Part shown: piece by piece, positions 1-64,000 of the stretch
How the letters are laid out: the number at the start of each line of letters is the position of its first letter
Numbering within the stretch: the stretch's first letter is position 1
Origin: Butyrivibrio sp.
GTDB lineage: Bacteria; Bacillota; Clostridia; Lachnospirales; Lachnospiraceae
Assembly (NCBI GenBank): GCA_017446685.1
Contig: JAFSQI010000127.1
Location: 1-64,000 of the forward strand
Direction: 5' to 3'
Length of the DNA: 64,000 bases
Notes under the pieces: model-generated
Told to the model about the DNA's origin: nothing
Database searches by the model: none
The model's input: the letters and a program-made list of their open reading frames with translations, nothing else
Translations under genes and position numbers: made by a program

Positions 1-65
1 TAAATTATATTGCCATCACTGCAGTTTAATGCAGAACATACATAGTTTTAAAAGAGGTAGTTTAA

Positions 66-3000
66 ATGATTTCCAAAGATTACACATTAGGTATTGATAT
101 TGGTTCAACAACTGTAAAAGTAGCACTTTTAGATAAAGAGCATAATATCATTTTTTCAGATTATAAAAGGCATTTTGCCAATATACAGGAAACTTTGGCA
201 CAACTCCTAACAGAAGCCAGAGAAGTAAGCGGCAATGTAACACTTCATCCTGTTATAACAGGTTCAGGCGGGCTTACTTTAGCCAAACATCTGGAAATTC
301 CTTTTGTTCAGGAAGTCATTGCCGTATCTACTTCACTTAAGGAACTCGCTCCAAAAACTGATGTTGCTATAGAACTTGGCGGCGAAGATGCTAAAATAAT
401 ATATTTTGAAGACGGAAATGTTGAACAGCGAATGAACGGAATCTGTGCAGGTGGTACAGGTTCATTTATAGACCAGATGGCAGCTCTTTTGCAGACTGAT
501 GCCTCCGGTCTAAATGAATATGCAAAAAACTATAATTCACTCTATACTATTGCAGCAAGATGTGGTGTTTTCGCAAAATCAGATATTCAGCCGCTTATCA
601 ATGAAGGTGCTACCAAAGAAGATCTGGCTGCTTCTATTTTTCAGGCTGTTGTTAATCAGACAATTTCAGGTCTTGCCTGCGGAAAACCGATAAGAGGACA
701 TGTAGCATTTTTAGGTGGTCCTCTCCACTTCCTTGATCAGCTCAAAGCTGCCTTTATCAGAACATTAAAGCTTGATGAAGAACATACGATAGAAACCGAT
801 AATTCGCATTTATTCGCAGCTATCGGTTCTGCTCTTAATGCAAAAGAAGATACTTCTTATTCTATGGATGATATGGTCAATAAACTCTCCCATAAAATTG
901 TTATGGATGCAGAAGTGTCAAGACTTGATCCTCTTTTCAAAAATGAAGATGATTATAATTTCTTCAAAAAACGTCAGGATCAGTATAAAGTCAAGACAAG
1001 AAAACTTGATGGTTATAAGGGCAAGGCATTCCTTGGAATTGATGCCGGATCTACAACTACTAAATGTGCACTCATAAGTGAAGATGGGGATCTTCTCTAT
1101 TCTTTTTACTCAAGTAATAACGGTAGTCCGCTTAAGACAGCTATTTCTTCAATCCAGGAAATATACAAACTCAAGCCTGCTGATGTTGAAATTGCAAGAG
1201 CTTGTTCAACAGGATATGGAGAGGCTCTTCTTAAGTCAGCTCTTTTACTTGATGACGGTGAGGTGGAAACTATTGCTCACTACAATGCAGCTGCATTTTT
1301 TGATCCTGAAGTTGACTGCATCCTGGATATAGGCGGACAGGATATGAAATGTATCCATATAAAGAATCAGTCTGTTGACTCTGTTCAGCTCAATGAAGCT
1401 TGTTCTTCAGGCTGTGGTTCTTTCATCGAAACCTTTGCAAAATCACTTGATTACAGCGTTCAGGATTTTGCCAAGGTTGCTCTTTATGCAAAGTCTCCTG
1501 TTGATCTTGGAACAAGATGTACTGTATTTATGAATTCAAGAGTTAAACAGGCTCAAAAAGAAGGCGCTGATGTTGCAGATATTTCATCCGGTCTTGCTTA
1601 CTCAGTTATTAAAAATGCTTTATTCAAGGTTATAAAAGTTTCAGACGCCAAGGATCTAGGTAATCACATCGTTGTACAAGGCGGAACCTTCTACAATGAT
1701 GCTGTTCTTCGTGCATTTGAGATTATATCAGGTGCAGAGGCAATAAGACCTGATATTGCCGGAATAATGGGTGCTTTTGGTGCTGCACTTATTGCAAGAG
1801 ACAGATTCAATGAGGTTGAAAATTACAAAACAACTATGCTCTCAATTGAACAGATTAATTCTCTTGAATACACAACAAGCATGGCTACCTGTCAGGGATG
1901 TACCAACCACTGCAGACTGACCGTCAATAAATTCACAGGTGGACGCCAGCACATTTCAGGAAACAGATGTGAACGTGGAATTGGTAAAGTAAAAAATGCT
2001 GCTAATGTTCCAAATCTTTTTGATTACAAATATAAAAGACTCTTTAGTTACGTACCGCTTTCAGACGATAAGGCAGTTCGTGGTACAGTAGGTATTCCAA
2101 GAGTTCTTAACTTTTATGAAAATTATCCTTTCTGGTTTACATTCTTTACCAAGTTAGGATATAAAGTGGTTCTCTCTCCTCGTTCAACACATCAGATATA
2201 TGAGCTGGGTATAGAGTCAATTCCAAGTGAATCAGAATGCTATCCTGCCAAGCTGTCTCATGGACATGTTGAATGGCTAATCAAGCAGAATGTCGACTTT
2301 ATCTTCTATCCGGGTCTTTTTTACGAGCGAGAAGAGGTTGAAGGCGCTACTAACCACTACAACTGCCCTATTGTAACTTCTTATTCTGAAAATATTAAAA
2401 ATAATGTTGAAGCAATTACTAATGGACAGATAAAGCTACGCAATCCATTCATGGCATTTACTTCGATTGAAACTGTTACAAGTGCGCTGGTAAAAGAATT
2501 CTCGGAAATACCAACAGAAGAAATAATAGCCGCTGCCAAAGAAGGCTGGGATGAAATGGCTAATGCAAGAAAAGATGTTCAGTTAAAGGGAGAAGAAACC
2601 CTTAAATGGATGGAAGAAAACCATAAACATGGTATTGTTCTTGCAGGAAGACCCTATCATATTGACCCTGAAATCAATCACGGTATACCTGATATGATTT
2701 GTTCTTATGGTGTAGCTGTTTTGACTGAAGACAGCGTTTCTCATTTAGGACATCCGGAGAGACCTCTTATAGTATCAGATCAGTGGATGTATCATTCAAG
2801 ACTATATGCCGCTGCCAGCTATGTAAGAACAAGGGATGATCTTGATCTTATTCAGCTCAACTCTTTCGGATGCGGTCTTGACGCTGTAACTACAGACCAG
2901 GTAAATGATATTTTATCCGGTTCAGATAAGATTTATACCTGTCTTAAAATTGATGAGGTAAACAATCTTGGAAGTGCAAGAATAAGAGTACGTTCTCTTC

Positions 3001-4316
3001 TTGCAGCCATCAGAGTTAGAAAACAAAAAAATAAAATCCGAAAGATAAACGACTGCTCTAACCACAGAGTTATATTTACAGAAGAAATGCGTAAAAACTA
3101 TACGCTTCTTTGCCCTCAGATGTCTCCAATTCATTTTGATATATTGGAACCGGCTTTTTCTGCTTGTGGTTACAACTTTGTTGTTATGCAAAATGACAAC
3201 AGACATGCGATAGATATGGGACTTAAGTATGTAAACAATGATGCTTGTTACCCTTCATTATGGGTTGTAGGTCAGATTATGGATGAACTTCTCTCCGGTA
3301 AATATGACCTTAACAGAACTGCCGTTATTATGTCCCAGACAGGTGGCGGATGCCGAGCAACCAACTACGTTGGATTTATCAGAAGAGCTTTGAAAAAAGC
3401 CGGAATGGAACAGATTCCTGTTGTTTCACTGAATTTATCAAAGCTTGAATCTAATCCCGGTTTCCATATTAATCTGGAAATGTTGGAAAGAGCTGCATAT
3501 GGTGCAGTATTCGGTGATATATTCATGAGATGTGTCTATCGTATGCGTCCATATGAAAAAATAAAAGGTTCTGTAGATGCCTGCCACCAGAAATGGCTTC
3601 CTGTTGTAAAAGAATTCGTGACAGCAAAGCATATGAATATTTTCAAATTTGAAAAGCTTTGCAAAGAAATTATTGAAGATTTTGATAGAATTGAAATTAC
3701 CGATGAAGTTAAGCCAAGAGTCGGAGTTGTTGGAGAAATTCTAGTAAAATTTGCTCCTGCAGCAAATAATCATCTCGTTGAACTACTTGAGTCAGAAGGC
3801 GCCGAAGCAGTTGTTCCTGATCTTATCGACTTCATGCTCTACTGCTTCTACAACCAAATTTACAAAGCAGAAGAATTTGGAACTTCTAAAAAAACTGCCG
3901 CGCTTATGAGAGTCGGTATATGGGCTATAGAAAGACTACGAAGCGGTGCAACAAAAGCATTTAAAAAGAGTGTTCATTTCGATCCACCTACAAGCATTTA
4001 TAAACTTGTAGAATATGCTAAACCAATAGTTTCAATAGGTAATCAGACTGGAGAAGGCTGGTTCCTTACAGGTGAAATGGTTGAGCTTATAAAGGAAGGT
4101 GCTACTAATATAGTTTGTACACAGCCATTTGGATGCCTTCCAAACCATGTGGTAGGTAAAGGTGTTATTAAACAGATGCGCCACTTGTACCCCGGCTGTA
4201 ATATTGTGGCAATTGATTACGACCCGGGTGCTTCTGAGGTTAATCAGCTTAATCGTATTAAGTTGATGCTCTCTACTGCTCAGCGTAAGGTTGATGAATC
4301 AAAAAAAGCAATGTAA
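66..4316 (+). CDS. Giant double-module acyl-CoA dehydratase activase-like protein (BcrA/BadF-type ATPase, DUF2229, HgdB-like)
   Basis: 1416 residues. Two ASKHA-type ATPase modules stand in tandem: the first begins LGIDIGSTTVK (about residue 8) with Cys127 and Cys166 in NGICAGGTG and AARCGVF contexts, the second begins LGIDAGSTTTK (about 323) with GCGSF and GTRCTVF motifs. These cysteines match those that hold the bridging [4Fe-4S] cluster in activators of 2-hydroxyacyl-CoA dehydratases. A Cys-rich region follows (CQGCTNHC at about 618) and then a DUF2229/dehydratase-like C-terminal half. Known activators are about 260-residue homodimers; these very long fusions are common in Clostridia but their substrate is unknown. 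GAGGT lies 7 nt before the ATG. It is the only convincing plus-strand gene and is monocistronic, ending at a strong terminator. The family call is firm; ATP-driven low-potential electron transfer is inferred. Confidence 0.85.
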   Translation: MISKDYTLGIDIGSTTVKVALLDKEHNIIFSDYKRHFANIQETLAQLLTEAREVSGNVTLHPVITGSGGLTLAKHLEIPFVQEVIAVSTSLKELAPKTDVAIELGGEDAKIIYFEDGNVEQRMNGICAGGTGSFIDQMAALLQTDASGLNEYAKNYNSLYTIAARCGVFAKSDIQPLINEGATKEDLAASIFQAVVNQTISGLACGKPIRGHVAFLGGPLHFLDQLKAAFIRTLKLDEEHTIETDNSHLFAAIGSALNAKEDTSYSMDDMVNKLSHKIVMDAEVSRLDPLFKNEDDYNFFKKRQDQYKVKTRKLDGYKGKAFLGIDAGSTTTKCALISEDGDLLYSFYSSNNGSPLKTAISSIQEIYKLKPADVEIARACSTGYGEALLKSALLLDDGEVETIAHYNAAAFFDPEVDCILDIGGQDMKCIHIKNQSVDSVQLNEACSSGCGSFIETFAKSLDYSVQDFAKVALYAKSPVDLGTRCTVFMNSRVKQAQKEGADVADISSGLAYSVIKNALFKVIKVSDAKDLGNHIVVQGGTFYNDAVLRAFEIISGAEAIRPDIAGIMGAFGAALIARDRFNEVENYKTTMLSIEQINSLEYTTSMATCQGCTNHCRLTVNKFTGGRQHISGNRCERGIGKVKNAANVPNLFDYKYKRLFSYVPLSDDKAVRGTVGIPRVLNFYENYPFWFTFFTKLGYKVVLSPRSTHQIYELGIESIPSESECYPAKLSHGHVEWLIKQNVDFIFYPGLFYEREEVEGATNHYNCPIVTSYSENIKNNVEAITNGQIKLRNPFMAFTSIETVTSALVKEFSEIPTEEIIAAAKEGWDEMANARKDVQLKGEETLKWMEENHKHGIVLAGRPYHIDPEINHGIPDMICSYGVAVLTEDSVSHLGHPERPLIVSDQWMYHSRLYAAASYVRTRDDLDLIQLNSFGCGLDAVTTDQVNDILSGSDKIYTCLKIDEVNNLGSARIRVRSLLAAIRVRKQKNKIRKINDCSNHRVIFTEEMRKNYTLLCPQMSPIHFDILEPAFSACGYNFVVMQNDNRHAIDMGLKYVNNDACYPSLWVVGQIMDELLSGKYDLNRTAVIMSQTGGGCRATNYVGFIRRALKKAGMEQIPVVSLNLSKLESNPGFHINLEMLERAAYGAVFGDIFMRCVYRMRPYEKIKGSVDACHQKWLPVVKEFVTAKHMNIFKFEKLCKEIIEDFDRIEITDEVKPRVGVVGEILVKFAPAANNHLVELLESEGAEAVVPDLIDFMLYCFYNQIYKAEEFGTSKKTAALMRVGIWAIERLRSGATKAFKKSVHFDPPTSIYKLVEYAKPIVSIGNQTGEGWFLTGEMVELIKEGATNIVCTQPFGCLPNHVVGKGVIKQMRHLYPGCNIVAIDYDPGASEVNQLNRIKLMLSTAQRKVDESKKAM

Positions 4317-4335
4317 TAAAAAGTTAAAAAGCATA

Positions 4336-4367
4336 AAAAAGCTGCGGAAAAAATCCCGCAGCTTTTT
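4336..4367. terminator. Bidirectional rho-independent terminator
   Basis: A 12-bp stem (AAAAAGCTGCGG / CCGCAGCTTTTT) with an 8-nt loop has a T-run on both strands. It lies between two convergent genes ending at 4316 and 4394 and would serve both. Confidence 0.9.
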
Positions 4368-4393
4368 AATATGCATAAATGTCAGATATAAAG

Positions 4394-4873
4394 TTATTTA
4401 ATCTTAGCATTAAGTTTTTCTATAGCATCTTCATGACGTTGAATAGCAAAAGTGGCTGACTTAATTTTCAATTCTGTTGCCATTCTCTTTTTATGAATCT
4501 CATTGCTCTTTGTATAGTAATCGAAGATACTCTCATCCTCAACTTCCAAAAACTTATCCGCTATACATCCAGGAAGTACAAATTTCTTAATAACATCACT
4601 GAACTGTACTTCTATGTATTTACCATCCTGCTTAACAACTTTGCCTTCACCAAACTTTTTGTGAACAACCTTCATATCAAGTGCAGAATGAGCCCCAAGA
4701 GTTTCTTCTTCCTTCTCAAGATCCGCTAAAACATCACCCAACTGAGTCTGCTCGTCTTTGAGATTTTCAATCTGTTTTGCATTCTCTTCAAGCATCTCTT
4801 TGGTTTTTTTGGTGGGCTTTTTCTTAAGGTCGCTCTTTACCTCAATTTCATCATTCTCCGCATTAAGGGCCAT
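4394..4873 (-). CDS. Coiled-coil protein with a small SH3-like core, function unknown
   Basis: 159 residues if started at the ATG at 4873, which has AAGGAG 9 nt upstream; an upstream in-frame start at 4900 has no such site. The N-terminal third is Lys/Glu-rich and predicted coiled coil (EMLEENAKQIENLKDEQ). The middle (VVHKKFGEGKVVKQDGKYIEVQFSD) resembles the small beta-barrel found at the C terminus of UvrD/PcrA helicases, and a second helical segment closes the protein. There is no signal peptide or membrane segment. It is the last gene of the minus-strand run from 9634 and ends at the shared terminator. I do not recognise a named family; nucleic-acid or protein interaction is only a guess. 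Confidence 0.6.
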   Translation of the reverse strand: MALNAENDEIEVKSDLKKKPTKKTKEMLEENAKQIENLKDEQTQLGDVLADLEKEEETLGAHSALDMKVVHKKFGEGKVVKQDGKYIEVQFSDVIKKFVLPGCIADKFLEVEDESIFDYYTKSNEIHKKRMATELKIKSATFAIQRHEDAIEKLNAKIK

Positions 4874-4949
4874 ATGATTAGTCTCCTTATAAAATATCAT
4901 AGATAAATTATCGAACTATCATTAATATTTTATCGTATTTTTTTAGGAA

Positions 4950-5777
4950 TTACAAGTTTGTATAAGAACCTGGTTTTAATTCAATAGCTTTTTTGTCCAC
5001 TTCAATCCATACACTGTTTGCATTAGGATTATATGCAAAATCGCCATTAACAGAGAACTGAACTCTATTATAACTATCTATATAATCAACTATTTCAATA
5101 TTTGTAGCATACCAGATATCATCATGACCAGACATTTCTTTGGCAAATTTTTCAATTATATGCCAATTATTGTCACGCTCAAACTCATAGCTATGCCCCC
5201 AAACATACAGCATGTATAAATACTGTGTTTTATGAAGATCAGAAAATTCTTTGTACAATCTCTCAAGGTTCGGGTTACTGTGAGAACATGTAGGGTTCCA
5301 TCTCAGAAAATCAGAAGGCATTGCAAATCCAAGTGTAGAATGAACTGTTCTCGCATGAACAATTCCACAGTTCTTAAATATATCAACCACCTGATCATCA
5401 AAAGAGCCATTTGGATAAGCCATTCCTCTAACTGTCTTGCCTAGAGCTGACTCAAGATTTCTTCTGTCCTCAATAACCTGCTGGACAATCTGTTCCTTAG
5501 GGCATCTGGCTATTGTAGGATGTGTAAGCGTATGACACGCTACTTCATGCCCTTTATAGAGCTCTTTATATTCTGAAATCGGAATTCTCTCATCATAGCT
5601 CTCTTTATATTCAAGGTCCATAAGTCCTGAATTAACATTGAAAGTTCCCTTTAAATTATACTCATTAAAAAGAGCTACCAGCCTTCTGTCAGCAATTTTA
5701 CCATCATCATAGCTTAGAGTAAGTACTTTGTGTCTGCCTTCAGGGAATGTCATATAAATGTTTTTAATCTTATTCAT
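4950..5777 (-). CDS. Polysaccharide deacetylase family protein (NodB domain)
   Basis: 275 residues. The NodB metal site is visible: LSYDDG (Asp24, Asp25; the family usually has TFDDG) and HTLTHP (His82, His86), so a metal-dependent de-N-acetylase acting on a polysaccharide or amide is likely. The ATG at 5777 has GGAGGAG 6-8 nt upstream, whereas the in-frame GTG at 5792 sits on the ribosome-binding site itself. No signal peptide or membrane anchor is present, which is unusual for cell-wall deacetylases and suggests an intracellular substrate. It follows metA by about 50 nt, but a functional link is not evident. Confidence 0.8.
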   Translation of the reverse strand: MNKIKNIYMTFPEGRHKVLTLSYDDGKIADRRLVALFNEYNLKGTFNVNSGLMDLEYKESYDERIPISEYKELYKGHEVACHTLTHPTIARCPKEQIVQQVIEDRRNLESALGKTVRGMAYPNGSFDDQVVDIFKNCGIVHARTVHSTLGFAMPSDFLRWNPTCSHSNPNLERLYKEFSDLHKTQYLYMLYVWGHSYEFERDNNWHIIEKFAKEMSGHDDIWYATNIEIVDYIDSYNRVQFSVNGDFAYNPNANSVWIEVDKKAIELKPGSYTNL

Positions 5778-5827
5778 TTCTGTCTCCTCCACTTATAATG
5801 CATATATGAATAAAAATATTATAAACC

Positions 5828-6793
5828 TTACACCTCTTTTGTTAGTGCCATCATAGCTTTCCTTGCAACATCTTCATCAAGAATCTGGCCCCATTTATAT
5901 GGAGTATTCTGATATACGTAGTAATTCAACCAGTTAGTATACAAGTTGTTGGCATGAGAGCGCCAACGTAAATCAGGCTTATTATCAGGGTTATTATCAG
6001 GATAATAATTCTCAGGAACATGAATATCAAGTCCTTTTGAAAGATCTCTTCTATATTCCTGATCCAAAGTGAGCCTGTCATATTCAGCATGTCCCATTAC
6101 AAAAATCTGACTTCCTGACTTATTCATGCATAGAAAAATGCCAGCCTCATCAGACTCAGCAAGAACAACAAGATCTTCGCATTTATGTATTTCATCTGCT
6201 GGAGTTTCGGTATGTCTGGAATGAGGCATATAAAAAACGTCATCAAATCCTCTTACAAGAGGAACTTTTCTATTCATTACTCTATGTTCAAAAATACCAA
6301 AAACCTTTTCATCAAGCTGTCTTTTATTTATTCCATAGTGATAATAAACTCCTGCCTGTGCCCCCCAACAGATGTGAAATGTAGAAGTTACATTTGTCTT
6401 TGACCATTCAAAAACTTCACATAATTCCGGCCAGTAATCAACTTCTTCAAAATCCATCTGTTCTACAGGTGCACCTGTTATTATGAGTCCATCATAAGTT
6501 TTATCCTTAAGCTCACTGAATGGATGATAAAATCTGTTCAAATGATTTGGTGAAGTATTGCTGGAATGATGTGAACTCATCTGCATAAAAGATACATCAA
6601 TCTGCAACGGTGTATTGGACATTGAACGCAAAAGCTGAAGTTCAGTATCCTCTTTTAAAGGCATAAGATTCAGAATACATATCTGTAATGAACGAATATC
6701 CTGATGTAAAGCTCTGTTTTCATCTACAGCGAATATATTTTCCTGCTCAAGAATTTCTCTAGCAGGAAGATCATTTTTAATTTTAATAGGCAT
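5828..6793 (-). CDS. metAA: Homoserine O-acyltransferase MetA, predicted acetyl-CoA type
   Basis: 321 residues, full length. It acylates the gamma-hydroxyl of homoserine in the first committed step of methionine synthesis. The nucleophile Cys142 lies in HICWGAQAG, and the HAEYD segment supplies the His/Glu of the triad. Residue 111 is Glu (GAPVEQMDFEEVDYW). In this family Glu111 has been linked to acetyl-CoA use and Gly111, as in E. coli, to succinyl-CoA use, so homoserine O-acetyltransferase is predicted although many databases would label it succinyltransferase. It sits 49 nt behind ligA, probably in the same transcript, with no room for a SAM riboswitch or T-box directly in front. Confidence 0.93.
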   Translation of the reverse strand: MPIKIKNDLPAREILEQENIFAVDENRALHQDIRSLQICILNLMPLKEDTELQLLRSMSNTPLQIDVSFMQMSSHHSSNTSPNHLNRFYHPFSELKDKTYDGLIITGAPVEQMDFEEVDYWPELCEVFEWSKTNVTSTFHICWGAQAGVYYHYGINKRQLDEKVFGIFEHRVMNRKVPLVRGFDDVFYMPHSRHTETPADEIHKCEDLVVLAESDEAGIFLCMNKSGSQIFVMGHAEYDRLTLDQEYRRDLSKGLDIHVPENYYPDNNPDNKPDLRWRSHANNLYTNWLNYYVYQNTPYKWGQILDEDVARKAMMALTKEV

Positions 6794-6842
6794 CTTATCT
6801 TCCCCAACTATTTTTATTTTTTATAATGAAATGTATTATACA

Positions 6843-9634
<2,792 letters not shown>

Positions 9635-9660
9635 ATTTTGTCTCCGGTACATAATAATCA

Positions 9661-9698
9661 AAAAGAACGGTTCAGAAAATAATCACTAAACCGTTCTA
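9661..9698 (-). terminator. Rho-independent terminator of the mecA-like gene
   Basis: Inverted repeat AGAACGGTT(c/t)AG, 12 bp, with a 10-nt loop, followed on the minus strand by TTTTT. It starts a few bases after the stop codon of the gene ending at 9707. Confidence 0.88.
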
Positions 9699-9706
9699 AA
9701 TAAATG

Positions 9707-10594
9707 TTAACAAGAAGCGAGCTTTTCAATTGCTCTATCTTTTATCAGGCAATCATAATTTTCTTTATAATGTGCAATTGTATTCTGATTGGTAGCCTTA
9801 AAATGTCCAAATTCGTATGCCATAGTAAAGAGCGAAGCAAATGCTTTCGCATTTTCCTCTCCACGAATGAGATCAAGATAATATTCCCCGGTTAACTCAT
9901 TCTTATAAAGAGAACTGATTATATTTATATTTTTGGGCGTCTTGTTACAAAAAGTAATAACTGTTCTGATGTCCTTAAAAGTAAATACATACTCATGAAA
10001 TTTTAATCTGTTATTATCTCTTTTTTCTTTTTCTTCAGGAGAAAGCGTTTTGTTCTTTATAGATGCACTATTTGATATACTTGCTGCTTTCTTCTTACCA
10101 TCTTCAACAGTAGCTGATGAATTAACTTCGATTATATTATCAGCATTCTCATCATGTTTTTCTGAAAGCCCCGTTTCTTCCATTATATTCTTTACAGAAT
10201 TTGTAAGTCGTTTAAGGCTATTCAAATATTCATTTAACCTGTTGATACGCTCTTCATCAACGCTATCGCCGAGATCTTCCAATATATTTTTAGGTATTTT
10301 GATGCCAGCCTTCTCAGTAAGATTCTTAAGTATTTCTCCAAACGAAGCAGAAGCATTCTCTGAGAGAGTCAAAGAAATTGAATGGTCCGGTAAAACAGTA
10401 ATCTGCATGGGCATGAAAGAACCTGTAGGCTTATAATCAACTTCTTCCTCAGCTTTTTTCATGACTTCATGAAGAAAATCCATTGCTTCTTTTTTCTTTT
10501 CAAACAAATCTTCCAGCTTGATGCCCTGTTCATCCATATCATCTTCTGTTATTATGCAGGTAACTGTATCTTTATTTATTCTCTTAAATTCCAT
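9707..10594 (-). CDS. MecA-type adaptor protein (ClpC adaptor family)
   Basis: 295 residues. The N terminus (MEFKRINKDTVTCIITEDDM, then LEDLFEKKKEAMDFLHEVM) fits the substrate-binding domain of MecA, and the C-terminal part from about 200 (HEYVFTFKDIRTVITFCNK ... KENYDCLIKDRAIEKL) fits the ClpC-binding domain. A charged linker of about 90 residues (roughly 105-195) makes it longer than the 218-residue B. subtilis protein. MecA hands proteins to ClpCP for degradation; the substrate here is unknown. It lies 63 nt after hypE with its own terminator, so it may be transcribed with the hyp genes or alone. Confidence 0.75.
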   Translation of the reverse strand: MEFKRINKDTVTCIITEDDMDEQGIKLEDLFEKKKEAMDFLHEVMKKAEEEVDYKPTGSFMPMQITVLPDHSISLTLSENASASFGEILKNLTEKAGIKIPKNILEDLGDSVDEERINRLNEYLNSLKRLTNSVKNIMEETGLSEKHDENADNIIEVNSSATVEDGKKKAASISNSASIKNKTLSPEEKEKRDNNRLKFHEYVFTFKDIRTVITFCNKTPKNINIISSLYKNELTGEYYLDLIRGEENAKAFASLFTMAYEFGHFKATNQNTIAHYKENYDCLIKDRAIEKLASC

Positions 10595-10657
10595 TAAATG
10601 AAGTATCCTTTCAAAAATAAATCACAATCCAAAACCAGCAAACCTATTTTACAACAT

Positions 10658-11668
10658 TTAACAAATTCTTGGAAGACCTTCTCCATACATTAAACCGATA
10701 ATGCGCTTTCCACCAATCTTTGTATTCAAAACCACATTATGATCATTAATAGTCTCTTCACTTTGTGTTACATCACCGATAATTTCAGCATTTTCACCAT
10801 ATTTAGATTCTCTTATAAGTAAAAGAGCTTTTTCTGCATCTTCTGCAGCTACTGACAAAACCATTTTTCCTTCATTTCCCATGTACATTGGGTCAAGTCC
10901 CAAAATACCGCAAAAATCTTTTACAGCAGCCTGTACGGGAAGTTTTTCTTCATAAAGATTTATCGTACACTTGGATGAATCACAAAATTCATTTAAAACT
11001 GTTCCAAGGCCACCTCTTGTAACATCTCGCATAGCATGAACCTGTATATTGTTATCCAGAAGCTTAATAACCATTTCTTTTAAAGGGGCAGCGTCAGATA
11101 CTACATTGGTCTGAATTCCCATTCTGGTGCTAAGTATTGCAGCATGATGATCACCAAGATTACCTGAAACAATGATTTTGTCACCGTTTCTAAGATTAAA
11201 AGGCCCCGGAACCTGAAGATTATCTCTTATAAAACCAACTCCGGAGGTATTAATTATAAGTCCCGGCTCACCGCCTTTATTTTCAATTACCTTAGTATCC
11301 CCTGTTATAATTTTGACGCCTGCTTCGTTAGCAGTTTCTGCCATTGAAGCAATTATCTTGTCAAGAATTTCCATATCAAGGCCTTCTTCAAGAATGCATC
11401 CGCAGGTAAGATACATAGGAGTCGCACCACTCATAAGAAGATCGTTAACAGTTCCGCAAACAGATAATCTTCCTATATCTCCTCCGGGAAATATTATAGG
11501 TGTAACCACAAAGCTATCAGTTGTAACAGCCAGTTTTCTTGATCCTTCAACTACTGCAGAATCTTCTAATTTATCAAGAATCTCATTGTGAAAATGCTTA
11601 GAAAAAACTTCATGTATGAGCTGTGAAGTTGATTCTCCGCCGCTTCCATGAGCCATAGTAATCTTCAT
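10658..11668 (-). CDS. hypE: Hydrogenase maturation protein HypE (carbamoyl dehydratase)
   Basis: 336 residues. HypE receives the carbamoyl group from HypF on its C-terminal Cys and dehydrates it with ATP to a thiocyanate, the source of the CN ligands on the [NiFe] active-site iron. The family C-terminal PRIC is present (GEGLPRIC), as is the glycine-rich N terminus (MAHGSGGESTSQLI) and the PurM-like ATP-binding fold. The ATG at 11668 has AAAGG 7 nt upstream; the in-frame TTG at 11683 overlaps that site. It is the last gene of the ech-hyp operon. Confidence 0.96.
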   Translation of the reverse strand: MKITMAHGSGGESTSQLIHEVFSKHFHNEILDKLEDSAVVEGSRKLAVTTDSFVVTPIIFPGGDIGRLSVCGTVNDLLMSGATPMYLTCGCILEEGLDMEILDKIIASMAETANEAGVKIITGDTKVIENKGGEPGLIINTSGVGFIRDNLQVPGPFNLRNGDKIIVSGNLGDHHAAILSTRMGIQTNVVSDAAPLKEMVIKLLDNNIQVHAMRDVTRGGLGTVLNEFCDSSKCTINLYEEKLPVQAAVKDFCGILGLDPMYMGNEGKMVLSVAAEDAEKALLLIRESKYGENAEIIGDVTQSEETINDHNVVLNTKIGGKRIIGLMYGEGLPRIC

Positions 11669-11711
11669 ATTATTGCCTTTCAATTAAATTATTACTGTAA
11701 AATATAATTAA

Positions 11712-12758
11712 TTATCTTCGCCCTGAAACGAAATAATTATAGCAACTGCCCTCAGTTGAAACCATACATGCCCCATGAGCATTATCCGGTGTACAATTCT
11801 TTCCGAATAAAGGACACTCGTTTGGCTTAACCTTTCCTACAAGTACACTGGCGCAGCTGCATCCCGGTGGCATATGATCCTCATCAAGACCAAAACTTCC
11901 GGCATCATACTCTTTGTACTCATCTCTAAGTATCATTCCGGAATCATGTATAGTTCCCATTCCGCGCCATGCAGAATCCGCTTTAGTAAAATATTTATCT
12001 ACAAGTTCTCTGGCCTTCACGTTTCCATCTTCAGTAACGACATTTTTATATAGATTTTTTATTCCGGACTTTCCCTTCATAGAAATGAGAGCATAAATTG
12101 TCAAAAGCAGCTGTGCTCCTTCAAAACCGGAAACCACAAAAGGAATAGACAGTTCATCTGAAAGCTCTTTGAAAACATTGCTTCCGGTAATAGCTGCTAC
12201 ATGCCCCGGAGCAATAAAACCGTCAATGCCTCCACCATTCCTGACTACCCATCTTATAACCTGTGGCATAGTTTTAAGTGAAGTCAAAAGCTTTAGATTG
12301 TGAATATTTTGCTCCTGAGCTTCTTTAATGAGCATAGCATAAACAGGTGTAGTTGTCTCAAAACCAATCGCTGCAAAAACATAAATATGATTTGGATCAT
12401 TTTTTGCCAGACTTATTGTTTCCATTGGAGAATAAACCATCCTGACATGAGCTCCATCAGCTTTTGCATCAGCCAATGACTTATTAGTTCCCTTTACTCT
12501 GATAAGATCACCGAAAGTAAGAACAATAGTATCAACGCGCATAGAAAGCTCAATAAGCTTATCAATTACGGCAGTAACTGTTACACAGACAGGACAACCG
12601 GGACCTGAAATAAGTTTTATCTTAGGAGAAAGCATTGATGGGATACCATTTTCAGAAATAGCAGCAGTATGCGTTCCACATACTTCCATAATTCTTATTT
12701 CTTCACCGTCATATTCCTTTAAAGCTCTCACAATATCTTTAATATCCATATTTTGCAT
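11712..12758 (-). CDS. hypD: Hydrogenase maturation protein HypD
   Basis: 348 residues. HypD is the iron-sulfur scaffold on which the Fe(CN)2CO unit is built together with HypC. The conserved EVCGTHT, GPGCPVC, FAAIGFETTTP and APGHV motifs and the C-terminal Cys cluster (PPGCSCASVL ... CPLFGKNC) that binds the [4Fe-4S] centre are all visible. The ATG at 12758 follows the hypC stop codon by one base, which suggests translational coupling. Only slightly downstream alternatives such as the Met at residue 4 exist. Confidence 0.97.
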   Translation of the reverse strand: MQNMDIKDIVRALKEYDGEEIRIMEVCGTHTAAISENGIPSMLSPKIKLISGPGCPVCVTVTAVIDKLIELSMRVDTIVLTFGDLIRVKGTNKSLADAKADGAHVRMVYSPMETISLAKNDPNHIYVFAAIGFETTTPVYAMLIKEAQEQNIHNLKLLTSLKTMPQVIRWVVRNGGGIDGFIAPGHVAAITGSNVFKELSDELSIPFVVSGFEGAQLLLTIYALISMKGKSGIKNLYKNVVTEDGNVKARELVDKYFTKADSAWRGMGTIHDSGMILRDEYKEYDAGSFGLDEDHMPPGCSCASVLVGKVKPNECPLFGKNCTPDNAHGACMVSTEGSCYNYFVSGRR

Positions 12759-12759
12759 A

Positions 12760-12978
12760 TTAAATCGTAAGCCCCTCTATCTCTTTAAATAGTTCATTCA
12801 TTTCATCAGCCAATTCATCATCCATCGTCTGTATAATACATCCGGCATGGACAAGCACTTTATCTCCCACTTTAACATTGACAAGACCAGCTTCTGCCTT
12901 GACAATATTTCCGCTAAAATCAACTGTTGCCTTAGTCCCTTCTAATTTAATAACTGTACCAGGTATAGCTACACACAT
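12760..12978 (-). CDS. hypC: Hydrogenase assembly chaperone HypC
   Basis: 72 residues. HypC partners HypD in assembling the iron ligands and delivers them to the large subunit; its N-terminal Cys is essential. The hallmark MCVAIPG start is exact, with Cys2 exposed after Met removal. The frame is open further upstream to 13110 inside hypF, but MCVAIPG fixes the start at 12978, 7 nt after the hypF stop. The acidic C terminus is normal for the family. Confidence 0.96.
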   Translation of the reverse strand: MCVAIPGTVIKLEGTKATVDFSGNIVKAEAGLVNVKVGDKVLVHAGCIIQTMDDELADEMNELFKEIEGLTI

Positions 12979-12985
12979 AATTATC

Positions 12986-15331
12986 TCACTTTCTTTTTTG
13001 AAGCATAAGACCATAATATGCCTGTCCCAATGAAATGCCGGAATCTCCGCATGGGACCATTTCATTTGTATAGACATCAAAATCTTCCGACCGAAGATTT
13101 TCAAATGCAAGCTTTAATAAAAGCCTGTTACCAAAAACTCCACCGGACAAACACACATTATTCTCTTTATACTTATCTCTTAATATAATACAGATATTTC
13201 TAATTGCATCTGCCAAAGCTATATGAAAAGAAAATGCAATTTCAGAAATGTCATATATGTTAGATTCATATAGTTTTCTAATTTTATCAAAAAAATCAGT
13301 CTGATCAAAATAGTAGTTATCAACTAATAATATACTAATATCAGGCGCTGTCAAATTGTTTTTATTATTGTCATAATATTTCCACGCTTCTTTTTCTAAA
13401 GCAATAGCACATTCCCCTTCAAATGAATTAAAATGCTTTATTTCAAGAAGTGAAGCTACAGCGTCAAACAACCGACCGACGCTGGAAGTATCATATGTAC
13501 CTATATTATTATCAAGTGCCGCTTTTACTAAAGGAGAAATTTTTTTGTCATTCTTATCCTTGGCATAAAAATAACATTCCTTTACCTGCTGTGCATTTTT
13601 GGGAGCATTATCTCCGCCGCAAAGTTTAATATATGAAAGCTTTGCTTCAAGCGAAAAATCAATTTCATTGCAGTAAAGGATTTCTCCGCCCCATATTTTT
13701 TGATCTGTACCATAGCCTGTTCCATCAAAAGCAATTCCTATACAAGAATAAAGCGATTTTTCAGCCATAACAGATAAAATATGAGCATGATGGTGCTGAA
13801 CCTGATATAATGGAATACTCTTAAACTCAGAAAGCTCTTTGGCCATCCTGGTTGAAAAATATAAAGGATGCATATCACAAATAATAATATCTTCGTTGAA
13901 ATCAAATATTTCTGATATTTTTTTACGTAAATCCTCGCTATTCTTTTTTATATCAAGACCTTTCAAATCACCCAAAAAAGGAGATGTAATAATTCTTTCC
14001 TTCCTGGCAATAGAAAAAGTATTTTTAAGATCACCGCCAAAAGCTAATATATTTTTATCTAAATCCAAAAAATCATTTCGCTTTATCATTAAAGGCAGAG
14101 GAAAATAGCCTCTTGATCTTCTGTTAAATGAAATCAATTCACTATTTTCAGATAATTCTGTCACGAATGCCACAGAATCATCTTGAGGTATATTAATTTT
14201 TCTCTTATGAAAAAGACAATATTTTATTGAATTTTTAAATCTCTCATCAAACTTTTCTTCAGAAATTATTATCGGTTCATCGGAAATATTCGCACTCGTA
14301 ACAATTAGTGGTCCAACTTCATCACACAAAATCCTATGGATACCACAGGAAGGCAAAAAAGCACCTATATATCTACTGTCTTTGCATACTTCATACGAAA
14401 AATCATATCTTTTTCTTAAAAGAACAATCGGTCTGGCAGAACTTTGTAATAATGTCGCCTCTCTTTCGCTGACAAAACAATATTTTCTTATGTCGAAAAT
14501 AGTTGAAAACATTACCGCAAATGGTTTGTTTTCTCTTCCTTTACAATGCCTCAATAAAAGAGCTGCATTATCATCAGGTCTTCCGATAAGTTGATAACCA
14601 GACATGCCCTTAAGCCCAATTATCTCATCTTTTTTAAGTGCAGTTATTGCAGATAAAACAGCATCCTGCCCATCAAGAATTTTATAATTTCCATCAGAAT
14701 CATAAAACTTCAAATAATATTGAGGTCCACAGTCAAAGCATGAAATAGTTTGCGCATGTCTACGCCTGCCATCAAGATAATCTTTACCACATGAACTACA
14801 CATTTTAAATGATCGCATAACAGTGTTGTCTCTGTCATAGGGCAATTTATCTAAAATACTAATTCGTGGTCCGCAACCGGCACAGCTAATTAAAGGATAA
14901 CCATATCTTCTGTCTTTTTTATCAAGCATTTCATTAAGACAGTCATCACAAATTCCAATATCAGGTAAAAAAACCGGAAGTTGATCCTTTAATGTGACTT
15001 CGGAACTATTTAAAATCCTAAATTTTCCAGTGTGAATTATGCTATCATCTTCATTTTTTTCATCAATGATCAAATTACCAGCTTCATCTACAGAGACATC
15101 ATTAAAGGGAATCTTTTCGACATCCAAAATAAAAGCACCTGAAGGATGCTCATTTCGTATCATATGGGTAAAACTATTTACCCGTGATTCATCTCCGGAA
15201 ATGAGAATATCAACAGCTGCCCCAATATTCTTAACATAGCCACTTAAACCATATTCAGTTGCTTTTTTTAATACAAAGGGGCGATATCCAACACCTTGTA
15301 CCGCCCCTTTAACTCTAATCTTTATAATCAT
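12986..15331 (-). CDS. hypF: Carbamoyltransferase HypF
   Basis: 781 residues, full length. HypF makes the carbamoyl group from carbamoyl phosphate and ATP and transfers it to HypE. Domains in order: acylphosphatase-like (1-90, KGAVQGVGYRPFV), two zinc fingers (Cys128/131 with 150/153, Cys178/181 with 198/201), a YrdC-like carbamoyl-adenylate domain (about 205-395), and a Kae1-like transferase domain with HHHAH and GIAFDGTGYG motifs. It begins 14 nt after echF and is followed directly by hypC, so the maturation genes are cotranscribed with the hydrogenase they serve. Confidence 0.97.
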   Translation of the reverse strand: MIIKIRVKGAVQGVGYRPFVLKKATEYGLSGYVKNIGAAVDILISGDESRVNSFTHMIRNEHPSGAFILDVEKIPFNDVSVDEAGNLIIDEKNEDDSIIHTGKFRILNSSEVTLKDQLPVFLPDIGICDDCLNEMLDKKDRRYGYPLISCAGCGPRISILDKLPYDRDNTVMRSFKMCSSCGKDYLDGRRRHAQTISCFDCGPQYYLKFYDSDGNYKILDGQDAVLSAITALKKDEIIGLKGMSGYQLIGRPDDNAALLLRHCKGRENKPFAVMFSTIFDIRKYCFVSEREATLLQSSARPIVLLRKRYDFSYEVCKDSRYIGAFLPSCGIHRILCDEVGPLIVTSANISDEPIIISEEKFDERFKNSIKYCLFHKRKINIPQDDSVAFVTELSENSELISFNRRSRGYFPLPLMIKRNDFLDLDKNILAFGGDLKNTFSIARKERIITSPFLGDLKGLDIKKNSEDLRKKISEIFDFNEDIIICDMHPLYFSTRMAKELSEFKSIPLYQVQHHHAHILSVMAEKSLYSCIGIAFDGTGYGTDQKIWGGEILYCNEIDFSLEAKLSYIKLCGGDNAPKNAQQVKECYFYAKDKNDKKISPLVKAALDNNIGTYDTSSVGRLFDAVASLLEIKHFNSFEGECAIALEKEAWKYYDNNKNNLTAPDISILLVDNYYFDQTDFFDKIRKLYESNIYDISEIAFSFHIALADAIRNICIILRDKYKENNVCLSGGVFGNRLLLKLAFENLRSEDFDVYTNEMVPCGDSGISLGQAYYGLMLQKRK

Positions 15332-15344
15332 ATATTATGCTTTA

Positions 15345-15833
15345 TTACTGCTTATCATTAGCTGCATTCTGTTGAGGTGCAACATTTTGCTTAGGAGCAG
15401 CTTCCTGCTTAGCTTGAGCCGCCTGTGCAGCTTTTGCAGCAGCCGCAGCAGCTGCACGTTCTTTAGCAGCTTTCATAAGAGCTTCCTGTGCAGCAATAGC
15501 TTTTTCAGACTGTTTAAAGGTCTTTGTTACCTTTTCTTCTCCGGGTTCCTGGAAGCGAAGTCCCATAGAAAGAGACTTCTTAGGGCAATTATCAACACAG
15601 CATCTACACTGAATGCAACTCATAGGTCTGATAGACCATGTTTTTTCTGCCTTATCTACTGTTATAGCATGCGTTGGGCATTTTATAGAACATAAACCAC
15701 AAAGCACGCATAAATCCATATCATTTTCTACATGTCCTCTTGTACCGGCAGGATATTCCTTCTCAACCTTTCTGGTCTTAGGTTTTGATACAAGATTATG
15801 AAGAATTGTATTTTTAAAACTTACAAGTGCCAT
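15345..15833 (-). CDS. echF: Ech hydrogenase ferredoxin-like subunit EchF
   Basis: 162 residues. Two complete [4Fe-4S] motifs, Cys42/45/48/52 and Cys73/76/79/83, place it as the polyferredoxin subunit that passes electrons from reduced ferredoxin toward the catalytic dimer on the cytoplasmic face of the membrane. From about residue 120 the protein runs into an Ala/Gln/Lys-rich tail with a long alanine block (about 124-162) that has no place in the iron-sulfur fold. Related subunits usually stop near residue 120-130. A similar tail is found on EchC. It is 23 nt downstream of echE. Confidence 0.9.
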   Translation of the reverse strand: MALVSFKNTILHNLVSKPKTRKVEKEYPAGTRGHVENDMDLCVLCGLCSIKCPTHAITVDKAEKTWSIRPMSCIQCRCCVDNCPKKSLSMGLRFQEPGEEKVTKTFKQSEKAIAAQEALMKAAKERAAAAAAAKAAQAAQAKQEAAPKQNVAPQQNAANDKQ

Positions 15834-15856
15834 TATTAATCTCCTATCCTACCTTT

Positions 15857-16936
15857 TTATCTCTCTGTACAACTAATACAAGGATCAATTGTAAGTACAA
15901 GAATCGGTACATCAGCAAGGTCACATCCCTTAAGTGTCTCAACAAGACCTGCAAGGTTAGCAAAAGTGGGAGTTCTAACTCTCATTCTGTCGATAAACTT
16001 AGTTCCGTTAGCCTTAACATAGTAAAGCGCTTCTCCACGAGGCTGCTCAATACGCATCATGTACTCGCCGTTTGGCATTCCCTTGACAGGAACATCAATA
16101 TCGCCTGAAGGTATCTTATCAATACACTGCCTGATAATATCAAATGCCTGGAAAATCTCCTTGATTCGGCACTCAGTACGGGCATATGAATCACCATCAT
16201 TACTAACAATAGGCTCAAAATCAATATCACCATATGCACAGTATCCAGTACTTCTGATATCTCTGGCAATACCACTTGCTCTCAGGAAAGGACCTGCACA
16301 TCCAAGTGCATCTGCCTGTTCTGCAGTAAGTATACCAACTCCACGAAGTCTTGTCTGAACGGCCATATCCTCAAGGAATGGCTTGGAAATGACCTTAAGA
16401 TCTTCTTCCATACGATTAATTCTCTGATAGAAATCCTTTAACATTTCATCAGGAACATCACGTCTGATACCACCAATCTTCATAACAGAGAAAATAACTC
16501 GTCCACCTGTAGACTGTTCAAACATATCAAGAGCTTCTTCTCTAAGTCTCCAACAATCCATATAAAGAGACTCAAATCCGAAAGCATCTGCTAAAAGTCC
16601 AAGCCAAAGCAGATGTGAATGAACTCTTGAAAGTTCTGACCAGATTGTTCTCAAATATCTCGCACGATCCGGAACCTCTATATCCATAATATGTTCAACA
16701 CATTCCGAATAACCAAGTCCGTGTCCGAGTGAGCAGATACCGCAAATACGCTCTGCAACATATACCATTTCATTAAAATCTTTTTTATCAACCAGCTTTT
16801 CAAGACCTCTGTGGATGAAACCAATAGAAGGGATAGCTTCTACAACTTTCTCATCCTCCATAACAAGATCCAGATGAATTGGCTCCGGAAGAACCGGATG
16901 CTGGGGTCCAAATGGAATTACACTTCTTGTAGACAT
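15857..16936 (-). CDS. echE: Ech [NiFe] hydrogenase large catalytic subunit EchE
   Basis: 359 residues. Both nickel-binding motifs are intact, RICGICSLGH (Cys65, Cys68, His72) and DPCISCTER (Cys353, Cys356), so this is a group 4 hydrogenase rather than a complex I NuoD homologue, which lacks them. It reduces protons with ferredoxin electrons, coupled to ion translocation by EchA/EchB. The protein ends three residues after Cys356, so the C-terminal peptide that hydrogenase endopeptidases remove in other groups is absent, and no such protease is needed or encoded nearby. It lies 15 nt downstream of echD. Confidence 0.95.
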   Translation of the reverse strand: MSTRSVIPFGPQHPVLPEPIHLDLVMEDEKVVEAIPSIGFIHRGLEKLVDKKDFNEMVYVAERICGICSLGHGLGYSECVEHIMDIEVPDRARYLRTIWSELSRVHSHLLWLGLLADAFGFESLYMDCWRLREEALDMFEQSTGGRVIFSVMKIGGIRRDVPDEMLKDFYQRINRMEEDLKVISKPFLEDMAVQTRLRGVGILTAEQADALGCAGPFLRASGIARDIRSTGYCAYGDIDFEPIVSNDGDSYARTECRIKEIFQAFDIIRQCIDKIPSGDIDVPVKGMPNGEYMMRIEQPRGEALYYVKANGTKFIDRMRVRTPTFANLAGLVETLKGCDLADVPILVLTIDPCISCTER

Positions 16937-16951
16937 TACAGTTCCTCCAAT

Positions 16952-17284
16952 TTATTTGAATGGTGTCTCTATCGCTGTACGATAAAGCTTGCCTTCAAAA
17001 TCTATATTGATCATCTTGACCTTAACACCGAATAAATCATGCATCTCATTCTCATAAATAAATGCACACGGATAAATACTTGTAATACTTGAAATTTCCT
17101 GTTCCTCCGGAAGAGTAATCTTGAGCTGCTTAACCTCTAAATCTTTTCCAAAAGAATAAATTAGCTCATATCCGTCAGGAATACGTGTAGCACACTGCTG
17201 CATAAGATGATATCCATTAAACTTAAGCTTTTGTGACTCATCAATAACGTTATGAGGATCTATATTTATAAACTCTGTATTCAT
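16952..17284 (-). CDS. echD: Ech hydrogenase subunit EchD (NuoC-like)
   Basis: 110 residues, short like other EchD proteins and homologous to the 30-kDa complex I subunit NuoC. The conserved segment ITSIYPCAFIYENEMHDLFGVK is present near the C terminus (complex I has ...ERExxDLfGI). It packs against the large subunit and carries no cofactor. It overlaps the last base of the echC stop codon (position 17284 is shared), indicating translational coupling. Confidence 0.88.
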   Translation of the reverse strand: MNTEFINIDPHNVIDESQKLKFNGYHLMQQCATRIPDGYELIYSFGKDLEVKQLKITLPEEQEISSITSIYPCAFIYENEMHDLFGVKVKMINIDFEGKLYRTAIETPFK

Positions 17285-17970
17285 CAGCCATTTTCTCCTT
17301 TCACGTTATTATCCGCAGCCTTAGGCTGTGCAGCAGGAGCAGCACTTGCCATAGCTGCCTTAGGAGCAGCTGCATTAACCGGCTTAGGTGCAGGCTTTGC
17401 AGTAGCCTTGATTTTTTCTTCAGCCTGCTGTCTAAGAGCTTCTTCTGTAAGAACTGCATCATACTGTGTACTAGGATCATAGTCGTCTGCAGTCATATGA
17501 ATAGCAATTTTGCTATAATCAACAGTACAATATCCGGCCTTCATTGATTCCTTAAGTTTCTTTCTCTTTTCTTCAAGAATACCAACAGCCTTTACTACAC
17601 CTTCTATAAGAGCTTCAGGTCTTACAGCACATCCGGGTACATAAACATCTACAGGAACAACCTTATCAGCACCACCCAAAATATTGTAGCACTCTTTAAA
17701 AATACCACCGTCACAGGCACAGATTCCGCATGCAACTACTACCTTTGGGTCAGGCATCATATTGTAAAGCTGTCTGACTACAGGTGCTGTCTGAGCATTA
17801 ATACCTCCTGTCAGAAGAAGTACATCAGCGTGCTTAGGATTACCGGTATTGATAATGCCAAAACGCTCAACATCATAAAGAGGAGTCATTGTGGCAAGTA
17901 CTTCTATATCACAGCCATTACAGCTGGAGCCATCATAATGTAACACCCAAGGTGATTTAGAAATATTCAT
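17284..17970 (-). CDS. echC: Ech hydrogenase small subunit EchC (NuoB-like)
   Basis: 228 residues. It holds the proximal [4Fe-4S] cluster next to the nickel site; the four ligands are visible as Cys17, Cys20, Cys81 and Cys114 (SSCNGC, ACGIC, VPGC). The core ends near residue 150, the normal size for EchC. It is followed by about 75 extra residues: a linker, then a Pro/Ala/Lys-rich low-complexity tail (about 188-228). The extension is unusual for this small subunit and mirrors the tail on EchF. It starts 23 nt after the echB stop codon. Confidence 0.93.
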   Translation of the reverse strand: MNISKSPWVLHYDGSSCNGCDIEVLATMTPLYDVERFGIINTGNPKHADVLLLTGGINAQTAPVVRQLYNMMPDPKVVVACGICACDGGIFKECYNILGGADKVVPVDVYVPGCAVRPEALIEGVVKAVGILEEKRKKLKESMKAGYCTVDYSKIAIHMTADDYDPSTQYDAVLTEEALRQQAEEKIKATAKPAPKPVNAAAPKAAMASAAPAAQPKAADNNVKGENG

Positions 17971-17993
17971 TATCTTCCATTCCCTTCTTAAAC

Positions 17994-18863
17994 TTATTTT
18001 AAAACATTTAAAATTAACAGATTAGTTCCTGCAAATACAAGGATAACGCTCCATGTAACAATAAGCATAGTCTTGTACTTAACACGTGGGAACAGATTGT
18101 CAATAAGCGTGCACAGGAAAAATACTACAGCGCATGAAATAATAGCCCAAATACGGCTGATTGGATTAGCAGTAATAAAGAACATACCAACTATACCAAG
18201 CATAAGAACAACGTCGTACCATTCAGCTATCTCAACTAATGCAAGGTTACTACCGGAAAGGTCAGTTGTAAGTCCCTTAACCATTTCCTGGTGCATATGA
18301 TGAGAAGTACTAAGATCAAATGGTGACTTACGAAGCTTGATGATCAAAATAAATACAAATCCGATAAAGAATCCTGGAATCTGTACAATAGCAGGAACCT
18401 GCGTTCTAATCAGATCATCCACCATAAAGCTTCCGTTTGCATAGTAAAAACCAATAGCAACAAGAAGTGTCATAGGCTCATAACACATCATCTGCAGAAG
18501 TTCACGCTGTGCACCCATGATACTATAAGGTCCGTTAGTTGAAAAAGCTGCAAGTACAAGCATAACTTCAGACATTGATAAAGCAAAGAATACAAGAAGC
18601 ATATCTCCGCCTGCAAAGAAAAGTGTTCCGGTAAAGATAGTAAAAATAAGATATACTGTCACAAATAATACCTGAATACTATTAACAACGGTTGTCTGCT
18701 TGTGCAAAAGCTTATTTACATCATAAAAAGGCTGAAATACAGGAGGCCCCTGTCTTCCCTGCATCCTTGCAGAAACAACCCTGTCTAATCCTGAAAGCAT
18801 TCCACCGATTAACGGTGCCAAAAGTATATAAATTAAAGCTTTAACTATCATCCATGCAGTCAT
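17994..18863 (-). CDS. echB: Ech hydrogenase membrane subunit EchB (NuoH-like)
   Basis: 289 residues with about eight hydrophobic segments. It corresponds to NuoH, the membrane subunit that connects the catalytic arm to the ion-pumping arm; SGLDRVVSARMQGRQGPP is the family signature near the N terminus. The chosen ATG at 18863 overlaps the echA stop (TAATG) and has GGAGGT 9 nt upstream. The frame is open further upstream into echA, but that extension lacks homology. Confidence 0.93.
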   Translation of the reverse strand: MTAWMIVKALIYILLAPLIGGMLSGLDRVVSARMQGRQGPPVFQPFYDVNKLLHKQTTVVNSIQVLFVTVYLIFTIFTGTLFFAGGDMLLVFFALSMSEVMLVLAAFSTNGPYSIMGAQRELLQMMCYEPMTLLVAIGFYYANGSFMVDDLIRTQVPAIVQIPGFFIGFVFILIIKLRKSPFDLSTSHHMHQEMVKGLTTDLSGSNLALVEIAEWYDVVLMLGIVGMFFITANPISRIWAIISCAVVFFLCTLIDNLFPRVKYKTMLIVTWSVILVFAGTNLLILNVLK

Positions 18864-20788
18864 TAGATAGCACCTCCAACTACAACAATAAGCATTACCA
18901 GAACGAGAACTGTTGAAATCCAGATACATGGCCATAAGAGTTTCTTCTCTCCGAAAAAGTCCTCCATGTACCAGTTAGACATATAAAGCGCTCTCTCTTT
19001 ACCGAAGGAATCAATGTAATGTCTGTCGTCTCCGGCATTTACACCAGCAACATATGACATTGTCATCTTGGAATTCTTACCGATTGACAGGAATCTTGAA
19101 CCGATAGGAATAGCAAATATCATTGCAACCATTATCATCATGATAATTACATCACTTCCGCCAATTACGTCAGGAATATTAGTATGGAAAGCCTCATCAA
19201 GAATAGGCTGAATCATATGTGCTGACATCCATGGGAATGCGAAGCACATAACAATGATCATCGTAGTCAAAGGAAGCATTGATACCATCTCACTTCTTGG
19301 AGTGATGTCTTCAAGTTCAAATGACTGGTGAATTACAGTACAAATCTTTCCAAGCCATTTTGCCCAATAAAACAGTGTACTTCCTGAACCAAATACAAGG
19401 AAAAGAACAAGCCATACGGAACCTGAATCAACGAATGATTTAAGTGCAGCCCACTTAGAAACAAGCATTCCGAATGGAGCCATAAACATACCACAAATTC
19501 CGATAATCATAATAAATGCAAGTCTTGGAAGTTTAATAATTAGACCATGCATATCCTCAATATCACGACTGTGCATACAGTTTTCAATGTCACCAACAGT
19601 CTGGAACAAAAGCGACTTAGACACAGCATGGAAAAGAACAAGCATAACAGCAGCCCAAACACCCTCTGTTGTACCTGTGCCTGCACAGGCAGTTATAAGT
19701 CCAAGGTTTGAGATTGTTGAATAAGCAAGAACCTTCTTTCCATCGCTTACTGTAATAGCAAGAAGTGAAGCAACAAAGAAAGTAAATCCACCAATAACTG
19801 TAATCATTACACCTGTAAGTGTGCCTTCCATAACAGGTGATAATCTTATGAGCATGTACACACCAATCTTAACCATTGTTGCTGAATGAAGAAGTGCACT
19901 GGAAGGAGTAGGCGCAACCATCGCTCCAAGAAGCCATCTTGAAAATGGGAACTGTGCACTCTTTGTCAGAGCAGCAAATGCAAACAAGGTAACAGGAACA
20001 ATAACTGTAATAGTTCCATTCACATCAGTAACCTGACTGAGATTTGAAATACCAAGTGCAATATTGCAATACATAAGTCCTGCAGCAAAGCCACAGCCAC
20101 CTAAAAGGTTCATCCACAGAGCTCTAAAGGAATTATCAACTGCTTCCTGTGTTCTTGTATAACCAATCATAAGGAATGAACATACACTTGTTATTTCCCA
20201 GAAGAAATAAATCCAACCAAGATTATCAGAAGAAATAAGCCCAAACATTGCTCCAAGAAATACAAACATAAGAGCAAGGAAATAGTTTGAACGATCCTGC
20301 ACATCAGTATGATGATGATGATAATCTTTCATATAGCCGGATGCATAAATACAAATAAGTATACCTACAATACCAACTATCAAATACATTACAGCTGCAA
20401 AAGTATCAATACGAAAATGCGTATTTCCTTCTACAACTCTTCCTGAAAGATCCATCCATAAAACAGGAATAGTTCCTACAAGAGATAAAAGAATTGCATA
20501 GATTTTTTTGTATTTGATACTGAGGAAGCAAACCAGACACATCAAAAAGATTTCTCCCGCAATAACAAACTTATCGGGTATATGTGTTTCTGTTAAATAC
20601 ATATACTGCGAAGTATCACCGGACATAAGTACATTTACGGCAACATAAACAGCAGCGATCATAATTGTAAATCCACCTAAAATGATCACAATACTTCTCA
20701 GAGGAGTTGCTTCCTTCTGAATGAATATCAATGCCGCAAGTACGAAAGGAAATAGAATAAGAAAATTTACTACATTTGGAATAGCCAA
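18863..20788 (-). CDS. echA: Ech hydrogenase membrane subunit EchA (NuoL-like)
   Basis: 641 residues, very hydrophobic with about 16 membrane spans, matching the antiporter-like NuoL/MrpA-type subunit that moves H+ or Na+. The conserved region SAQFPFSRWLLGAMVAPTPSSALLHSATMVKIGVY contains the Lys and His residues of the ion channel. The start codon is TTG at 20788, with AAAGGGG 9 nt upstream; an ATG at 20793 is out of frame. It is the first hydrogenase gene, 85 nt downstream of the CsoR-type regulator. Confidence 0.93.
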   Translation of the reverse strand: MAIPNVVNFLILFPFVLAALIFIQKEATPLRSIVIILGGFTIMIAAVYVAVNVLMSGDTSQYMYLTETHIPDKFVIAGEIFLMCLVCFLSIKYKKIYAILLSLVGTIPVLWMDLSGRVVEGNTHFRIDTFAAVMYLIVGIVGILICIYASGYMKDYHHHHTDVQDRSNYFLALMFVFLGAMFGLISSDNLGWIYFFWEITSVCSFLMIGYTRTQEAVDNSFRALWMNLLGGCGFAAGLMYCNIALGISNLSQVTDVNGTITVIVPVTLFAFAALTKSAQFPFSRWLLGAMVAPTPSSALLHSATMVKIGVYMLIRLSPVMEGTLTGVMITVIGGFTFFVASLLAITVSDGKKVLAYSTISNLGLITACAGTGTTEGVWAAVMLVLFHAVSKSLLFQTVGDIENCMHSRDIEDMHGLIIKLPRLAFIMIIGICGMFMAPFGMLVSKWAALKSFVDSGSVWLVLFLVFGSGSTLFYWAKWLGKICTVIHQSFELEDITPRSEMVSMLPLTTMIIVMCFAFPWMSAHMIQPILDEAFHTNIPDVIGGSDVIIMMIMVAMIFAIPIGSRFLSIGKNSKMTMSYVAGVNAGDDRHYIDSFGKERALYMSNWYMEDFFGEKKLLWPCIWISTVLVLVMLIVVVGGAI

Positions 20789-20873
20789 GGCATTACACCC
20801 CTTTCACATACATTTTTTTCACTCAGGACATGAGAGTAAAACAAAGGCTCTTATTGAACACATGCCCGAATGA

Positions 20874-21170
20874 TTACAAATCTTTCATAAATTTGTCGAT
20901 TGCCTCATTTAATTCAATGATGGCTTCATCATCTCCGTCTTCAACAGCATGTACAATACAATGACTAATATGCTCTTTCAAAATCTCATTGCCACATTTA
21001 TTAATTGCAGACTTAACAGCTGAAAGCTGAATGAGAACCTCTGTGCAATCCCTGTCATCTTCTACCATTTTCTTAACAGACTCAAGGTGTCCGATAGCCT
21101 TAGAAAGCCTGTTTGAAATAGATTTGATATGCTGGGGGTCGTGATGATGATTATGGGTATGAGAACTCAT
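20874..21170 (-). CDS. CsoR/FrmR-family metal-sensing transcriptional repressor with His-rich N terminus
   Basis: 98 residues, all-helical DUF156 fold. The Cys-His-Cys metal site of CsoR is conserved as Cys42, His67 and Cys71, and the N terminus carries six His in residues 4-14 (HTHNHHHDPQH). Family members bind DNA as tetramers and release it on metal binding (Cu for CsoR, Ni for RcnR/InrS) or formaldehyde (FrmR). An N-terminal His contributes to Ni/Co sensing in RcnR. Because it is the first gene before the nickel-dependent hydrogenase, a nickel or cobalt sensor is plausible but unproven. The ATG at 21170 has GGAGGT 5 nt upstream; an in-frame upstream start at 21227 lies inside the leader hairpin. 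Confidence 0.88.
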   Translation of the reverse strand: MSSHTHNHHHDPQHIKSISNRLSKAIGHLESVKKMVEDDRDCTEVLIQLSAVKSAINKCGNEILKEHISHCIVHAVEDGDDEAIIELNEAIDKFMKDL

Positions 21171-21181
21171 AAAAGACCTCC

Positions 21182-21254
21182 AAAAAACAATGTGCGCTTT
21201 TGTTAATTTTTTGACTTTACAGTCCAAAAATTAAATAGCCAAACAAAACGCACA
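21182..21254 (-). promoter_or_regulatory. Large leader hairpin with T-run before csoR-ech (candidate attenuator or terminator)
   Basis: On the minus strand TGTGCG-TTTTG ... CAAAAGCGCACA and an inner arm TTAATTTTT(G/T)GAC/GTC pair over 21191-21254, with a 6-nt loop and an internal bulge on one side. TTGTTTTTT follows directly, then the GGAGGT site of csoR. It lies downstream of the promoter at 21270-21298, so it may be a transcription attenuator in the csoR leader. Alternatively it terminates the ohrR transcript. Confidence 0.6.
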
Positions 21255-21269
21255 CTTAAGCCGAAGTTT

Positions 21270-21298
21270 ATTATATTTCTATTAGAAAAAAAAATCAA
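21270..21298 (-). promoter_or_regulatory. Sigma-A promoter of csoR-ech-hyp
   Basis: Minus strand TTGATT (21293-21298), 17-nt spacer, perfect TATAAT (21270-21275). It is placed between the ohrR stop and csoR and gives a leader of about 90 nt. Confidence 0.75.
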
Positions 21299-21324
21299 TT
21301 ATAAATAAGAAAAAACAATAAAGA

Positions 21325-21798
21325 TTATCTTACATTTCCTATAATTTTATATAATAATTCATACAATGTTTTAGCTTCTTCTGCAGATAATTTTACACAT
21401 GTTCCCATATTTCTCGGAATATCAACTGCTTTATCTCTTAGTTCATCGCCTTCCTTAGTGATAGTAACTACAAGATTTCTCTCATCTTCATTGGATCTTT
21501 CTCTAGTGATATATCCCTTAGACTCCAATTTTTTCAATACTGGGGTAAGCGTACCTGAATCAAGATACAGACATTCTCCAAGCGTCTTAACATTAACACT
21601 CTTCTTTTCCCATAAAACCATCATGGTGATATATTGGGTATATGTAAGATCGATATCATCCAAATATGGCTTGTACTTTCTGATTATTTCCTTAGCACAG
21701 GCATAAAGTGGAAAACAGATCTGATTTCCCAATTTGAGAGCTTCATATTTCTCTTCATTCACTCCCGATACAGGTTTAACTTCATCATTACCAGACAT
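21325..21798 (-). CDS. ohrR: OhrR-type MarR-family peroxide-sensing repressor
   Basis: 157 residues. The N terminus (LKLGNQICFPLYACAKEI) aligns with B. subtilis OhrR around its peroxide-reactive Cys, here Cys28, and the helix-turn-helix region LYLDSGTLTPVLKKLESKGYITRERSNEDER is nearly the same. OhrR represses ohr and is released from DNA when the Cys is oxidised by organic hydroperoxides. No ohr gene lies beside it in this window. The ATG at 21798 has AGGAG 8 nt upstream; an earlier in-frame TTG overlaps that site. An inverted repeat over its own -10 box suggests autoregulation. Confidence 0.85.
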   Translation of the reverse strand: MSGNDEVKPVSGVNEEKYEALKLGNQICFPLYACAKEIIRKYKPYLDDIDLTYTQYITMMVLWEKKSVNVKTLGECLYLDSGTLTPVLKKLESKGYITRERSNEDERNLVVTITKEGDELRDKAVDIPRNMGTCVKLSAEEAKTLYELLYKIIGNVR

Positions 21799-21816
21799 AG
21801 CAAATACTCCTAACAA

Positions 21817-21864
21817 ATATAATTGAATGCTATTTAATTATATCACAATATATTATTTTGTCAT
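21817..21864 (-). promoter_or_regulatory. ohrR promoter with overlapping inverted repeat
   Basis: Minus strand ATGACA (21859-21864), 16-nt spacer, perfect TATAAT (21837-21842). An inverted repeat ATATAATT / AATTATAT (21817-21824 and 21836-21843) covers the -10 box and start region and is a candidate OhrR operator. Confidence 0.65.
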
Positions 21865-21894
21865 TTAAGAAAAAATCAATAAACCATAAAAAAT

Positions 21895-24297
21895 TTATTT
21901 ATGATTATATCTTTTTTCTATATAAGTAAACAGCATAGTAAGATAACGCATAAATGGTTCTGTTGCAATTGCAAAAAGGACAAAAAGCATAACACATTCA
22001 ACCGAAACATAACTTATTGAAAACAAATTATTAAAAAACAACGTTGCCATAATCATTCCAATAATACATCCGGCAATAACTTTGATTCTATATAAATTTA
22101 TTGGTAATGAAATATTAGCCAAAATAATAAAACCAACTATAGCCAGTAAAAAAGTCGATGCAACCGATACATCCTCACCATTAACCCCGAAAGTATTTGA
22201 AAATACAACAAGTGCAGCTATAGCAAAGAAATCCGTCAATGCAGCCGGCATCGCCTTAAGAAGAACTTTAACCATAAAGTGTCCCTCTATCCTTTTATTA
22301 TTTGGTTCCATGGCAAGAAAGAACCCCGGAATTCCAATATTAAACAAACTAACCATTGTGATTTGCGAAGGCTGTAGAGGATATACCCAAACATTTATAA
22401 TTGAAAAAACAGCTAACAGAAACGAAAAAATATTCTTAACCAAGAATAACGTTGCTGTTCTTTCGATATTATTTATATTTCTTCTGCCCTCTGCTACTAT
22501 TTTCGGCATTCTGGAAAAATCACTGTCAAGAAGTACAACTTGAGATGTCTGTATAGCAGCTTCAGAGCCTGCAGCCATTGCTATTGAGCAGTCTGCATCT
22601 TTCATAGCGAGGATATCATTTACCCCATCACCGGTCATGGCTACAGTATGCCCGGATTTTTTAAGAGCCCTGACAATTTTTTGTTTTTGCTCGGGAGATA
22701 CACGCCCAAAAACAGTATAATCTTTTACAGCCCCCGGAATATCTGAATCATCAAGCTTACTGGCATCTACATACTTCTCAGCTCCGTCAATACCGGCATT
22801 CTTAGCCACCTCTGAAACCGTAACAGGGCTGTCCCCCGAAATAACTTTAATATTGACTCCCTGCTTTTTAAAATATTCAAAGGTTTCTTTTGCATTCTCT
22901 CTTATAGGGTTCTGAAGTAATATAAATAAAAAAGGTTCTGTCAATGCTCCTTCAAGTGACTCGTTTGGAACAGCAAGGGATAAATTATCTTTTTCCTTGT
23001 CCAAAACCGGAGTATTATCTGCTCCTCCAAAATATTGTGCAAAACATAATACTCTTAGCCCCTTTGAAGCATAATAGTTTATTATATCCTTATACTCATC
23101 AAATGAAGCTCCAAGTACAAATTCAGGAGCACCAAGCACATATGTAGCATCATCAAACTGCACACTGCTATATTTATATTTTGAAGAAAAAGAATGAAAA
23201 CTAATACAAGTACGCCCGGAAGGATCATTAAAATACTCTTCCAACGCATGCATTGTGATATTATCATCCGGCACACAGCCAATATATTCCGAAACCAGAT
23301 GGCACATTTGTGCTTTTATAGCACCATCTGAATCCACTATATTATCAGCCAGAACAGCATCAGCCACCAGCATACTGTTATCGGTAATTGTTCCTGTTTT
23401 ATCTACGCAAATAGTATCTACTCTTGCGAGTGTTTCAATTGAGCGCATATCATGAAGCATTACATTGTTTTTTGCAAGCCTTACTGTACTAAGTCCGAGT
23501 GTAATACTAAGCAAAAGATATAGCCCTTCAGGTATCATCCCAATTAATGCAGCAACTACAGACGGAACTGTTTCAGAAAATGAATTGCCCTGGATTAAAT
23601 AGCTCTGCACAAATAAAGCAATTCCTATCGGAATAATTACAATTCCTGCAAATACAACGATACGATTTATTGAACGAACCATTTCTGATTGTTCTGTAGA
23701 AGGAAGTTTTTTTGCCTTAAGAATAAGTTTGGATATGTATGAATCAGCCCCAACTTTTGTAAGTTTAGCCAGGCACCTTCCCGAAACCACAAAGCTCCCG
23801 GACATCAGTACATCGCCATTTTTCTTTCTTATTTCATCCGCTTCTCCTGTCAAAAGAGCTTCATTTACACCGATTTCGCCACTTATCACCTCAGCATCAG
23901 CACAAATCTGACTTCCTGCTGAAAACACAACCACATCACCCAGAACAAGTTTATCTACAGCAACAAGGTCTTCACTGCCATCTCTTATCACAGTTACAGT
24001 TGTCTGATTAATTATGCTTAATTTATCAAGGATTTTTTTGGCTTTTAACTCCTGGAATATTCCAATCAGAGAATTACAAATTATAACCGGTAAAAAAGTA
24101 AGCGAATTCCAGGCGCCTGATAATATCAAAAGTACAGCCATTATAAGAAAAATCAGATTAAAATATGTAAATACATTTTCCTTTATAATTTCGCTAGTTG
24201 TCTTGGCTGTATTATCAATCTTTATATTGCCTTTTCCCTGACGATATAATTCTTTTGCCTCAGCAGTAGATAATCCAACATTTATCTCATCAATCAT
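21895..24297 (-). CDS. P-type cation ATPase, CtpE-like
   Basis: 800 residues. The phosphorylated Asp299 is in VDKTGTIT, with TGEA (150-153) of the actuator domain, TGDGVND of the hinge, and the PEGL motif (256-259) in membrane helix 4. The surrounding sequence (IPEGLYLLLSITLGLSTVRLAKNNVMLHDM) resembles mycobacterial CtpE, reported as a Ca2+ pump, and the P2-type PEGL points to Ca2+ or a similar hard cation rather than heavy metals (no CPC motif, no N-terminal metal-binding domain). About ten membrane segments are present. The ATG at 24297 has AGGGG nearby. It is separated from minE by a terminator. Confidence 0.85.
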   Translation of the reverse strand: MIDEINVGLSTAEAKELYRQGKGNIKIDNTAKTTSEIIKENVFTYFNLIFLIMAVLLILSGAWNSLTFLPVIICNSLIGIFQELKAKKILDKLSIINQTTVTVIRDGSEDLVAVDKLVLGDVVVFSAGSQICADAEVISGEIGVNEALLTGEADEIRKKNGDVLMSGSFVVSGRCLAKLTKVGADSYISKLILKAKKLPSTEQSEMVRSINRIVVFAGIVIIPIGIALFVQSYLIQGNSFSETVPSVVAALIGMIPEGLYLLLSITLGLSTVRLAKNNVMLHDMRSIETLARVDTICVDKTGTITDNSMLVADAVLADNIVDSDGAIKAQMCHLVSEYIGCVPDDNITMHALEEYFNDPSGRTCISFHSFSSKYKYSSVQFDDATYVLGAPEFVLGASFDEYKDIINYYASKGLRVLCFAQYFGGADNTPVLDKEKDNLSLAVPNESLEGALTEPFLFILLQNPIRENAKETFEYFKKQGVNIKVISGDSPVTVSEVAKNAGIDGAEKYVDASKLDDSDIPGAVKDYTVFGRVSPEQKQKIVRALKKSGHTVAMTGDGVNDILAMKDADCSIAMAAGSEAAIQTSQVVLLDSDFSRMPKIVAEGRRNINNIERTATLFLVKNIFSFLLAVFSIINVWVYPLQPSQITMVSLFNIGIPGFFLAMEPNNKRIEGHFMVKVLLKAMPAALTDFFAIAALVVFSNTFGVNGEDVSVASTFLLAIVGFIILANISLPINLYRIKVIAGCIIGMIMATLFFNNLFSISYVSVECVMLFVLFAIATEPFMRYLTMLFTYIEKRYNHK

Positions 24298-24375
24298 AAT
24301 GAGCCCCTATACTTTTTTCACTCCAAATAAAAGAATTTCTGTAAATCCTTTATTATTTATTTATGTTCCCCAAAC

Positions 24376-24416
24376 AAATAAAACCCGGTAAACTAAAATA
24401 GCCAGCCGGGTTTTAT
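24376..24416 (-). terminator. Rho-independent terminator of minCDE
   Basis: AAAACCCGG (24380-24388) pairs with CCGGGTTTT (24406-24414). It follows the minE stop codon on the minus strand, and the descending arm ends in TTTTATTTG. Confidence 0.85.
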
Positions 24417-24423
24417 ACATTAT

Positions 24424-24702
24424 TTATTTCGCAGTATGATTCATATTCTTGATTGGAATATTTGCATAAAGAGCTGGTACAGTCTTACCTGTATTGTCCT
24501 CAGTATCCATCTGAGTAATATTAATATCTATCCCCGCCATATCAATCTCTGCATATTTTGATAAAACCTCTATGATGTCGCTTCGAATCTTCTGCATTAT
24601 TTCAGGTGAGCATGTGGCACGATCTGAAACCAATACCAACTTAAGACGATCCTTGGCAACGTCGCTTGAAGATTTTTTCTTAAAAATATCTGATAACTTC
24701 AT
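24424..24702 (-). CDS. minE: Cell division topological specificity factor MinE
   Basis: 92 residues. MinE stimulates MinD ATPase and drives pole-to-pole oscillation of MinCD. The N-terminal anti-MinCD region carries DRLKLVLVSDRATCSPEIMQKI, followed by the dimerisation domain. The ATG at 24702 has GGGGAG 6 nt upstream, and the in-frame TTG at 24717 overlaps that site. It is the last gene of minCDE, 15 nt after minD. A MinE system, rather than DivIVA alone, is usual in many Clostridia. Confidence 0.93.
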   Translation of the reverse strand: MKLSDIFKKKSSSDVAKDRLKLVLVSDRATCSPEIMQKIRSDIIEVLSKYAEIDMAGIDINITQMDTEDNTGKTVPALYANIPIKNMNHTAK

Positions 24703-24717
24703 TTTTCGCTCCCCCAA

Positions 24718-25497
24718 TTATTTTCTTTTAAACCATGAGAAAATACCTTTCTTAGCTTCAAGATCCAGGAAAGGAACCTGTTCACCGGTTACTCTACGGC
24801 AAATATTCATATAAGCCTGACCTGCAAGAGAATTATCTCCAACAAGAGGTTCACCGTTATTTGTAGCCACAACAATATTTTCATCATCCGGAACCTGGCC
24901 GATAAGCTCAACAGCCAAAATGTCGATAACATCATCAGCTGACATCATATCGCCCCTCTTAACCATATCAGCACGAAGTCTGTTTACGATCAATTGAGTC
25001 TTTCCAATTTCATTTGCTTCAAGAAGACCAATGATTCTGTCAGCATCTCTGACAGCTGAAACTTCCGGGGTAGTAACTACAAGCGCTCTGTCAGCTCCTG
25101 CAATTGCATTCTTAAATCCCTGCTCAATTCCTGCAGGACAATCAAGAATCACATAATCAAACTCACTTTTGAGTTCGTCTGTAAGTTTCTTCATCTGATC
25201 AGGTGTAACGCTTGTCTTATCTTTGGTCTGAGCAGCAGGAAGCAGGTATAAAGAATCATATTTTTTATCTCTGATAAGTGCCTGCTTAACCTTGCAATTA
25301 CCCTCAATAACATCGACAAGGTTATATACGATCCTGTTTTCAAGGCCCATAACAACATCAAGGTTACGAAGTCCTATATCTGTATCAATCAGAACAACCT
25401 TTTTGTTTAATTTTGCAAGTCCGGTTCCAAGATTGGCAGTTGTTGTTGTCTTTCCAACTCCTCCCTTTCCAGATGTAACTACTATTACTTCTCCCAT
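24718..25497 (-). CDS. minD: Septum-site determining ATPase MinD
   Basis: 259 residues. The deviant Walker A SGKGGVGKTTT, the switch regions and the C-terminal amphipathic membrane-targeting helix (KKGIFSWFKRK) are all visible, which separates it from the FlhG homologue at 39688 that lacks such a helix. It recruits MinC to the membrane and MinE releases it. AGGAGG lies 5 nt before the ATG. It follows minC by about 70 nt. Confidence 0.96.
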   Translation of the reverse strand: MGEVIVVTSGKGGVGKTTTTANLGTGLAKLNKKVVLIDTDIGLRNLDVVMGLENRIVYNLVDVIEGNCKVKQALIRDKKYDSLYLLPAAQTKDKTSVTPDQMKKLTDELKSEFDYVILDCPAGIEQGFKNAIAGADRALVVTTPEVSAVRDADRIIGLLEANEIGKTQLIVNRLRADMVKRGDMMSADDVIDILAVELIGQVPDDENIVVATNNGEPLVGDNSLAGQAYMNICRRVTGEQVPFLDLEAKKGIFSWFKRK

Positions 25498-25568
25498 GTT
25501 ATCCTCCTATGAATCCGTAAAATAATATCTTTCGCAAGCCGTCTTAGAAATCAACGGGCTGTCACATT

Positions 25569-26324
25569 TCATTTAATATACTGTCTTAAAAACGCAGTGC
25601 CATAAACAGTTTTAACAATATGCCCATTTTCAATATAGGCAACTTCAGGTTCATGGACACTTGTCATAATCTTCTTTTTCTTAAACCGAAGCTTAGGTCC
25701 TTTTTCTGCATCGGGTGAAATAGCAATTGCATCAGCTATTCTTACCTGCAATGGATTAAGTTCCAATGCCATCACTATAGCATTTCTGTCACCACCGGCA
25801 CCTGCAAAAGCATTGCCTCTTAACTCTCCAAGAATAAATATACTGCCATATGATGTAACATTTGCCCCAGGCTTCACATCACCAAGTACCACAACACTCT
25901 GTTCACATGAAATATCCTGTCCGGAGCGAAGGTTACCGGTATATATAAATGCACTGTTATCATAATTATATTCAATAGCGGAAGGTTCAGTTTCAACGGG
26001 CTCTGATTCCGGTACAGCCACAGCCTCATGCTCACTTTGACTTGCAGCATTCTTAAAAATCTTTTCCATTTCAGACTGCTCATCTATGATGCATGTGATA
26101 GTTAAATCAGAATTATCTGAAATAATATCAGCAACTTCAGACTGCTCATCATCAGAAAGCTCTTTTCCACGAATAATAAGTCCCATATTATTCTTACCAA
26201 GGAAAGTCGATGCCTCATTAAATTTAGAAGCTATCTCCTTTTTAAGAACATCAAATTCCGTATTCGGATCAAGAACCAATATTATACCTGACTTTGTTCC
26301 TTTAATAGTAACAATCTGATTCAA
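25569..26324 (-). CDS. minC: Septum-site determining protein MinC
   Basis: 251 residues. MinC inhibits FtsZ assembly at cell poles. The N-terminal domain (NQIVTIKGTKSGIILVLD) is followed by a linker of about 25 acidic residues and the beta-helical C-terminal domain with GNLRSGQDI, VVVLGDVKPGANV and ALELNPLQVRIADAIAI motifs that bind MinD. The start is TTG at 26324 with GGGAG 9 nt upstream; no in-frame ATG lies near that site. It is first in the operon. Confidence 0.92.
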   Translation of the reverse strand: MNQIVTIKGTKSGIILVLDPNTEFDVLKKEIASKFNEASTFLGKNNMGLIIRGKELSDDEQSEVADIISDNSDLTITCIIDEQSEMEKIFKNAASQSEHEAVAVPESEPVETEPSAIEYNYDNSAFIYTGNLRSGQDISCEQSVVVLGDVKPGANVTSYGSIFILGELRGNAFAGAGGDRNAIVMALELNPLQVRIADAIAISPDAEKGPKLRFKKKKIMTSVHEPEVAYIENGHIVKTVYGTAFLRQYIK

Positions 26325-26397
26325 AATAGTATTCTCCCAAAAACATATACCTTAATAGTATACAACAATTTTAAAATTAATAAAGAAGATTAAATTT

Positions 26398-26436
26398 ATA
26401 AAAAAAGGACCTTGGAAGCTTTTCCAAAGTCCTTAA
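26398..26436 (-). terminator. Strong rho-independent terminator after tsf
   Basis: AAGGAC(c/t)TTGGAA pairs over 13 bp (26405-26417 with 26422-26434) around a 4-nt loop, followed on the minus strand by a run of seven T. Confidence 0.93.
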
Positions 26437-26447
26437 TTAAGCATATA

Positions 26448-27401
26448 TTAGTTAAGACCAGCTGCCTGCTTTGCAACTTCCTCTGCAAAATTCTCGCTCT
26501 TCTTCTCAATGCCTTCGCCTGTCTCAAAACGAACGAATTTCTTGATAGAAAGCTTAGCATTGTTATTCTTGCCAACCTGTGCAATGTACTGACCAACAGT
26601 CTGCTTTCCGTCCTCGGCCTTTACATAAACCTGCTCATTAAGGCAGATTTCCTTAAGTTCCTTGTTAAGACGTCCAACAAGCATCTTCTCGATGATCTGC
26701 TGTGGCTTTCTCTTACCTTCAGGAAGCTCTTCATTTTCCTTCATAGCCTGAGCAAGAAGGATTTCCTTTTCGTGATTTCTGTACTCTTCAGAAACATCCT
26801 CTGTAGAAACATACTTAGGGCTAAGAGCTGCAACCTGCATAGCTACATTCTTTACAGCGTCCTTAATTTCATCGTTAACAACATCTGTATCAGCCTCAAC
26901 GATAACAGAAATTCTACCATTTCCGTGAACGTAAGGAACAACGATACCATTCTCAGCTACAACTTTCTCAAATCTTCTAATGCTGAGCTTCTCAGAAATA
27001 ACAGCTGTAATCTCTACAAGAGCATCATTAACTGTCTTAGAAGAATCAAGATTCCATGCCTCTGCAAGGAATGCATCAAGATCCTTTGAATCAGAATTAA
27101 CAGCCTGCTGAGCAACTGCCTCAACAAATGCCTGGAACTTCTCGTTCTGAGCAACGAAGTCTGTCTCTGAGTTAACTTCTACAACTGCAGCTGTCTTGTC
27201 ATCCTTAACTGCAATTCTTGTAAGACCTTCAGCAGCGATTCTGCTAGCCTTCTTTTCAGCCTTCATGATACCGTTCTTTCTAAGGTACTCAACGGCTGCA
27301 TCCATATCTCCGTTAGTCTCTGTAAGAGCCTTCTTGCACTCCATCATACCTGCGCCAGTTGACTCACGTAATTCTTTAACCATTGCTGCTGTGATAGCCA
27401 T
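26448..27401 (-). CDS. tsf: Elongation factor Ts
   Basis: 317 residues. It exchanges GDP for GTP on EF-Tu. The N-terminal UBA-like domain (MVKELRESTGAGMMECKKAL) and the conserved TDFVAQNEKF motif are present. The ATG at 27401 has GGAGG 9 nt upstream; an in-frame extension to 27425 has no homology. It follows rpsB, the usual bacterial pairing, and a strong hairpin lies between the two. Confidence 0.97.
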   Translation of the reverse strand: MAITAAMVKELRESTGAGMMECKKALTETNGDMDAAVEYLRKNGIMKAEKKASRIAAEGLTRIAVKDDKTAAVVEVNSETDFVAQNEKFQAFVEAVAQQAVNSDSKDLDAFLAEAWNLDSSKTVNDALVEITAVISEKLSIRRFEKVVAENGIVVPYVHGNGRISVIVEADTDVVNDEIKDAVKNVAMQVAALSPKYVSTEDVSEEYRNHEKEILLAQAMKENEELPEGKRKPQQIIEKMLVGRLNKELKEICLNEQVYVKAEDGKQTVGQYIAQVGKNNNAKLSIKKFVRFETGEGIEKKSENFAEEVAKQAAGLN

Positions 27402-27436
27402 GTAATTTGTCCTCCGATTATTCATTTATAAAGAAA

Positions 27437-27489
27437 GGGATTATGTATTTTGCTGACAAATAAAAATAATCAGACAAAATACATTTCCC
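27437..27489 (-). terminator. Intergenic hairpin between rpsB and tsf
   Basis: Minus-strand arms GGGAaATGTATTTTG(t)CTGA and TCAGcAAAATACATaaTCCC pair over about 19 bp with two small bulges; TTTCTTTATAAA follows. It may act as a partial terminator or processing site that sets the S2 to EF-Ts ratio. Confidence 0.6.
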
Positions 27490-27511
27490 ATCTATAAAGT
27501 TCGTTTATATA

Positions 27512-28270
27512 TTATTCTGCTGCAACTTCTTCAATATCTGTAGCTTCTGCATTGTCTGCCACATAGTCAGCAGCTGCATCAGACTCAGCGCCCTGATTAG
27601 CCTCAATAACAGCATCTGCCATCTTACCAACGATAAGCTTAACTGCTCTGATAGCATCATCATTACCAGGAATGATGTAATCAAGCTCTTCAGGATCACA
27701 GTTTGTATCGCCAATACCGATAAGTGTGATTCCAAGAGACTCAGCTTCCTGAATGCAAATTCTTTCCTTCTTAGGATCTACAACAAAGATAGCATCAGGG
27801 ATTCTCTTCATGTCTCTGATTCCGCCAAGGTTAGCCTGAAGCTTAGTAAGTTCCTTCTTAAGCTGAGCAACTTCCTTCTTAGGAAGAACATCAAATGTTC
27901 CATCTTCCTGCATCTTCTCGATAGCCTTCATTCTTGCGATTCTGCTCTGGATTGTCTTGAAGTTTGTGAGCATACCACCAAGCCATCTCTCATTTACATA
28001 GTACATACCGCAACGCTCTGCCTCTGTCTTAACAGCATCCTGAGCCTGCTTCTTTGTTCCTACGAAAAGGATTGTTCCACCCTGCTGTGCAATTTCAAAT
28101 ACTGCCTTGTAAGCCTCGTCAACCTTTACAACTGACTTCTGAAGATCGATAATGTGGATACCATTTCTCTCTGTGAAGATGTAAGGAGCCATTTTAGGGT
28201 TCCATCTTCTTGTCTGGTGACCAAAATGTACACCTGCTTCAAGTAACTGTTTCATTGATACAACGCTCAT
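27512..28270 (-). CDS. rpsB: 30S ribosomal protein S2
   Basis: 252 residues, the normal length, beginning [27 protein letters not shown]. Conserved RNA- and S1-contact segments ([28 protein letters not shown]) are present, and the acidic C-terminal tail is typical. GGAGGT lies 6 nt before the ATG. It heads the rpsB-tsf operon immediately downstream of a motility-gene region, the same neighbourhood as in B. subtilis. Confidence 0.98.
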
Positions 28271-28491
28271 GTTAATACCTCCATTTGGTTAGAATCTTCC
28301 GTACATCCCTGGCTTCATAAATACCGCACAAGAGCGTTTTCAAATGCGGGAAGCTCCCATCTGATCGTATATAATCAAATCTGACAAAGACCGACACCGG
28401 AATGAGAACAAGATATACGTGCATATTTGTTACTGCTTATTGCAGTCTGTAGTATACAGACATAATTAGTCTATAAGCCCACAGCTTTTTA
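28271..28491 (-). other. Long 5' leader of rpsB
   Basis: About 215 nt separate the predicted start site from the rpsB ATG and no ORF is visible. The stretch is richer in G and C than flanking intergenic DNA. Autoregulatory leaders are known for rpsB in other bacteria, but I cannot match a known fold. Confidence 0.4.
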
Positions 28492-28520
28492 ATATTATCA
28501 TAGCAGAAATATGATTTCAA
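28492..28520 (-). promoter_or_regulatory. Sigma-A promoter of rpsB-tsf
   Basis: Minus strand TTGAAA (28515-28520), 17-nt spacer, TAATAT (28492-28497); a shifted -10 TATGAT is less well spaced. Confidence 0.55.
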
Positions 28521-28530
28521 GCACTTTTGC

Positions 28531-28567
28531 AAAAAAATAAGGAGACAAAACAAATTTTTGTCTCCTT
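28531..28567 (-). terminator. Rho-independent terminator after the MltG-like gene
   Basis: AAGGAGACAAAA (28539-28550) pairs with TTTTGTCTCCTT (28556-28567) around a short loop, followed on the minus strand by ATTTTTTT. Confidence 0.92.
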
Positions 28568-28597
28568 ATACTAAATCATACACCTAAAACAATAACC

Positions 28598-29497
28598 TTA
28601 TTTTCTGCACAAAATAGCTGCTATATCTGCATAGGTTGATCCAGCAGGAATGTTTTTTACACCTGATCTTATAACTCTGTCCATTTTAGTATCTACCAGA
28701 TATTTATTGAAAAGGACTGCATTATCAATAACACCCTCATTATATAAGATATTTGCAACTCTATCAGAGCTCGTTCCTCCGGGAATTGTAACTGTTACAC
28801 TTTTTGTACTGGTATAAACAGAAGAACTAGTGGTATTTTCTTCCACTTTCGCATATGTATTTGCTTCTGAACTTTCTGTAGTTGCAGTAACAACATTCTC
28901 AGAAGATACCTCTTCAGTATTCTTTGCACCTGCAGATGTGTCCTTTGTCTCGACTTTCTCAGTCGTTTCCGCTGCATTAACAGTTTTTGCATTATCTGTT
29001 TCATTAATAACTGCACTTGTTAGAGCAGTGGAATTATCATTTGAAGTTTCGGTTTTCTTTGCTCCTGCTACGCTTGCTTCTGGTTTTGCTTCGACTGTCC
29101 CAACGATTTTTTCCTCGGGATCAGTGTCAATAACTTTGTCTGAAGTTGCGAAATCTTTTTCATTCTTAACTTCTGTTTTTTCCTTTTCTTCATCCAGTTG
29201 AGAAACAGATTCACTTGACGAAGAGACTGTCTCGTCGATTTCTTGAGATATTTCTTTTCCTGCTTCATCCAATGACGTACCGGATGCAACCTCAGTCGTA
29301 TCATCTTTCTCCACTCCAATATCAGTGCTTTGTAAAAGTACACCGCTTTCCGGAATAATCATTCCCAAAGCCTGCGCCCTTTCAATTACTTCCGCTTCAC
29401 TTATGGTAACTTTTCTGCCACCAAGTGCAAAGCCCATAACTATTGCGGTAAGAATTATACCTATACCCATTCCGCGCAAATAATATTTTAACTTCAC
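28598..29497 (-). CDS. Membrane-anchored MltG/YceG-like small-domain protein
   Basis: 299 residues. One N-terminal membrane anchor (about 8-28) is followed by a 170-residue Ser/Thr/Glu/Val-rich low-complexity stretch and a C-terminal domain (about 230-299, VTVTIPGGTSSDRVANILYNEGVIDNAVLF ... IPAGSTYADIAAIL). That domain matches only the LysM-like N-terminal part of YceG/MltG, the endolytic murein transglycosylase; the catalytic domain with its Glu is missing, so enzymatic activity is not expected. A role in binding peptidoglycan or the divisome is an inference. The start is GTG at 29497 with GGGGG 6 nt upstream. It closes a three-gene operon with the genes at 29539 and 30640. Confidence 0.75.
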   Translation of the reverse strand: MKLKYYLRGMGIGIILTAIVMGFALGGRKVTISEAEVIERAQALGMIIPESGVLLQSTDIGVEKDDTTEVASGTSLDEAGKEISQEIDETVSSSSESVSQLDEEKEKTEVKNEKDFATSDKVIDTDPEEKIVGTVEAKPEASVAGAKKTETSNDNSTALTSAVINETDNAKTVNAAETTEKVETKDTSAGAKNTEEVSSENVVTATTESSEANTYAKVEENTTSSSVYTSTKSVTVTIPGGTSSDRVANILYNEGVIDNAVLFNKYLVDTKMDRVIRSGVKNIPAGSTYADIAAILCRK

Positions 29498-29538
29498 ATT
29501 CTACCCCCGGATATGAAAATCACTTATATACTGACAGT

Positions 29539-30588
29539 TTATCTGACTTTTCTATGTTTATTGGAAAGATCGATTACAAGTTTAACTTCACCAATTCCAA
29601 GTCCAAGCTCTCTTGCAATCACCATATTTGACTTTCCCGCCTTATGCATCTCAATAATCTGTTTATTTTGTGAAACAGGATCGTTGGCAGTAAGTTCATG
29701 CATGTTTTTATCTGGATTCTGAGCCTTTATTGCATCAGACAACTGCACAACCTTTTTATTTGTATTATTATTTCCGATTACATGCAAAGTGCTTGCTTTT
29801 TCATTGGAAATAACTTCAACAGAAATTTCATTTAAATCCTTGATCTCATTTTCAGTTACATACTTGTTTTCTCTTGCCGAAACTTTTCTTTCAAGGCCTG
29901 CGGCCTGATCACGCCTTTCCTCAACAGGTTTAACAGTAACCGCATCAATCTCTGCCTTTGTTCTCTCCGTATATGGAATTCTGATTCCGCTTAATCTGTC
30001 AGACTCTTCATCCAAAAGAATAGCTCTGGAATTTGGAAAGCTATTATTATAGGAAACAGCCTGCTTAGCTTTTGTGGCAGATTCCTGTGCATCTCTCGCT
30101 GTGGCTTCTGCGCCTTTTGCAGTAGCTTCTGCATCTCTTACTGTTGCCTCAGCATCTCTAACAGTAGCTTCCGCATCCCTAAGCGCCTGCTTTGCTTCGT
30201 CAGTTTTTCTGGTAACTTCAGATACAACACTGGTGAGATTCTTATGTTTATCATTAAGCATATCATACATAAACATGACTTCGTCATGATTCTTATGAAT
30301 ATCATTTATAACTGTATCAGAATATTCTCCGATTGCAGACAATTTTTCGTTAGAAATACGCTCCATTGCACGTTCAGTTCTATCAAGGGAATTATCGACA
30401 GTATCGTCTACGATATTTTCAATGGTCTCTTTTTGATTTTCGACCTCATTACGAACAAGCTCACGAATTTCCTTCTTCATGAGCTTTTTATCATTTTCAT
30501 CTATATTTTTTCCGGCAGGTATAAGGTAACCCACTATGATTGCTGCAAAGCCAGCAACTATAAGAATTATCTCAGTAATACTAATCAT
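29539..30588 (-). CDS. DUF6115-like protein: membrane anchor, coiled coil, C-terminal helix-turn-helix (SwrB position)
   Basis: 349 residues. A membrane segment at the N terminus (about 4-24) leads into a long coiled coil, including the repeated heptad RDAEATV near residues 137-165, and a C-terminal segment (about 310-345, NKQIIEMHKAGKSNMVIARELGLGIGEVKLVIDL) that looks like a helix-turn-helix. B. subtilis SwrB, which promotes flagellar assembly, occupies the equivalent position after sigD and before rpsB and also has one membrane helix and a coil. The equivalence is inferred from position and architecture only. The ribosome-binding site is poor (GGAG abuts the ATG; AGGGG is 13 nt away). Confidence 0.7.
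   Translation of the reverse strand: MISITEIILIVAGFAAIIVGYLIPAGKNIDENDKKLMKKEIRELVRNEVENQKETIENIVDDTVDNSLDRTERAMERISNEKLSAIGEYSDTVINDIHKNHDEVMFMYDMLNDKHKNLTSVVSEVTRKTDEAKQALRDAEATVRDAEATVRDAEATAKGAEATARDAQESATKAKQAVSYNNSFPNSRAILLDEESDRLSGIRIPYTERTKAEIDAVTVKPVEERRDQAAGLERKVSARENKYVTENEIKDLNEISVEVISNEKASTLHVIGNNNTNKKVVQLSDAIKAQNPDKNMHELTANDPVSQNKQIIEMHKAGKSNMVIARELGLGIGEVKLVIDLSNKHRKVR
30100..30185 (-). repeat. 21-bp imperfect tandem repeat inside the DUF6115-like gene
   Basis: About four copies encode the heptad (R/K)(D/G)AEAT(V/A). The period of exactly 21 nt keeps both frame and coiled-coil register, so the copy number could change without breaking the protein. Confidence 0.75.
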
Positions 30589-30639
30589 CTCCGCCCAAAT
30601 TCCCCTATAAGATAATCGCAGTGTTATATAAATTATATA

Positions 30640-31029
30640 TTATATTTTCAAATCAAAACCAGACGATATTCCAAAGTTAACAGGTTTGCCATTTCTATCC
30701 AGAACATTTCCGGCTAATTTTCCCATTTTCTCAGCAGATATCTGTCTTTCATTCAAAGCATTTTTATCATTTTTCTTGGAATCACGTCTTTTCTTTCCCC
30801 CGTCGCCAACATATTCATTGCTGCCTTTTTCTCTGGCATCTGAATGAAGTTCCCCCTGGCCAACGTCATCTTTTTGATTAACCTGACTCCTCTGATTATC
30901 TACTTCCTGATTAAACTGGGTTTGAAAGTTGTGCTGATCCATAACTGGTCTGGCATCTTCTGCTGCTTTTATGGTACCAACTTCACTTGAAGCTGCCATA
31001 ACCCCAAAATCAACTCTGTTAATTGACAT
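30640..31029 (-). CDS. Hydrophilic protein of unknown function, motility-adjacent
   Basis: 129 residues from the ATG at 31029, which has GGAGAG 8 nt upstream. The frame is open to 31185, but that part runs through a terminator and the promoter. The protein is soluble and highly charged (GGKKRRDSKKNDKN in the middle), low complexity over residues 25-90, and ends in a more ordered segment (ISAEKMGKLAGNVLDRNGKPVNFGI). I do not recognise a family. Its own promoter lies just upstream, and it leads the DUF6115-like and MltG-like genes. Confidence 0.6.
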   Translation of the reverse strand: MSINRVDFGVMAASSEVGTIKAAEDARPVMDQHNFQTQFNQEVDNQRSQVNQKDDVGQGELHSDAREKGSNEYVGDGGKKRRDSKKNDKNALNERQISAEKMGKLAGNVLDRNGKPVNFGISSGFDLKI

Positions 31030-31054
31030 GGATACCACTCTCCTTCCTATACCC

Positions 31055-31084
31055 ATTATATCATGTAAATGCTTTATTTCCCAA
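31055..31084 (-). promoter_or_regulatory. Sigma-A promoter of the 31029-28598 operon
   Basis: Minus strand TTGGGA (31079-31084), 18-nt spacer, perfect TATAAT (31055-31060), with the ribosome-binding site almost directly after the expected start point. Confidence 0.6.
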
Positions 31085-31126
31085 GTGATTTGCCCATTTT
31101 TATTACCTATTATTATCATAATAAAT

Positions 31127-31156
31127 GAAAAAAGCGCCAAAAGCAACTTTTGGCGC
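31127..31156 (-). terminator. Terminator at the end of the fla/che operon
   Basis: GCGCCAAAAG / CTTTTGGCGC, a 10-bp stem with a CAA loop, followed on the minus strand by TTTTTT. It lies about 55 nt beyond the fapA stop codon. Confidence 0.93.
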
Positions 31157-31209
31157 CATAAAATATGTAAAAAAATAAATTTCAATAATAAAATTGTGTG
31201 AATTTTTGA

Positions 31210-32787
31210 TTAAATTGCTGCAACTCTGACATCACCGTCTTTTATAACAAATCTGCTATATTGAACAGGTTTTTTTACTATCATGGAGAGTTCTCCGATA
31301 TTAATTGAAGTACCGGGATAAGCAACTCCTTCAACCACAACATAGGCTTCTTTCTGCTCTGCAAGTTTTTCCATAAGAGAAGCATATTCATCTGAATCAT
31401 CCTGAATCTGCTGAGTAAGATTCTTATTAAGTGTTACAAGCTTCTGAACATTTGTAACCTGATCCGGAGTAAATTTTGCTCCTGACTTTAGCATCTTTGT
31501 AAATCCTTCAATAGTAGGTTTTATGCTTTCGATATTTTTCTGAGCTGAAGCCATATTTTTCTGAAGCTCTTTTAATCTAATCTTAACCTGCGGATCAGCA
31601 CCAACTTCTATTATAGTATTAGCTCCCATTTCAGAGCCAAGAATTTTAGCCTGAATCTTATCGGCAGCAATAACCTTTCCACCGGCAATAAATCCACGTT
31701 TACCCGTAACATTAATTTCAGTTCCGGAAGTAACTGTAGAATGAAGTATGCACTCACAGTTTACGCTGCCTCTCGCTGATACTGTTGCATTTTCTATAAA
31801 TTTAGCAACAACATTTCCGCCGGCTTTGATATTGCCTCCCGCCTTCACTCCGACCTCCAAAATGACATCGGCTCCGGCTTCTAGTGTTGCCCCTTCAACT
31901 ATGCCTTTAACAATAATATTTCCGCCCGCCTTAACGCTAAAGTTTGATGCAATAATACCACTTACAACAACACTTCCTTCATAATCAATATTTCCGGAAG
32001 CAACGTCGACATTTTCAACTGTAAAGACATCAGATACGGTTACACGGCCTTCTTTTAACGTTACATGACCAGCTTTTTCAGCTGTAAGCGTAAGTTTATC
32101 TTCGGAAAGAATTGTATTTGCTCCATATTTGATAGCTGCAGGCTTAACCTGTGCAGGCTTAATATTTTCACCATGTACATTCGTACCAGGTTTACCCGGC
32201 ACTTCAGGATGAAGAGTTGCAAGAAGATCACCTGCTTTGACATTATTTATGAGATTTAAATGGAAATAGTCAACACTTCCGTCCTCTTTCAAAGTAGGCT
32301 TTGGTTTTAAATTTGCATTAAAATGCAGTTCAACAGAAGCATTTTGCCCCTGCTCGACCTCTTTTCCCTGTGCCAATAAGATAGGAGTACAATAGGTTCT
32401 ATGTTCAAAGAACTTATGGATATTTTCTTTCTGCACGCCAAATACAATCTTGTTATATGCTATAGTGTTTAAAACTTCCTGCTCGGTTAACAGTTCAGCG
32501 CCTTCTGTCGGAGGAAAAAAATATCCGGTAGCAGTCATTCTATCCTTAGACAACTCAATAACCATGCACTCACGTTCAGGCATGACCTTAGCATCAGTAA
32601 AAATTACTGTATCATCCTTTCGGCGGTACATGGCATCTTTTAACTTTACTACGTCATATTGAATCTTTCTATCATCCAAATATGTGCATACAAGCCCAAG
32701 ATCTAATGCTGCGCCGCCGTCAGTAGGTTCAAAAATCTTGATACCAGTACCCTTCTCAGTTACTATAAGCTGAAAATATCCATCCAT
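31210..32787 (-). CDS. fapA: FapA/DUF342 family protein, flagellar assembly protein A
   Basis: 525 residues. The central part (about 215-400) is a series of short beta-strand repeats rich in V/G (VVSGIIASNF, AGGNIIVKGIVEG, AGADVILEVGVKAGGNI) typical of DUF342 proteins, which resemble the MinC C-terminal beta-helix. A helical segment (RLKELQKNMASAQKNIESI) follows. In Vibrio the FapA protein helps polar placement of flagellar components, but the Clostridial members are uncharacterised. It begins 18 nt after sigD and is the last gene of the operon, before the terminator. Confidence 0.82.
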   Translation of the reverse strand: MDGYFQLIVTEKGTGIKIFEPTDGGAALDLGLVCTYLDDRKIQYDVVKLKDAMYRRKDDTVIFTDAKVMPERECMVIELSKDRMTATGYFFPPTEGAELLTEQEVLNTIAYNKIVFGVQKENIHKFFEHRTYCTPILLAQGKEVEQGQNASVELHFNANLKPKPTLKEDGSVDYFHLNLINNVKAGDLLATLHPEVPGKPGTNVHGENIKPAQVKPAAIKYGANTILSEDKLTLTAEKAGHVTLKEGRVTVSDVFTVENVDVASGNIDYEGSVVVSGIIASNFSVKAGGNIIVKGIVEGATLEAGADVILEVGVKAGGNIKAGGNVVAKFIENATVSARGSVNCECILHSTVTSGTEINVTGKRGFIAGGKVIAADKIQAKILGSEMGANTIIEVGADPQVKIRLKELQKNMASAQKNIESIKPTIEGFTKMLKSGAKFTPDQVTNVQKLVTLNKNLTQQIQDDSDEYASLMEKLAEQKEAYVVVEGVAYPGTSINIGELSMIVKKPVQYSRFVIKDGDVRVAAI

Positions 32788-32805
32788 ATCAACCTCTACA
32801 TATTA

Positions 32806-33579
32806 TTATTTTGCATTTGTCAAAATTCCTAAATACTTCCCTAGTTTTTCTCTCATTTTCTGCAAAGCTCTTGTATGAAGCTGTGAAACTCTTGATTCTG
32901 AAACTTCAAGGACTTCACTGATTTCTTTTAATGTAAGCTCTTCATAATAGTAAAACAGAATAACTTTTTTCTCTTTATCCGTAAGAAGTTCTAAAGAATC
33001 TACAAGCATTTTCTTTAATTCTTCTTTTTCAACAGCTTCCTCAGGTTTAATGAAACCAGAATGAATATTGTTTGAATCTTCAGGTATGTCTGACCCCTGA
33101 TCCATAAATTCATTTAATGATACCACGCCTGTGACTTTCATCTGATTCTGCCAATTTAGATACTCATCCTCAGAAATCTCCATTTTAGCAGCGATTTCTG
33201 CATCAGTAGCAACATGGCCTTTATCTCTTTCAATTTCCCGAATTGCAGTATCAATTTTTTTCTGTCTCTGACGGATAGTTCTGGGAATCCAGTCCATTTT
33301 TCTGATCTGGTCCAAAATTGCGCCTCTGATACGCAAACTGGCATATGTTTCAAACTTAACATCCTTCAGAAGATCAAATTTGTCTATTGCATCTATCAAA
33401 CCAAAAATGCCATATCCTACAAGATCATCATATTCGACATTAAAGCCCAAATACATACTAAGTCTTCCCGCAACAAGCTTAACCAGTGGAGCGTATTCAA
33501 GAATCAGTTTTTCTCTCAAATCGGCGTCCTTTGTCCTATTATATTCTTCCCATAATTTATTCTTTGCCGCTTCATCCAT
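32806..33579 (-). CDS. sigD: Motility RNA polymerase sigma factor SigD/FliA
   Basis: 257 residues. Regions 2, 3 and 4 are present: YDDLVGYGIFGLIDAIDKFD and KFETYASLRIRGAILDQIRKMDWIPR of region 2, then region 3, then LTLKEISEVLEVSESRVSQLHTRAL of the region 4 helix-turn-helix. It directs late flagellar gene transcription from promoters of the type TAAA-N15-GCCGATAT; two such sites are seen in this window at 58749 and 61428. No flgM is visible here. It follows the small membrane protein gene by 25 nt. Confidence 0.96.
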   Translation of the reverse strand: MDEAAKNKLWEEYNRTKDADLREKLILEYAPLVKLVAGRLSMYLGFNVEYDDLVGYGIFGLIDAIDKFDLLKDVKFETYASLRIRGAILDQIRKMDWIPRTIRQRQKKIDTAIREIERDKGHVATDAEIAAKMEISEDEYLNWQNQMKVTGVVSLNEFMDQGSDIPEDSNNIHSGFIKPEEAVEKEELKKMLVDSLELLTDKEKKVILFYYYEELTLKEISEVLEVSESRVSQLHTRALQKMREKLGKYLGILTNAK

Positions 33580-33604
33580 TAGCTAATTCCCCAAGTCTTT
33601 AGAA

Positions 33605-33937
33605 TTATTCCGGTGTATCATCCTCGATTATAACCGGTTCACCGCCATTTTCAGCTTCCATGGCAGCTCTTGCCTCCTCTTCCAAACGCTTTGCTTCTTC
33701 TCTTTCAGCAACTGCTTTTTCATAATTAATATCCACAAAGCGTGTAATCATTCTTTCTATGATCAATCCCAGAATCAAAAAAATGACTACAGAAGAAAAA
33801 ACGATAATAAACCAATCTCCGGCAGGATAATGCTCAAAGTACGCATATATCGCAATGATAGCAGTCGCACTGAGCACCACCATCGGAGTGACCAACTTTG
33901 TATTCCATTTTTTTATTTCTTCGTTATTGGTATTCAT
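33605..33937 (-). CDS. Small two-span membrane protein between cheD and sigD
   Basis: 110 residues. Two hydrophobic segments (about 17-35 and 43-62) are followed by a charged helical tail (EKAVAEREEAKRLEEEARAAMEAE) with an acidic end. The start overlaps the cheD stop by four bases (ATGA), so it is translated with the chemotaxis genes. I recognise no named family. A role linked to motility is suggested only by position. Confidence 0.65.
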   Translation of the reverse strand: MNTNNEEIKKWNTKLVTPMVVLSATAIIAIYAYFEHYPAGDWFIIVFSSVVIFLILGLIIERMITRFVDINYEKAVAEREEAKRLEEEARAAMEAENGGEPVIIEDDTPE

Positions 33938-34419
33938 ATAGTCTTCTCAGGCTTTCCTACAGCCCTGATAACAAAATTACCATTTTCAGGATAAAAAATG
34001 ACTGTTCTTCCATAAGAGTCTCCAGTATCCTGAGCAAGAACAGGTATGTTCATCTCCTTTAATTTCTTTAAAGTAGCCTGAACATTTCTATCACCAACTC
34101 TCATAGCACTATTTCCGGATTGAAAAGCAAACATCTGGGCACCGCCGGCAATTTTGGCAACAAGCCTCTGCCGGGAGGCACCTTTTGCGACTATTCTTTT
34201 TATTAGCTCTTCTATTCCGGTATCAGCAAATTTTGGAATGTTAGAATTGTTCTTTATCTCTTTGGAATCTGGCAACATTATATGTGCCAAGCCGCCTATC
34301 TTTGTAACAGGATCACGAACAGCTATTCCAACACATGATCCAAGTCCAAGGGTAGTTATACCATCGGGGCTAACACAAATATTCAGATCAGCCATACCAA
34401 CCTTTATAATTTGACTCAT
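33934..34419 (-). CDS. cheD: Chemoreceptor glutamine deamidase CheD
   Basis: 161 residues. The catalytic Cys lies in LGLGSCVGIA and the His in GGLAHIMLPDS, followed by a conserved Thr (FADTG). CheD deamidates receptor glutamines and, in the B. subtilis type of chemotaxis, binds and stimulates CheC. It sits directly after cheC, 15 nt away, in line with that partnership. Confidence 0.95.
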   Translation of the reverse strand: MSQIIKVGMADLNICVSPDGITTLGLGSCVGIAVRDPVTKIGGLAHIMLPDSKEIKNNSNIPKFADTGIEELIKRIVAKGASRQRLVAKIAGGAQMFAFQSGNSAMRVGDRNVQATLKKLKEMNIPVLAQDTGDSYGRTVIFYPENGNFVIRAVGKPEKTI

Positions 34420-34434
34420 ATATGTGCCCCTTCA

Positions 34435-35067
34435 TCAAATAGAAATATCGCCCATTCCAAGAGATGTCAAAATCTTTGTATAACCATCCATATCAGGCAA
34501 CAGAATAAAATAGCCACTGAGCTTAAGTTCATCAAAGAACTGAGTTTCAATAAGAAGAATCTTATCTCCCATCATTCCAAACTGTATGGCCGGTACACTG
34601 AGAATAGCTCCCGCCATATCAATTGCCACAAAAGGAATCGAAGGAACAAGTTTAAGATTTGTCATCATTGAAAGTGAATTAAGGTAAGAACCTGTAATGA
34701 TGTTTCCAACTTCCTTCAATGCAGATAACTCAACCTCATCAAAATCTGCCTCATCAGGTTTATGCCCTGTTCCCATCAGCTTATCAACCAGATGTCTGGC
34801 TGCATTTTTGTTAAGAAGGAACATGATACTGCCATCAATATCGCCTTCAACAGCCAGATATATACCTGCCATAATCTGCTCAGCACCGCCCATCATGTCT
34901 CCTACATCCTTAAAATCAAGAAGGCGAACCTGCGGTACTGACATATCTACTTTTGTTCCAATCATCTGTGCAAGAGCCGTGGTGGCATTGCCCGCACCGA
35001 TATTTCCAAGTTCTTTTAGAACATCAAAATACTGGCTGGACAAATTGTCCAAACTCATATCTCCCAT
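34435..35067 (-). CDS. cheC: CheY-P phosphatase CheC
   Basis: 210 residues. Two phosphatase motifs are visible, ELGNIGAGNATTAL (about residue 19) and EVGNIITGSYLNSL (about 115), each with the catalytic Glu/Asn pair. CheC removes phosphate from CheY-P and interacts with CheD. GGAGG lies 7 nt before the ATG. Although cheY itself is not in this window, the presence of cheC, cheD and fliY implies a B. subtilis-like adaptation system. Confidence 0.94.
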   Translation of the reverse strand: MGDMSLDNLSSQYFDVLKELGNIGAGNATTALAQMIGTKVDMSVPQVRLLDFKDVGDMMGGAEQIMAGIYLAVEGDIDGSIMFLLNKNAARHLVDKLMGTGHKPDEADFDEVELSALKEVGNIITGSYLNSLSMMTNLKLVPSIPFVAIDMAGAILSVPAIQFGMMGDKILLIETQFFDELKLSGYFILLPDMDGYTKILTSLGMGDISI

Positions 35068-35081
35068 TTGATTTCCTCCAA

Positions 35082-35576
35082 TCAGCTGGCATTACTAGCT
35101 TTTTCTTTAGATTCTTTCTCCGAAACTACAGCGTCCAGATCAAGGATAGAAACGAGGCCGCCTTCATAATGACCTACTCCGCCAACAAACTTCGCGTTAT
35201 CAGAGCCTTTTTTATCATCATAGCGCATCTTCTCAATGTTATTAACATCCAGAGTAAGAACCTGGTTAACCTGATCGACAATTATTCCAACGAGATCGCC
35301 CTCACTTGTCTTTAAAATGATTATTCTGGACTTTCCGGTGATGACATCTTCATCAAGTCCCATTTTCATCCTGACACTCATAACAGGAACAATCTCGCCT
35401 CGAATATTAATAACGCCTTTCAAATACGGATCAACCTTGGGAACTCTTGTAATCTGCTGCATTCTGACAATATTATCAATATATTTGATATTGATACCAT
35501 ACTGTTCATCATCAATCTTGATTACAATAAACTGAATAAGTTCTCCTACTTCAGAAGTATCTCTAAGTTCGTTCAT
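35082..35576 (-). CDS. cheW: Chemotaxis coupling protein CheW
   Basis: 164 residues. The SH3-like double barrel of CheW is recognisable (QFIVIKIDDEQYGINIKYIDNIVR ... GVINIRGEIVPVMSVRMKMG ... GIIVDQVNQVLTL). It couples receptors to CheA. The Met at 35576 is preferred because AAAGG is 9 nt upstream; the Met at 35585 has that site directly against it. Confidence 0.94.
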   Translation of the reverse strand: MNELRDTSEVGELIQFIVIKIDDEQYGINIKYIDNIVRMQQITRVPKVDPYLKGVINIRGEIVPVMSVRMKMGLDEDVITGKSRIIILKTSEGDLVGIIVDQVNQVLTLDVNNIEKMRYDDKKGSDNAKFVGGVGHYEGGLVSILDLDAVVSEKESKEKASNAS

Positions 35577-35603
35577 ATCATTCATCCTTTCTATGTCAAA
35601 TCA

Positions 35604-37715
35604 TCAGAAAATTGAATTAGTATCAAGAATAAGAGCAATTTCGCCATCGCCAAGGATTGTAGCGCCGCTTATAAGCTTACACTTGTTAGTATATTTGCCC
35701 AAAGGCTTGATAACGATTTCCTGCTGACCCATCAGCTCATCAATAACAAGTCCTGCGAGCTGATCACCTTTTCTTGCGATAACAACTACCATATCTTCGT
35801 TAGGATCTTTTGTTGACTCTGTATCAAGAACCTGATTAAGTCTGATAAGAGGAAGAACACTTCCACGAAGATTGATAACTTCTTTATTCTCAACAAACTT
35901 AAGATCTGAAGGAGAAACATCCTCAATACTCTGAATAGAGTCAAGAGGAATTGCATACTTCTCTTCACCGATAATAACCATGAGAGCCTGAATAATAGCA
36001 AGTGTAAGAGGAAGTCTGATTATCCATGTAGAGCCTTCACCCAATTTAGTCTTAACAGTAACTTCACCTGACAAAGACTCAACCTTAGACTTAACAACAT
36101 CAAGACCAACTCCACGTCCGGAAATTTCTGATACCTGCTTGGCTGTTGAGAATCCCGGATGGAATAATAGCTCAACACACTGCTTTTCTGTTAAAAGAGC
36201 TGCCTGTTCAGGAGAAACAACTCCCTTTTCAATAGCTTTATTCTTAACCGCCTCAGCGTCAATACCATTACCATCATCACCAACCTCGATAACAACGCTG
36301 TTACCATCCTGGAAAGCGTGAAGGAAAATCTGTCCTACTTCAGGCTTTCCACGCTGAGCACGAAGTTCTGCCGACTCAATACCATGGTCAGCACTGTTTC
36401 TGATAAGGTGCATCAGAGGGTCACCGATTTCATCTACAACAGTACGGTCCATTTCTGTGTCTTCACCGGTCATGGTCAGTTCCATTTTCTTTCCAAGTGT
36501 CTTATTGAGATCTCGTATCATACGAGGGAATTTCTGAAGAACACTTTCTATAGGAACCATTCGAACCTTCATAACTGATTCGTGAAGATTTGTAGTAACA
36601 CTTTCAAGATATTCAATTTGCTCATTAACATTTGAATTGCTTACTCCGGATGTATTAGCTGCCGAAATAAGTGAGTTCTTTGCAATAATAAGCTCAGAAA
36701 CTAGATTCATAAGAACATCCAGTTTATCAATGTCCACACGAACTGTTCTGTTTACAACAGGTTTTCCGACAGGTTTCTTACCTGCATTTCCACCCTTAGC
36801 GGCAGCAGGTGCTGGTGTATTTGCTGCAGGTGCTGGTGTATTTGCTGCAGGTGCTGGTGTATTTGCTGCAGGTGCTTCTTCCTTTTCTTCGGAAGACTTG
36901 GCACCGCTTGGATCAAATTCACCACATTCGCAACCTTCTACCTCAGAAACCGACTTTACAATTTCTTCAACCTTTTCCTTTGATTCATCTGTTATAAGAA
37001 CAAGGCTGAAAGAATACTCAAATTTTTCATCCTCGATATCCTGTGTATTAGGATCAGAAACAGCAATTTCTCCTATTTCTTCCAAACCTTTAAACACAAG
37101 GAAACCTCTTGCCGCTTTAAGAATACAGGACTCCTGAATATGTACTGTAATTCCATAGAGTTTCTTGCCCTGTGCTTTAGCTTCTTCCAATGTTGATTTT
37201 ACTGATGGATCTAATTTGATGGCACGATAATCAGTGGTTCCGTCTGCGCCCGGTGCTGCAGCATCAGCCGCTGGCGCATCCGCTTTTGGTTTTGCATCAG
37301 CTGCAGGAGCTGCCGCTTCACCGCCGTTTGCTCCACCATTTCTGATATCTGCCAGAGATTTTATAATATTCTGATGTTCGTCAGTACCTTCATCCTGATT
37401 CTCGGTAATGTTATCAACATATTCCTGGATAGCATCAAGGCACTGCAAGAGCACATCGATATCTGCTGATTGAATTTTGATCTTACCGGCACGAACGTCA
37501 GAGAAAACATCCTCCATATCGTGGGTAAGATTCTGCATTCTGGTATAGCCCATAGTTCCGGCCATACCCTTCATAGAATGAGCTGATCTGAAAATTTCAT
37601 TGATACAGTCCTCATTTTCAGGGTCTTGCTCAAGAACCATGATGTTATCATTCAGAGACTGCAGATGCTCTTTTGCTTCATCGAGAAAGACACTTAGATA
37701 CTGGGAAACATCCAT
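35604..37715 (-). CDS. cheA: Chemotaxis histidine kinase CheA
   Basis: 703 residues. P1 has the phosphorylated His46 in RSAHSMKGMAG; a CheY-binding P2 domain (about 185-275) follows; a low-complexity linker with three NTPAPAA repeats precedes the P3 dimerisation helices, the HATPase domain (DHGIESAELRAQRGKPE, GDDGNGIDAE, ISGRGVGLDVVKS) and the CheW-like P5 domain. It is autophosphorylated under receptor control and passes phosphate to CheB and CheY. Gap to cheB is about 140 nt with no clear promoter. Confidence 0.97.
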   Translation of the reverse strand: MDVSQYLSVFLDEAKEHLQSLNDNIMVLEQDPENEDCINEIFRSAHSMKGMAGTMGYTRMQNLTHDMEDVFSDVRAGKIKIQSADIDVLLQCLDAIQEYVDNITENQDEGTDEHQNIIKSLADIRNGGANGGEAAAPAADAKPKADAPAADAAAPGADGTTDYRAIKLDPSVKSTLEEAKAQGKKLYGITVHIQESCILKAARGFLVFKGLEEIGEIAVSDPNTQDIEDEKFEYSFSLVLITDESKEKVEEIVKSVSEVEGCECGEFDPSGAKSSEEKEEAPAANTPAPAANTPAPAANTPAPAAAKGGNAGKKPVGKPVVNRTVRVDIDKLDVLMNLVSELIIAKNSLISAANTSGVSNSNVNEQIEYLESVTTNLHESVMKVRMVPIESVLQKFPRMIRDLNKTLGKKMELTMTGEDTEMDRTVVDEIGDPLMHLIRNSADHGIESAELRAQRGKPEVGQIFLHAFQDGNSVVIEVGDDGNGIDAEAVKNKAIEKGVVSPEQAALLTEKQCVELLFHPGFSTAKQVSEISGRGVGLDVVKSKVESLSGEVTVKTKLGEGSTWIIRLPLTLAIIQALMVIIGEEKYAIPLDSIQSIEDVSPSDLKFVENKEVINLRGSVLPLIRLNQVLDTESTKDPNEDMVVVIARKGDQLAGLVIDELMGQQEIVIKPLGKYTNKCKLISGATILGDGEIALILDTNSIF
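36805..36877 (-). repeat. 21-bp tandem repeat in the cheA linker
   Basis: Three identical 21-bp units and a fourth partial unit encode NTPAPAA. Perfect identity at nucleotide level indicates recent expansion; it is in frame and sits in a flexible linker. Confidence 0.9.
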
Positions 37716-37857
37716 AACCTATATACCTCCATAAGAAAAGTGATAGTATCAAAAGCATATCCATTATTACGCATACTTTTGAACAAAATATCGGCTTATC
37801 AAATGAAGGATTTTAGGAACAAAAGATGAAAGAAAAATAAAATATAAATGAAACCCC

Positions 37858-38928
37858 TCAATTAACACCGACACTCATTATTATTTCCTGGGCTATATCA
37901 TCAAGTTTGACTACCTGATTAACCAGTCCAGCTGTTGCAACTGCTTTGGGCATTCCATAAACTGTACATGTGCTTTCTTCCTGTCCGATTACATGTACTT
38001 TTTTCTTAGTCTTTAAATTTTTGATTCCTTCTGTTCCATCAGCTCCCATACCGGTTAGTACAACACAACATATCTCATCATAGTCAGAATCCATCAAGGA
38101 CTCAAACATGAAGTTGGCACAAGGTCTGACTCCCTCTCTTGTTGGGCCATCAACATAATGGATAAGACTCTTTCCGCCACTCTTTACGATATGCATATGC
38201 TTACCGCCCATGGATATGTAGACAGTACCTGCCTGTAATACATCGCCTTCAGCCGCTTCTTTTACCCTTACTTCACTCAAAGAATCAAGTCTCTCAGCAA
38301 GTGAAGCTGTAAAGCCAGCCGGCATATGCTGTACCAAAACAACAGGTGCTTTAAGATTCTTTGGTAGCCTTGGAATAACTGATTGAAGTGCCCTTGGTCC
38401 TCCGGTAGAACTTGCAATTGCAACTATACGATTGCCTGTCATTTTACTTGCAGACCTGCTTACAAGTTCAACAACCTTTCTGGATTCTTTAGCCTCTTCA
38501 AAAGAGAAGTTTCTGGATGAAACCGGTGATTTAGATTCTGCAACTGCTGCAAGAGTCGCAATAAACTGTTTTGAAAAATCTTCGCCTCTGCATTCAGATG
38601 CCCTGTCCGGTTTATGTATAAAATCCAAAGCTCCAAGATCAAGTGCATCCATAGTGACCTTTGCACCTTCTTTAGTATCGGTACTTGCAAGCATGATCTT
38701 CGCCCTGATTTTATTTTTCTGAAGTTCTTTTAAGAGCGTGATGCCATCCATCCTTGGCATGTTGATATCCAGCACAACAGCATCATAGCTTTTCTTTTTA
38801 AGTAAATCCAGACCTTCAACTCCATCCTTGGCCTTGTCCACAACCTGGAATCTGGAATCTGAATTAATAATATCACTGAGAACTGTTCTCATAAGTGCAG
38901 AGTCATCAATTATCAAAATTTTTTTCAT
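37858..38928 (-). CDS. cheB: Chemotaxis methylesterase/response regulator CheB
   Basis: 356 residues. Receiver domain with phospho-acceptor Asp54 (VVLDINMPRMDG) and a C-terminal methylesterase with the catalytic Ser (ASSTGGPRALQ), His (VQHMPAGF) and Asp (TGMGADGTEG). It removes methyl groups from receptors when phosphorylated by CheA. The methyltransferase partner cheR is not in the window. Confidence 0.96.
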   Translation of the reverse strand: MKKILIIDDSALMRTVLSDIINSDSRFQVVDKAKDGVEGLDLLKKKSYDAVVLDINMPRMDGITLLKELQKNKIRAKIMLASTDTKEGAKVTMDALDLGALDFIHKPDRASECRGEDFSKQFIATLAAVAESKSPVSSRNFSFEEAKESRKVVELVSRSASKMTGNRIVAIASSTGGPRALQSVIPRLPKNLKAPVVLVQHMPAGFTASLAERLDSLSEVRVKEAAEGDVLQAGTVYISMGGKHMHIVKSGGKSLIHYVDGPTREGVRPCANFMFESLMDSDYDEICCVVLTGMGADGTEGIKNLKTKKKVHVIGQEESTCTVYGMPKAVATAGLVNQVVKLDDIAQEIIMSVGVN

Positions 38929-38930
38929 AA

Positions 38931-39653
38931 TTAAGTTTGCTTCTTTCTTATTTTTCGTTCTTCTTCAAAAATGAAATGTATAATATCTTCTCTGGAATTC
39001 TCGTCTATATAAATATATTGGATTCGATGTTCATACAATCCGGGCCTGCTTTCAAGCTCCTGAACTTTAAGTACATTACAGAGCATTTCATACTCTTTTT
39101 CAGAATTATCTCCCGGAAGCTTGTAATAACAAATTATGGTACTTTCTTCCTCATATTTGAAATTTGCTACAAATCTAAGTCCACCACCACTTATGTCAAC
39201 GACAACACTCTTTTGTAACGGTTCATCAGAATTTACAATAAAGAGTTTACTTTTTTCATAAGCTTCCTGTTCTTCCTTGGTAATGAGTCTTGATTTAAGT
39301 TCCAGTGCACAACTAAATCTGTAATATTCTCTTCGTTGAAGCTTGGAGAGCTCACTTGTAAGATCAAGGACCAAAACATACATATTATCAGTCCGGTATC
39401 TGTCAACAATTCTTGAAAAGCATTGATAAAGCCCTTTATTACTGTAAAAACATAAACTGTACTCTCCATCAACAGGAAGAAGTACTAGTCTCCCTTTTAC
39501 AAACGGCATCAAGACTTCAATTCTGTCATCTGAAGTTACATCCATTACTTTACTAGTGTAAATTTGCTTAGTTCTGGCATCATCGTCCATCCACATTTTT
39601 CCGGTTGCTTTTAGTTCAACACGGTTGCCAGGTGCAATATAATCAGCCAACAT
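38931..39653 (-). CDS. YcgR/PilZ-like flagellar brake protein
   Basis: 240 residues. An N-terminal YcgR-like domain is followed by a PilZ domain with QRREYYRFSC (the RxxxR of c-di-GMP binding) and DISGGGLRFVAN (the D/NxSxxG motif), so both parts of the c-di-GMP site are present. Such proteins slow or curb the flagellar motor when c-di-GMP is high. The Met at 39653 has GGAG 9 nt upstream and is preferred to the Met at 39668. The stop is 2 nt before cheB. Confidence 0.85.
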   Translation of the reverse strand: MLADYIAPGNRVELKATGKMWMDDDARTKQIYTSKVMDVTSDDRIEVLMPFVKGRLVLLPVDGEYSLCFYSNKGLYQCFSRIVDRYRTDNMYVLVLDLTSELSKLQRREYYRFSCALELKSRLITKEEQEAYEKSKLFIVNSDEPLQKSVVVDISGGGLRFVANFKYEEESTIICYYKLPGDNSEKEYEMLCNVLKVQELESRPGLYEHRIQYIYIDENSREDIIHFIFEEERKIRKKQT

Positions 39654-39687
39654 ATTTAATTGCTCCATTCTCTGTTTTTATAAAGAA

Positions 39688-40617
39688 CTAACTCTGTACA
39701 TTTGTTGCAGATCCGTTTACTGCAGATTGTGTATTACTCAGTTCTCTTCCGGAAATGATATGTGAAAAGAAAGCAGCCATTCCTCTTGGCTTAACTTCCA
39801 GCGCATCTCCGGGATTCATTAACTGTCCGGCTATATTTTCAAAAGCTCTGACAGATTTTGCATTTGGATATTGAATTGATACAGGTGATTGTTGCAATAC
39901 ACTCTTTGCAAGCATATTGTCCTGAGGAATTGCCCCCATGTATGTCAGAGGAAGTTTGAGATACCTCGCTACTACTGCATTTAACTTGCTAAATAACTGC
40001 TGTCCCTCATCTTCTGACAAAACTTTATTGGATACCACTTTTACCACTGTATTCTCTCTGGAAAATCTGGGTGATTGATTAAGTGCCTTTAAAAGAGAAT
40101 ATGAATCTGTGATAGATGTAGGATCAGGAGTAGTTACCAGGATTATTTCACCACTCGCAACAAGGAATTCCAAAACTGCACTTGAAATGCCGGCTCCTGT
40201 ATCTATTATTATTATATCAGCTATTGCATCAAGTTCAGCAAGATTCACAATAATATATACCAGATAATCCCTGCCAAGATTATACATACCTGAAATTCCG
40301 GAACCACCGGAAATAAATCCTACTCCTTCCGGCCCCCAGGTAATAATATCCTTAATATTTTTTCCCTGATAAATCAGATCACATAGATTATGTTTTGGCA
40401 CAGTTCCAAACATTATCTCAATGTTTGCAAGGCCAAAATCAGCATCAAGAATAATGACTCTCTTGCCCATTTTTTTGAACTGAATAGCAAGATTTATTGC
40501 CACGTTTGATTTACCGACGCCTCCCTTACCACTTGTAACAGTAATAATTCTTGCAACCGGTCTTTGCGGCTTGTTGGAATTTTTAATAATATTTCTAAGC
40601 TGTTGAGCCTGATCCAT
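39688..40617 (-). CDS. flhG: Flagellar number regulator FlhG (MinD-like ATPase)
   Basis: 309 residues. A deviant Walker A (TSGKGGVGKSNVAINLAI) and MinD/ParA switch motifs; the N terminus DQAQQLRNIIKNS matches the FlhF-activating motif of FlhG. With FlhF it controls flagellar number and position. The Met at 40617 has GGGTG 7 nt upstream. It follows flhF by 21 nt as in other Firmicutes. Confidence 0.93.
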   Translation of the reverse strand: MDQAQQLRNIIKNSNKPQRPVARIITVTSGKGGVGKSNVAINLAIQFKKMGKRVIILDADFGLANIEIMFGTVPKHNLCDLIYQGKNIKDIITWGPEGVGFISGGSGISGMYNLGRDYLVYIIVNLAELDAIADIIIIDTGAGISSAVLEFLVASGEIILVTTPDPTSITDSYSLLKALNQSPRFSRENTVVKVVSNKVLSEDEGQQLFSKLNAVVARYLKLPLTYMGAIPQDNMLAKSVLQQSPVSIQYPNAKSVRAFENIAGQLMNPGDALEVKPRGMAAFFSHIISGRELSNTQSAVNGSATNVQS

Positions 40618-40638
40618 ATACATTCACCCTAACATTGT

Positions 40639-41895
40639 TTAGCTTTTGCCACCCAATAGATTCTTTACGATGCGCTGCGCATCAAATACCGCAATATCAT
40701 CTGGAACATTTTGTCCGTTTGTAATATAAGCAATCGGAGCACCTGTGTACATCTTAACGTTATATAGATTTCCTTTGGCTCCTGTTTCATCCATCTTGGT
40801 AAAAATAAGTTTATAAGTAACCAGTTTAGAATAAGAATCAGCAATTTCCAAAAGATCTCTATATTTGGTTGTCGCAGATAAAACAAGGAAATTTTCACAT
40901 TCCATCACTTCTTCAAGAGCTCTTATATACTTTTCAATATATTCTTTGAGTTCTTCGTTGTGTAAAGAATGTCCCGCCGTATCTACCATGATATAGTCAA
41001 AATCTCTGAAATCTTCAACGGCTTGTTTCATTTCCTCCGCGGAATAAATAACTCTAAAAGGTATCTCAAGAATCGAAGCATATGTTCTTAGCTGCTCAGC
41101 AGCGGCTATTCTGTATGTATCGACAGTAAAAAGTGCTACCTTTTTCTTTTGCGTAACCGAAAGCTCTGAAGCAAGCTTTGCAATTGTAGTAGTTTTGCCT
41201 ACTCCCGTTGGCCCAATAAATATTTCGGCCCTCGGTCCATTTCCCTTTACATCTTCAATAGGTTCTGATTTTCCAAATTTTAGAACCATCTTCTGATATA
41301 CATTGGCAAGTGCAAAATCAAAAGGAAGTCCCGGTTTACTTATTTTTTCGACTTCATCAGTCAATTGATTAACATAAATTTCATCAACTTCATTTTCTAT
41401 AAGAGTGTTATAAAGAAGTTTGATAAAAGATAAGACTTCCTGCGAAATTTCTTCTTTTGGCTGTGCAGGTTTTGTGTCCTGTTTTTTTACCTCGCTCTCT
41501 ACGACATTCTCTTCTTTACCACTGTATTTTATATTTTTTTCAAGAAGAGTACTGAGATTATCCAGTTTTTCTTCAATGGCACTGCTGTCATCAACCAGAT
41601 CAGCAGCCTTGTTCGTCTTCATTGATGCTCTCATTGTATCAGCCTGCCCGCCCTCTACAATAGGTGTGCGAAGTGGTGGCCTTTGCTCCTGCATAGGAGT
41701 ATATACCTTTTGATTTCTCTCAGATTCCTCTTCAATAGCCACAGTCACTTCGATTTTTTGAGGTAAAAATATTGAGAAGAAGCCGGATTTTTTTAAAGGT
41801 CTGACATTCATGATAACAATGTTCTGACCCAGCTCCTTTTTAGCTTCCTCAGTTGCCTCACTCTCGGTTTTTCCAACATACTTTTTGATAATCAT
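40639..41895 (-). CDS. flhF: Flagellar biosynthesis GTPase FlhF
   Basis: 418 residues. An N-terminal basic region is followed by the N domain and an SRP-type GTPase domain with GPTGVGKTTTIAKLA, VDTYRIAAAEQLRTYA and DTAGHS motifs, and a TKMDETG guanine-specificity segment. It guides placement and number of flagella. It lies 1 nt downstream of flhA, so it is coupled to it. Confidence 0.95.
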   Translation of the reverse strand: MIIKKYVGKTESEATEEAKKELGQNIVIMNVRPLKKSGFFSIFLPQKIEVTVAIEEESERNQKVYTPMQEQRPPLRTPIVEGGQADTMRASMKTNKAADLVDDSSAIEEKLDNLSTLLEKNIKYSGKEENVVESEVKKQDTKPAQPKEEISQEVLSFIKLLYNTLIENEVDEIYVNQLTDEVEKISKPGLPFDFALANVYQKMVLKFGKSEPIEDVKGNGPRAEIFIGPTGVGKTTTIAKLASELSVTQKKKVALFTVDTYRIAAAEQLRTYASILEIPFRVIYSAEEMKQAVEDFRDFDYIMVDTAGHSLHNEELKEYIEKYIRALEEVMECENFLVLSATTKYRDLLEIADSYSKLVTYKLIFTKMDETGAKGNLYNVKMYTGAPIAYITNGQNVPDDIAVFDAQRIVKNLLGGKS

Positions 41896-41896
41896 A

Positions 41897-43954
41897 TTAT
41901 GCAGTTACCATCCCCACTGATTGTAATTCAACACTAGGTTCCACCTCGTTATAAGAAATCACAACCAAATCTTTGTAATAATCTTCTGTCATTTTCTTGA
42001 AATACATCCTGACAATCGGACTTGCCATAATAATCGCCATACGTCCGGTCTCTTCAAGCTTTTTAACCTGCTCGCCGACAGCATTCAAAATAGCCTTAGT
42101 CCTTGCCGGATCAAGTGTAAGATATGCTCCGGTCTCAGTCTGTTTAACACTATTCATAATTTCCTGCTCTATCTTAGGATCAAGTGTAACTACACTGGTA
42201 GTTTCACCGGGAACAAAATATTTGCTGGAAATAGCTCTTTTCAAACTCTGCCGCACGTATTCCGTCAAGATATCCGGATCATGTGTAGAAGGTGCAAAAT
42301 CTGCAAGAGTCTCGAATATAGTAACAAGATCTCTGATAGAAACCCCCTCGCTGAGAAGATTTTGCAATACTTTTTCAATTTCACCAAGACTCATAAGCTT
42401 AGGCACAAGCTCTTCAACAAGTGCAGGATTATTCTCTTTGAGATTATCAACAAGATTCTGAACATCCTGTCTGGTCATAAGCTCAGCTATATGCTCACGT
42501 ATTACCTCGGTAAGATGTGTAGCAATAATAGACGGAGGATCAACTACGGTATAACCAAGGCTTTCAGCTCTTTCTCTCTGACTCTCGGTAATCCAGATTG
42601 CAGGAAGATGGAATGAAGGCTCAAATGTAGGAATACCTGTGATTTCATCTTCCACATGTCCGGGATTCATAGCCATGTAGTGATCAAACAAAATTTCACC
42701 GTCACTTACCTGTATACCTTTAATTTTAATAATATATTGATTAGGATTCAACTGTATATTATCACGTAATCTGATAATAGGAACCACAGTACCAAGTTCA
42801 AGTGCCACCTGACGCCTTATCATAACTACTCTGTCAAGAAGATCTCCGCCCTGATTGACATCTGCCAGTGGAATAATTCCATAACCAAATTCCAGCTCAA
42901 TGGGATCAACCTGTAAAAGACTCGTTACATTCTCAGGCTGCCTTATCTGATCAGCTTCCTGCTCTTCCTGCGAAGCAACTTCAGCTTCTGTTGAAACCTC
43001 CTCTATGGTCTGACTTGTTATTCTTCCAAGGACGATAAAGACAGCACCAAATGTACAATACAAAAGTGTAGGCAGGGGTGAAAAAATACCCAGTCCTGCA
43101 ACAACTCCTCCAACAAGATAAAGAGTTTTTGGAACTCCAAACAACTGATTGATAAGAACATGTCCAAAATCCGCTTCTTTTGAACCCTTTGTAACCAGAA
43201 TACCTGTGGACATTGAAATCATCAAAGAAGGAATCGAACTTACAAGTCCGTCACCCATAGTCAGAATGGAATAGGTGTTGATTGCGGTATTTACATCCAT
43301 CCCCATCCTGAGTACGCCCATTGCAATTCCGCCTACAAGATTGACTGCGGTAATTATAAGACCTGCTGTAGAATCTCCTTTTACATACTTGGTAGCACCA
43401 TCCATTGCGCCAAAGAAGCTCGCTTCTTCCTGAATTTTTTCTCTTCTAAGCTTAGCTTCAGAATCAGTTATTGCTCCGGTATTAAGATCGGCATCAATAG
43501 CCATCTGTTTACCGGGCATGGCATCAAGCGTGAATCTTGCAGATACTTCAGCTACACGTTCAGAACCTTTATTAATAACCATAAGCTGAACAATAATAAG
43601 GATAACATAGACAATTGCACCGACTATCAAATCTCCTCCACCCACGAAAGAGCCGAATACTTCGATAACCTGTCCGGCACTTCCCTGAGTAAGAATAAGT
43701 CTGGTGGAAGAAACGTTAAGTGCAATTCTGAATATAGTCGTAAACAAAAGAATTGTCGGAAAAAACGACATCTGAAGAACATCCTGGGCAAACATTGCCG
43801 TGAACATTATCACAAATGACAATGACATATCAAAAGCAAGCAGTATGTCCAAAAGCCAGTCCGGCAGAGGGATAATGAGCATTACTATCGCTGCAACAAT
43901 ATACAGTGCAAGACCATAGTCATATACACGGTTTTTCAGTACCTTTAAGTCCAT
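41897..43954 (-). CDS. flhA: Flagellar type III export gate protein FlhA
   Basis: 685 residues. Eight N-terminal membrane spans with the FHIPEP-family signature region (SARFTLDAMPGKQMAIDADLN) and a large cytoplasmic C-terminal domain that receives export substrates and chaperones. It is full length. The gap to flhB is 90 nt and contains a hairpin. Confidence 0.97.
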   Translation of the reverse strand: MDLKVLKNRVYDYGLALYIVAAIVMLIIPLPDWLLDILLAFDMSLSFVIMFTAMFAQDVLQMSFFPTILLFTTIFRIALNVSSTRLILTQGSAGQVIEVFGSFVGGGDLIVGAIVYVILIIVQLMVINKGSERVAEVSARFTLDAMPGKQMAIDADLNTGAITDSEAKLRREKIQEEASFFGAMDGATKYVKGDSTAGLIITAVNLVGGIAMGVLRMGMDVNTAINTYSILTMGDGLVSSIPSLMISMSTGILVTKGSKEADFGHVLINQLFGVPKTLYLVGGVVAGLGIFSPLPTLLYCTFGAVFIVLGRITSQTIEEVSTEAEVASQEEQEADQIRQPENVTSLLQVDPIELEFGYGIIPLADVNQGGDLLDRVVMIRRQVALELGTVVPIIRLRDNIQLNPNQYIIKIKGIQVSDGEILFDHYMAMNPGHVEDEITGIPTFEPSFHLPAIWITESQRERAESLGYTVVDPPSIIATHLTEVIREHIAELMTRQDVQNLVDNLKENNPALVEELVPKLMSLGEIEKVLQNLLSEGVSIRDLVTIFETLADFAPSTHDPDILTEYVRQSLKRAISSKYFVPGETTSVVTLDPKIEQEIMNSVKQTETGAYLTLDPARTKAILNAVGEQVKKLEETGRMAIIMASPIVRMYFKKMTEDYYKDLVVISYNEVEPSVELQSVGMVTA

Positions 43955-44019
43955 GTCATTTCCCCCTTTCTATAATTATACCAAGAAAACTGTACCAACT
44001 GCAAAAAAATTACATTTTA

Positions 44020-44044
44020 TTACTGTTCAGTTCCTGACCAGTAA
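44020..44044 (-). other. Hairpin between flhB and flhA
   Basis: TTACTGtTCAG / CTGAcCAGTAA, an 11-bp stem with one mismatch directly after the flhB stop, followed later by a run of T. It may be an mRNA processing or partial termination site inside the operon. Confidence 0.5.
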
Positions 44045-45196
44045 CTACATTTTTCCTTTAAGATGATATACATAGGCAAGGACTTCCGCTACAGCCTTAT
44101 ATAACTCCGGAGGAACCATTTCACCTACTTCAACGTTTGCGTATAACATTCTTGCAAGGGGCTTATTTTCAACGATTTCAACATCATTTTCTCTGGCAAC
44201 CTCTTTAATCTTCTGTGCCATATAGTCAGCACCTTTAGCAATTACAATAGGCGCATCGGAAACCTCTGCATCATATTTTATTGCAACAGCAAAGTGAGTA
44301 GGGTTGGTAATTACTACATCAGCCTGAGGAAGCTGCTGCATCATTCGCCTTCTTGATGCCTGCATCATTCTGCGCTTCTGCGCCGCCTTGACTTCAGGAT
44401 TTCCCTCTGAATTCTTATACTCATCCTTGACTTCCTGCTTGGTCATCATCATATCCTTGTGGAATTTCCGTCTTTGATAAATAAGATCCACAACCGCCAG
44501 AATCATATAATAAACGGCAATTCTAAGTCCCAATTCAATGATAAAATTTCCCATAAGACCGATTGCCTGCTTAAGTGGCATATCATACAAAAGAAATATT
44601 GATTCTTTTCTTCCGGGAAAATAAGTAAGAATGACAACAGCCATAATTACAAGCTTAAAGATTGATTTAAAAAGTTCAAAAAGCTTTCTTGTAGAAAAAA
44701 TCTTTTTCATTCCGCTTATAGGATTAAGCTTGGAAAGCTTTGGCTGAAGTGGTTTAGTTGTAGGTTTATAGCCAACCTGGATAAGATCGCACAAAAAAGC
44801 AACAAGAAATCCAACAATAAAAAAAGGAGCGCAGATAAACATCATCGTCAATAATGCATTTATCAATATGCTCGATATATAAGAGATTGGCAGATGTCCG
44901 TCATAGGTGCGTGCAACATTTGGAATACTGTTATATACTCTTGAAAAAATATTTTCAAAATTTTCACCAAGAAATCCGTAGCCAAATCTCAACAGCAGAA
45001 AAAATGCCAAAAGAGAAAATGCAGTGGCAATTTCCTGGCTCTTCGCAACCTGTCCTTCTTTTCTTGCATCATCCAGCTTTTTGGCTGTAGGTTCTTCTGA
45101 TTTCTCAGCTCCATTTGCATCTTCGGCAAAAAACTGCAGATCATATTCAATTAAAAGATGATATTTATCATCCTCCGCTTTGCATACTGTAAACAA
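44045..45196 (-). CDS. flhB: Flagellar export substrate-switch protein FlhB
   Basis: 383 residues as written. Four membrane spans and a cytoplasmic domain with the self-cleavage site NPTH (VVITNPTHFAVAIKYD) are present; FlhB switches export from hook to filament subunits. The start is unclear: the frame opens at a TTG (45196) inside fliR without a good ribosome-binding site, while homologues begin near the DLQFFAE segment, where the only upstream candidate is an ATT (45151). GGAGG lies at the fliR stop. The main body of the protein is certain. Confidence 0.93.
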   Translation of the reverse strand: MFTVCKAEDDKYHLLIEYDLQFFAEDANGAEKSEEPTAKKLDDARKEGQVAKSQEIATAFSLLAFFLLLRFGYGFLGENFENIFSRVYNSIPNVARTYDGHLPISYISSILINALLTMMFICAPFFIVGFLVAFLCDLIQVGYKPTTKPLQPKLSKLNPISGMKKIFSTRKLFELFKSIFKLVIMAVVILTYFPGRKESIFLLYDMPLKQAIGLMGNFIIELGLRIAVYYMILAVVDLIYQRRKFHKDMMMTKQEVKDEYKNSEGNPEVKAAQKRRMMQASRRRMMQQLPQADVVITNPTHFAVAIKYDAEVSDAPIVIAKGADYMAQKIKEVARENDVEIVENKPLARMLYANVEVGEMVPPELYKAVAEVLAYVYHLKGKM

Positions 45197-45956
45197 ATTG
45201 TTCCATCAGCTCCTTCATTTTTAAAAAAATAAAGTTAGAAGCATCATTTAACATCGTCACCGTGACAAACATTATCAAAAGACCAATAATAATCTTTATC
45301 TGAATACCTACAGCAAACATATTCATCTGTGGAGAAACTTTGGCAAGAATTCCTAGAATTATGTTTGTGATAAACGTAATTACAAACACAGGCAAACAGA
45401 TTCTAAAACCGATAACAATATAATCCCTCATAAATTCCAGTATTGCAGCAAACATTCTGTCAGTGTTTATAACTGCACCGTTTACAGGAATAAGTGTAAA
45501 CGTGTCCACCAGAGCCTTTATGATATATTGATACATACCGGTCAAAATAAGCATCATGGTAATTATCTGTGAATAAAGGCTTCCTGTAATGGTAACCTGC
45601 TCATTTGTATTCGGATCAAAGATATTTACCATCGAAAGTCCAATCTGCATATCTGCAACAGTTCCGGCAAAAGCAGAAATCATTTCACAAATCTGGACTG
45701 AATATCCTATCAAAAAACCGACCATAACTTCTTTTAACACAATAACCGTATAACCGACTATCGTATTATAATCCGGTGCAACAATCGGAACTGCCCCATA
45801 AAGAATAATTGATAAAAAAAGGCTGAATCCAATTTTTACCATGTTGGGAGTCTGATTGCCTCCAAAAAACGGACAGATAAATATAAAACTTGCTACTCTC
45901 ACAAGAATAAGCAGGAATATTTCCAAATCGCCATAACTAAAGCTGTAATCAAGCAT
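45168..45956 (-). CDS. fliR: Flagellar export apparatus protein FliR
   Basis: 262 residues with six or so hydrophobic segments and the FliR-family pattern (NMVKIGFSLFLSIILYGAVP, SFVIGLSMV-like ADMQIGLSMVNIFDPN). It forms the export gate with FliP and FliQ. It ends inside the frame of flhB, which starts upstream of the fliR stop. Confidence 0.95.
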   Translation of the reverse strand: MLDYSFSYGDLEIFLLILVRVASFIFICPFFGGNQTPNMVKIGFSLFLSIILYGAVPIVAPDYNTIVGYTVIVLKEVMVGFLIGYSVQICEMISAFAGTVADMQIGLSMVNIFDPNTNEQVTITGSLYSQIITMMLILTGMYQYIIKALVDTFTLIPVNGAVINTDRMFAAILEFMRDYIVIGFRICLPVFVITFITNIILGILAKVSPQMNMFAVGIQIKIIIGLLIMFVTVTMLNDASNFIFLKMKELMEQFVYSMQSGG

Positions 45957-45990
45957 TTATTTGCTCCTTGCGCAGTCAGCGTAAATATTT

Positions 45991-46263
45991 TTAGCGCACA
46001 TACTTTGAAAAATCTGACCAAAGCAGCGTTATATATCCTGAAAGCTCAGTCAACATCCAGTTACCTATAAGTATGATCATTACAAATACACCGATTACCT
46101 TTGGAACAAATGTAAGAGTCTGCTCCTGAATTGATGTGACTGTCTGAAAAATCGAAATCACAAGTCCAATTGTCATTGAAGTCAAAAGAACAGGAAGAGA
46201 CATCTTGATTACCATAAAAAGGGCTGAACTGACTATTGCATTTATATCGCCTATTGTTATCAT
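45991..46263 (-). CDS. fliQ: Flagellar export apparatus protein FliQ
   Basis: 90 residues, two membrane helices, normal family length (MITIGDINAIVSSALFMVIKMSLPVLLTSM; TSIQEQTLTFVPK). It stacks around the FliP/FliR gate. It lies 26 nt downstream of fliP and 34 nt before fliR. Confidence 0.95.
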   Translation of the reverse strand: MITIGDINAIVSSALFMVIKMSLPVLLTSMTIGLVISIFQTVTSIQEQTLTFVPKVIGVFVMIILIGNWMLTELSGYITLLWSDFSKYVR

Positions 46264-46289
46264 AGTTTGTCACCTCGTACAATAAAAGC

Positions 46290-47231
46290 TTAATAGAAGG
46301 ATTTAACAAGATTACCAATAATCAGGCTCCAACCATCAGCCAGGACAAATAGCAAAATCTTGAACGGAAGCGATATTGTTGTTGGCGGCAGCATCATCAT
46401 ACCCATACTCATAAGTACCGAAGCAACAACCATATCAATTACGATAAACGGAACATATATCAAAAATCCGATAATAAAAGCCGTTCTAAGTTCGCTGACA
46501 ATAAAGCTGGGGATAAGAACAACATTAGGAATACTTTCAAGTTCCCCATCCCACTCTATTCCATCAATCTGCATAAACAAGATGACATCTTTTTTCTGAG
46601 TCTGTCCGTACATGAACTGTCTGAAAGGATCCATTGCCTCTTTGAAAAATTCCTCCTGATCCATCTCACCATTTTCAAACGGAATGACCGCATCGTTATA
46701 TACAGTTGTAAGTGTAGGCTGCATAATAAAAAGTGTCATAAAAAGAGCAATTCCAATCATGACAAGGTTAGGAGGGGATGTCTGAGTACCTATTGCAGTT
46801 CTTGTGAAATGAAGCGCGACTATGATCCTCGTAAAAGAGGTCATCATCACCAGAAGTGTCGGCGCTAAAGATATTAACGTTAAAGTGATAAGAATTCTTA
46901 AGGCGCCATTAAGAGAACCATTACCATTGTCATATGTGACAGTAACAGTATTGGCAATATTAAGTTCCTTAAGATCCTCGGGATCCTCACTGGAACCCGG
47001 CTCGCTTATATTTGTTCTCTCTTCCTGAGAATCCGTAAGATGAGTTTCCACATCCGTAGTAGGATCGGTCGGAGTTGTATCAGAAATAACATTCTCAGTA
47101 GCGTAAGTTTTTACAGGAATAGCAAGTGATAACAGCGCAGAAATATTAAGTGCCAAAAGTAAAGCAAATAACACACCCCTAATGCGCTTTATTAAAATGC
47201 CATTATTACAATCTCCCCACATAAATGTCAT
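46290..47231 (-). CDS. fliP: Flagellar export apparatus protein FliP
   Basis: 313 residues. A signal peptide (about 12-41) is followed by an acidic, Thr/Glu-rich segment of about 50 residues before the conserved core (TSFTRIIVALHFTRTAIGTQTSPPNLVMIGIALFMT). That insert makes the protein longer than usual (about 220-250). The ATG at 47231 overlaps the fliO stop (ATGA). The core is standard. Confidence 0.95.
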   Translation of the reverse strand: MTFMWGDCNNGILIKRIRGVLFALLLALNISALLSLAIPVKTYATENVISDTTPTDPTTDVETHLTDSQEERTNISEPGSSEDPEDLKELNIANTVTVTYDNGNGSLNGALRILITLTLISLAPTLLVMMTSFTRIIVALHFTRTAIGTQTSPPNLVMIGIALFMTLFIMQPTLTTVYNDAVIPFENGEMDQEEFFKEAMDPFRQFMYGQTQKKDVILFMQIDGIEWDGELESIPNVVLIPSFIVSELRTAFIIGFLIYVPFIVIDMVVASVLMSMGMMMLPPTTISLPFKILLFVLADGWSLIIGNLVKSFY

Positions 47232-47569
47232 CCGTTATTTTTCTCACCCTTTATTTTTTCTAGTATATCTTTGAAGCTAATGTTTTCCGAAGTTTCACCG
47301 TCAAGTGTTAGCTGTTCTTCAGACAGATCTCCCAAATTGGTAATCTGATCCTTAGAAACAGCTATTGCCACATAACGTGTGCCAATTCTGACAATCTGAA
47401 TATATTTAGTGGTTGAAATTCTGCAGGTTTCAATTATGCTGATATTTTTCCCCGCCTCTGTTCCTTTCTGATAATTGGCAATCCATTTCGTCACATAATA
47501 AGTAACACCCAGAACAGCGACAAAAATCACTAAAATTGAAATAAATTGTAAATATGAATCAGCTCCCAT
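47228..47569 (-). CDS. fliO: Flagellar export protein FliO
   Basis: 113 residues with one N-terminal membrane span and the FliO-like cytoplasmic part (ISIIETCRISTTKYIQIVRIGTRYVAIAVSKDQITNLGDL). It helps FliP assemble. In B. subtilis cheY stands between fliY and fliO; here only 29 nt separate them. Confidence 0.88.
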   Translation of the reverse strand: MGADSYLQFISILVIFVAVLGVTYYVTKWIANYQKGTEAGKNISIIETCRISTTKYIQIVRIGTRYVAIAVSKDQITNLGDLSEEQLTLDGETSENISFKDILEKIKGEKNNG

Positions 47570-47598
47570 AATTGTCCCACATCGTTTAATAAGTGTAA

Positions 47599-48849
47599 TT
47601 ACTGCACTATTTCTGTTACACGAACACCAAAACTTTCTTCAATAACTACAACTTCACCCTTTGCTACAAATTTTCCATTAACCAGAACATCTACAGGTTC
47701 ACCTGCAACCTTATCAAGTTCTATGATAGTTCCCGGAGCAAAATCCAAAATATCAGAGATAGGCTTGGCTGTTCTGCCAAGTTCAACTGTAACTTCAAGC
47801 GGAACATCCTTGATAATGCCTATATTTTCTCCTCCGGCCATAAGTGTTGTACCGCCGGCAAAATTTTGGAATTGAGCTGGTTGTATATTCATATTCATCA
47901 TCTGTGACATAGGCATCTGCATTTGAGGCATTCCCATTCCCATCTGTGGCATTCCCATTTGAGGCATTCCCATTCCCATCTGTGGCATTCCCATCTGTGG
48001 CATCTGTCCTGCCATCATATTCGGATCCATAGCAGGCATTGGTCCGGGTGCAGCCGGTGCTGGAGCCGGTTCCGGTGCAGGTGCAGGCTCCGATGCAGAA
48101 GCAGAACCTGTATCTCCGCCAACAACTGTATCTTTAAGTGTTTTAGCAAATTCAATTGGATACAACTGCATCAAAGTTGAATCTACCAAATCTCCAATTT
48201 GCATTTTGAATGAGATCTTAACGAAGGTCCCTGTCAAAAAATCAGCAATATCGGAAGGATCATCATTGATCATATCAAGAAGTGTGGCCTGTGGCGGGCT
48301 AATGTCTACTTTCTGATTGATCATTGTTGAAAGAGATGTTGCCGCAGCACCCATCATCTGGTTCATCGCTTCTGAAATAGCTGAAAGCTGAAGCTCTCCA
48401 ACCTCTCCGTCGGTGTTTGTTCCATCACCGCCCATCATAAGGTCAGTGATGATCATAACATCATGCTCTTTCAAAATAAGAATATTGGTTCCGTCAAGAC
48501 CTACTGTATATTTGATCTGAATAAAAACACAGGGTCTTTCGTAGTTGTTTATAACATTTTCCCAGTTTGCAAGTTCAACCTGTGGAGTGGTAATGCTTAC
48601 TTTCTGATTTACCAGGGAATACAGCGTTGTTGCTGATGATCCCATACTGATATTGGCTACTTCACCAATAGCATCTTTTTCTGAATCCGATAATAAAGAT
48701 TCATCGATTACTGAACCTCCGCCACCTGTTGAAGCAGCATCTCCTGACGCTGCATCTGCAGAAGCATCCGAAGCAGCATCACCCTCAGCAGAATTATCCA
48801 TACCGGCAAGAAGGGCATTTATTTCATCCTGTGATAACATTCCATCCAT
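47599..48849 (-). CDS. fliY: Flagellar motor switch phosphatase FliY
   Basis: 416 residues. An N-terminal CheY-P binding peptide (MLSQDEINALLAGM) is followed by a CheC-like domain with two phosphatase motifs (EVANISMGSSAT, EAMNQMMGAAATSL), a Pro/Ala linker, an unusual Met/Gln/Gly-rich repeat (MPQMGM-type units), and a FliN C-terminal domain. It is the C-ring switch protein that also dephosphorylates CheY-P. The ATG at 48849, just after the fliM stop, is preferred to 48861. Confidence 0.93.
   Translation of the reverse strand: MDGMLSQDEINALLAGMDNSAEGDAASDASADAASGDAASTGGGGSVIDESLLSDSEKDAIGEVANISMGSSATTLYSLVNQKVSITTPQVELANWENVINNYERPCVFIQIKYTVGLDGTNILILKEHDVMIITDLMMGGDGTNTDGEVGELQLSAISEAMNQMMGAAATSLSTMINQKVDISPPQATLLDMINDDPSDIADFLTGTFVKISFKMQIGDLVDSTLMQLYPIEFAKTLKDTVVGGDTGSASASEPAPAPEPAPAPAAPGPMPAMDPNMMAGQMPQMGMPQMGMGMPQMGMPQMGMGMPQMQMPMSQMMNMNIQPAQFQNFAGGTTLMAGGENIGIIKDVPLEVTVELGRTAKPISDILDFAPGTIIELDKVAGEPVDVLVNGKFVAKGEVVVIEESFGVRVTEIVQ
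47905..48010 (-). repeat. Met/Gln-rich tandem repeat in fliY
   Basis: Units of 12 and 18 nt encode MPQMG and MPQMGMG in roughly six copies. The DNA is a near-perfect repeat of CCCATCTGTGGCATT-type blocks on the plus strand. Confidence 0.8.
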
Positions 48850-48850
48850 G

Positions 48851-49837
48851 CTACTCCTCATCCTCCTCTCTTACAACTGATGTAATTTTCACCGCATATT
48901 TATCTTTGGCAGTTCCGGGTAAAGCGGTGAATTTAAAGATATTTCCAACATATACCTGCATATCCGTATTAACTCTATTATCAAGCCTTATAATGTCTCC
49001 AGCCTGTAAATGAACAAAATCACTTACTGATACATGACACTTACCAAGGATAGCCTTTACAGGAACATCAACATGACGAACCATGGTTTCAAGAGTTTCC
49101 TCGTAGTTCTCATCAGTGTTTTTCTGCATAGTTGAGAACCAGAACTTTGTATTCAACTTATCCATCACACTCTCAAGAGTGAAATAAGGAAGGCAGACAT
49201 TCATAAGTCCTTCAACTTCACCGATCTTTATATTAAGTGTGACAATAGCTATCATATCTGTCGGTGAAATAATCTGAGCAAATGTAGGATTTGTCTCAAT
49301 TCGCTCCATTACCGGATTGATTGCTATAACATTCTGCCAGGGTTCAACCATAAGCTGCATGCAAATCGTTACGAGCTTTTCAATCAGCGGCATCTCTATA
49401 TCTGTGAAAGGTCTTGGTTTCTCAAGAGCTTTTCCCTCGCCGCCAAGCATTCTGTCGATAAAGGAAAAACCAAGATTTGCCTGCAGTTCCATGATAATAG
49501 TTCCCTGTAATGGCAAAAAATTGATAACTCCCATAATAACAGGATTGGACAGAGCGTTACTGAATTCAGAATACGTAACTGTCTCGGAATTGGCGACAGA
49601 CACAGTAACATTTTTTCGCAAGTACAAAGGTAAAGTAGTGGATAAAAGTCTTCCGTAGTGCTCATAAATCATTTCAAGCGTACGCAGATGCTCTTTTGAG
49701 AACTTGGCAGGACGTTTGAAATCATAATCCTTAACCTTTTTCTCGTCCCCTGCCTGCATCTGGTCAACGTCCAGCTCACCTGTACTCAGCGCCGACAACA
49801 AACTATCTATTTCATTTTGTGAGAGTACTTCGCTCAA
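48851..49837 (-). CDS. fliM: Flagellar motor switch protein FliM
   Basis: 328 residues. The N-terminal CheY-P binding peptide (VLSQNEIDSLLSAL), the CheC-like middle domain (about 45-230, without phosphatase residues) and the C-terminal FliN-like domain are in order. It sets rotation direction in the C-ring. It is followed by fliY with a one-base gap from the TAG stop to the preferred fliY ATG. Confidence 0.96.
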   Translation of the reverse strand: MSEVLSQNEIDSLLSALSTGELDVDQMQAGDEKKVKDYDFKRPAKFSKEHLRTLEMIYEHYGRLLSTTLPLYLRKNVTVSVANSETVTYSEFSNALSNPVIMGVINFLPLQGTIIMELQANLGFSFIDRMLGGEGKALEKPRPFTDIEMPLIEKLVTICMQLMVEPWQNVIAINPVMERIETNPTFAQIISPTDMIAIVTLNIKIGEVEGLMNVCLPYFTLESVMDKLNTKFWFSTMQKNTDENYEETLETMVRHVDVPVKAILGKCHVSVSDFVHLQAGDIIRLDNRVNTDMQVYVGNIFKFTALPGTAKDKYAVKITSVVREEDEE

Positions 49838-49886
49838 ATTTTTATCCTCTCTTCCTTAAGGAAATCTAAAACTCCTTATGGAATAA

Positions 49887-50420
49887 TTACTGATACAATG
49901 CGCTACTAAAGGTTACTTCATAAATAAAGTTTGAATTAAACAGTTCCTGAACCTGTTCAAGTATCAGTTCTTTTGCTTTTGTATCATCGAGCTGAAGTTC
50001 TTCCATTGTATAGGAAGAAAGAACTGTAGTAACTTTTCCTTTTACAAGGTCTTTCATTCCATCGATTGATTCAGAATAAGCAGCATAGTCCTCTGATGCT
50101 GTGTTCATTGAAAATACAACTTCAACCAGCATAAAGTGTGATTTTCCATCTGCACTTGGCTTTAAGTTAATGGTAAGCTTATCATCACCTGTAAAGCCAA
50201 ATGTTGCTATATTCGCAACATCAACAACACCTGATGCCGATCCGGAAAAGCCACCGCCATTTCCACCACTTGCTTCAAGTTCAAGCGCTGCTGCTATGTC
50301 AGAAATCAGTTTTGCAGTCTGAGAATTGGTTGTAAGGACACTCAGAAGCATAAATGCATTCATACCGATATTTACAACCAATAAAGCTAATATGATTATT
50401 GACAAAAGATTCTTTTTCAT
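49887..50420 (-). CDS. fliL: Flagellar basal body-associated protein FliL
   Basis: 177 residues. One N-terminal membrane helix (about 5-28) and a periplasmic/extracellular domain of the FliL type (KVTTVLSSYTMEEL near the C terminus). It stabilises the stator around the rotor. It is placed between motB and fliM. Confidence 0.85.
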   Translation of the reverse strand: MKKNLLSIIILALLVVNIGMNAFMLLSVLTTNSQTAKLISDIAAALELEASGGNGGGFSGSASGVVDVANIATFGFTGDDKLTINLKPSADGKSHFMLVEVVFSMNTASEDYAAYSESIDGMKDLVKGKVTTVLSSYTMEELQLDDTKAKELILEQVQELFNSNFIYEVTFSSALYQ

Positions 50421-50439
50421 TTTAAAACTCTCCCTCTCA

Positions 50440-51273
50440 TTAGTAATTGGAACTAAGTGGATTGTAGATTTTTATTTCAACTCTTCTATTTCTTGCTCTA
50501 CCCTCGTCCGTTGAATTATCGGCTATAGGATCATATTCTCCTCTTCCGGTATGCATAATCTTTGATGGGTCAAGGTTTGTATTCTCAACAAGATAATAGA
50601 ATATTGAAAGAGCTCGTCCGGAGCTAAGTTCATCGTTATTACTGTACTTTCCGCCACTTGACATTGGAACATTATCAGTATGTCCCTCAATTTCAATTGT
50701 TCCGCCTGCAAATGTCTCAAGAATCTGTCCCACCTTATCAATTACCGGAATAGCGGTTTCTTTTATATCCACTTTACCTGAATCAAACAAGATTGATCCC
50801 TGAATACTAAGCTCAACATATTGGCTTGTGTAATTAAGTGAAACTTCTTCTGTAATTTCCGAATCTTCAAGAGCTTCCTGTATTTTTTCTGCAAGTTCCC
50901 GGGATGCCTCAAGCTGTTCCTCTTCTGCTGCCTCCATAAGTTCTTCCTGATTCATATCTCCGACTGCTTCTGCATTCTCATCGGAGTCCTCACCACTCTG
51001 AGCAAGACCCATGGATGTAATATAACTTGAAAGCTGTGTAAGCTGTGAAACACCATCACCTATCAGTGCTCCCTGTCCTATTGCCATCTCACCACCGGAA
51101 AAGATTCCGAAGGCTGAACTGAAGGATGCTGCAACCTCTTCAAATTTTGCTGCGTCCATTGTCGCCATTGAGAAAAGCAAAACGAAGAAGCAAAGAAGCA
51201 GATTCATAAGATCACCAAAGGTACCTTGCCAGGCGGGAAGACCGGGTTTTATTTCTTCAGGTCTTTTTGCCAT
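50440..51273 (-). CDS. motB: Flagellar stator protein MotB
   Basis: 277 residues. One membrane helix with the conserved Asp (FGDLMNLLLCFFVLLFSM), a linker and a C-terminal OmpA-like peptidoglycan-binding domain (IEGHTDNVPMSSGGKYSNNDELSSGRA). It anchors the stator and carries ions with MotA. Its ATG overlaps the motA stop (TAATG). Confidence 0.96.
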   Translation of the reverse strand: MAKRPEEIKPGLPAWQGTFGDLMNLLLCFFVLLFSMATMDAAKFEEVAASFSSAFGIFSGGEMAIGQGALIGDGVSQLTQLSSYITSMGLAQSGEDSDENAEAVGDMNQEELMEAAEEEQLEASRELAEKIQEALEDSEITEEVSLNYTSQYVELSIQGSILFDSGKVDIKETAIPVIDKVGQILETFAGGTIEIEGHTDNVPMSSGGKYSNNDELSSGRALSIFYYLVENTNLDPSKIMHTGRGEYDPIADNSTDEGRARNRRVEIKIYNPLSSNY

Positions 51274-52079
51274 TATTCTCCGCCTCCTCCGTCGCCGGAG
51301 CCATTCTCAGCTTCATATGCAGATCTGTCAGCAGGTGAAAGGAATGACTTAAGCTTTTCTTCTGTAACTCTCGGGTTTTCTCCTGCCTGAATTGACAAGA
51401 GGCCTTCAATTACAATACTCTTTACCATATATTCTGCATTACTTCTTGCTTTCAGCTTATTTTCGGCCGGGTAACAGAACCAGTTAGCAAGAACGGAACC
51501 GTAGAATGTAGTAATGAGGGCAACCGCCATGGACGGTCCGATTGATGAAGGGTCTGACATGTTCTGTAACATAAGAACCAGTCCCAAAAGAGTTCCGATC
51601 ATACCCCAGGAAGGACCCATACCTGCAACGTCTGCGAAGAAGGAATAGTTCTCTTTATGTCGGTCAGCCATCGCATCTATTTCTGCCTGCAAAATGCTTT
51701 TAACCAGTTCCGGTTCAGTACCGTCTACTATAAGCATTACACCTTTTTTCATAAATGCATCTTCCAGATTACCGGCCGCTTCTTCAAGTGCAAGAAGGCC
51801 TTCTTTTCTGGCGGTATTTGAAAGATCGATGATACTCTTAATAACACTTTTAGTATCATCTGAAGGCATCTTAAAAATCAGAGTATAAGATTTTAATCCG
51901 CTGATGAAGCTCGGCATACTTCTTGAAGCAAGAACCGCCATGAACGCTCCACCAAAGGTGATCATCGCCGACGGCGCATCGAGGAAGTATTGTACACCGG
52001 TAATACCTGCCGAAAAAACAATACTGAGAATCATAAATAGAAAACAAAGACCTACACCAAGCAATGACGCTATGTCCAC
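51273..52079 (-). CDS. motA: Flagellar stator protein MotA
   Basis: 268 residues with four membrane segments (about 4-24, 30-50, 150-170 and 180-200) and the cytoplasmic loop containing the conserved Arg/Glu region (NTARKEGLLALEEAAGNLED). It forms the ion channel with MotB. Lies behind flbD by about 60 nt. Confidence 0.96.
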   Translation of the reverse strand: MDIASLLGVGLCFLFMILSIVFSAGITGVQYFLDAPSAMITFGGAFMAVLASRSMPSFISGLKSYTLIFKMPSDDTKSVIKSIIDLSNTARKEGLLALEEAAGNLEDAFMKKGVMLIVDGTEPELVKSILQAEIDAMADRHKENYSFFADVAGMGPSWGMIGTLLGLVLMLQNMSDPSSIGPSMAVALITTFYGSVLANWFCYPAENKLKARSNAEYMVKSIVIEGLLSIQAGENPRVTEEKLKSFLSPADRSAYEAENGSGDGGGGE

Positions 52080-52137
52080 AATATAACCCCCTCTCGCATG
52101 TGTTTATCGTATATCTGGACTAATCAATGATTGTAAA

Positions 52138-52305
52138 CTACTTCTGAACCATTTCAAATATCTCTTCCATGGTCTCTTTTACCAAAATCTTTCTACCGCC
52201 CTCAAGCATTACCACCGTATCCGGATTAGATTCAACGCTTTGAATAAGTGCTGCATTTACCATTATTTTTCTGGTATCCATTTTGGTTAACTTTAGAAAC
52301 TTCAT
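52138..52305 (-). CDS. flbD: FlbD-like small flagellar protein
   Basis: 55 residues. The sequence starts MKFLKLTKMDTRKIMVNAAL and contains ESNPDTVVMLEGGRKILVKE and EIFEMV, matching the short FlbD (YlzI-like) family found after flgE in Firmicutes. GGGGG lies 9 nt before the ATG (AAGG is closer). Its function is poorly understood. It starts the block flbD-motA-motB-fliL-fliM, after a 516-nt gap in which flgE is terminated. Confidence 0.88.
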   Translation of the reverse strand: MKFLKLTKMDTRKIMVNAALIQSVESNPDTVVMLEGGRKILVKETMEEIFEMVQK

Positions 52306-52556
52306 CCTTGTCGTCCCCCTTGATAAAATAGGACAAGTTTATAAATTTTTTCATTTTTTCATAGTGCGTTAAGAAATATTGAAATTTTATTTTCAACTAT
52401 ATTTAGTTTACCACTTTAAAACACTTTTTTCCCTATTTTTCGTTAACATTTTGTACATAATTGAAAGTAAATTGCGAATTGCATTCGATATAATGAAATT
52501 ATTTTGCCTATATATCATTTTCTTAGTTTTGAAATAAACAATAGCGTTAATAAATT

Positions 52557-52581
52557 AAAAAAATACCATAGCTAGTGGTAT
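52557..52581 (-). terminator. Short terminator-like hairpin downstream of the GC-rich element
   Basis: ATACCA (52563-52568) pairs with TGGTAT (52576-52581) and is followed on the minus strand by TTTTTTTAA. It repeats the termination function of the flgE terminator about 180 nt upstream. Confidence 0.65.
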
Positions 52582-52644
52582 CTAAATTAATTGTATCACT
52601 TTTACGTACATTTAACAGCAATATTTTAATATATCCTAAAAAAA

Positions 52645-52730
52645 GAATGTCGCTTGCGACATTCTCGCGCGAGGCGCGGATGCTTTAGCATCATTTTCAT
52701 CTCGCGCCGATGCGCATCCATAGCGGAGCG
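52645..52730. repeat. GC-rich multi-hairpin element, REP- or MITE-like
   Basis: About 58% G+C (my count over 86 nt) in a clearly AT-rich intergenic region. A perfect 9-bp stem GAATGTCGC/GCGACATTC with a TT loop is followed by a second complex: GATGC/GCATC with a TTTA loop inside GGCGCG/CGCGCC (or GCGCGAG/CTCGCGC), the palindrome GATGCGCATC, and TAGCGGAGCG. Only one copy is present in the window. Confidence 0.7.
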
Positions 52731-52748
52731 TTTTTTATTTCATAGGAA

Positions 52749-52792
52749 ATAAAAAATATCCGGTCTGGTTTTTAGTATTCCAAACCGGATAT
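52749..52792 (-). terminator. Rho-independent terminator of flgE
   Basis: A 13-bp stem with one G-U pair (ATATCCGGT(t/c)TGG) over 52756-52792, followed on the minus strand by TTTTTTATTT. It lies 30 nt after the flgE stop. Confidence 0.92.
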
Positions 52793-52821
52793 CATATATA
52801 GCTTTTTAGTTTGTTTGAAGA

Positions 52822-55812
52822 TTATCTCTTAAGGTTTGTAAGTTCCTCAAGAAGTGTATCAGATACTGTGATAATACGGCTGTTAGCCTGGAATCCACGC
52901 TGCGTAGTGATCATTTCAGTAAACTGAGTGGAAAGATCTACGTTGGACATTTCAAGTACTCCGGTATTCATGTAACCACCATCTGTCGTAATATCCTGAA
53001 TAGTTGCTTCGCCAGAGTTAAGTGTCTGTGAGTAAAGGTTATCACCCTCTTTTGAAAGGCCTGATGCATTAGCAAACTCAGCTGATGCAATCTGTCCAAG
53101 GAGCTTTGTCTGTCCGTTTGAATATGTTGCGTTTACCTGACCGTCAGTTGCTATTGTAATACCGTTCATCTCACCAACCATACGACCTGTGTTAAGAGAC
53201 TTTTTATCACCCTTTACAGCTTTGATAGTTGAAGATCCGCTTGTGTTATAGTTTGTTACAGTAGAGAAATCAAGTGTCATTTGTCCTGCCTTAGCAGCAT
53301 CATCAGCCAGTACAGGCTGGAAACCAAATGACTCAAGTCCCTCTATTTTCTGATTAAATGTAAGATTTACAAGACCGTTTTCATTTCCGTTTGCACTCTT
53401 AAGAGCACCACTTGCAGGGTCAAATTTAAGCTGAATAGTCTGTGTTCCTGTTGTAAGATTCAAACTTCCGTCAGAGTTAAAAGCATAAGTTCCGTCAGTT
53501 CCGTAAGCATCTGCATCCTCATCTGAAATATTGTAAACCTTATAAAGAAGATTCTTAAAAGTACCTGTCGCAGTCTGAAGAAGATCTGAAATATTTCCCT
53601 GAAGCGGAACTTCTTCATATGCCGATGTATCATTGGTTGTAACATATTTAAGCTGTCCGTTTGCCTGAAGCTGAGTAGCATAATCTGTATTAAGGTTAGG
53701 AGTCTGTGTGGCATTGTGATAAATAGTGATTGCACCTGCTGTACTGAATTTTACGAGCAAATTGCTGTTACTTGGAATATCAATATCAAGTTGGAAAACG
53801 TTCTGAAGAAATTCCTGGCTAAGATCTCCAACTGTTCCGTAATCACCTGCAAGTACATATGCAGAACCTGTTGTAGAGTCTTTAAACACAGAATCAGGTG
53901 TATCAACATTGTATGTACTCTCATCTGCAAGATATTCTTTGTAGAAATTTCTGCCACTATATAAAACTCTTGTTGTATCTCTGGTAATTGCCGGTGCACT
54001 CTGATAAAACATTATTACAGATGTACCTGTAAGATCTGTAACTTTAAGATGAGTGAAGCTATTACTGCTTATATATGCGTCTAAAGCAGAAACTGTATTA
54101 TCAGAAATAACATTTGTTGCACTAAGTAAAGCAGCAAGTTCTGTCTTTTGCTCAGTGTTAAGTGAATTATATGTATATACAACATCTTCCAAAAGCTCAG
54201 AAGTTGATGAAGCGGCAATGTTTATTCTTTGAGCAGTTCCTGCTGCCTCAAGAAGTTCATCTGTTGAAGCCGTTGAAGTTGCCGGATAAATCTTTAACTC
54301 TTTTTTGTACTCATCAGTATTGCTCTCTGTATAATCATAGTACATGGTCATACCACTCATAGCACTATCAAGATCTGCCAATGTAGCATATTCGCCTGTA
54401 CCGTCCGATATGAAGCAGTTATTTTCATACTTGGCAAAGCTGGTTGCTGTACCTGAGCCATATTCAAGTCCCGGAAGCTGATAAACAGCAAATACATCAG
54501 ATCCACTGGAATTTGACTTAAAAACATACTTATATGGTGAATTTGATCCCAGATAGTTATACGTTGTCGCATCGTCCGTAAAATTAGTAAATACATTATT
54601 TAATGTTGCCTGTGTACTTGTTGCTATACCAGACATTGAACCTGCCTTACCGGGAACAGCATATCCAATCATGGAACCATCTGTTGCAATGTAATAATCA
54701 CTTGAGTTAGTTGCTGTAAATGAATATGAATGTCCGTCTGCAGATGTAATCTTTTTGTTGTAGTCGGTAGACGGATAGGTGATTGTCATGATACCGTCTT
54801 CAGAAATACTGTAGGTTGAAGTCTTGGAATAACCATACTGTCCACTGTTTACCATAGCATCGGAGATTCCATATGCATCTTCAAGAATACCGCTAAGTGC
54901 TGTCTTACTTGCATTCATCAGACTATAAAGAGTTCCTTCCATCGGAACATTTTCATAAACAGTTGCACCTGCAAGAAGCTTTATATTTGCATAAGATGAT
55001 GAAACTGTAACATCATATGCATCATCTACTGCAATTTCAGAAGTCTCAGTCGTTCCAAAGCTTATTCCATCAAGAAGCTCTTTTCCGATAGTATTACCGT
55101 TTGAATCAATGATATCTGTAAGCTGAATAGAGAAAAGATCTTCTGTTCCTGTATCTTTAAGTACAAATTTTCCTGTGTACAGATAACCTTTATTATCATA
55201 AAACTCAAGAGTTATTGTCTTTCCGTCATCAGATGTAACATTAGTATCGTTATCATCAATATTTCCGCTAAACAGACCTGCTGTTGTAGATGCCGGAGAA
55301 TATGTTGTATTATCAACATTCATAAGCTGAAGATTTGTTAGACCACCATTTTTATTAACAGTAATCTCACCTGTTTCAGGGTCTTCCTGAGCAGCCCAGC
55401 CCATAACAAAATATCCGTTTGCCTGCATTGCAAGATTACCTGCGCCGTCAACATAAAATGAACCGTCTCTTGTAAAAAGATTCTGAATTCCGTTATTTAC
55501 AACAAAGAATGCATCACCGGTAATCATGATATCAAACGGGTTATTTGTAGTCTGTGTAGCACCCTGTGATTCAATTGCAGTTGCAATAGCACCGGATTTT
55601 GTACCAAGACCTATCTGACGTGCATTAATACCACCTTTTGTCTCAGTTGCTCCTGAAGCAGCCTGGGTTGTCTGATACATGGTATCTGTAAAAGTAATTG
55701 ACTGGGATTTAAAAGAAGTTGTATTAACGTTGGCAATATTGTTACCGATAACGTCCATTTTGGTCTGATGTGTCTTAAGTCCTGCAACACCAGAAAACAA
55801 TGATCTCATCAT
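52822..55812 (-). CDS. flgE: Flagellar hook protein FlgE, greatly enlarged
   Basis: 996 residues; the usual length is about 260-550. Conserved ends are clear: N-terminal SLFSGVAGLKTHQTKMDVIGNNIANVNTTSF and C-terminal LEMSNVDLSTQFTEMITTQRGFQANSRIITVSDTLLEELTNLK. Residues from about 170 to 870 are filled with Ser/Thr/Asn/Tyr-rich sequence without Cys, including two similar segments starting NVPMEGTLYSLM and EVPLQGNISDLL, which suggest an internal duplication of surface domains. The ATG at 55812 has GGAGG 10 nt upstream; the next codon is also ATG. Confidence 0.93.
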   Translation of the reverse strand: MMRSLFSGVAGLKTHQTKMDVIGNNIANVNTTSFKSQSITFTDTMYQTTQAASGATETKGGINARQIGLGTKSGAIATAIESQGATQTTNNPFDIMITGDAFFVVNNGIQNLFTRDGSFYVDGAGNLAMQANGYFVMGWAAQEDPETGEITVNKNGGLTNLQLMNVDNTTYSPASTTAGLFSGNIDDNDTNVTSDDGKTITLEFYDNKGYLYTGKFVLKDTGTEDLFSIQLTDIIDSNGNTIGKELLDGISFGTTETSEIAVDDAYDVTVSSSYANIKLLAGATVYENVPMEGTLYSLMNASKTALSGILEDAYGISDAMVNSGQYGYSKTSTYSISEDGIMTITYPSTDYNKKITSADGHSYSFTATNSSDYYIATDGSMIGYAVPGKAGSMSGIATSTQATLNNVFTNFTDDATTYNYLGSNSPYKYVFKSNSSGSDVFAVYQLPGLEYGSGTATSFAKYENNCFISDGTGEYATLADLDSAMSGMTMYYDYTESNTDEYKKELKIYPATSTASTDELLEAAGTAQRINIAASSTSELLEDVVYTYNSLNTEQKTELAALLSATNVISDNTVSALDAYISSNSFTHLKVTDLTGTSVIMFYQSAPAITRDTTRVLYSGRNFYKEYLADESTYNVDTPDSVFKDSTTGSAYVLAGDYGTVGDLSQEFLQNVFQLDIDIPSNSNLLVKFSTAGAITIYHNATQTPNLNTDYATQLQANGQLKYVTTNDTSAYEEVPLQGNISDLLQTATGTFKNLLYKVYNISDEDADAYGTDGTYAFNSDGSLNLTTGTQTIQLKFDPASGALKSANGNENGLVNLTFNQKIEGLESFGFQPVLADDAAKAGQMTLDFSTVTNYNTSGSSTIKAVKGDKKSLNTGRMVGEMNGITIATDGQVNATYSNGQTKLLGQIASAEFANASGLSKEGDNLYSQTLNSGEATIQDITTDGGYMNTGVLEMSNVDLSTQFTEMITTQRGFQANSRIITVSDTLLEELTNLKR

Positions 55813-55929
55813 AAGGCAGTGTCCTCCATCATGAAACAAGTGTAACTTTAATACAGCAGCTTAAATTTCTTTTTTCATAAGCCACTATTTCTCCATATAC
55901 ACTTTAATTTTGGACGGGAGTTTGCAGAT

Positions 55930-55993
55930 GATTCCTTCTATCGGTCGGGAATCCTAGATTTCCTGATGATCATATCTTTTAAAGCTATGATCA
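55930..55993 (-). other. Two hairpins in the flgE upstream leader
   Basis: TGATCATA/TATGATCA (55967-55993, 8 bp) and GATTCC/GGAATC (55930-55953, 6 bp) lie in the 192-nt gap between the upstream gene and flgE. No T-run follows either, so they are more likely mRNA structures than terminators. No match to a known riboswitch was seen. Confidence 0.45.
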
Positions 55994-56004
55994 CTTCGGT
56001 CCAA

Positions 56005-56430
56005 TCAAGCAATAACTGCTCCGTCTATGTTTGTAAAAATGTTACTCTTATTCTCGGTCTGATCCATTGCTGTCACTACTGTTTTGTTAGGAACATTTAC
56101 TATAAAAGCAAGCTGATCCACTAATATAAGCGAATCCTTTATTCCTTTTTCACCGGCTTCTTTTGCACCAACCTCTAGTCTCATCATCTGGTCATCTGAT
56201 AAAACTATATTTCTGTCGCTAAGCCTGTTAGTAGCATGCTTTGAAAATTTTAAATTTTCATCAGCTCTATCTACTATATCGGCATTTTCTGTTACTTTGT
56301 TTAGTATGTGAGCAAAAGAATTTTCACCTGAAGCGGGAGCCTTTAACGCACCCGCCTTAGGTGTCTTTGTATTTAAGTACTGGTCCTGAACCTGACCGAT
56401 GGAAAAGAACTGACGATCATCCATTATCAT
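56005..56430 (-). CDS. Flagellar operon protein of the TIGR02530 family
   Basis: 141 residues from the ATG at 56430 (MIMDDRQFFSI), which has GGAGG 8 nt upstream; earlier in-frame Met codons overlap or precede that site. The conserved part is FSKHATNRLSDRNIVLSDDQMMRLEVGAKEAGEKGIKDSLILVDQLAFIVNVPNKTVVTAMD. This small family stands between flgD and flgE in Firmicutes; its role is unknown but it is always in flagellar operons. Confidence 0.85.
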   Translation of the reverse strand: MIMDDRQFFSIGQVQDQYLNTKTPKAGALKAPASGENSFAHILNKVTENADIVDRADENLKFSKHATNRLSDRNIVLSDDQMMRLEVGAKEAGEKGIKDSLILVDQLAFIVNVPNKTVVTAMDQTENKSNIFTNIDGAVIA

Positions 56431-56466
56431 CCTTATTTCCTCCATCACACTTTCATAACTTGGCAA

Positions 56467-57150
56467 TTACGCTTTTTGGGTTTCAAAGGTTCTGTAATCA
56501 TCGCCTCTGATCTCATCTATCCTTGCAACATACTGCTTCAAAGATGTCACATAATTTGGATCCATCATCTTCTTGGCTTTTTCATCCATTGTATTCATGT
56601 AATAATCATACATGGTATCAATTGTAAGACCGTGCTCCTCTTCTGTTACAAAGTCAATGCTCTTAGGAAGCTTGTCTATTGCCTGCTGGAAGTCCTCAAC
56701 AACCTTCTGGGCATCTGTGTAATCAGCGTCATAAACTTCAGTTACATTGTCAATATCGTATTTAGTTCCATTTATAGTCAGATATGCCTTATTTCCACTA
56801 TAGGTTACAAAGTCAACCGTTCCAACTGTCTCGGAAGTCTTTCCGGTGTCTGTATTAGTCTGAGAAATCTTGACTGTCTTACCTACAAGCTCAGATGCTC
56901 TTGAAAGAGACATAGAGTTTGCCATATTATTCAGCTGCTCAACCTGTGTAAATGTAGCATATTGAGAAATATATTCAGTATTGGATGTAGGCTCCATGGG
57001 ATCCTGATATTTCATCTGTGCAACAAGGATCTTAAGAAAAGAATCTTTATCATATCCCTTTGGAGTTTCATTGGTAGATTTAGTCTTATCTGTAAGATTA
57101 GTAACTTCGCCATTTTGTACAATTGCACTTACTGAATTTGTATCTGCCAT
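56467..57150 (-). CDS. flgD: Flagellar hook-capping protein FlgD
   Basis: 227 residues. The conserved N-terminal region DKDSFLKILVAQMKYQDPMEPTSNTEYISQYATFTQVEQLNNM and the GKTVKI segment identify FlgD, the scaffold on which hook subunits assemble. The C-terminal part is helical and charged. It stands between fliK and the TIGR02530-family gene. Confidence 0.94.
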   Translation of the reverse strand: MADTNSVSAIVQNGEVTNLTDKTKSTNETPKGYDKDSFLKILVAQMKYQDPMEPTSNTEYISQYATFTQVEQLNNMANSMSLSRASELVGKTVKISQTNTDTGKTSETVGTVDFVTYSGNKAYLTINGTKYDIDNVTEVYDADYTDAQKVVEDFQQAIDKLPKSIDFVTEEEHGLTIDTMYDYYMNTMDEKAKKMMDPNYVTSLKQYVARIDEIRGDDYRTFETQKA

Positions 57151-57232
57151 AGCTTTATCCTTCCTATATATCGGAAACGAATAAATCTTTTAATCTATCC
57201 GTTTCCGGCAATATTTATAAGCACTTATCAAC

Positions 57233-58690
57233 TTACGCACTAAAGTCCACAGTATTTCCATTTAGTTCCATCATTTTTGCACTTAGCTGTTCTTCCTCAG
57301 ACATCTCTTCCATGATTTCTTCATCGATTTCAGAAAGGTTAATTCTTCTTAAGGATTTTCTGCCTTTTCCGGCTTCCTCACGAGCTTCATTTTGTCCGCC
57401 TTCCTGCTGAAGATTTTGTTCAAAAGCATGAGATGCAACAGTAACTTCGATGGATGTTACCTTTATCCCCTGCTCATCAAACTTTTGCTGAAGAGTCATC
57501 ATCTGAGTCTCAACTGCCTCTTTTACAATCTCATTCTGGGCAGTAAACTTTGCAATTATTCCACCATCTTTAGAGCTGGATAAAAGAATATTTACATTTC
57601 CAAGACTTGCAGGGTGTAATTGAAGCTCTATCTGTGTTTCTTCTTCACCGGCTGTAATAGTGATTTTCTCTGTAATCTGCCTTATAATATTTTCCATTTG
57701 CGCCCTGTCGGTATACGATACTGTTTCTGATGGAGCATTTACAGCTGCATCTGCTATATTCTGCGCAATTTGGTTAAAAAGATTAGCCTGGGGATTATTT
57801 TGTCCAAATGAGCCTTCTTTATTATCACCGGTAAAAGATTTGGGCTGTGGTTTTTCAACCGGCATTTCTTCTACATCAGGAATTTCTTCTACTGTTTCAT
57901 TGACTTTAGATTGTTCATTAGACAGGATTTGTTTGTTCTGAATTGGAATCTCATCTACTTTAACAAATACTTCCGGTTCTTTTTCCGTTATTTTTTCAAT
58001 ATTTTCGGTAAAAGAATCTTTAAATTCTGAAATAGCTGTTTCAAGTTCGTCTTCAGATAAGTTAAGCTCATTCATAAGCTCACTTCTCATATCATCCGCA
58101 TCCTTCAAGAGGTCCTGCAATAAATCATATGAATCTGAATCAGTAACAAGAAGTGCCATACCGTCCTGTCCTATAACAGCTGTTACAACATCCTGTAAAT
58201 TCTGTGGTGTAAGAACATCAATAAGTCCCATTCCCAAGTTCTGCATTGCCAACATGATTTCGTCTTCTGAAACATCAAGTTTTTCAGAAATTTCGGAAAT
58301 CAGTTCTTTCGCTGCCTCTTCAAAAGCCTGTGATGTTTCTTCATCAATTTCAGTTTCAACTGCTGTAACACTACTGTCTGAACCCTTTTCAAAAGAATCA
58401 GTTTTTAGCTCTTTATCTGTTGGTTCATTTTTTTCAACAGGCTCATTCTTTGTTCTTACTACATCTTTTTTTACATCACTGGTCTTTGTTGCTTCCTTGG
58501 TGGTGTTATCAGTCGTTTTTCCTTCTTTTTGTGTCGCTCCGGAGAACTGATTAAGAATATTATCAAAACCGTTAGAAGTCTTTGACGCTGCTGTTTTTAA
58601 TGAAGAGCCCATACCGTCAGTTCTTTTTACATTGGGATTAGTAACAAACGCAAACTGTTGACTGACAGAATTAGAAGTTTTATTTATCAA
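57233..58690 (-). CDS. fliK: Flagellar hook-length control protein FliK
   Basis: 485 residues. The N-terminal two thirds are low-complexity and Glu/Thr/Ser-rich, as expected of the extended ruler part. The C-terminal Flg_hook domain (about 340-440) contains ELQLHPASLGNVNILLSSSKDGGIIAKFTAQNEIVKEAVETQM, the core that contacts FlhB. It determines hook length and triggers the export switch. A sigma-D-type promoter lies about 60 nt upstream. Confidence 0.92.
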   Translation of the reverse strand: MINKTSNSVSQQFAFVTNPNVKRTDGMGSSLKTAASKTSNGFDNILNQFSGATQKEGKTTDNTTKEATKTSDVKKDVVRTKNEPVEKNEPTDKELKTDSFEKGSDSSVTAVETEIDEETSQAFEEAAKELISEISEKLDVSEDEIMLAMQNLGMGLIDVLTPQNLQDVVTAVIGQDGMALLVTDSDSYDLLQDLLKDADDMRSELMNELNLSEDELETAISEFKDSFTENIEKITEKEPEVFVKVDEIPIQNKQILSNEQSKVNETVEEIPDVEEMPVEKPQPKSFTGDNKEGSFGQNNPQANLFNQIAQNIADAAVNAPSETVSYTDRAQMENIIRQITEKITITAGEEETQIELQLHPASLGNVNILLSSSKDGGIIAKFTAQNEIVKEAVETQMMTLQQKFDEQGIKVTSIEVTVASHAFEQNLQQEGGQNEAREEAGKGRKSLRRINLSEIDEEIMEEMSEEEQLSAKMMELNGNTVDFSA

Positions 58691-58748
58691 ATCACTTCCT
58701 CCTTCCTTTCATTTTTTTATTTATCAAGGTACATAATTCTCGATTAGT

Positions 58749-58775
58749 ATATCGACATAAGTTTTAAAATAATTA
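58749..58775 (-). promoter_or_regulatory. Sigma-D promoter upstream of fliK
   Basis: Minus strand TAAT (58772-58775), 15-nt spacer, GTCGATAT (58749-58756), close to the B. subtilis sigma-D consensus TAAA-N15-GCCGATAT. It lies just after the flagellinolysin stop codon, so fliK and the following genes can be transcribed separately. Confidence 0.65.
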
Positions 58776-58789
58776 GGAATTATTTAATA

Positions 58790-60688
58790 TTATTTAAGTA
58801 GTGCCATGACACCTTCATTTGTCATATTAGCCTGCGCAAGCATAGCCTGTCCTGCCTGTGCAAGAACATTATCATTAGAAAACTTCACTATTTCAGCAGC
58901 CATGTCAGTATCACGTATAAGTGATTCTGATGCTGTAGTATTTTCCACTACATTATCCTGATTTTTTACGGTATGCTCTAATCTATTTTGAAGTGCGCCG
59001 TAATAACTTCTGATCTTGCTGATATTTGTTGCAGCTATCTTTACAACATCAAGAGTATTTCTTGATGAAATAGCTGTTTTAGTATCAAAACCTGCGCTAT
59101 TGGTAATCTGTTGCACGGATACTGAGTATCTAAGGAGAGGTATCCTGTCTTCATTTGTATTATCCGCTCCAACCTGTAAATAGAGAAGTGCGGCAGCATT
59201 TGTTCCTCCGCCTGATGGAATATTATCAAAACTATATCCACTTCCAAAAGCATTAGCATACTTAGTATTATCTGTAAGCACTTGATAATTTGTGGTTGTC
59301 GAGCCAGCAACATTTCCAAACAAATCCTCTTCAGAATCGCTCAAATTACCAAATATAGATCCCGCTCCGTTTGATCCTCCTGCCTGCAAAATCATTTTAA
59401 CTGCCGCAAGTGTAGTAGCATCTCCTGTAGTAAAGCCATTCTCAAAATCTGCAAGAGAAGTATACTGTGTTATATTATCTGAAATTGCATCACTAAACGT
59501 TTTACCATTTGCAACATCTGTCATTATCTTGTCAAGTCCTGATCTGATGCTTGCAGAACTAACTGTGCCTGCTCCTGATGCAAGATGACCAAGAACCATA
59601 GTTGCCATATACCCTGCTCCATAAGGCATTGATTTTAATTTACTCATATAACCTGTTATCTGAGCATCTGAAGAGTTTTGATCAATACTGTGTGATACCC
59701 ATCCATTGTCACCACTTGATGTCTGAGCTGCACCCTCAATAAACCAATCCGGAAATCCTCCAAGCATACCTGAGGTAAGAGTATCATCCATAATAATATG
59801 CGTCATTTCATGAGCTATCGTAGCTGCTAAATCCGCCTTCTGAGCAGCACTCATAGAAGAATAAGCATTGACAGGATAATCTGATGTATCAACCTTCATG
59901 GTATAACTCATAGTTGTTGATGTTGAATTTGATTGTATCTGCATAGCAGCATATGCCAACGTGCCGCTCTTACCATCAATATTTCCCAGCTCCAAACCAA
60001 TTTTTATATCATCCGATGAAGCAGCACTAAAAAGGCTTGGTAAATTACTCGCCAGATTACTTACAGCACTTGCAGCAGCCTGTTGTACAAACTTTGCAAA
60101 ATCTGTATCCTTTGTTGAGGTATTTTCCGTTCCTACAGCCTGTGATTCAGTTACTGAACCAACCTTTCCTTCTGAACCGATAAAAGGTGTCAGAATTTCA
60201 ATTGTATTCCCTCCGGGCACAGTAATTATAATTGAGCCATTATTTGATATAAAATTATTATTTGGATTTAAGCCACCATCAAATATAGGAATTTCATTGA
60301 ACCTTGTTGTAGAATGAATTTTATCTATTTCTTCTGATATTTTCTGTACTTCAGCATCAATATATTCTCTGTCAGAATCTGTAAGTGTGTCAGTAGCAGC
60401 CTTTACTGCCAGCTCCTTGACTCTTTCTAACATGTCATCGACTTCATTCAAAGAGCCATCCGCAATCTGACACCAGGAAATACCATCCTGAGCATTTCTT
60501 GTTCCTTGACTCAGGCCTTTTATCTGCCTTCTCATTTTTTCAGATATTGCCAGTCCCGCGGCATCATCTGCTGCTCTGTTAATTCTATAACCTGATGAAA
60601 GCTTCTCAGAAGATTTAGCTTTTTCACCTAAAGTAATATTTAATTGCCTATTGGCATTCATTCCAGATATATTATGCTGTATTACCAT
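58790..60688 (-). CDS. Flagellinolysin: flagellin with a central zinc metalloprotease domain
   Basis: 632 residues; ordinary flagellins are about 270-500. Residues 1-140 (D0/D1, [45 protein letters not shown]) and 535-632 (SESLIRDTDMAAEIVKFSNDNVLAQAGQAMLAQAN) are standard flagellin. The hypervariable middle (about 190-500) carries HEMTH (His293, Glu294, His297) and Glu318 in WFIEG, the Zn ligands and catalytic Glu of a gluzincin, about 21 residues apart as in flagellinolysins. The filament should thus display protease subunits outside the cell. GGGATG precedes the ATG. The gene lies in a short cassette with its own sigma-D-type promoter. The substrate cannot be predicted. Confidence 0.9.
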   Translation of the reverse strand: MVIQHNISGMNANRQLNITLGEKAKSSEKLSSGYRINRAADDAAGLAISEKMRRQIKGLSQGTRNAQDGISWCQIADGSLNEVDDMLERVKELAVKAATDTLTDSDREYIDAEVQKISEEIDKIHSTTRFNEIPIFDGGLNPNNNFISNNGSIIITVPGGNTIEILTPFIGSEGKVGSVTESQAVGTENTSTKDTDFAKFVQQAAASAVSNLASNLPSLFSAASSDDIKIGLELGNIDGKSGTLAYAAMQIQSNSTSTTMSYTMKVDTSDYPVNAYSSMSAAQKADLAATIAHEMTHIIMDDTLTSGMLGGFPDWFIEGAAQTSSGDNGWVSHSIDQNSSDAQITGYMSKLKSMPYGAGYMATMVLGHLASGAGTVSSASIRSGLDKIMTDVANGKTFSDAISDNITQYTSLADFENGFTTGDATTLAAVKMILQAGGSNGAGSIFGNLSDSEEDLFGNVAGSTTTNYQVLTDNTKYANAFGSGYSFDNIPSGGGTNAAALLYLQVGADNTNEDRIPLLRYSVSVQQITNSAGFDTKTAISSRNTLDVVKIAATNISKIRSYYGALQNRLEHTVKNQDNVVENTTASESLIRDTDMAAEIVKFSNDNVLAQAGQAMLAQANMTNEGVMALLK

Positions 60689-60712
60689 AAATCATCCCTA
60701 TTTATCTTACTT

Positions 60713-61111
60713 TTAATCCCAATTACCCATTTTCTGTATCTTCAAAGCATTTTTACACTTAGGGCAAAATAAAGCCTTCTTTCCACTAATAACTTCTTCA
60801 TTATCTTCTATTTTGGGAATCGTGCTGCATTTGCACCTTGAAATGACACTAACTACATTTTTATTTCCATCAGTAATAGAAAAAACAGCTACTGAAGTAA
60901 TCTTTTTACATGTGTTACAGCTTGTAAGATTCTTTGTAACATTCCACTCTTTTCCGGGATTATCTGACACTAATTTTTTTATCTCTTTTTGGGATACATC
61001 ATCAAACTGACTTAATACATCTTCAAGCTTATTAAAGCTAATACCAGCCCCTATATATACGTCCTCCTGATATCCGCATTTTGAACAATTAACATTTAAT
61101 AAAATCCCCAT
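60713..61111 (-). CDS. Multi-cysteine (zinc-ribbon-like) protein upstream of flagellinolysin
   Basis: 132 residues. Four Cys pairs are seen: Cys9/12 (CSKC), 65/68 (CNTC), 93/95 (CKC) and 116/119 (CPKC), consistent with two zinc ribbons. No signal peptide or membrane segment, so it is cytoplasmic. GGGG lies 5 nt before the ATG. It is between the flagellin remnant and flagellinolysin, only 24 nt before the latter, and is probably cotranscribed. I recognise no family; a regulator or chaperone of the metallo-flagellin is a guess from position. Confidence 0.65.
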   Translation of the reverse strand: MGILLNVNCSKCGYQEDVYIGAGISFNKLEDVLSQFDDVSQKEIKKLVSDNPGKEWNVTKNLTSCNTCKKITSVAVFSITDGNKNVVSVISRCKCSTIPKIEDNEEVISGKKALFCPKCKNALKIQKMGNWD

Positions 61112-61209
61112 TTTTCCCCTTTCTCAGTAACCTGGCTTATCCTCTAACTGCTAAAATGATATTTTTCTTGAAAAATACATGATCAATGATTTAAACCACG
61201 GATATCTCG

Positions 61210-61368
61210 TCAAAATTTTTCCGAGATAGCAAGACCAGCTGCATCATCTGCAGCACGATTGATTTTATAACCTGATGATAATTTTTCTGACGACTTAGCC
61301 TGACGCTTAACAACGATTCCCAGCTGTCTATTAGAATTATATGAAGATAGATTATGCTTAATAATCAT
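61210..61368 (-). pseudogene. Truncated flagellin N-terminal fragment (52 residues)
   Basis: [19 protein letters not shown], then [19 protein letters not shown] and [10 protein letters not shown], followed by TGA. It is nearly the same as residues 1-51 of the flagellinolysin, then stops exactly where D0 passes into D1. No further flagellin sequence is found in any frame after the stop. A hairpin ATCTCG/CGAGAT (61204-61227) sits at the break. The start at 61368 has GGGGA 8 nt upstream, and a sigma-D-type promoter is 60 nt away, so the fragment is probably transcribed and translated. It may be a decayed flagellin, or a functional short ORF or recombination donor. Confidence 0.8.
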
Positions 61369-61427
61369 ACATGAATTCCCCATTTTCTTTATGCATCCAT
61401 GCATGATTAAATAATCCTTTATAAAAT

Positions 61428-61454
61428 ATATCGGTATTATTTGTAATTATATTA
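61428..61454 (-). promoter_or_regulatory. Sigma-D promoter of the flagellin cassette
   Basis: Minus strand TAAT (61451-61454), 15-nt spacer, ACCGATAT (61428-61435), close to the sigma-D consensus. It lies after the terminator of the preceding gene and before the flagellin remnant. Confidence 0.75.
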
Positions 61455-61512
61455 CAATCAAAATACTATTTTTAAAATAAAATTTATTCGTAATATTGGT
61501 AATGTATTTTGA

Positions 61513-61553
61513 GCAAAAAAAGTGAATGTACTGTCAAAAACAATACATTCACT
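61513..61553 (-). terminator. Terminator after the MotE-like gene
   Basis: AGTGAATGTA / TACATTCACT, a 10-bp stem with a 13-nt loop, followed on the minus strand by TTTTTT. It separates the early flagellar genes from the flagellin cassette. Confidence 0.92.
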
Positions 61554-61592
61554 ACTATATTACTAAAATTTTAACATACTACTAACAGTACC

Positions 61593-62549
61593 CTATTTTC
61601 CTGTAACCTGAGTAGATTCTTTTTCAAGAGCAGATGGTTCCAATAATTGAGTTGCTTTAGCAGCATTGGATTTATCCATTGCAGCTAAAATACTTGAACG
61701 ATTATCTACTGACATTTGAGCAAGAATCCTCGCAACTAACTGAAGCTGATTTTCTTCAACCATCTGATCAAAAAGGCCTGCCGCATCTTTGGCTTTCATA
61801 GATGAATAAGTCTTGGCAAATGCCTCAATAGCATCATCTTCAAGTTCACCTGCAACAATTTCTTTATAAAGTTCTGCCGCTGTTTCAGGGTCTACCATCG
61901 CATAATAACTGGCGTATGCCGAAGCATCCGGAGCATAGTCTCCATAAACAACACTTGCATAAAATGATGCTCTTTCCTCATAAAAATCTTTTTGCTGCTG
62001 TTCAAAAGGCTCCAGTCTCGTCACTTCAGTTTGAAGCTTCTCTATTGTAGCTTCATAACTGCTGTTTTGCTCCATCTCTGATTGAAGAGCCTGCTCAAGT
62101 CTTTTTATATAGGCATTAGCTTCTTCAAGTGATTCCATTCCTGAAGCAGAAGAATCTGTACTGCTGGCATCAGTAGTATATTCATCCTCCGCTGTCTGTT
62201 TTACAGCGCTGTCAGGCAGAATCATGTTCAAATATGGAACATCTTTGATAATTGGAGCAAGGACATCTGAGCCAAATCCGCCTACATCAAGTTTGATAAG
62301 TAAAGCCATGATAGCAAGCCATATCAAAACAATAAGAAAGGTTATTACAATCGTAGCAAAACCGCCTGCATTATCTCCATTAATTTCGGCAGTTCTATCC
62401 GCAAATTCCTGCTCTTTTTCTTTTTGCTCCTTGCGCTGTTGCTTTAATTGTTTCTGATATTCCTTCTTATCTGCCTTTAACTTGGCTTTCGCAGCCTTTG
62501 GATCATCGATATTATTTGGAAGAGTACCGTTTGTGCCTGTATTAGCCAT
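61593..62549 (-). CDS. MotE/YlxF-like flagellar protein with MgtE N-terminal-like domain
   Basis: 318 residues. A basic N-terminal coiled coil, one membrane helix (about 65-88), a second coiled coil and a C-terminal helical domain (about 200-305, AETAAELYKEIVAGELEDDAIEAFAKTYSSMKAKDAAGLFDQMVE ... VARILAQMSVDNRSSILAAMD) of the MgtE-N superhelix type. Such proteins (YlxF in B. subtilis, MotE elsewhere) sit between fliJ and fliK and are linked with motor or export function. It is longer than usual in the N terminus. Confidence 0.8.
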   Translation of the reverse strand: MANTGTNGTLPNNIDDPKAAKAKLKADKKEYQKQLKQQRKEQKEKEQEFADRTAEINGDNAGGFATIVITFLIVLIWLAIMALLIKLDVGGFGSDVLAPIIKDVPYLNMILPDSAVKQTAEDEYTTDASSTDSSASGMESLEEANAYIKRLEQALQSEMEQNSSYEATIEKLQTEVTRLEPFEQQQKDFYEERASFYASVVYGDYAPDASAYASYYAMVDPETAAELYKEIVAGELEDDAIEAFAKTYSSMKAKDAAGLFDQMVEENQLQLVARILAQMSVDNRSSILAAMDKSNAAKATQLLEPSALEKESTQVTGK

Positions 62550-62595
62550 GAAAATCCTCCGGTAAATTTCGTGTTACTTTATTTTTTTATACCTC

Positions 62596-63054
62596 TTAGT
62601 TTGTTACACGCTGTCTTTGTCCGTAGGTATAACTTATGCGCTGATCATTTTCTTTGGCTTCTTCCTGCTTTTCTTCTTCAATGAATTCAGCAAAAGCCCT
62701 GTCTCTTAAAATCTCCTGCATTTTGCGTTCCTGAATAGCTCTCGTAAGCCTTACTCTTATTTTTTCGACAATTTCCTCATGCATCTTAACAACCTGGGCC
62801 TGTGAAGCTATCATTACATCCATTTGCGCGGTCGCGTATTGATTATCGAGAATATCCTGCAAATTAAGTTTTTCCTCATTGCGAAGATTTTCTGCTTCCA
62901 AAAGATAATTGTCTTTTCTTCGAAAATAATCATCCAGAATATCCTGCTGTCTGTTAAGCTCGCTTTGGGCAGCAGCATACTCCATTTTAATCTGGCCTTC
63001 AGTCTTTTGTTTGATGTTTAGAATGCTCTGCATTCTGTACACAAATTTAGCCAT
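62596..63054 (-). CDS. fliJ: Flagellar export chaperone FliJ
   Basis: 152 residues, almost entirely coiled coil as in FliJ (KFVYRMQSILNIKQKTEGQIKMEYAAAQSEL). It forms the stalk of the FliI ATPase and helps export. It lies 14 nt downstream of fliI and before the MotE-like gene. Confidence 0.92.
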   Translation of the reverse strand: MAKFVYRMQSILNIKQKTEGQIKMEYAAAQSELNRQQDILDDYFRRKDNYLLEAENLRNEEKLNLQDILDNQYATAQMDVMIASQAQVVKMHEEIVEKIRVRLTRAIQERKMQEILRDRAFAEFIEEEKQEEAKENDQRISYTYGQRQRVTN

Positions 63055-63068
63055 TAAAACCTCTGTTA

Positions 63069-64000
63069 CTAATCTTTAAATATATCAAGAAGCATCCCTC
63101 TTATTTCCTCGAAGGTAAACTTCTCATCAGTTTCCTGCATCAAAAAAGCATTAACTTTTTCAATCTTAGAGACAGCATAATCAATATTTTTATTTGCTCC
63201 CGCCCTATATGCACCGATATTAATAAGATCTTCGGCATCATTGTATGTCGCAAGAACATTTTTAAGCTTACCTGCCGCTTTTTTGTGCTCAGGGTCAGCA
63301 ATTGCAGACATACATCTGGAAATACTGGCAAGAACATCAATTGCAGGATAGTGATTCTTTTGGGCAAGCTTTCTGTTAAGAACAATATGTCCGTCAAGAA
63401 TACCTCTTGCAGTATCGGTGATAGGTTCATTCATATCATCACCGTCCACAAGAACAGTGTAAAGACCTGTTATTGAACCATTTCTTGACCTGCCTGCCCT
63501 TTCAAGAAGCTTTGGCATCTCTGCATAAACGCTTGGTGGATACCCTCTTGATACAGGCGGTTCACCACTTGCAAGGCCAATTTCTCTTTGTGCCATGGAA
63601 AAACGTGTAAGAGAATCCATCATCAAAAGCACATCTTTTCCCTTATCACGAAAATACTCCGCAATAGAAGTAGCTGTCTTGGCTGCTTTCAGTCTTTCAA
63701 GAGCCGGTTTATCGGAGGTCGCACAGACAACGATTGAGCGCTTCATTCCCTCCTCGCCCAGATCTCTTTCTATAAATTCTCTGACTTCTCTGCCTCGCTC
63801 TCCTATAAGGGCGATAACATTTATATCAGCCTGGGTATTTCTGGCAAACATACCAAGCAGTGTACTTTTTCCAACGCCGGAGCCTGCAAATATTCCGATT
63901 CTCTGCCCCTTGCCAACTGTTAAAAGCCCATCCACCGCTTTAACTCCGAGAGATAAGACATCGGAAATCGGATCCCTTGTCATGGGGTCCGGTGGCTGAT
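63069..64000 (-). CDS. fliI: Flagellar export ATPase FliI (N terminus beyond the window)
   Basis: The reading frame is open to the right end of the window (codons QPPDP precede the first Met), so the gene continues outside; about 310 of an expected 435-440 residues are seen. Walker A GIFAGSGVGKSTLLGMF, Walker B VLLMMDSLTRFSMAQREIGL and ASGEPP are present. It powers flagellar protein export. The gene order fliI-fliJ-MotE-like is the standard Firmicute one. Confidence 0.97.
   Translation of the reverse strand, partial: QPPDPMTRDPISDVLSLGVKAVDGLLTVGKGQRIGIFAGSGVGKSTLLGMFARNTQADINVIALIGERGREVREFIERDLGEEGMKRSIVVCATSDKPALERLKAAKTATSIAEYFRDKGKDVLLMMDSLTRFSMAQREIGLASGEPPVSRGYPPSVYAEMPKLLERAGRSRNGSITGLYTVLVDGDDMNEPITDTARGILDGHIVLNRKLAQKNHYPAIDVLASISRCMSAIADPEHKKAAGKLKNVLATYNDAEDLINIGAYRAGANKNIDYAVSKIEKVNAFLMQETDEKFTFEEIRGMLLDIFKD

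Follow-up and report, generated by a model that had tools for sequence, protein, structure and literature searches.

Flagellins that carry a protease are a known kind of protein. In Eckhard 2017 (PMC5595980), FliA(H) of Clostridium haemolyticum is described as making up to 10% of the filament, and as having flagellin ends around an insert with a gluzincin-type HExxH motif, a distal Glu 25 residues beyond the second His (His237 to Glu262) and an Ala; HExxH with a distal Glu is also found in collagenase M9 and thermolysin-type gluzincins. A second paper (PMC7643111) reports the FliA(H) gene within a flagellar gene cluster, and describes HgrFlaMP of Hylemonella gracilis, which has the same architecture, the insert of which degraded casein as a recombinant protein, and the gene of which lies among non-flagellar genes. 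The flagellin described here, from a 64,000-nucleotide stretch of a Butyrivibrio genome (the window), shares this architecture and these residues, with 21 residues instead of 25 from the second His to the Glu. Compared with FliA(H) as those sources present it, it is sequence-divergent, linked to a small zinc-ribbon-type protein, ZnR, and sited between a MotE-like gene and fliK; unlike the gene for HgrFlaMP, its gene stands among flagellar genes. The newer point is the linkage to ZnR.

The 632-aa protein, encoded at 58790..60688 on the minus strand, was assigned as a flagellinolysin-type flagellin from its ORF, domain matches and aligned relatives. Pfam matched Flagellin_N at 60275..60682 (-) (E 5.7e-40, profile 1-136 of 139) and Flagellin_C at 58796..59053 (-) (E 9.3e-19, profile 1-86 of 86), and both flagellin ends are complete; of the 8 Flagellin_N matches in the genome, two fall inside the window. 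Between the ends lies a metallopeptidase-like region (residues 200-520, 59129..60091 (-)), supported by an NF033876 match and a profile comparison, in which HEMTH (residues 293-297, 59798..59812 (-)) would by homology provide two zinc ligands and the general base, and Glu318 (59735..59737 (-)), aligned with the canonical motif, the third zinc ligand. All 22 aligned flagellins, picked for having HExxH, share H293, E294, H297, E318 and A321, and equally D238, D270, W315, Y356 and Y360. The ligand set and 'basement' Ala of Eckhard 2017 (PMC5595980) agree with these invariant residues. The earlier note, a first reading of this DNA, had named the HEMTH motif, Glu294, Glu318 and the intact flagellin ends, all of which were borne out. 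The thousands of protease copies along the filament that it expected are a prediction, to be weighed against the 8 Flagellin_N matches of the genome and the share of up to 10% given for C. haemolyticum.

Homology to the described flagellinolysins was assessed with the NCBIfam flagellinolysin model, NF033876, which matched the middle of the protein, best over residues 203-563, with E 6.4e-41 and 141.1 bits, short of the curated cut-off of 205, an annotation threshold exceeded in 1 of 299 genomes of the same family; all 22 aligned HExxH flagellins matched it at E 0.001 or better. In a profile-profile comparison (98.6% probability, E 7e-16) of the insert with three flagellinolysins of other clostridial families, all of which exceed the NF033876 cut-off, HEMTH falls on HEITH and WFIEGAA on WFTEGVA, and this motif-on-motif alignment, together with the NF033876 match, makes the HExxH more than a chance occurrence. 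Because the score is under the cut-off, the protein is called flagellinolysin-type, a divergent branch and not the NCBI equivalog; by these comparisons it is homologous to the described flagellinolysins, and it is most likely an active protease flagellin. The earlier note's identification of a flagellinolysin is supported, with complete flagellin ends and conserved catalytic residues. Against its closest relative, the gene gave pN 0.23 and pS 0.79, with silent changes saturated, and amino-acid-changing differences are much rarer than silent ones. No Pfam peptidase exceeded its cut-off in the protein (M48 reached 14.4 of 20.3 bits), Peptidase_M9 was not matched in it at E 0.01 (a weak match, E 0.00032, was present in one of the 22 relatives), and a sequence-profile search of solved structures (PDB) with the protease profile returned two chance-level rows only.

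The protease-region query matched 24 of 79 genus genomes, and a close full-length flagellinolysin is present in eleven other genus genomes. In four matches of 847-920 aa, one of them in the window's genome, no flagellin N-terminus was found (in three of the four, within the fetched locus only). HExxH proteins of 710-918 aa match the protease profile and do not match the flagellin N-terminus (L056:10553-13306, on contig C126 of the window's genome; L057:8016-10148; L058:8332-10476; L314:7764-10391); it is possible that such proteins are a source or a sister of the inserted domain.

The gene lies, as the earlier note had placed it, between the MotE-like gene (61593..62549 (-), the end of the upstream unit, assigned by its position between fliJ and fliK with Pfam matches below cut-off only, and matched in 75 of 79 genus genomes) and fliK (57233..58690 (-), Flg_hook by Pfam), the next unit downstream. 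After MotE stands an intrinsic-terminator-like hairpin with a T run (61521..61553 (-); -22.5 kcal/mol, z -5.85, with 0 of 200 shuffles folding as well); terminator-like sites number 4 in the region, where shuffles average 1.9. A sigma28-type promoter-like box, found by pattern match, follows at 61429..61454 (-) (TAAT-N15-ACCGATA). The Butyrivibrio fibrisolvens sigma28-type consensus, as printed in PMC3720852, is TAAA / MCGATAa, and the box at 61454 (-), TAAT-N15-ACCGATAT, fits that pattern apart from two small mismatches, one in the -35 box and the other at the final -10 base. The window also encodes, at 32806-33579, a sigma factor that has regions 2, 3 and 4. Downstream of the box lie, in order, a decayed flagellin (61210..61404 (-); about the first 50 flagellin codons, then TGA; Flagellin_N 2.9e-9, profile 1-49), ZnR (60713..61111 (-); 132 aa, a probable partner gene) and, after 24 nt, the flagellinolysin as the last gene of the group. 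The 64-aa ORF at 61210-61404 was considered as a functional short protein, and this was rejected given a Flagellin_N match to positions 1-49 only and an intact flagellin in that place at 8 distinct loci, where it lies directly upstream of ZnR, on the same strand and 2-129 bp away.

A second box (TAAT-N15-GTCGATA, 58750..58775 (-)), assigned by pattern match and from relatives, precedes fliK. Boxes with the fixed 15-nt spacer number 5 in the window against 0.89 expected, with 0 of 100 shuffles reaching 5, and 3 of the 5 stand at other places; with a spacer of 14-16 nt there are 7 (shuffle mean 2.9, max 7), no more than chance can give, so the sigma28 pattern alone is weak. Comparison of genus loci is more telling: in 28 of 35 a looser box stands no more than 260 nt before fliK (shuffles mean 0.26, max 2), against 13 of 35 for the fixed 15-nt form, and the looser box was not found there at L145, L147, L148, L162, L163, L164 and L176; before other genes it was found in 0 of 39 (MotE), 0 of 32 (flgD), 0 of 37 (fliJ) and 0 of 26 (flgE). 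From this distribution fliK seems to begin its own transcription unit in this genus. The hairpin after MotE and the box of fliK itself argue for a boundary between transcription units, and the cassette of remnant, ZnR and flagellinolysin appears to sit between two units and not inside one operon; an unbroken operon through the flagellinolysin gene was judged unlikely on the same two signals. Two statements of the earlier note find no support in the form given: that the gene is inside the core assembly operon, since it occupies a gap between a terminator-like hairpin and a promoter-like box in which 10 of 40 relatives have other ORFs, and that it has its own promoter. A promoter directly before it was ruled out by the 24 nt that separate it from the 132-aa gene upstream; the box at 61454-61429, which precedes the flagellin remnant, would serve the whole group. 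The zinc-ribbon gene and the flagellin remnant are additions to that note's picture of the locus. Elsewhere in the window, an ORF of 1005 aa (52822-55839 (-)) is hook protein FlgE-like, which is very large for a FlgE, and 10658-20788 (-) encodes what we take, naming the genes from their ORF sequences, to be a membrane-bound NiFe hydrogenase with its maturation genes.

Of the 75 genus genomes in which MotE is matched, 40 were examined at the MotE-fliK gap. fliK comes directly after MotE in 24, other ORFs intervene in 10 (L152, L162, L163, L164, L168-L170, L172-L174), and in 6 fliK was not reached or the order not determined (L151, L160, L161, L165, L166, L181). Domain searches of 10 gap proteins from 7 loci gave a GH9 cellulase in L168 (2904-5210), with ORFs of similar size and place in L169, L170 and L172 (Pfam was run on L168 only); a GH16 enzyme with carbohydrate- and choline-binding repeats in L152 (3725-7189); a FIST protein and a chemotaxis receptor in L173; a chemotaxis receptor in L161; a P-type ATPase and a beta-lactamase-family protein in L165; and nothing over cut-off for L163 or for two ORFs of L162. 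The GH9 ORF of L168 begins about 20 nt downstream of MotE and so may share a transcript with flagellar genes.

For comparison of sites, 57 distinct protease-flagellin loci were collected with flanks of about 0.1 to 10 kb; two of them (L048, L225) lack HExxH in the frame read. The earlier note had proposed comparing the locus in related genomes, and this comparison found the window's site unique: fliK, MotE or flgD lies in the flank of 1 of 57 loci, the window's only, and the MotE-cassette-fliK arrangement occurs in no relative examined (40 gap loci, 57 protease-flagellin loci). Flagellar genes of other kinds flank six further loci (flgB-fliF-fliG in L051; fliD, fliS or fliW in L138, L142, L196, L212 and L260). 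The place is therefore unusual, as that note held, and its novelty is weakened by the flagellinolysin of C. haemolyticum, already in print within a flagellar cluster (PMC7643111).

glgP lies within 3 kb at 8 of the 57 distinct loci, and adjoins 6 of the 9 tree rows nearest to the window's protein, two of which (G365, G361) are also beside ileS; the nearest rows away from glgP are G336, G193 and G317. The window's flagellinolysin is sister on the tree to the copy of Butyrivibrio sp. YAB3001 (G365, L125/L194; support 100/99), with 65-66% identity. The YAB3001 homologue likewise has ZnR directly upstream (33% identical to the window's ZnR); unlike the window's copy, it lies between glgP and ileS and its upstream flagellin is intact. 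At the glgP-ileS site the window's genome has a single flagellin, of 711 aa and lacking HExxH. This, and the glgP-adjacent position in 6 of 9 near relatives, indicate that the cassette probably moved. A MotE match was found in 9 of the 11 flagellinolysin-bearing relatives; in eight of these it lies on a different contig and in G299 2.26 Mb from the flagellinolysin, while G371 and G369 have no match. The gene order is most simply read as a cassette that moved and whose first flagellin decayed, and we infer from that order both the direction and the mechanism of a probable relocation into the MotE-fliK gap.

ZnR has six invariant and two nearly invariant Cys across 18 aligned rows, ends in GNWD in the window, and showed no signal or membrane segment on inspection by eye. 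The window's copy matched no Pfam model over cut-off, the best reaching 19.1 of 25.2 bits, and no NCBIfam model at E 0.01. Its best PDB row was Aart (3.2e-9), a designed zinc-finger protein, a match that we take as similarity of cysteine pattern. Weaker ZnR-like proteins, most ending in WD, occur elsewhere with varied neighbours (L286, L287, L289, L301-L305, L191), which suggests that ZnR belongs, as a branch, to a broader family of small zinc-ribbon proteins. At L243 (9536-9883), a second ZnR-like gene about 3 kb from a flagellinolysin has GLLD at its end in place of GxWD. Two genomes of another clostridial family carry, immediately after a canonical flagellinolysin, a zinc-ribbon ORF of 105-106 aa; in the one compared by hhalign, it resembles ZnR over the first 29 residues only (89%). 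No zinc-ribbon gene was seen beside a third canonical locus (L311).

Linkage was examined with scans that used ZnR itself as the query. In the genus, a single-sequence query matched 11 of 79 genomes, and an 18-row profile (E 0.001) matched 18 of 79, full-length in the same 11 (124-146 bits) and partially, at 28 bits or less, in the remaining 7; the full-length ZnR adjoins a flagellinolysin in 11 of 11 cases. In the family (299 genomes, E 0.001), ZnR matched in 25 genomes, with 9 scoring above 80 bits, of which 8 adjoin a flagellinolysin and the ninth (G241) lies about 100 bp from a contig end; among the other 16, no flagellin was seen beside the weaker match at six loci (L284-L289). In the order (392 genomes, 1e-5), 5 of 8 matches adjoin one (G000, the window's genome, G306, G364, G193, G585), and the other three score 48.7 (G601), 35 (G687) and 27.6 bits (G576). 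The pooled set comprises 40 distinct ZnR genes that share the strand of a protease flagellin and stand no more than 145 bp from it; 19 are upstream of the flagellin and 21 downstream, 39 have a terminal GxWD and all 40 a terminal WD, and four further matches are not adjacent to a protease flagellin. Many of the 40 came from a flagellin query, a bias from which only the genus, family and order ZnR scans are free, and as related loci they are not independent events. A few of the flagellins beside them have an interruption or run into a contig end (L048, L050, L210, L219, L225). At L048 (G283) and L050 (G031) the protease flagellin ORF is broken (split ORFs; a TAG) and the adjacent ZnR ORF is whole. 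Seen from the flagellins, ZnR lies within 250 bp of 38 of the 57 protease flagellins and is lacking beside 19, and among 100 other flagellins 90 have no ZnR, 9 stand beside a ZnR that is likewise next to a protease flagellin, and 1 has no such explanation. We infer that ZnR is a dedicated partner of the protease flagellin. In the open-access collection searched, no paper that mentions flagellinolysin was found to describe such a link under the term 'zinc ribbon' in its main text.

Our preferred reading takes its domains, conserved residues, gene order, promoter- and terminator-like signals and linkage from the sequence, and we put its probability as a whole at about 0.68. A cassette of flagellin, ZnR and flagellinolysin, which in most near relatives sits beside glgP, would in this lineage have moved to a site between the terminator of MotE and the promoter of fliK, where its first flagellin then decayed to a leader of about 50 codons. 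Late transcription from the sigma28-type promoter would make the flagellinolysin together with ZnR; the flagellinolysin would leave as a flagellin through the flagellar export gate, co-polymerise with ordinary flagellins and display a zinc protease on the filament surface. ZnR would act on it in the cytoplasm before export, either by keeping the protease from folding or from being active, or by handling metal. The transcription, export, proteolytic activity and metal binding, like the action of ZnR and the direction of movement, are predictions of this reading. A bolder extension, which we regard as doubtful, makes ZnR the founding member of a class of proteins dedicated to guarding enzymatic flagellins before export; it would bind the protease domain in the cytoplasm, perhaps with the GxWD tail in or near the active site, silence it until it enters the export channel, and be left behind.

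Zinc ribbons are often nucleic-acid binders, and ZnR could be a regulator of mRNA, promoter or secretion order, and not a chaperone or inhibitor of the protease; its weak matches include ribosomal and polymerase ribbons. Such matches are typical of any short zinc ribbon, and a regulator would have no need to remain tied to one gene through both gene orders, which leaves this a possibility to be taken seriously but on the unlikely side. That ZnR is a hitch-hiker, inherited with the cassette and not a functional partner, would accord with the related zinc-ribbon proteins elsewhere in these genomes and with the 19 of 57 protease flagellins that lack it. It is argued against by the change of gene order and genomic context around ZnR over the 40 adjacent, co-directional loci, nearly all with the GxWD end, by the complete adjacency in the genus scan, and by the zinc-ribbon ORF after two canonical flagellinolysins (L311 having none), and we consider it improbable.

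The flagellin insert might also be a mere surface decoration or a peptide-binding pseudo-protease, as the NF033876 score under the cut-off would allow, protease activity being a prediction. The invariance of the two His, the two Glu and A321, in rows chosen for HExxH, and the mostly silent changes speak for an enzyme, and a non-catalytic insert appears quite improbable. An assembly error could account for an arrangement seen in no relative, in a 3.24-Mb draft genome (137 contigs, 88.75% complete); yet the site is inside a 177-kb contig, MotE and fliK are both complete ORFs, a terminator-like hairpin and a fliK box, both seen also in relatives, flank the cassette, and the glgP-ileS site of the same genome has no cassette, so that an artefact is very unlikely.

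A flagellin-borne protease must cross the narrow export channel unfolded, and we know of no answer, for flagellinolysins, to how an export-bound protease is made without harm to the cell's own cytoplasm. Tied to the protease flagellin at 40 distinct loci, ZnR would be a direct candidate for the solution to this problem. The cassette, which appears to have moved, may illustrate a way for an enzyme of the filament to join the flagellar regulon, by entry at a MotE-fliK gap in which some relatives have other hydrolases of secreted type or chemotaxis genes.
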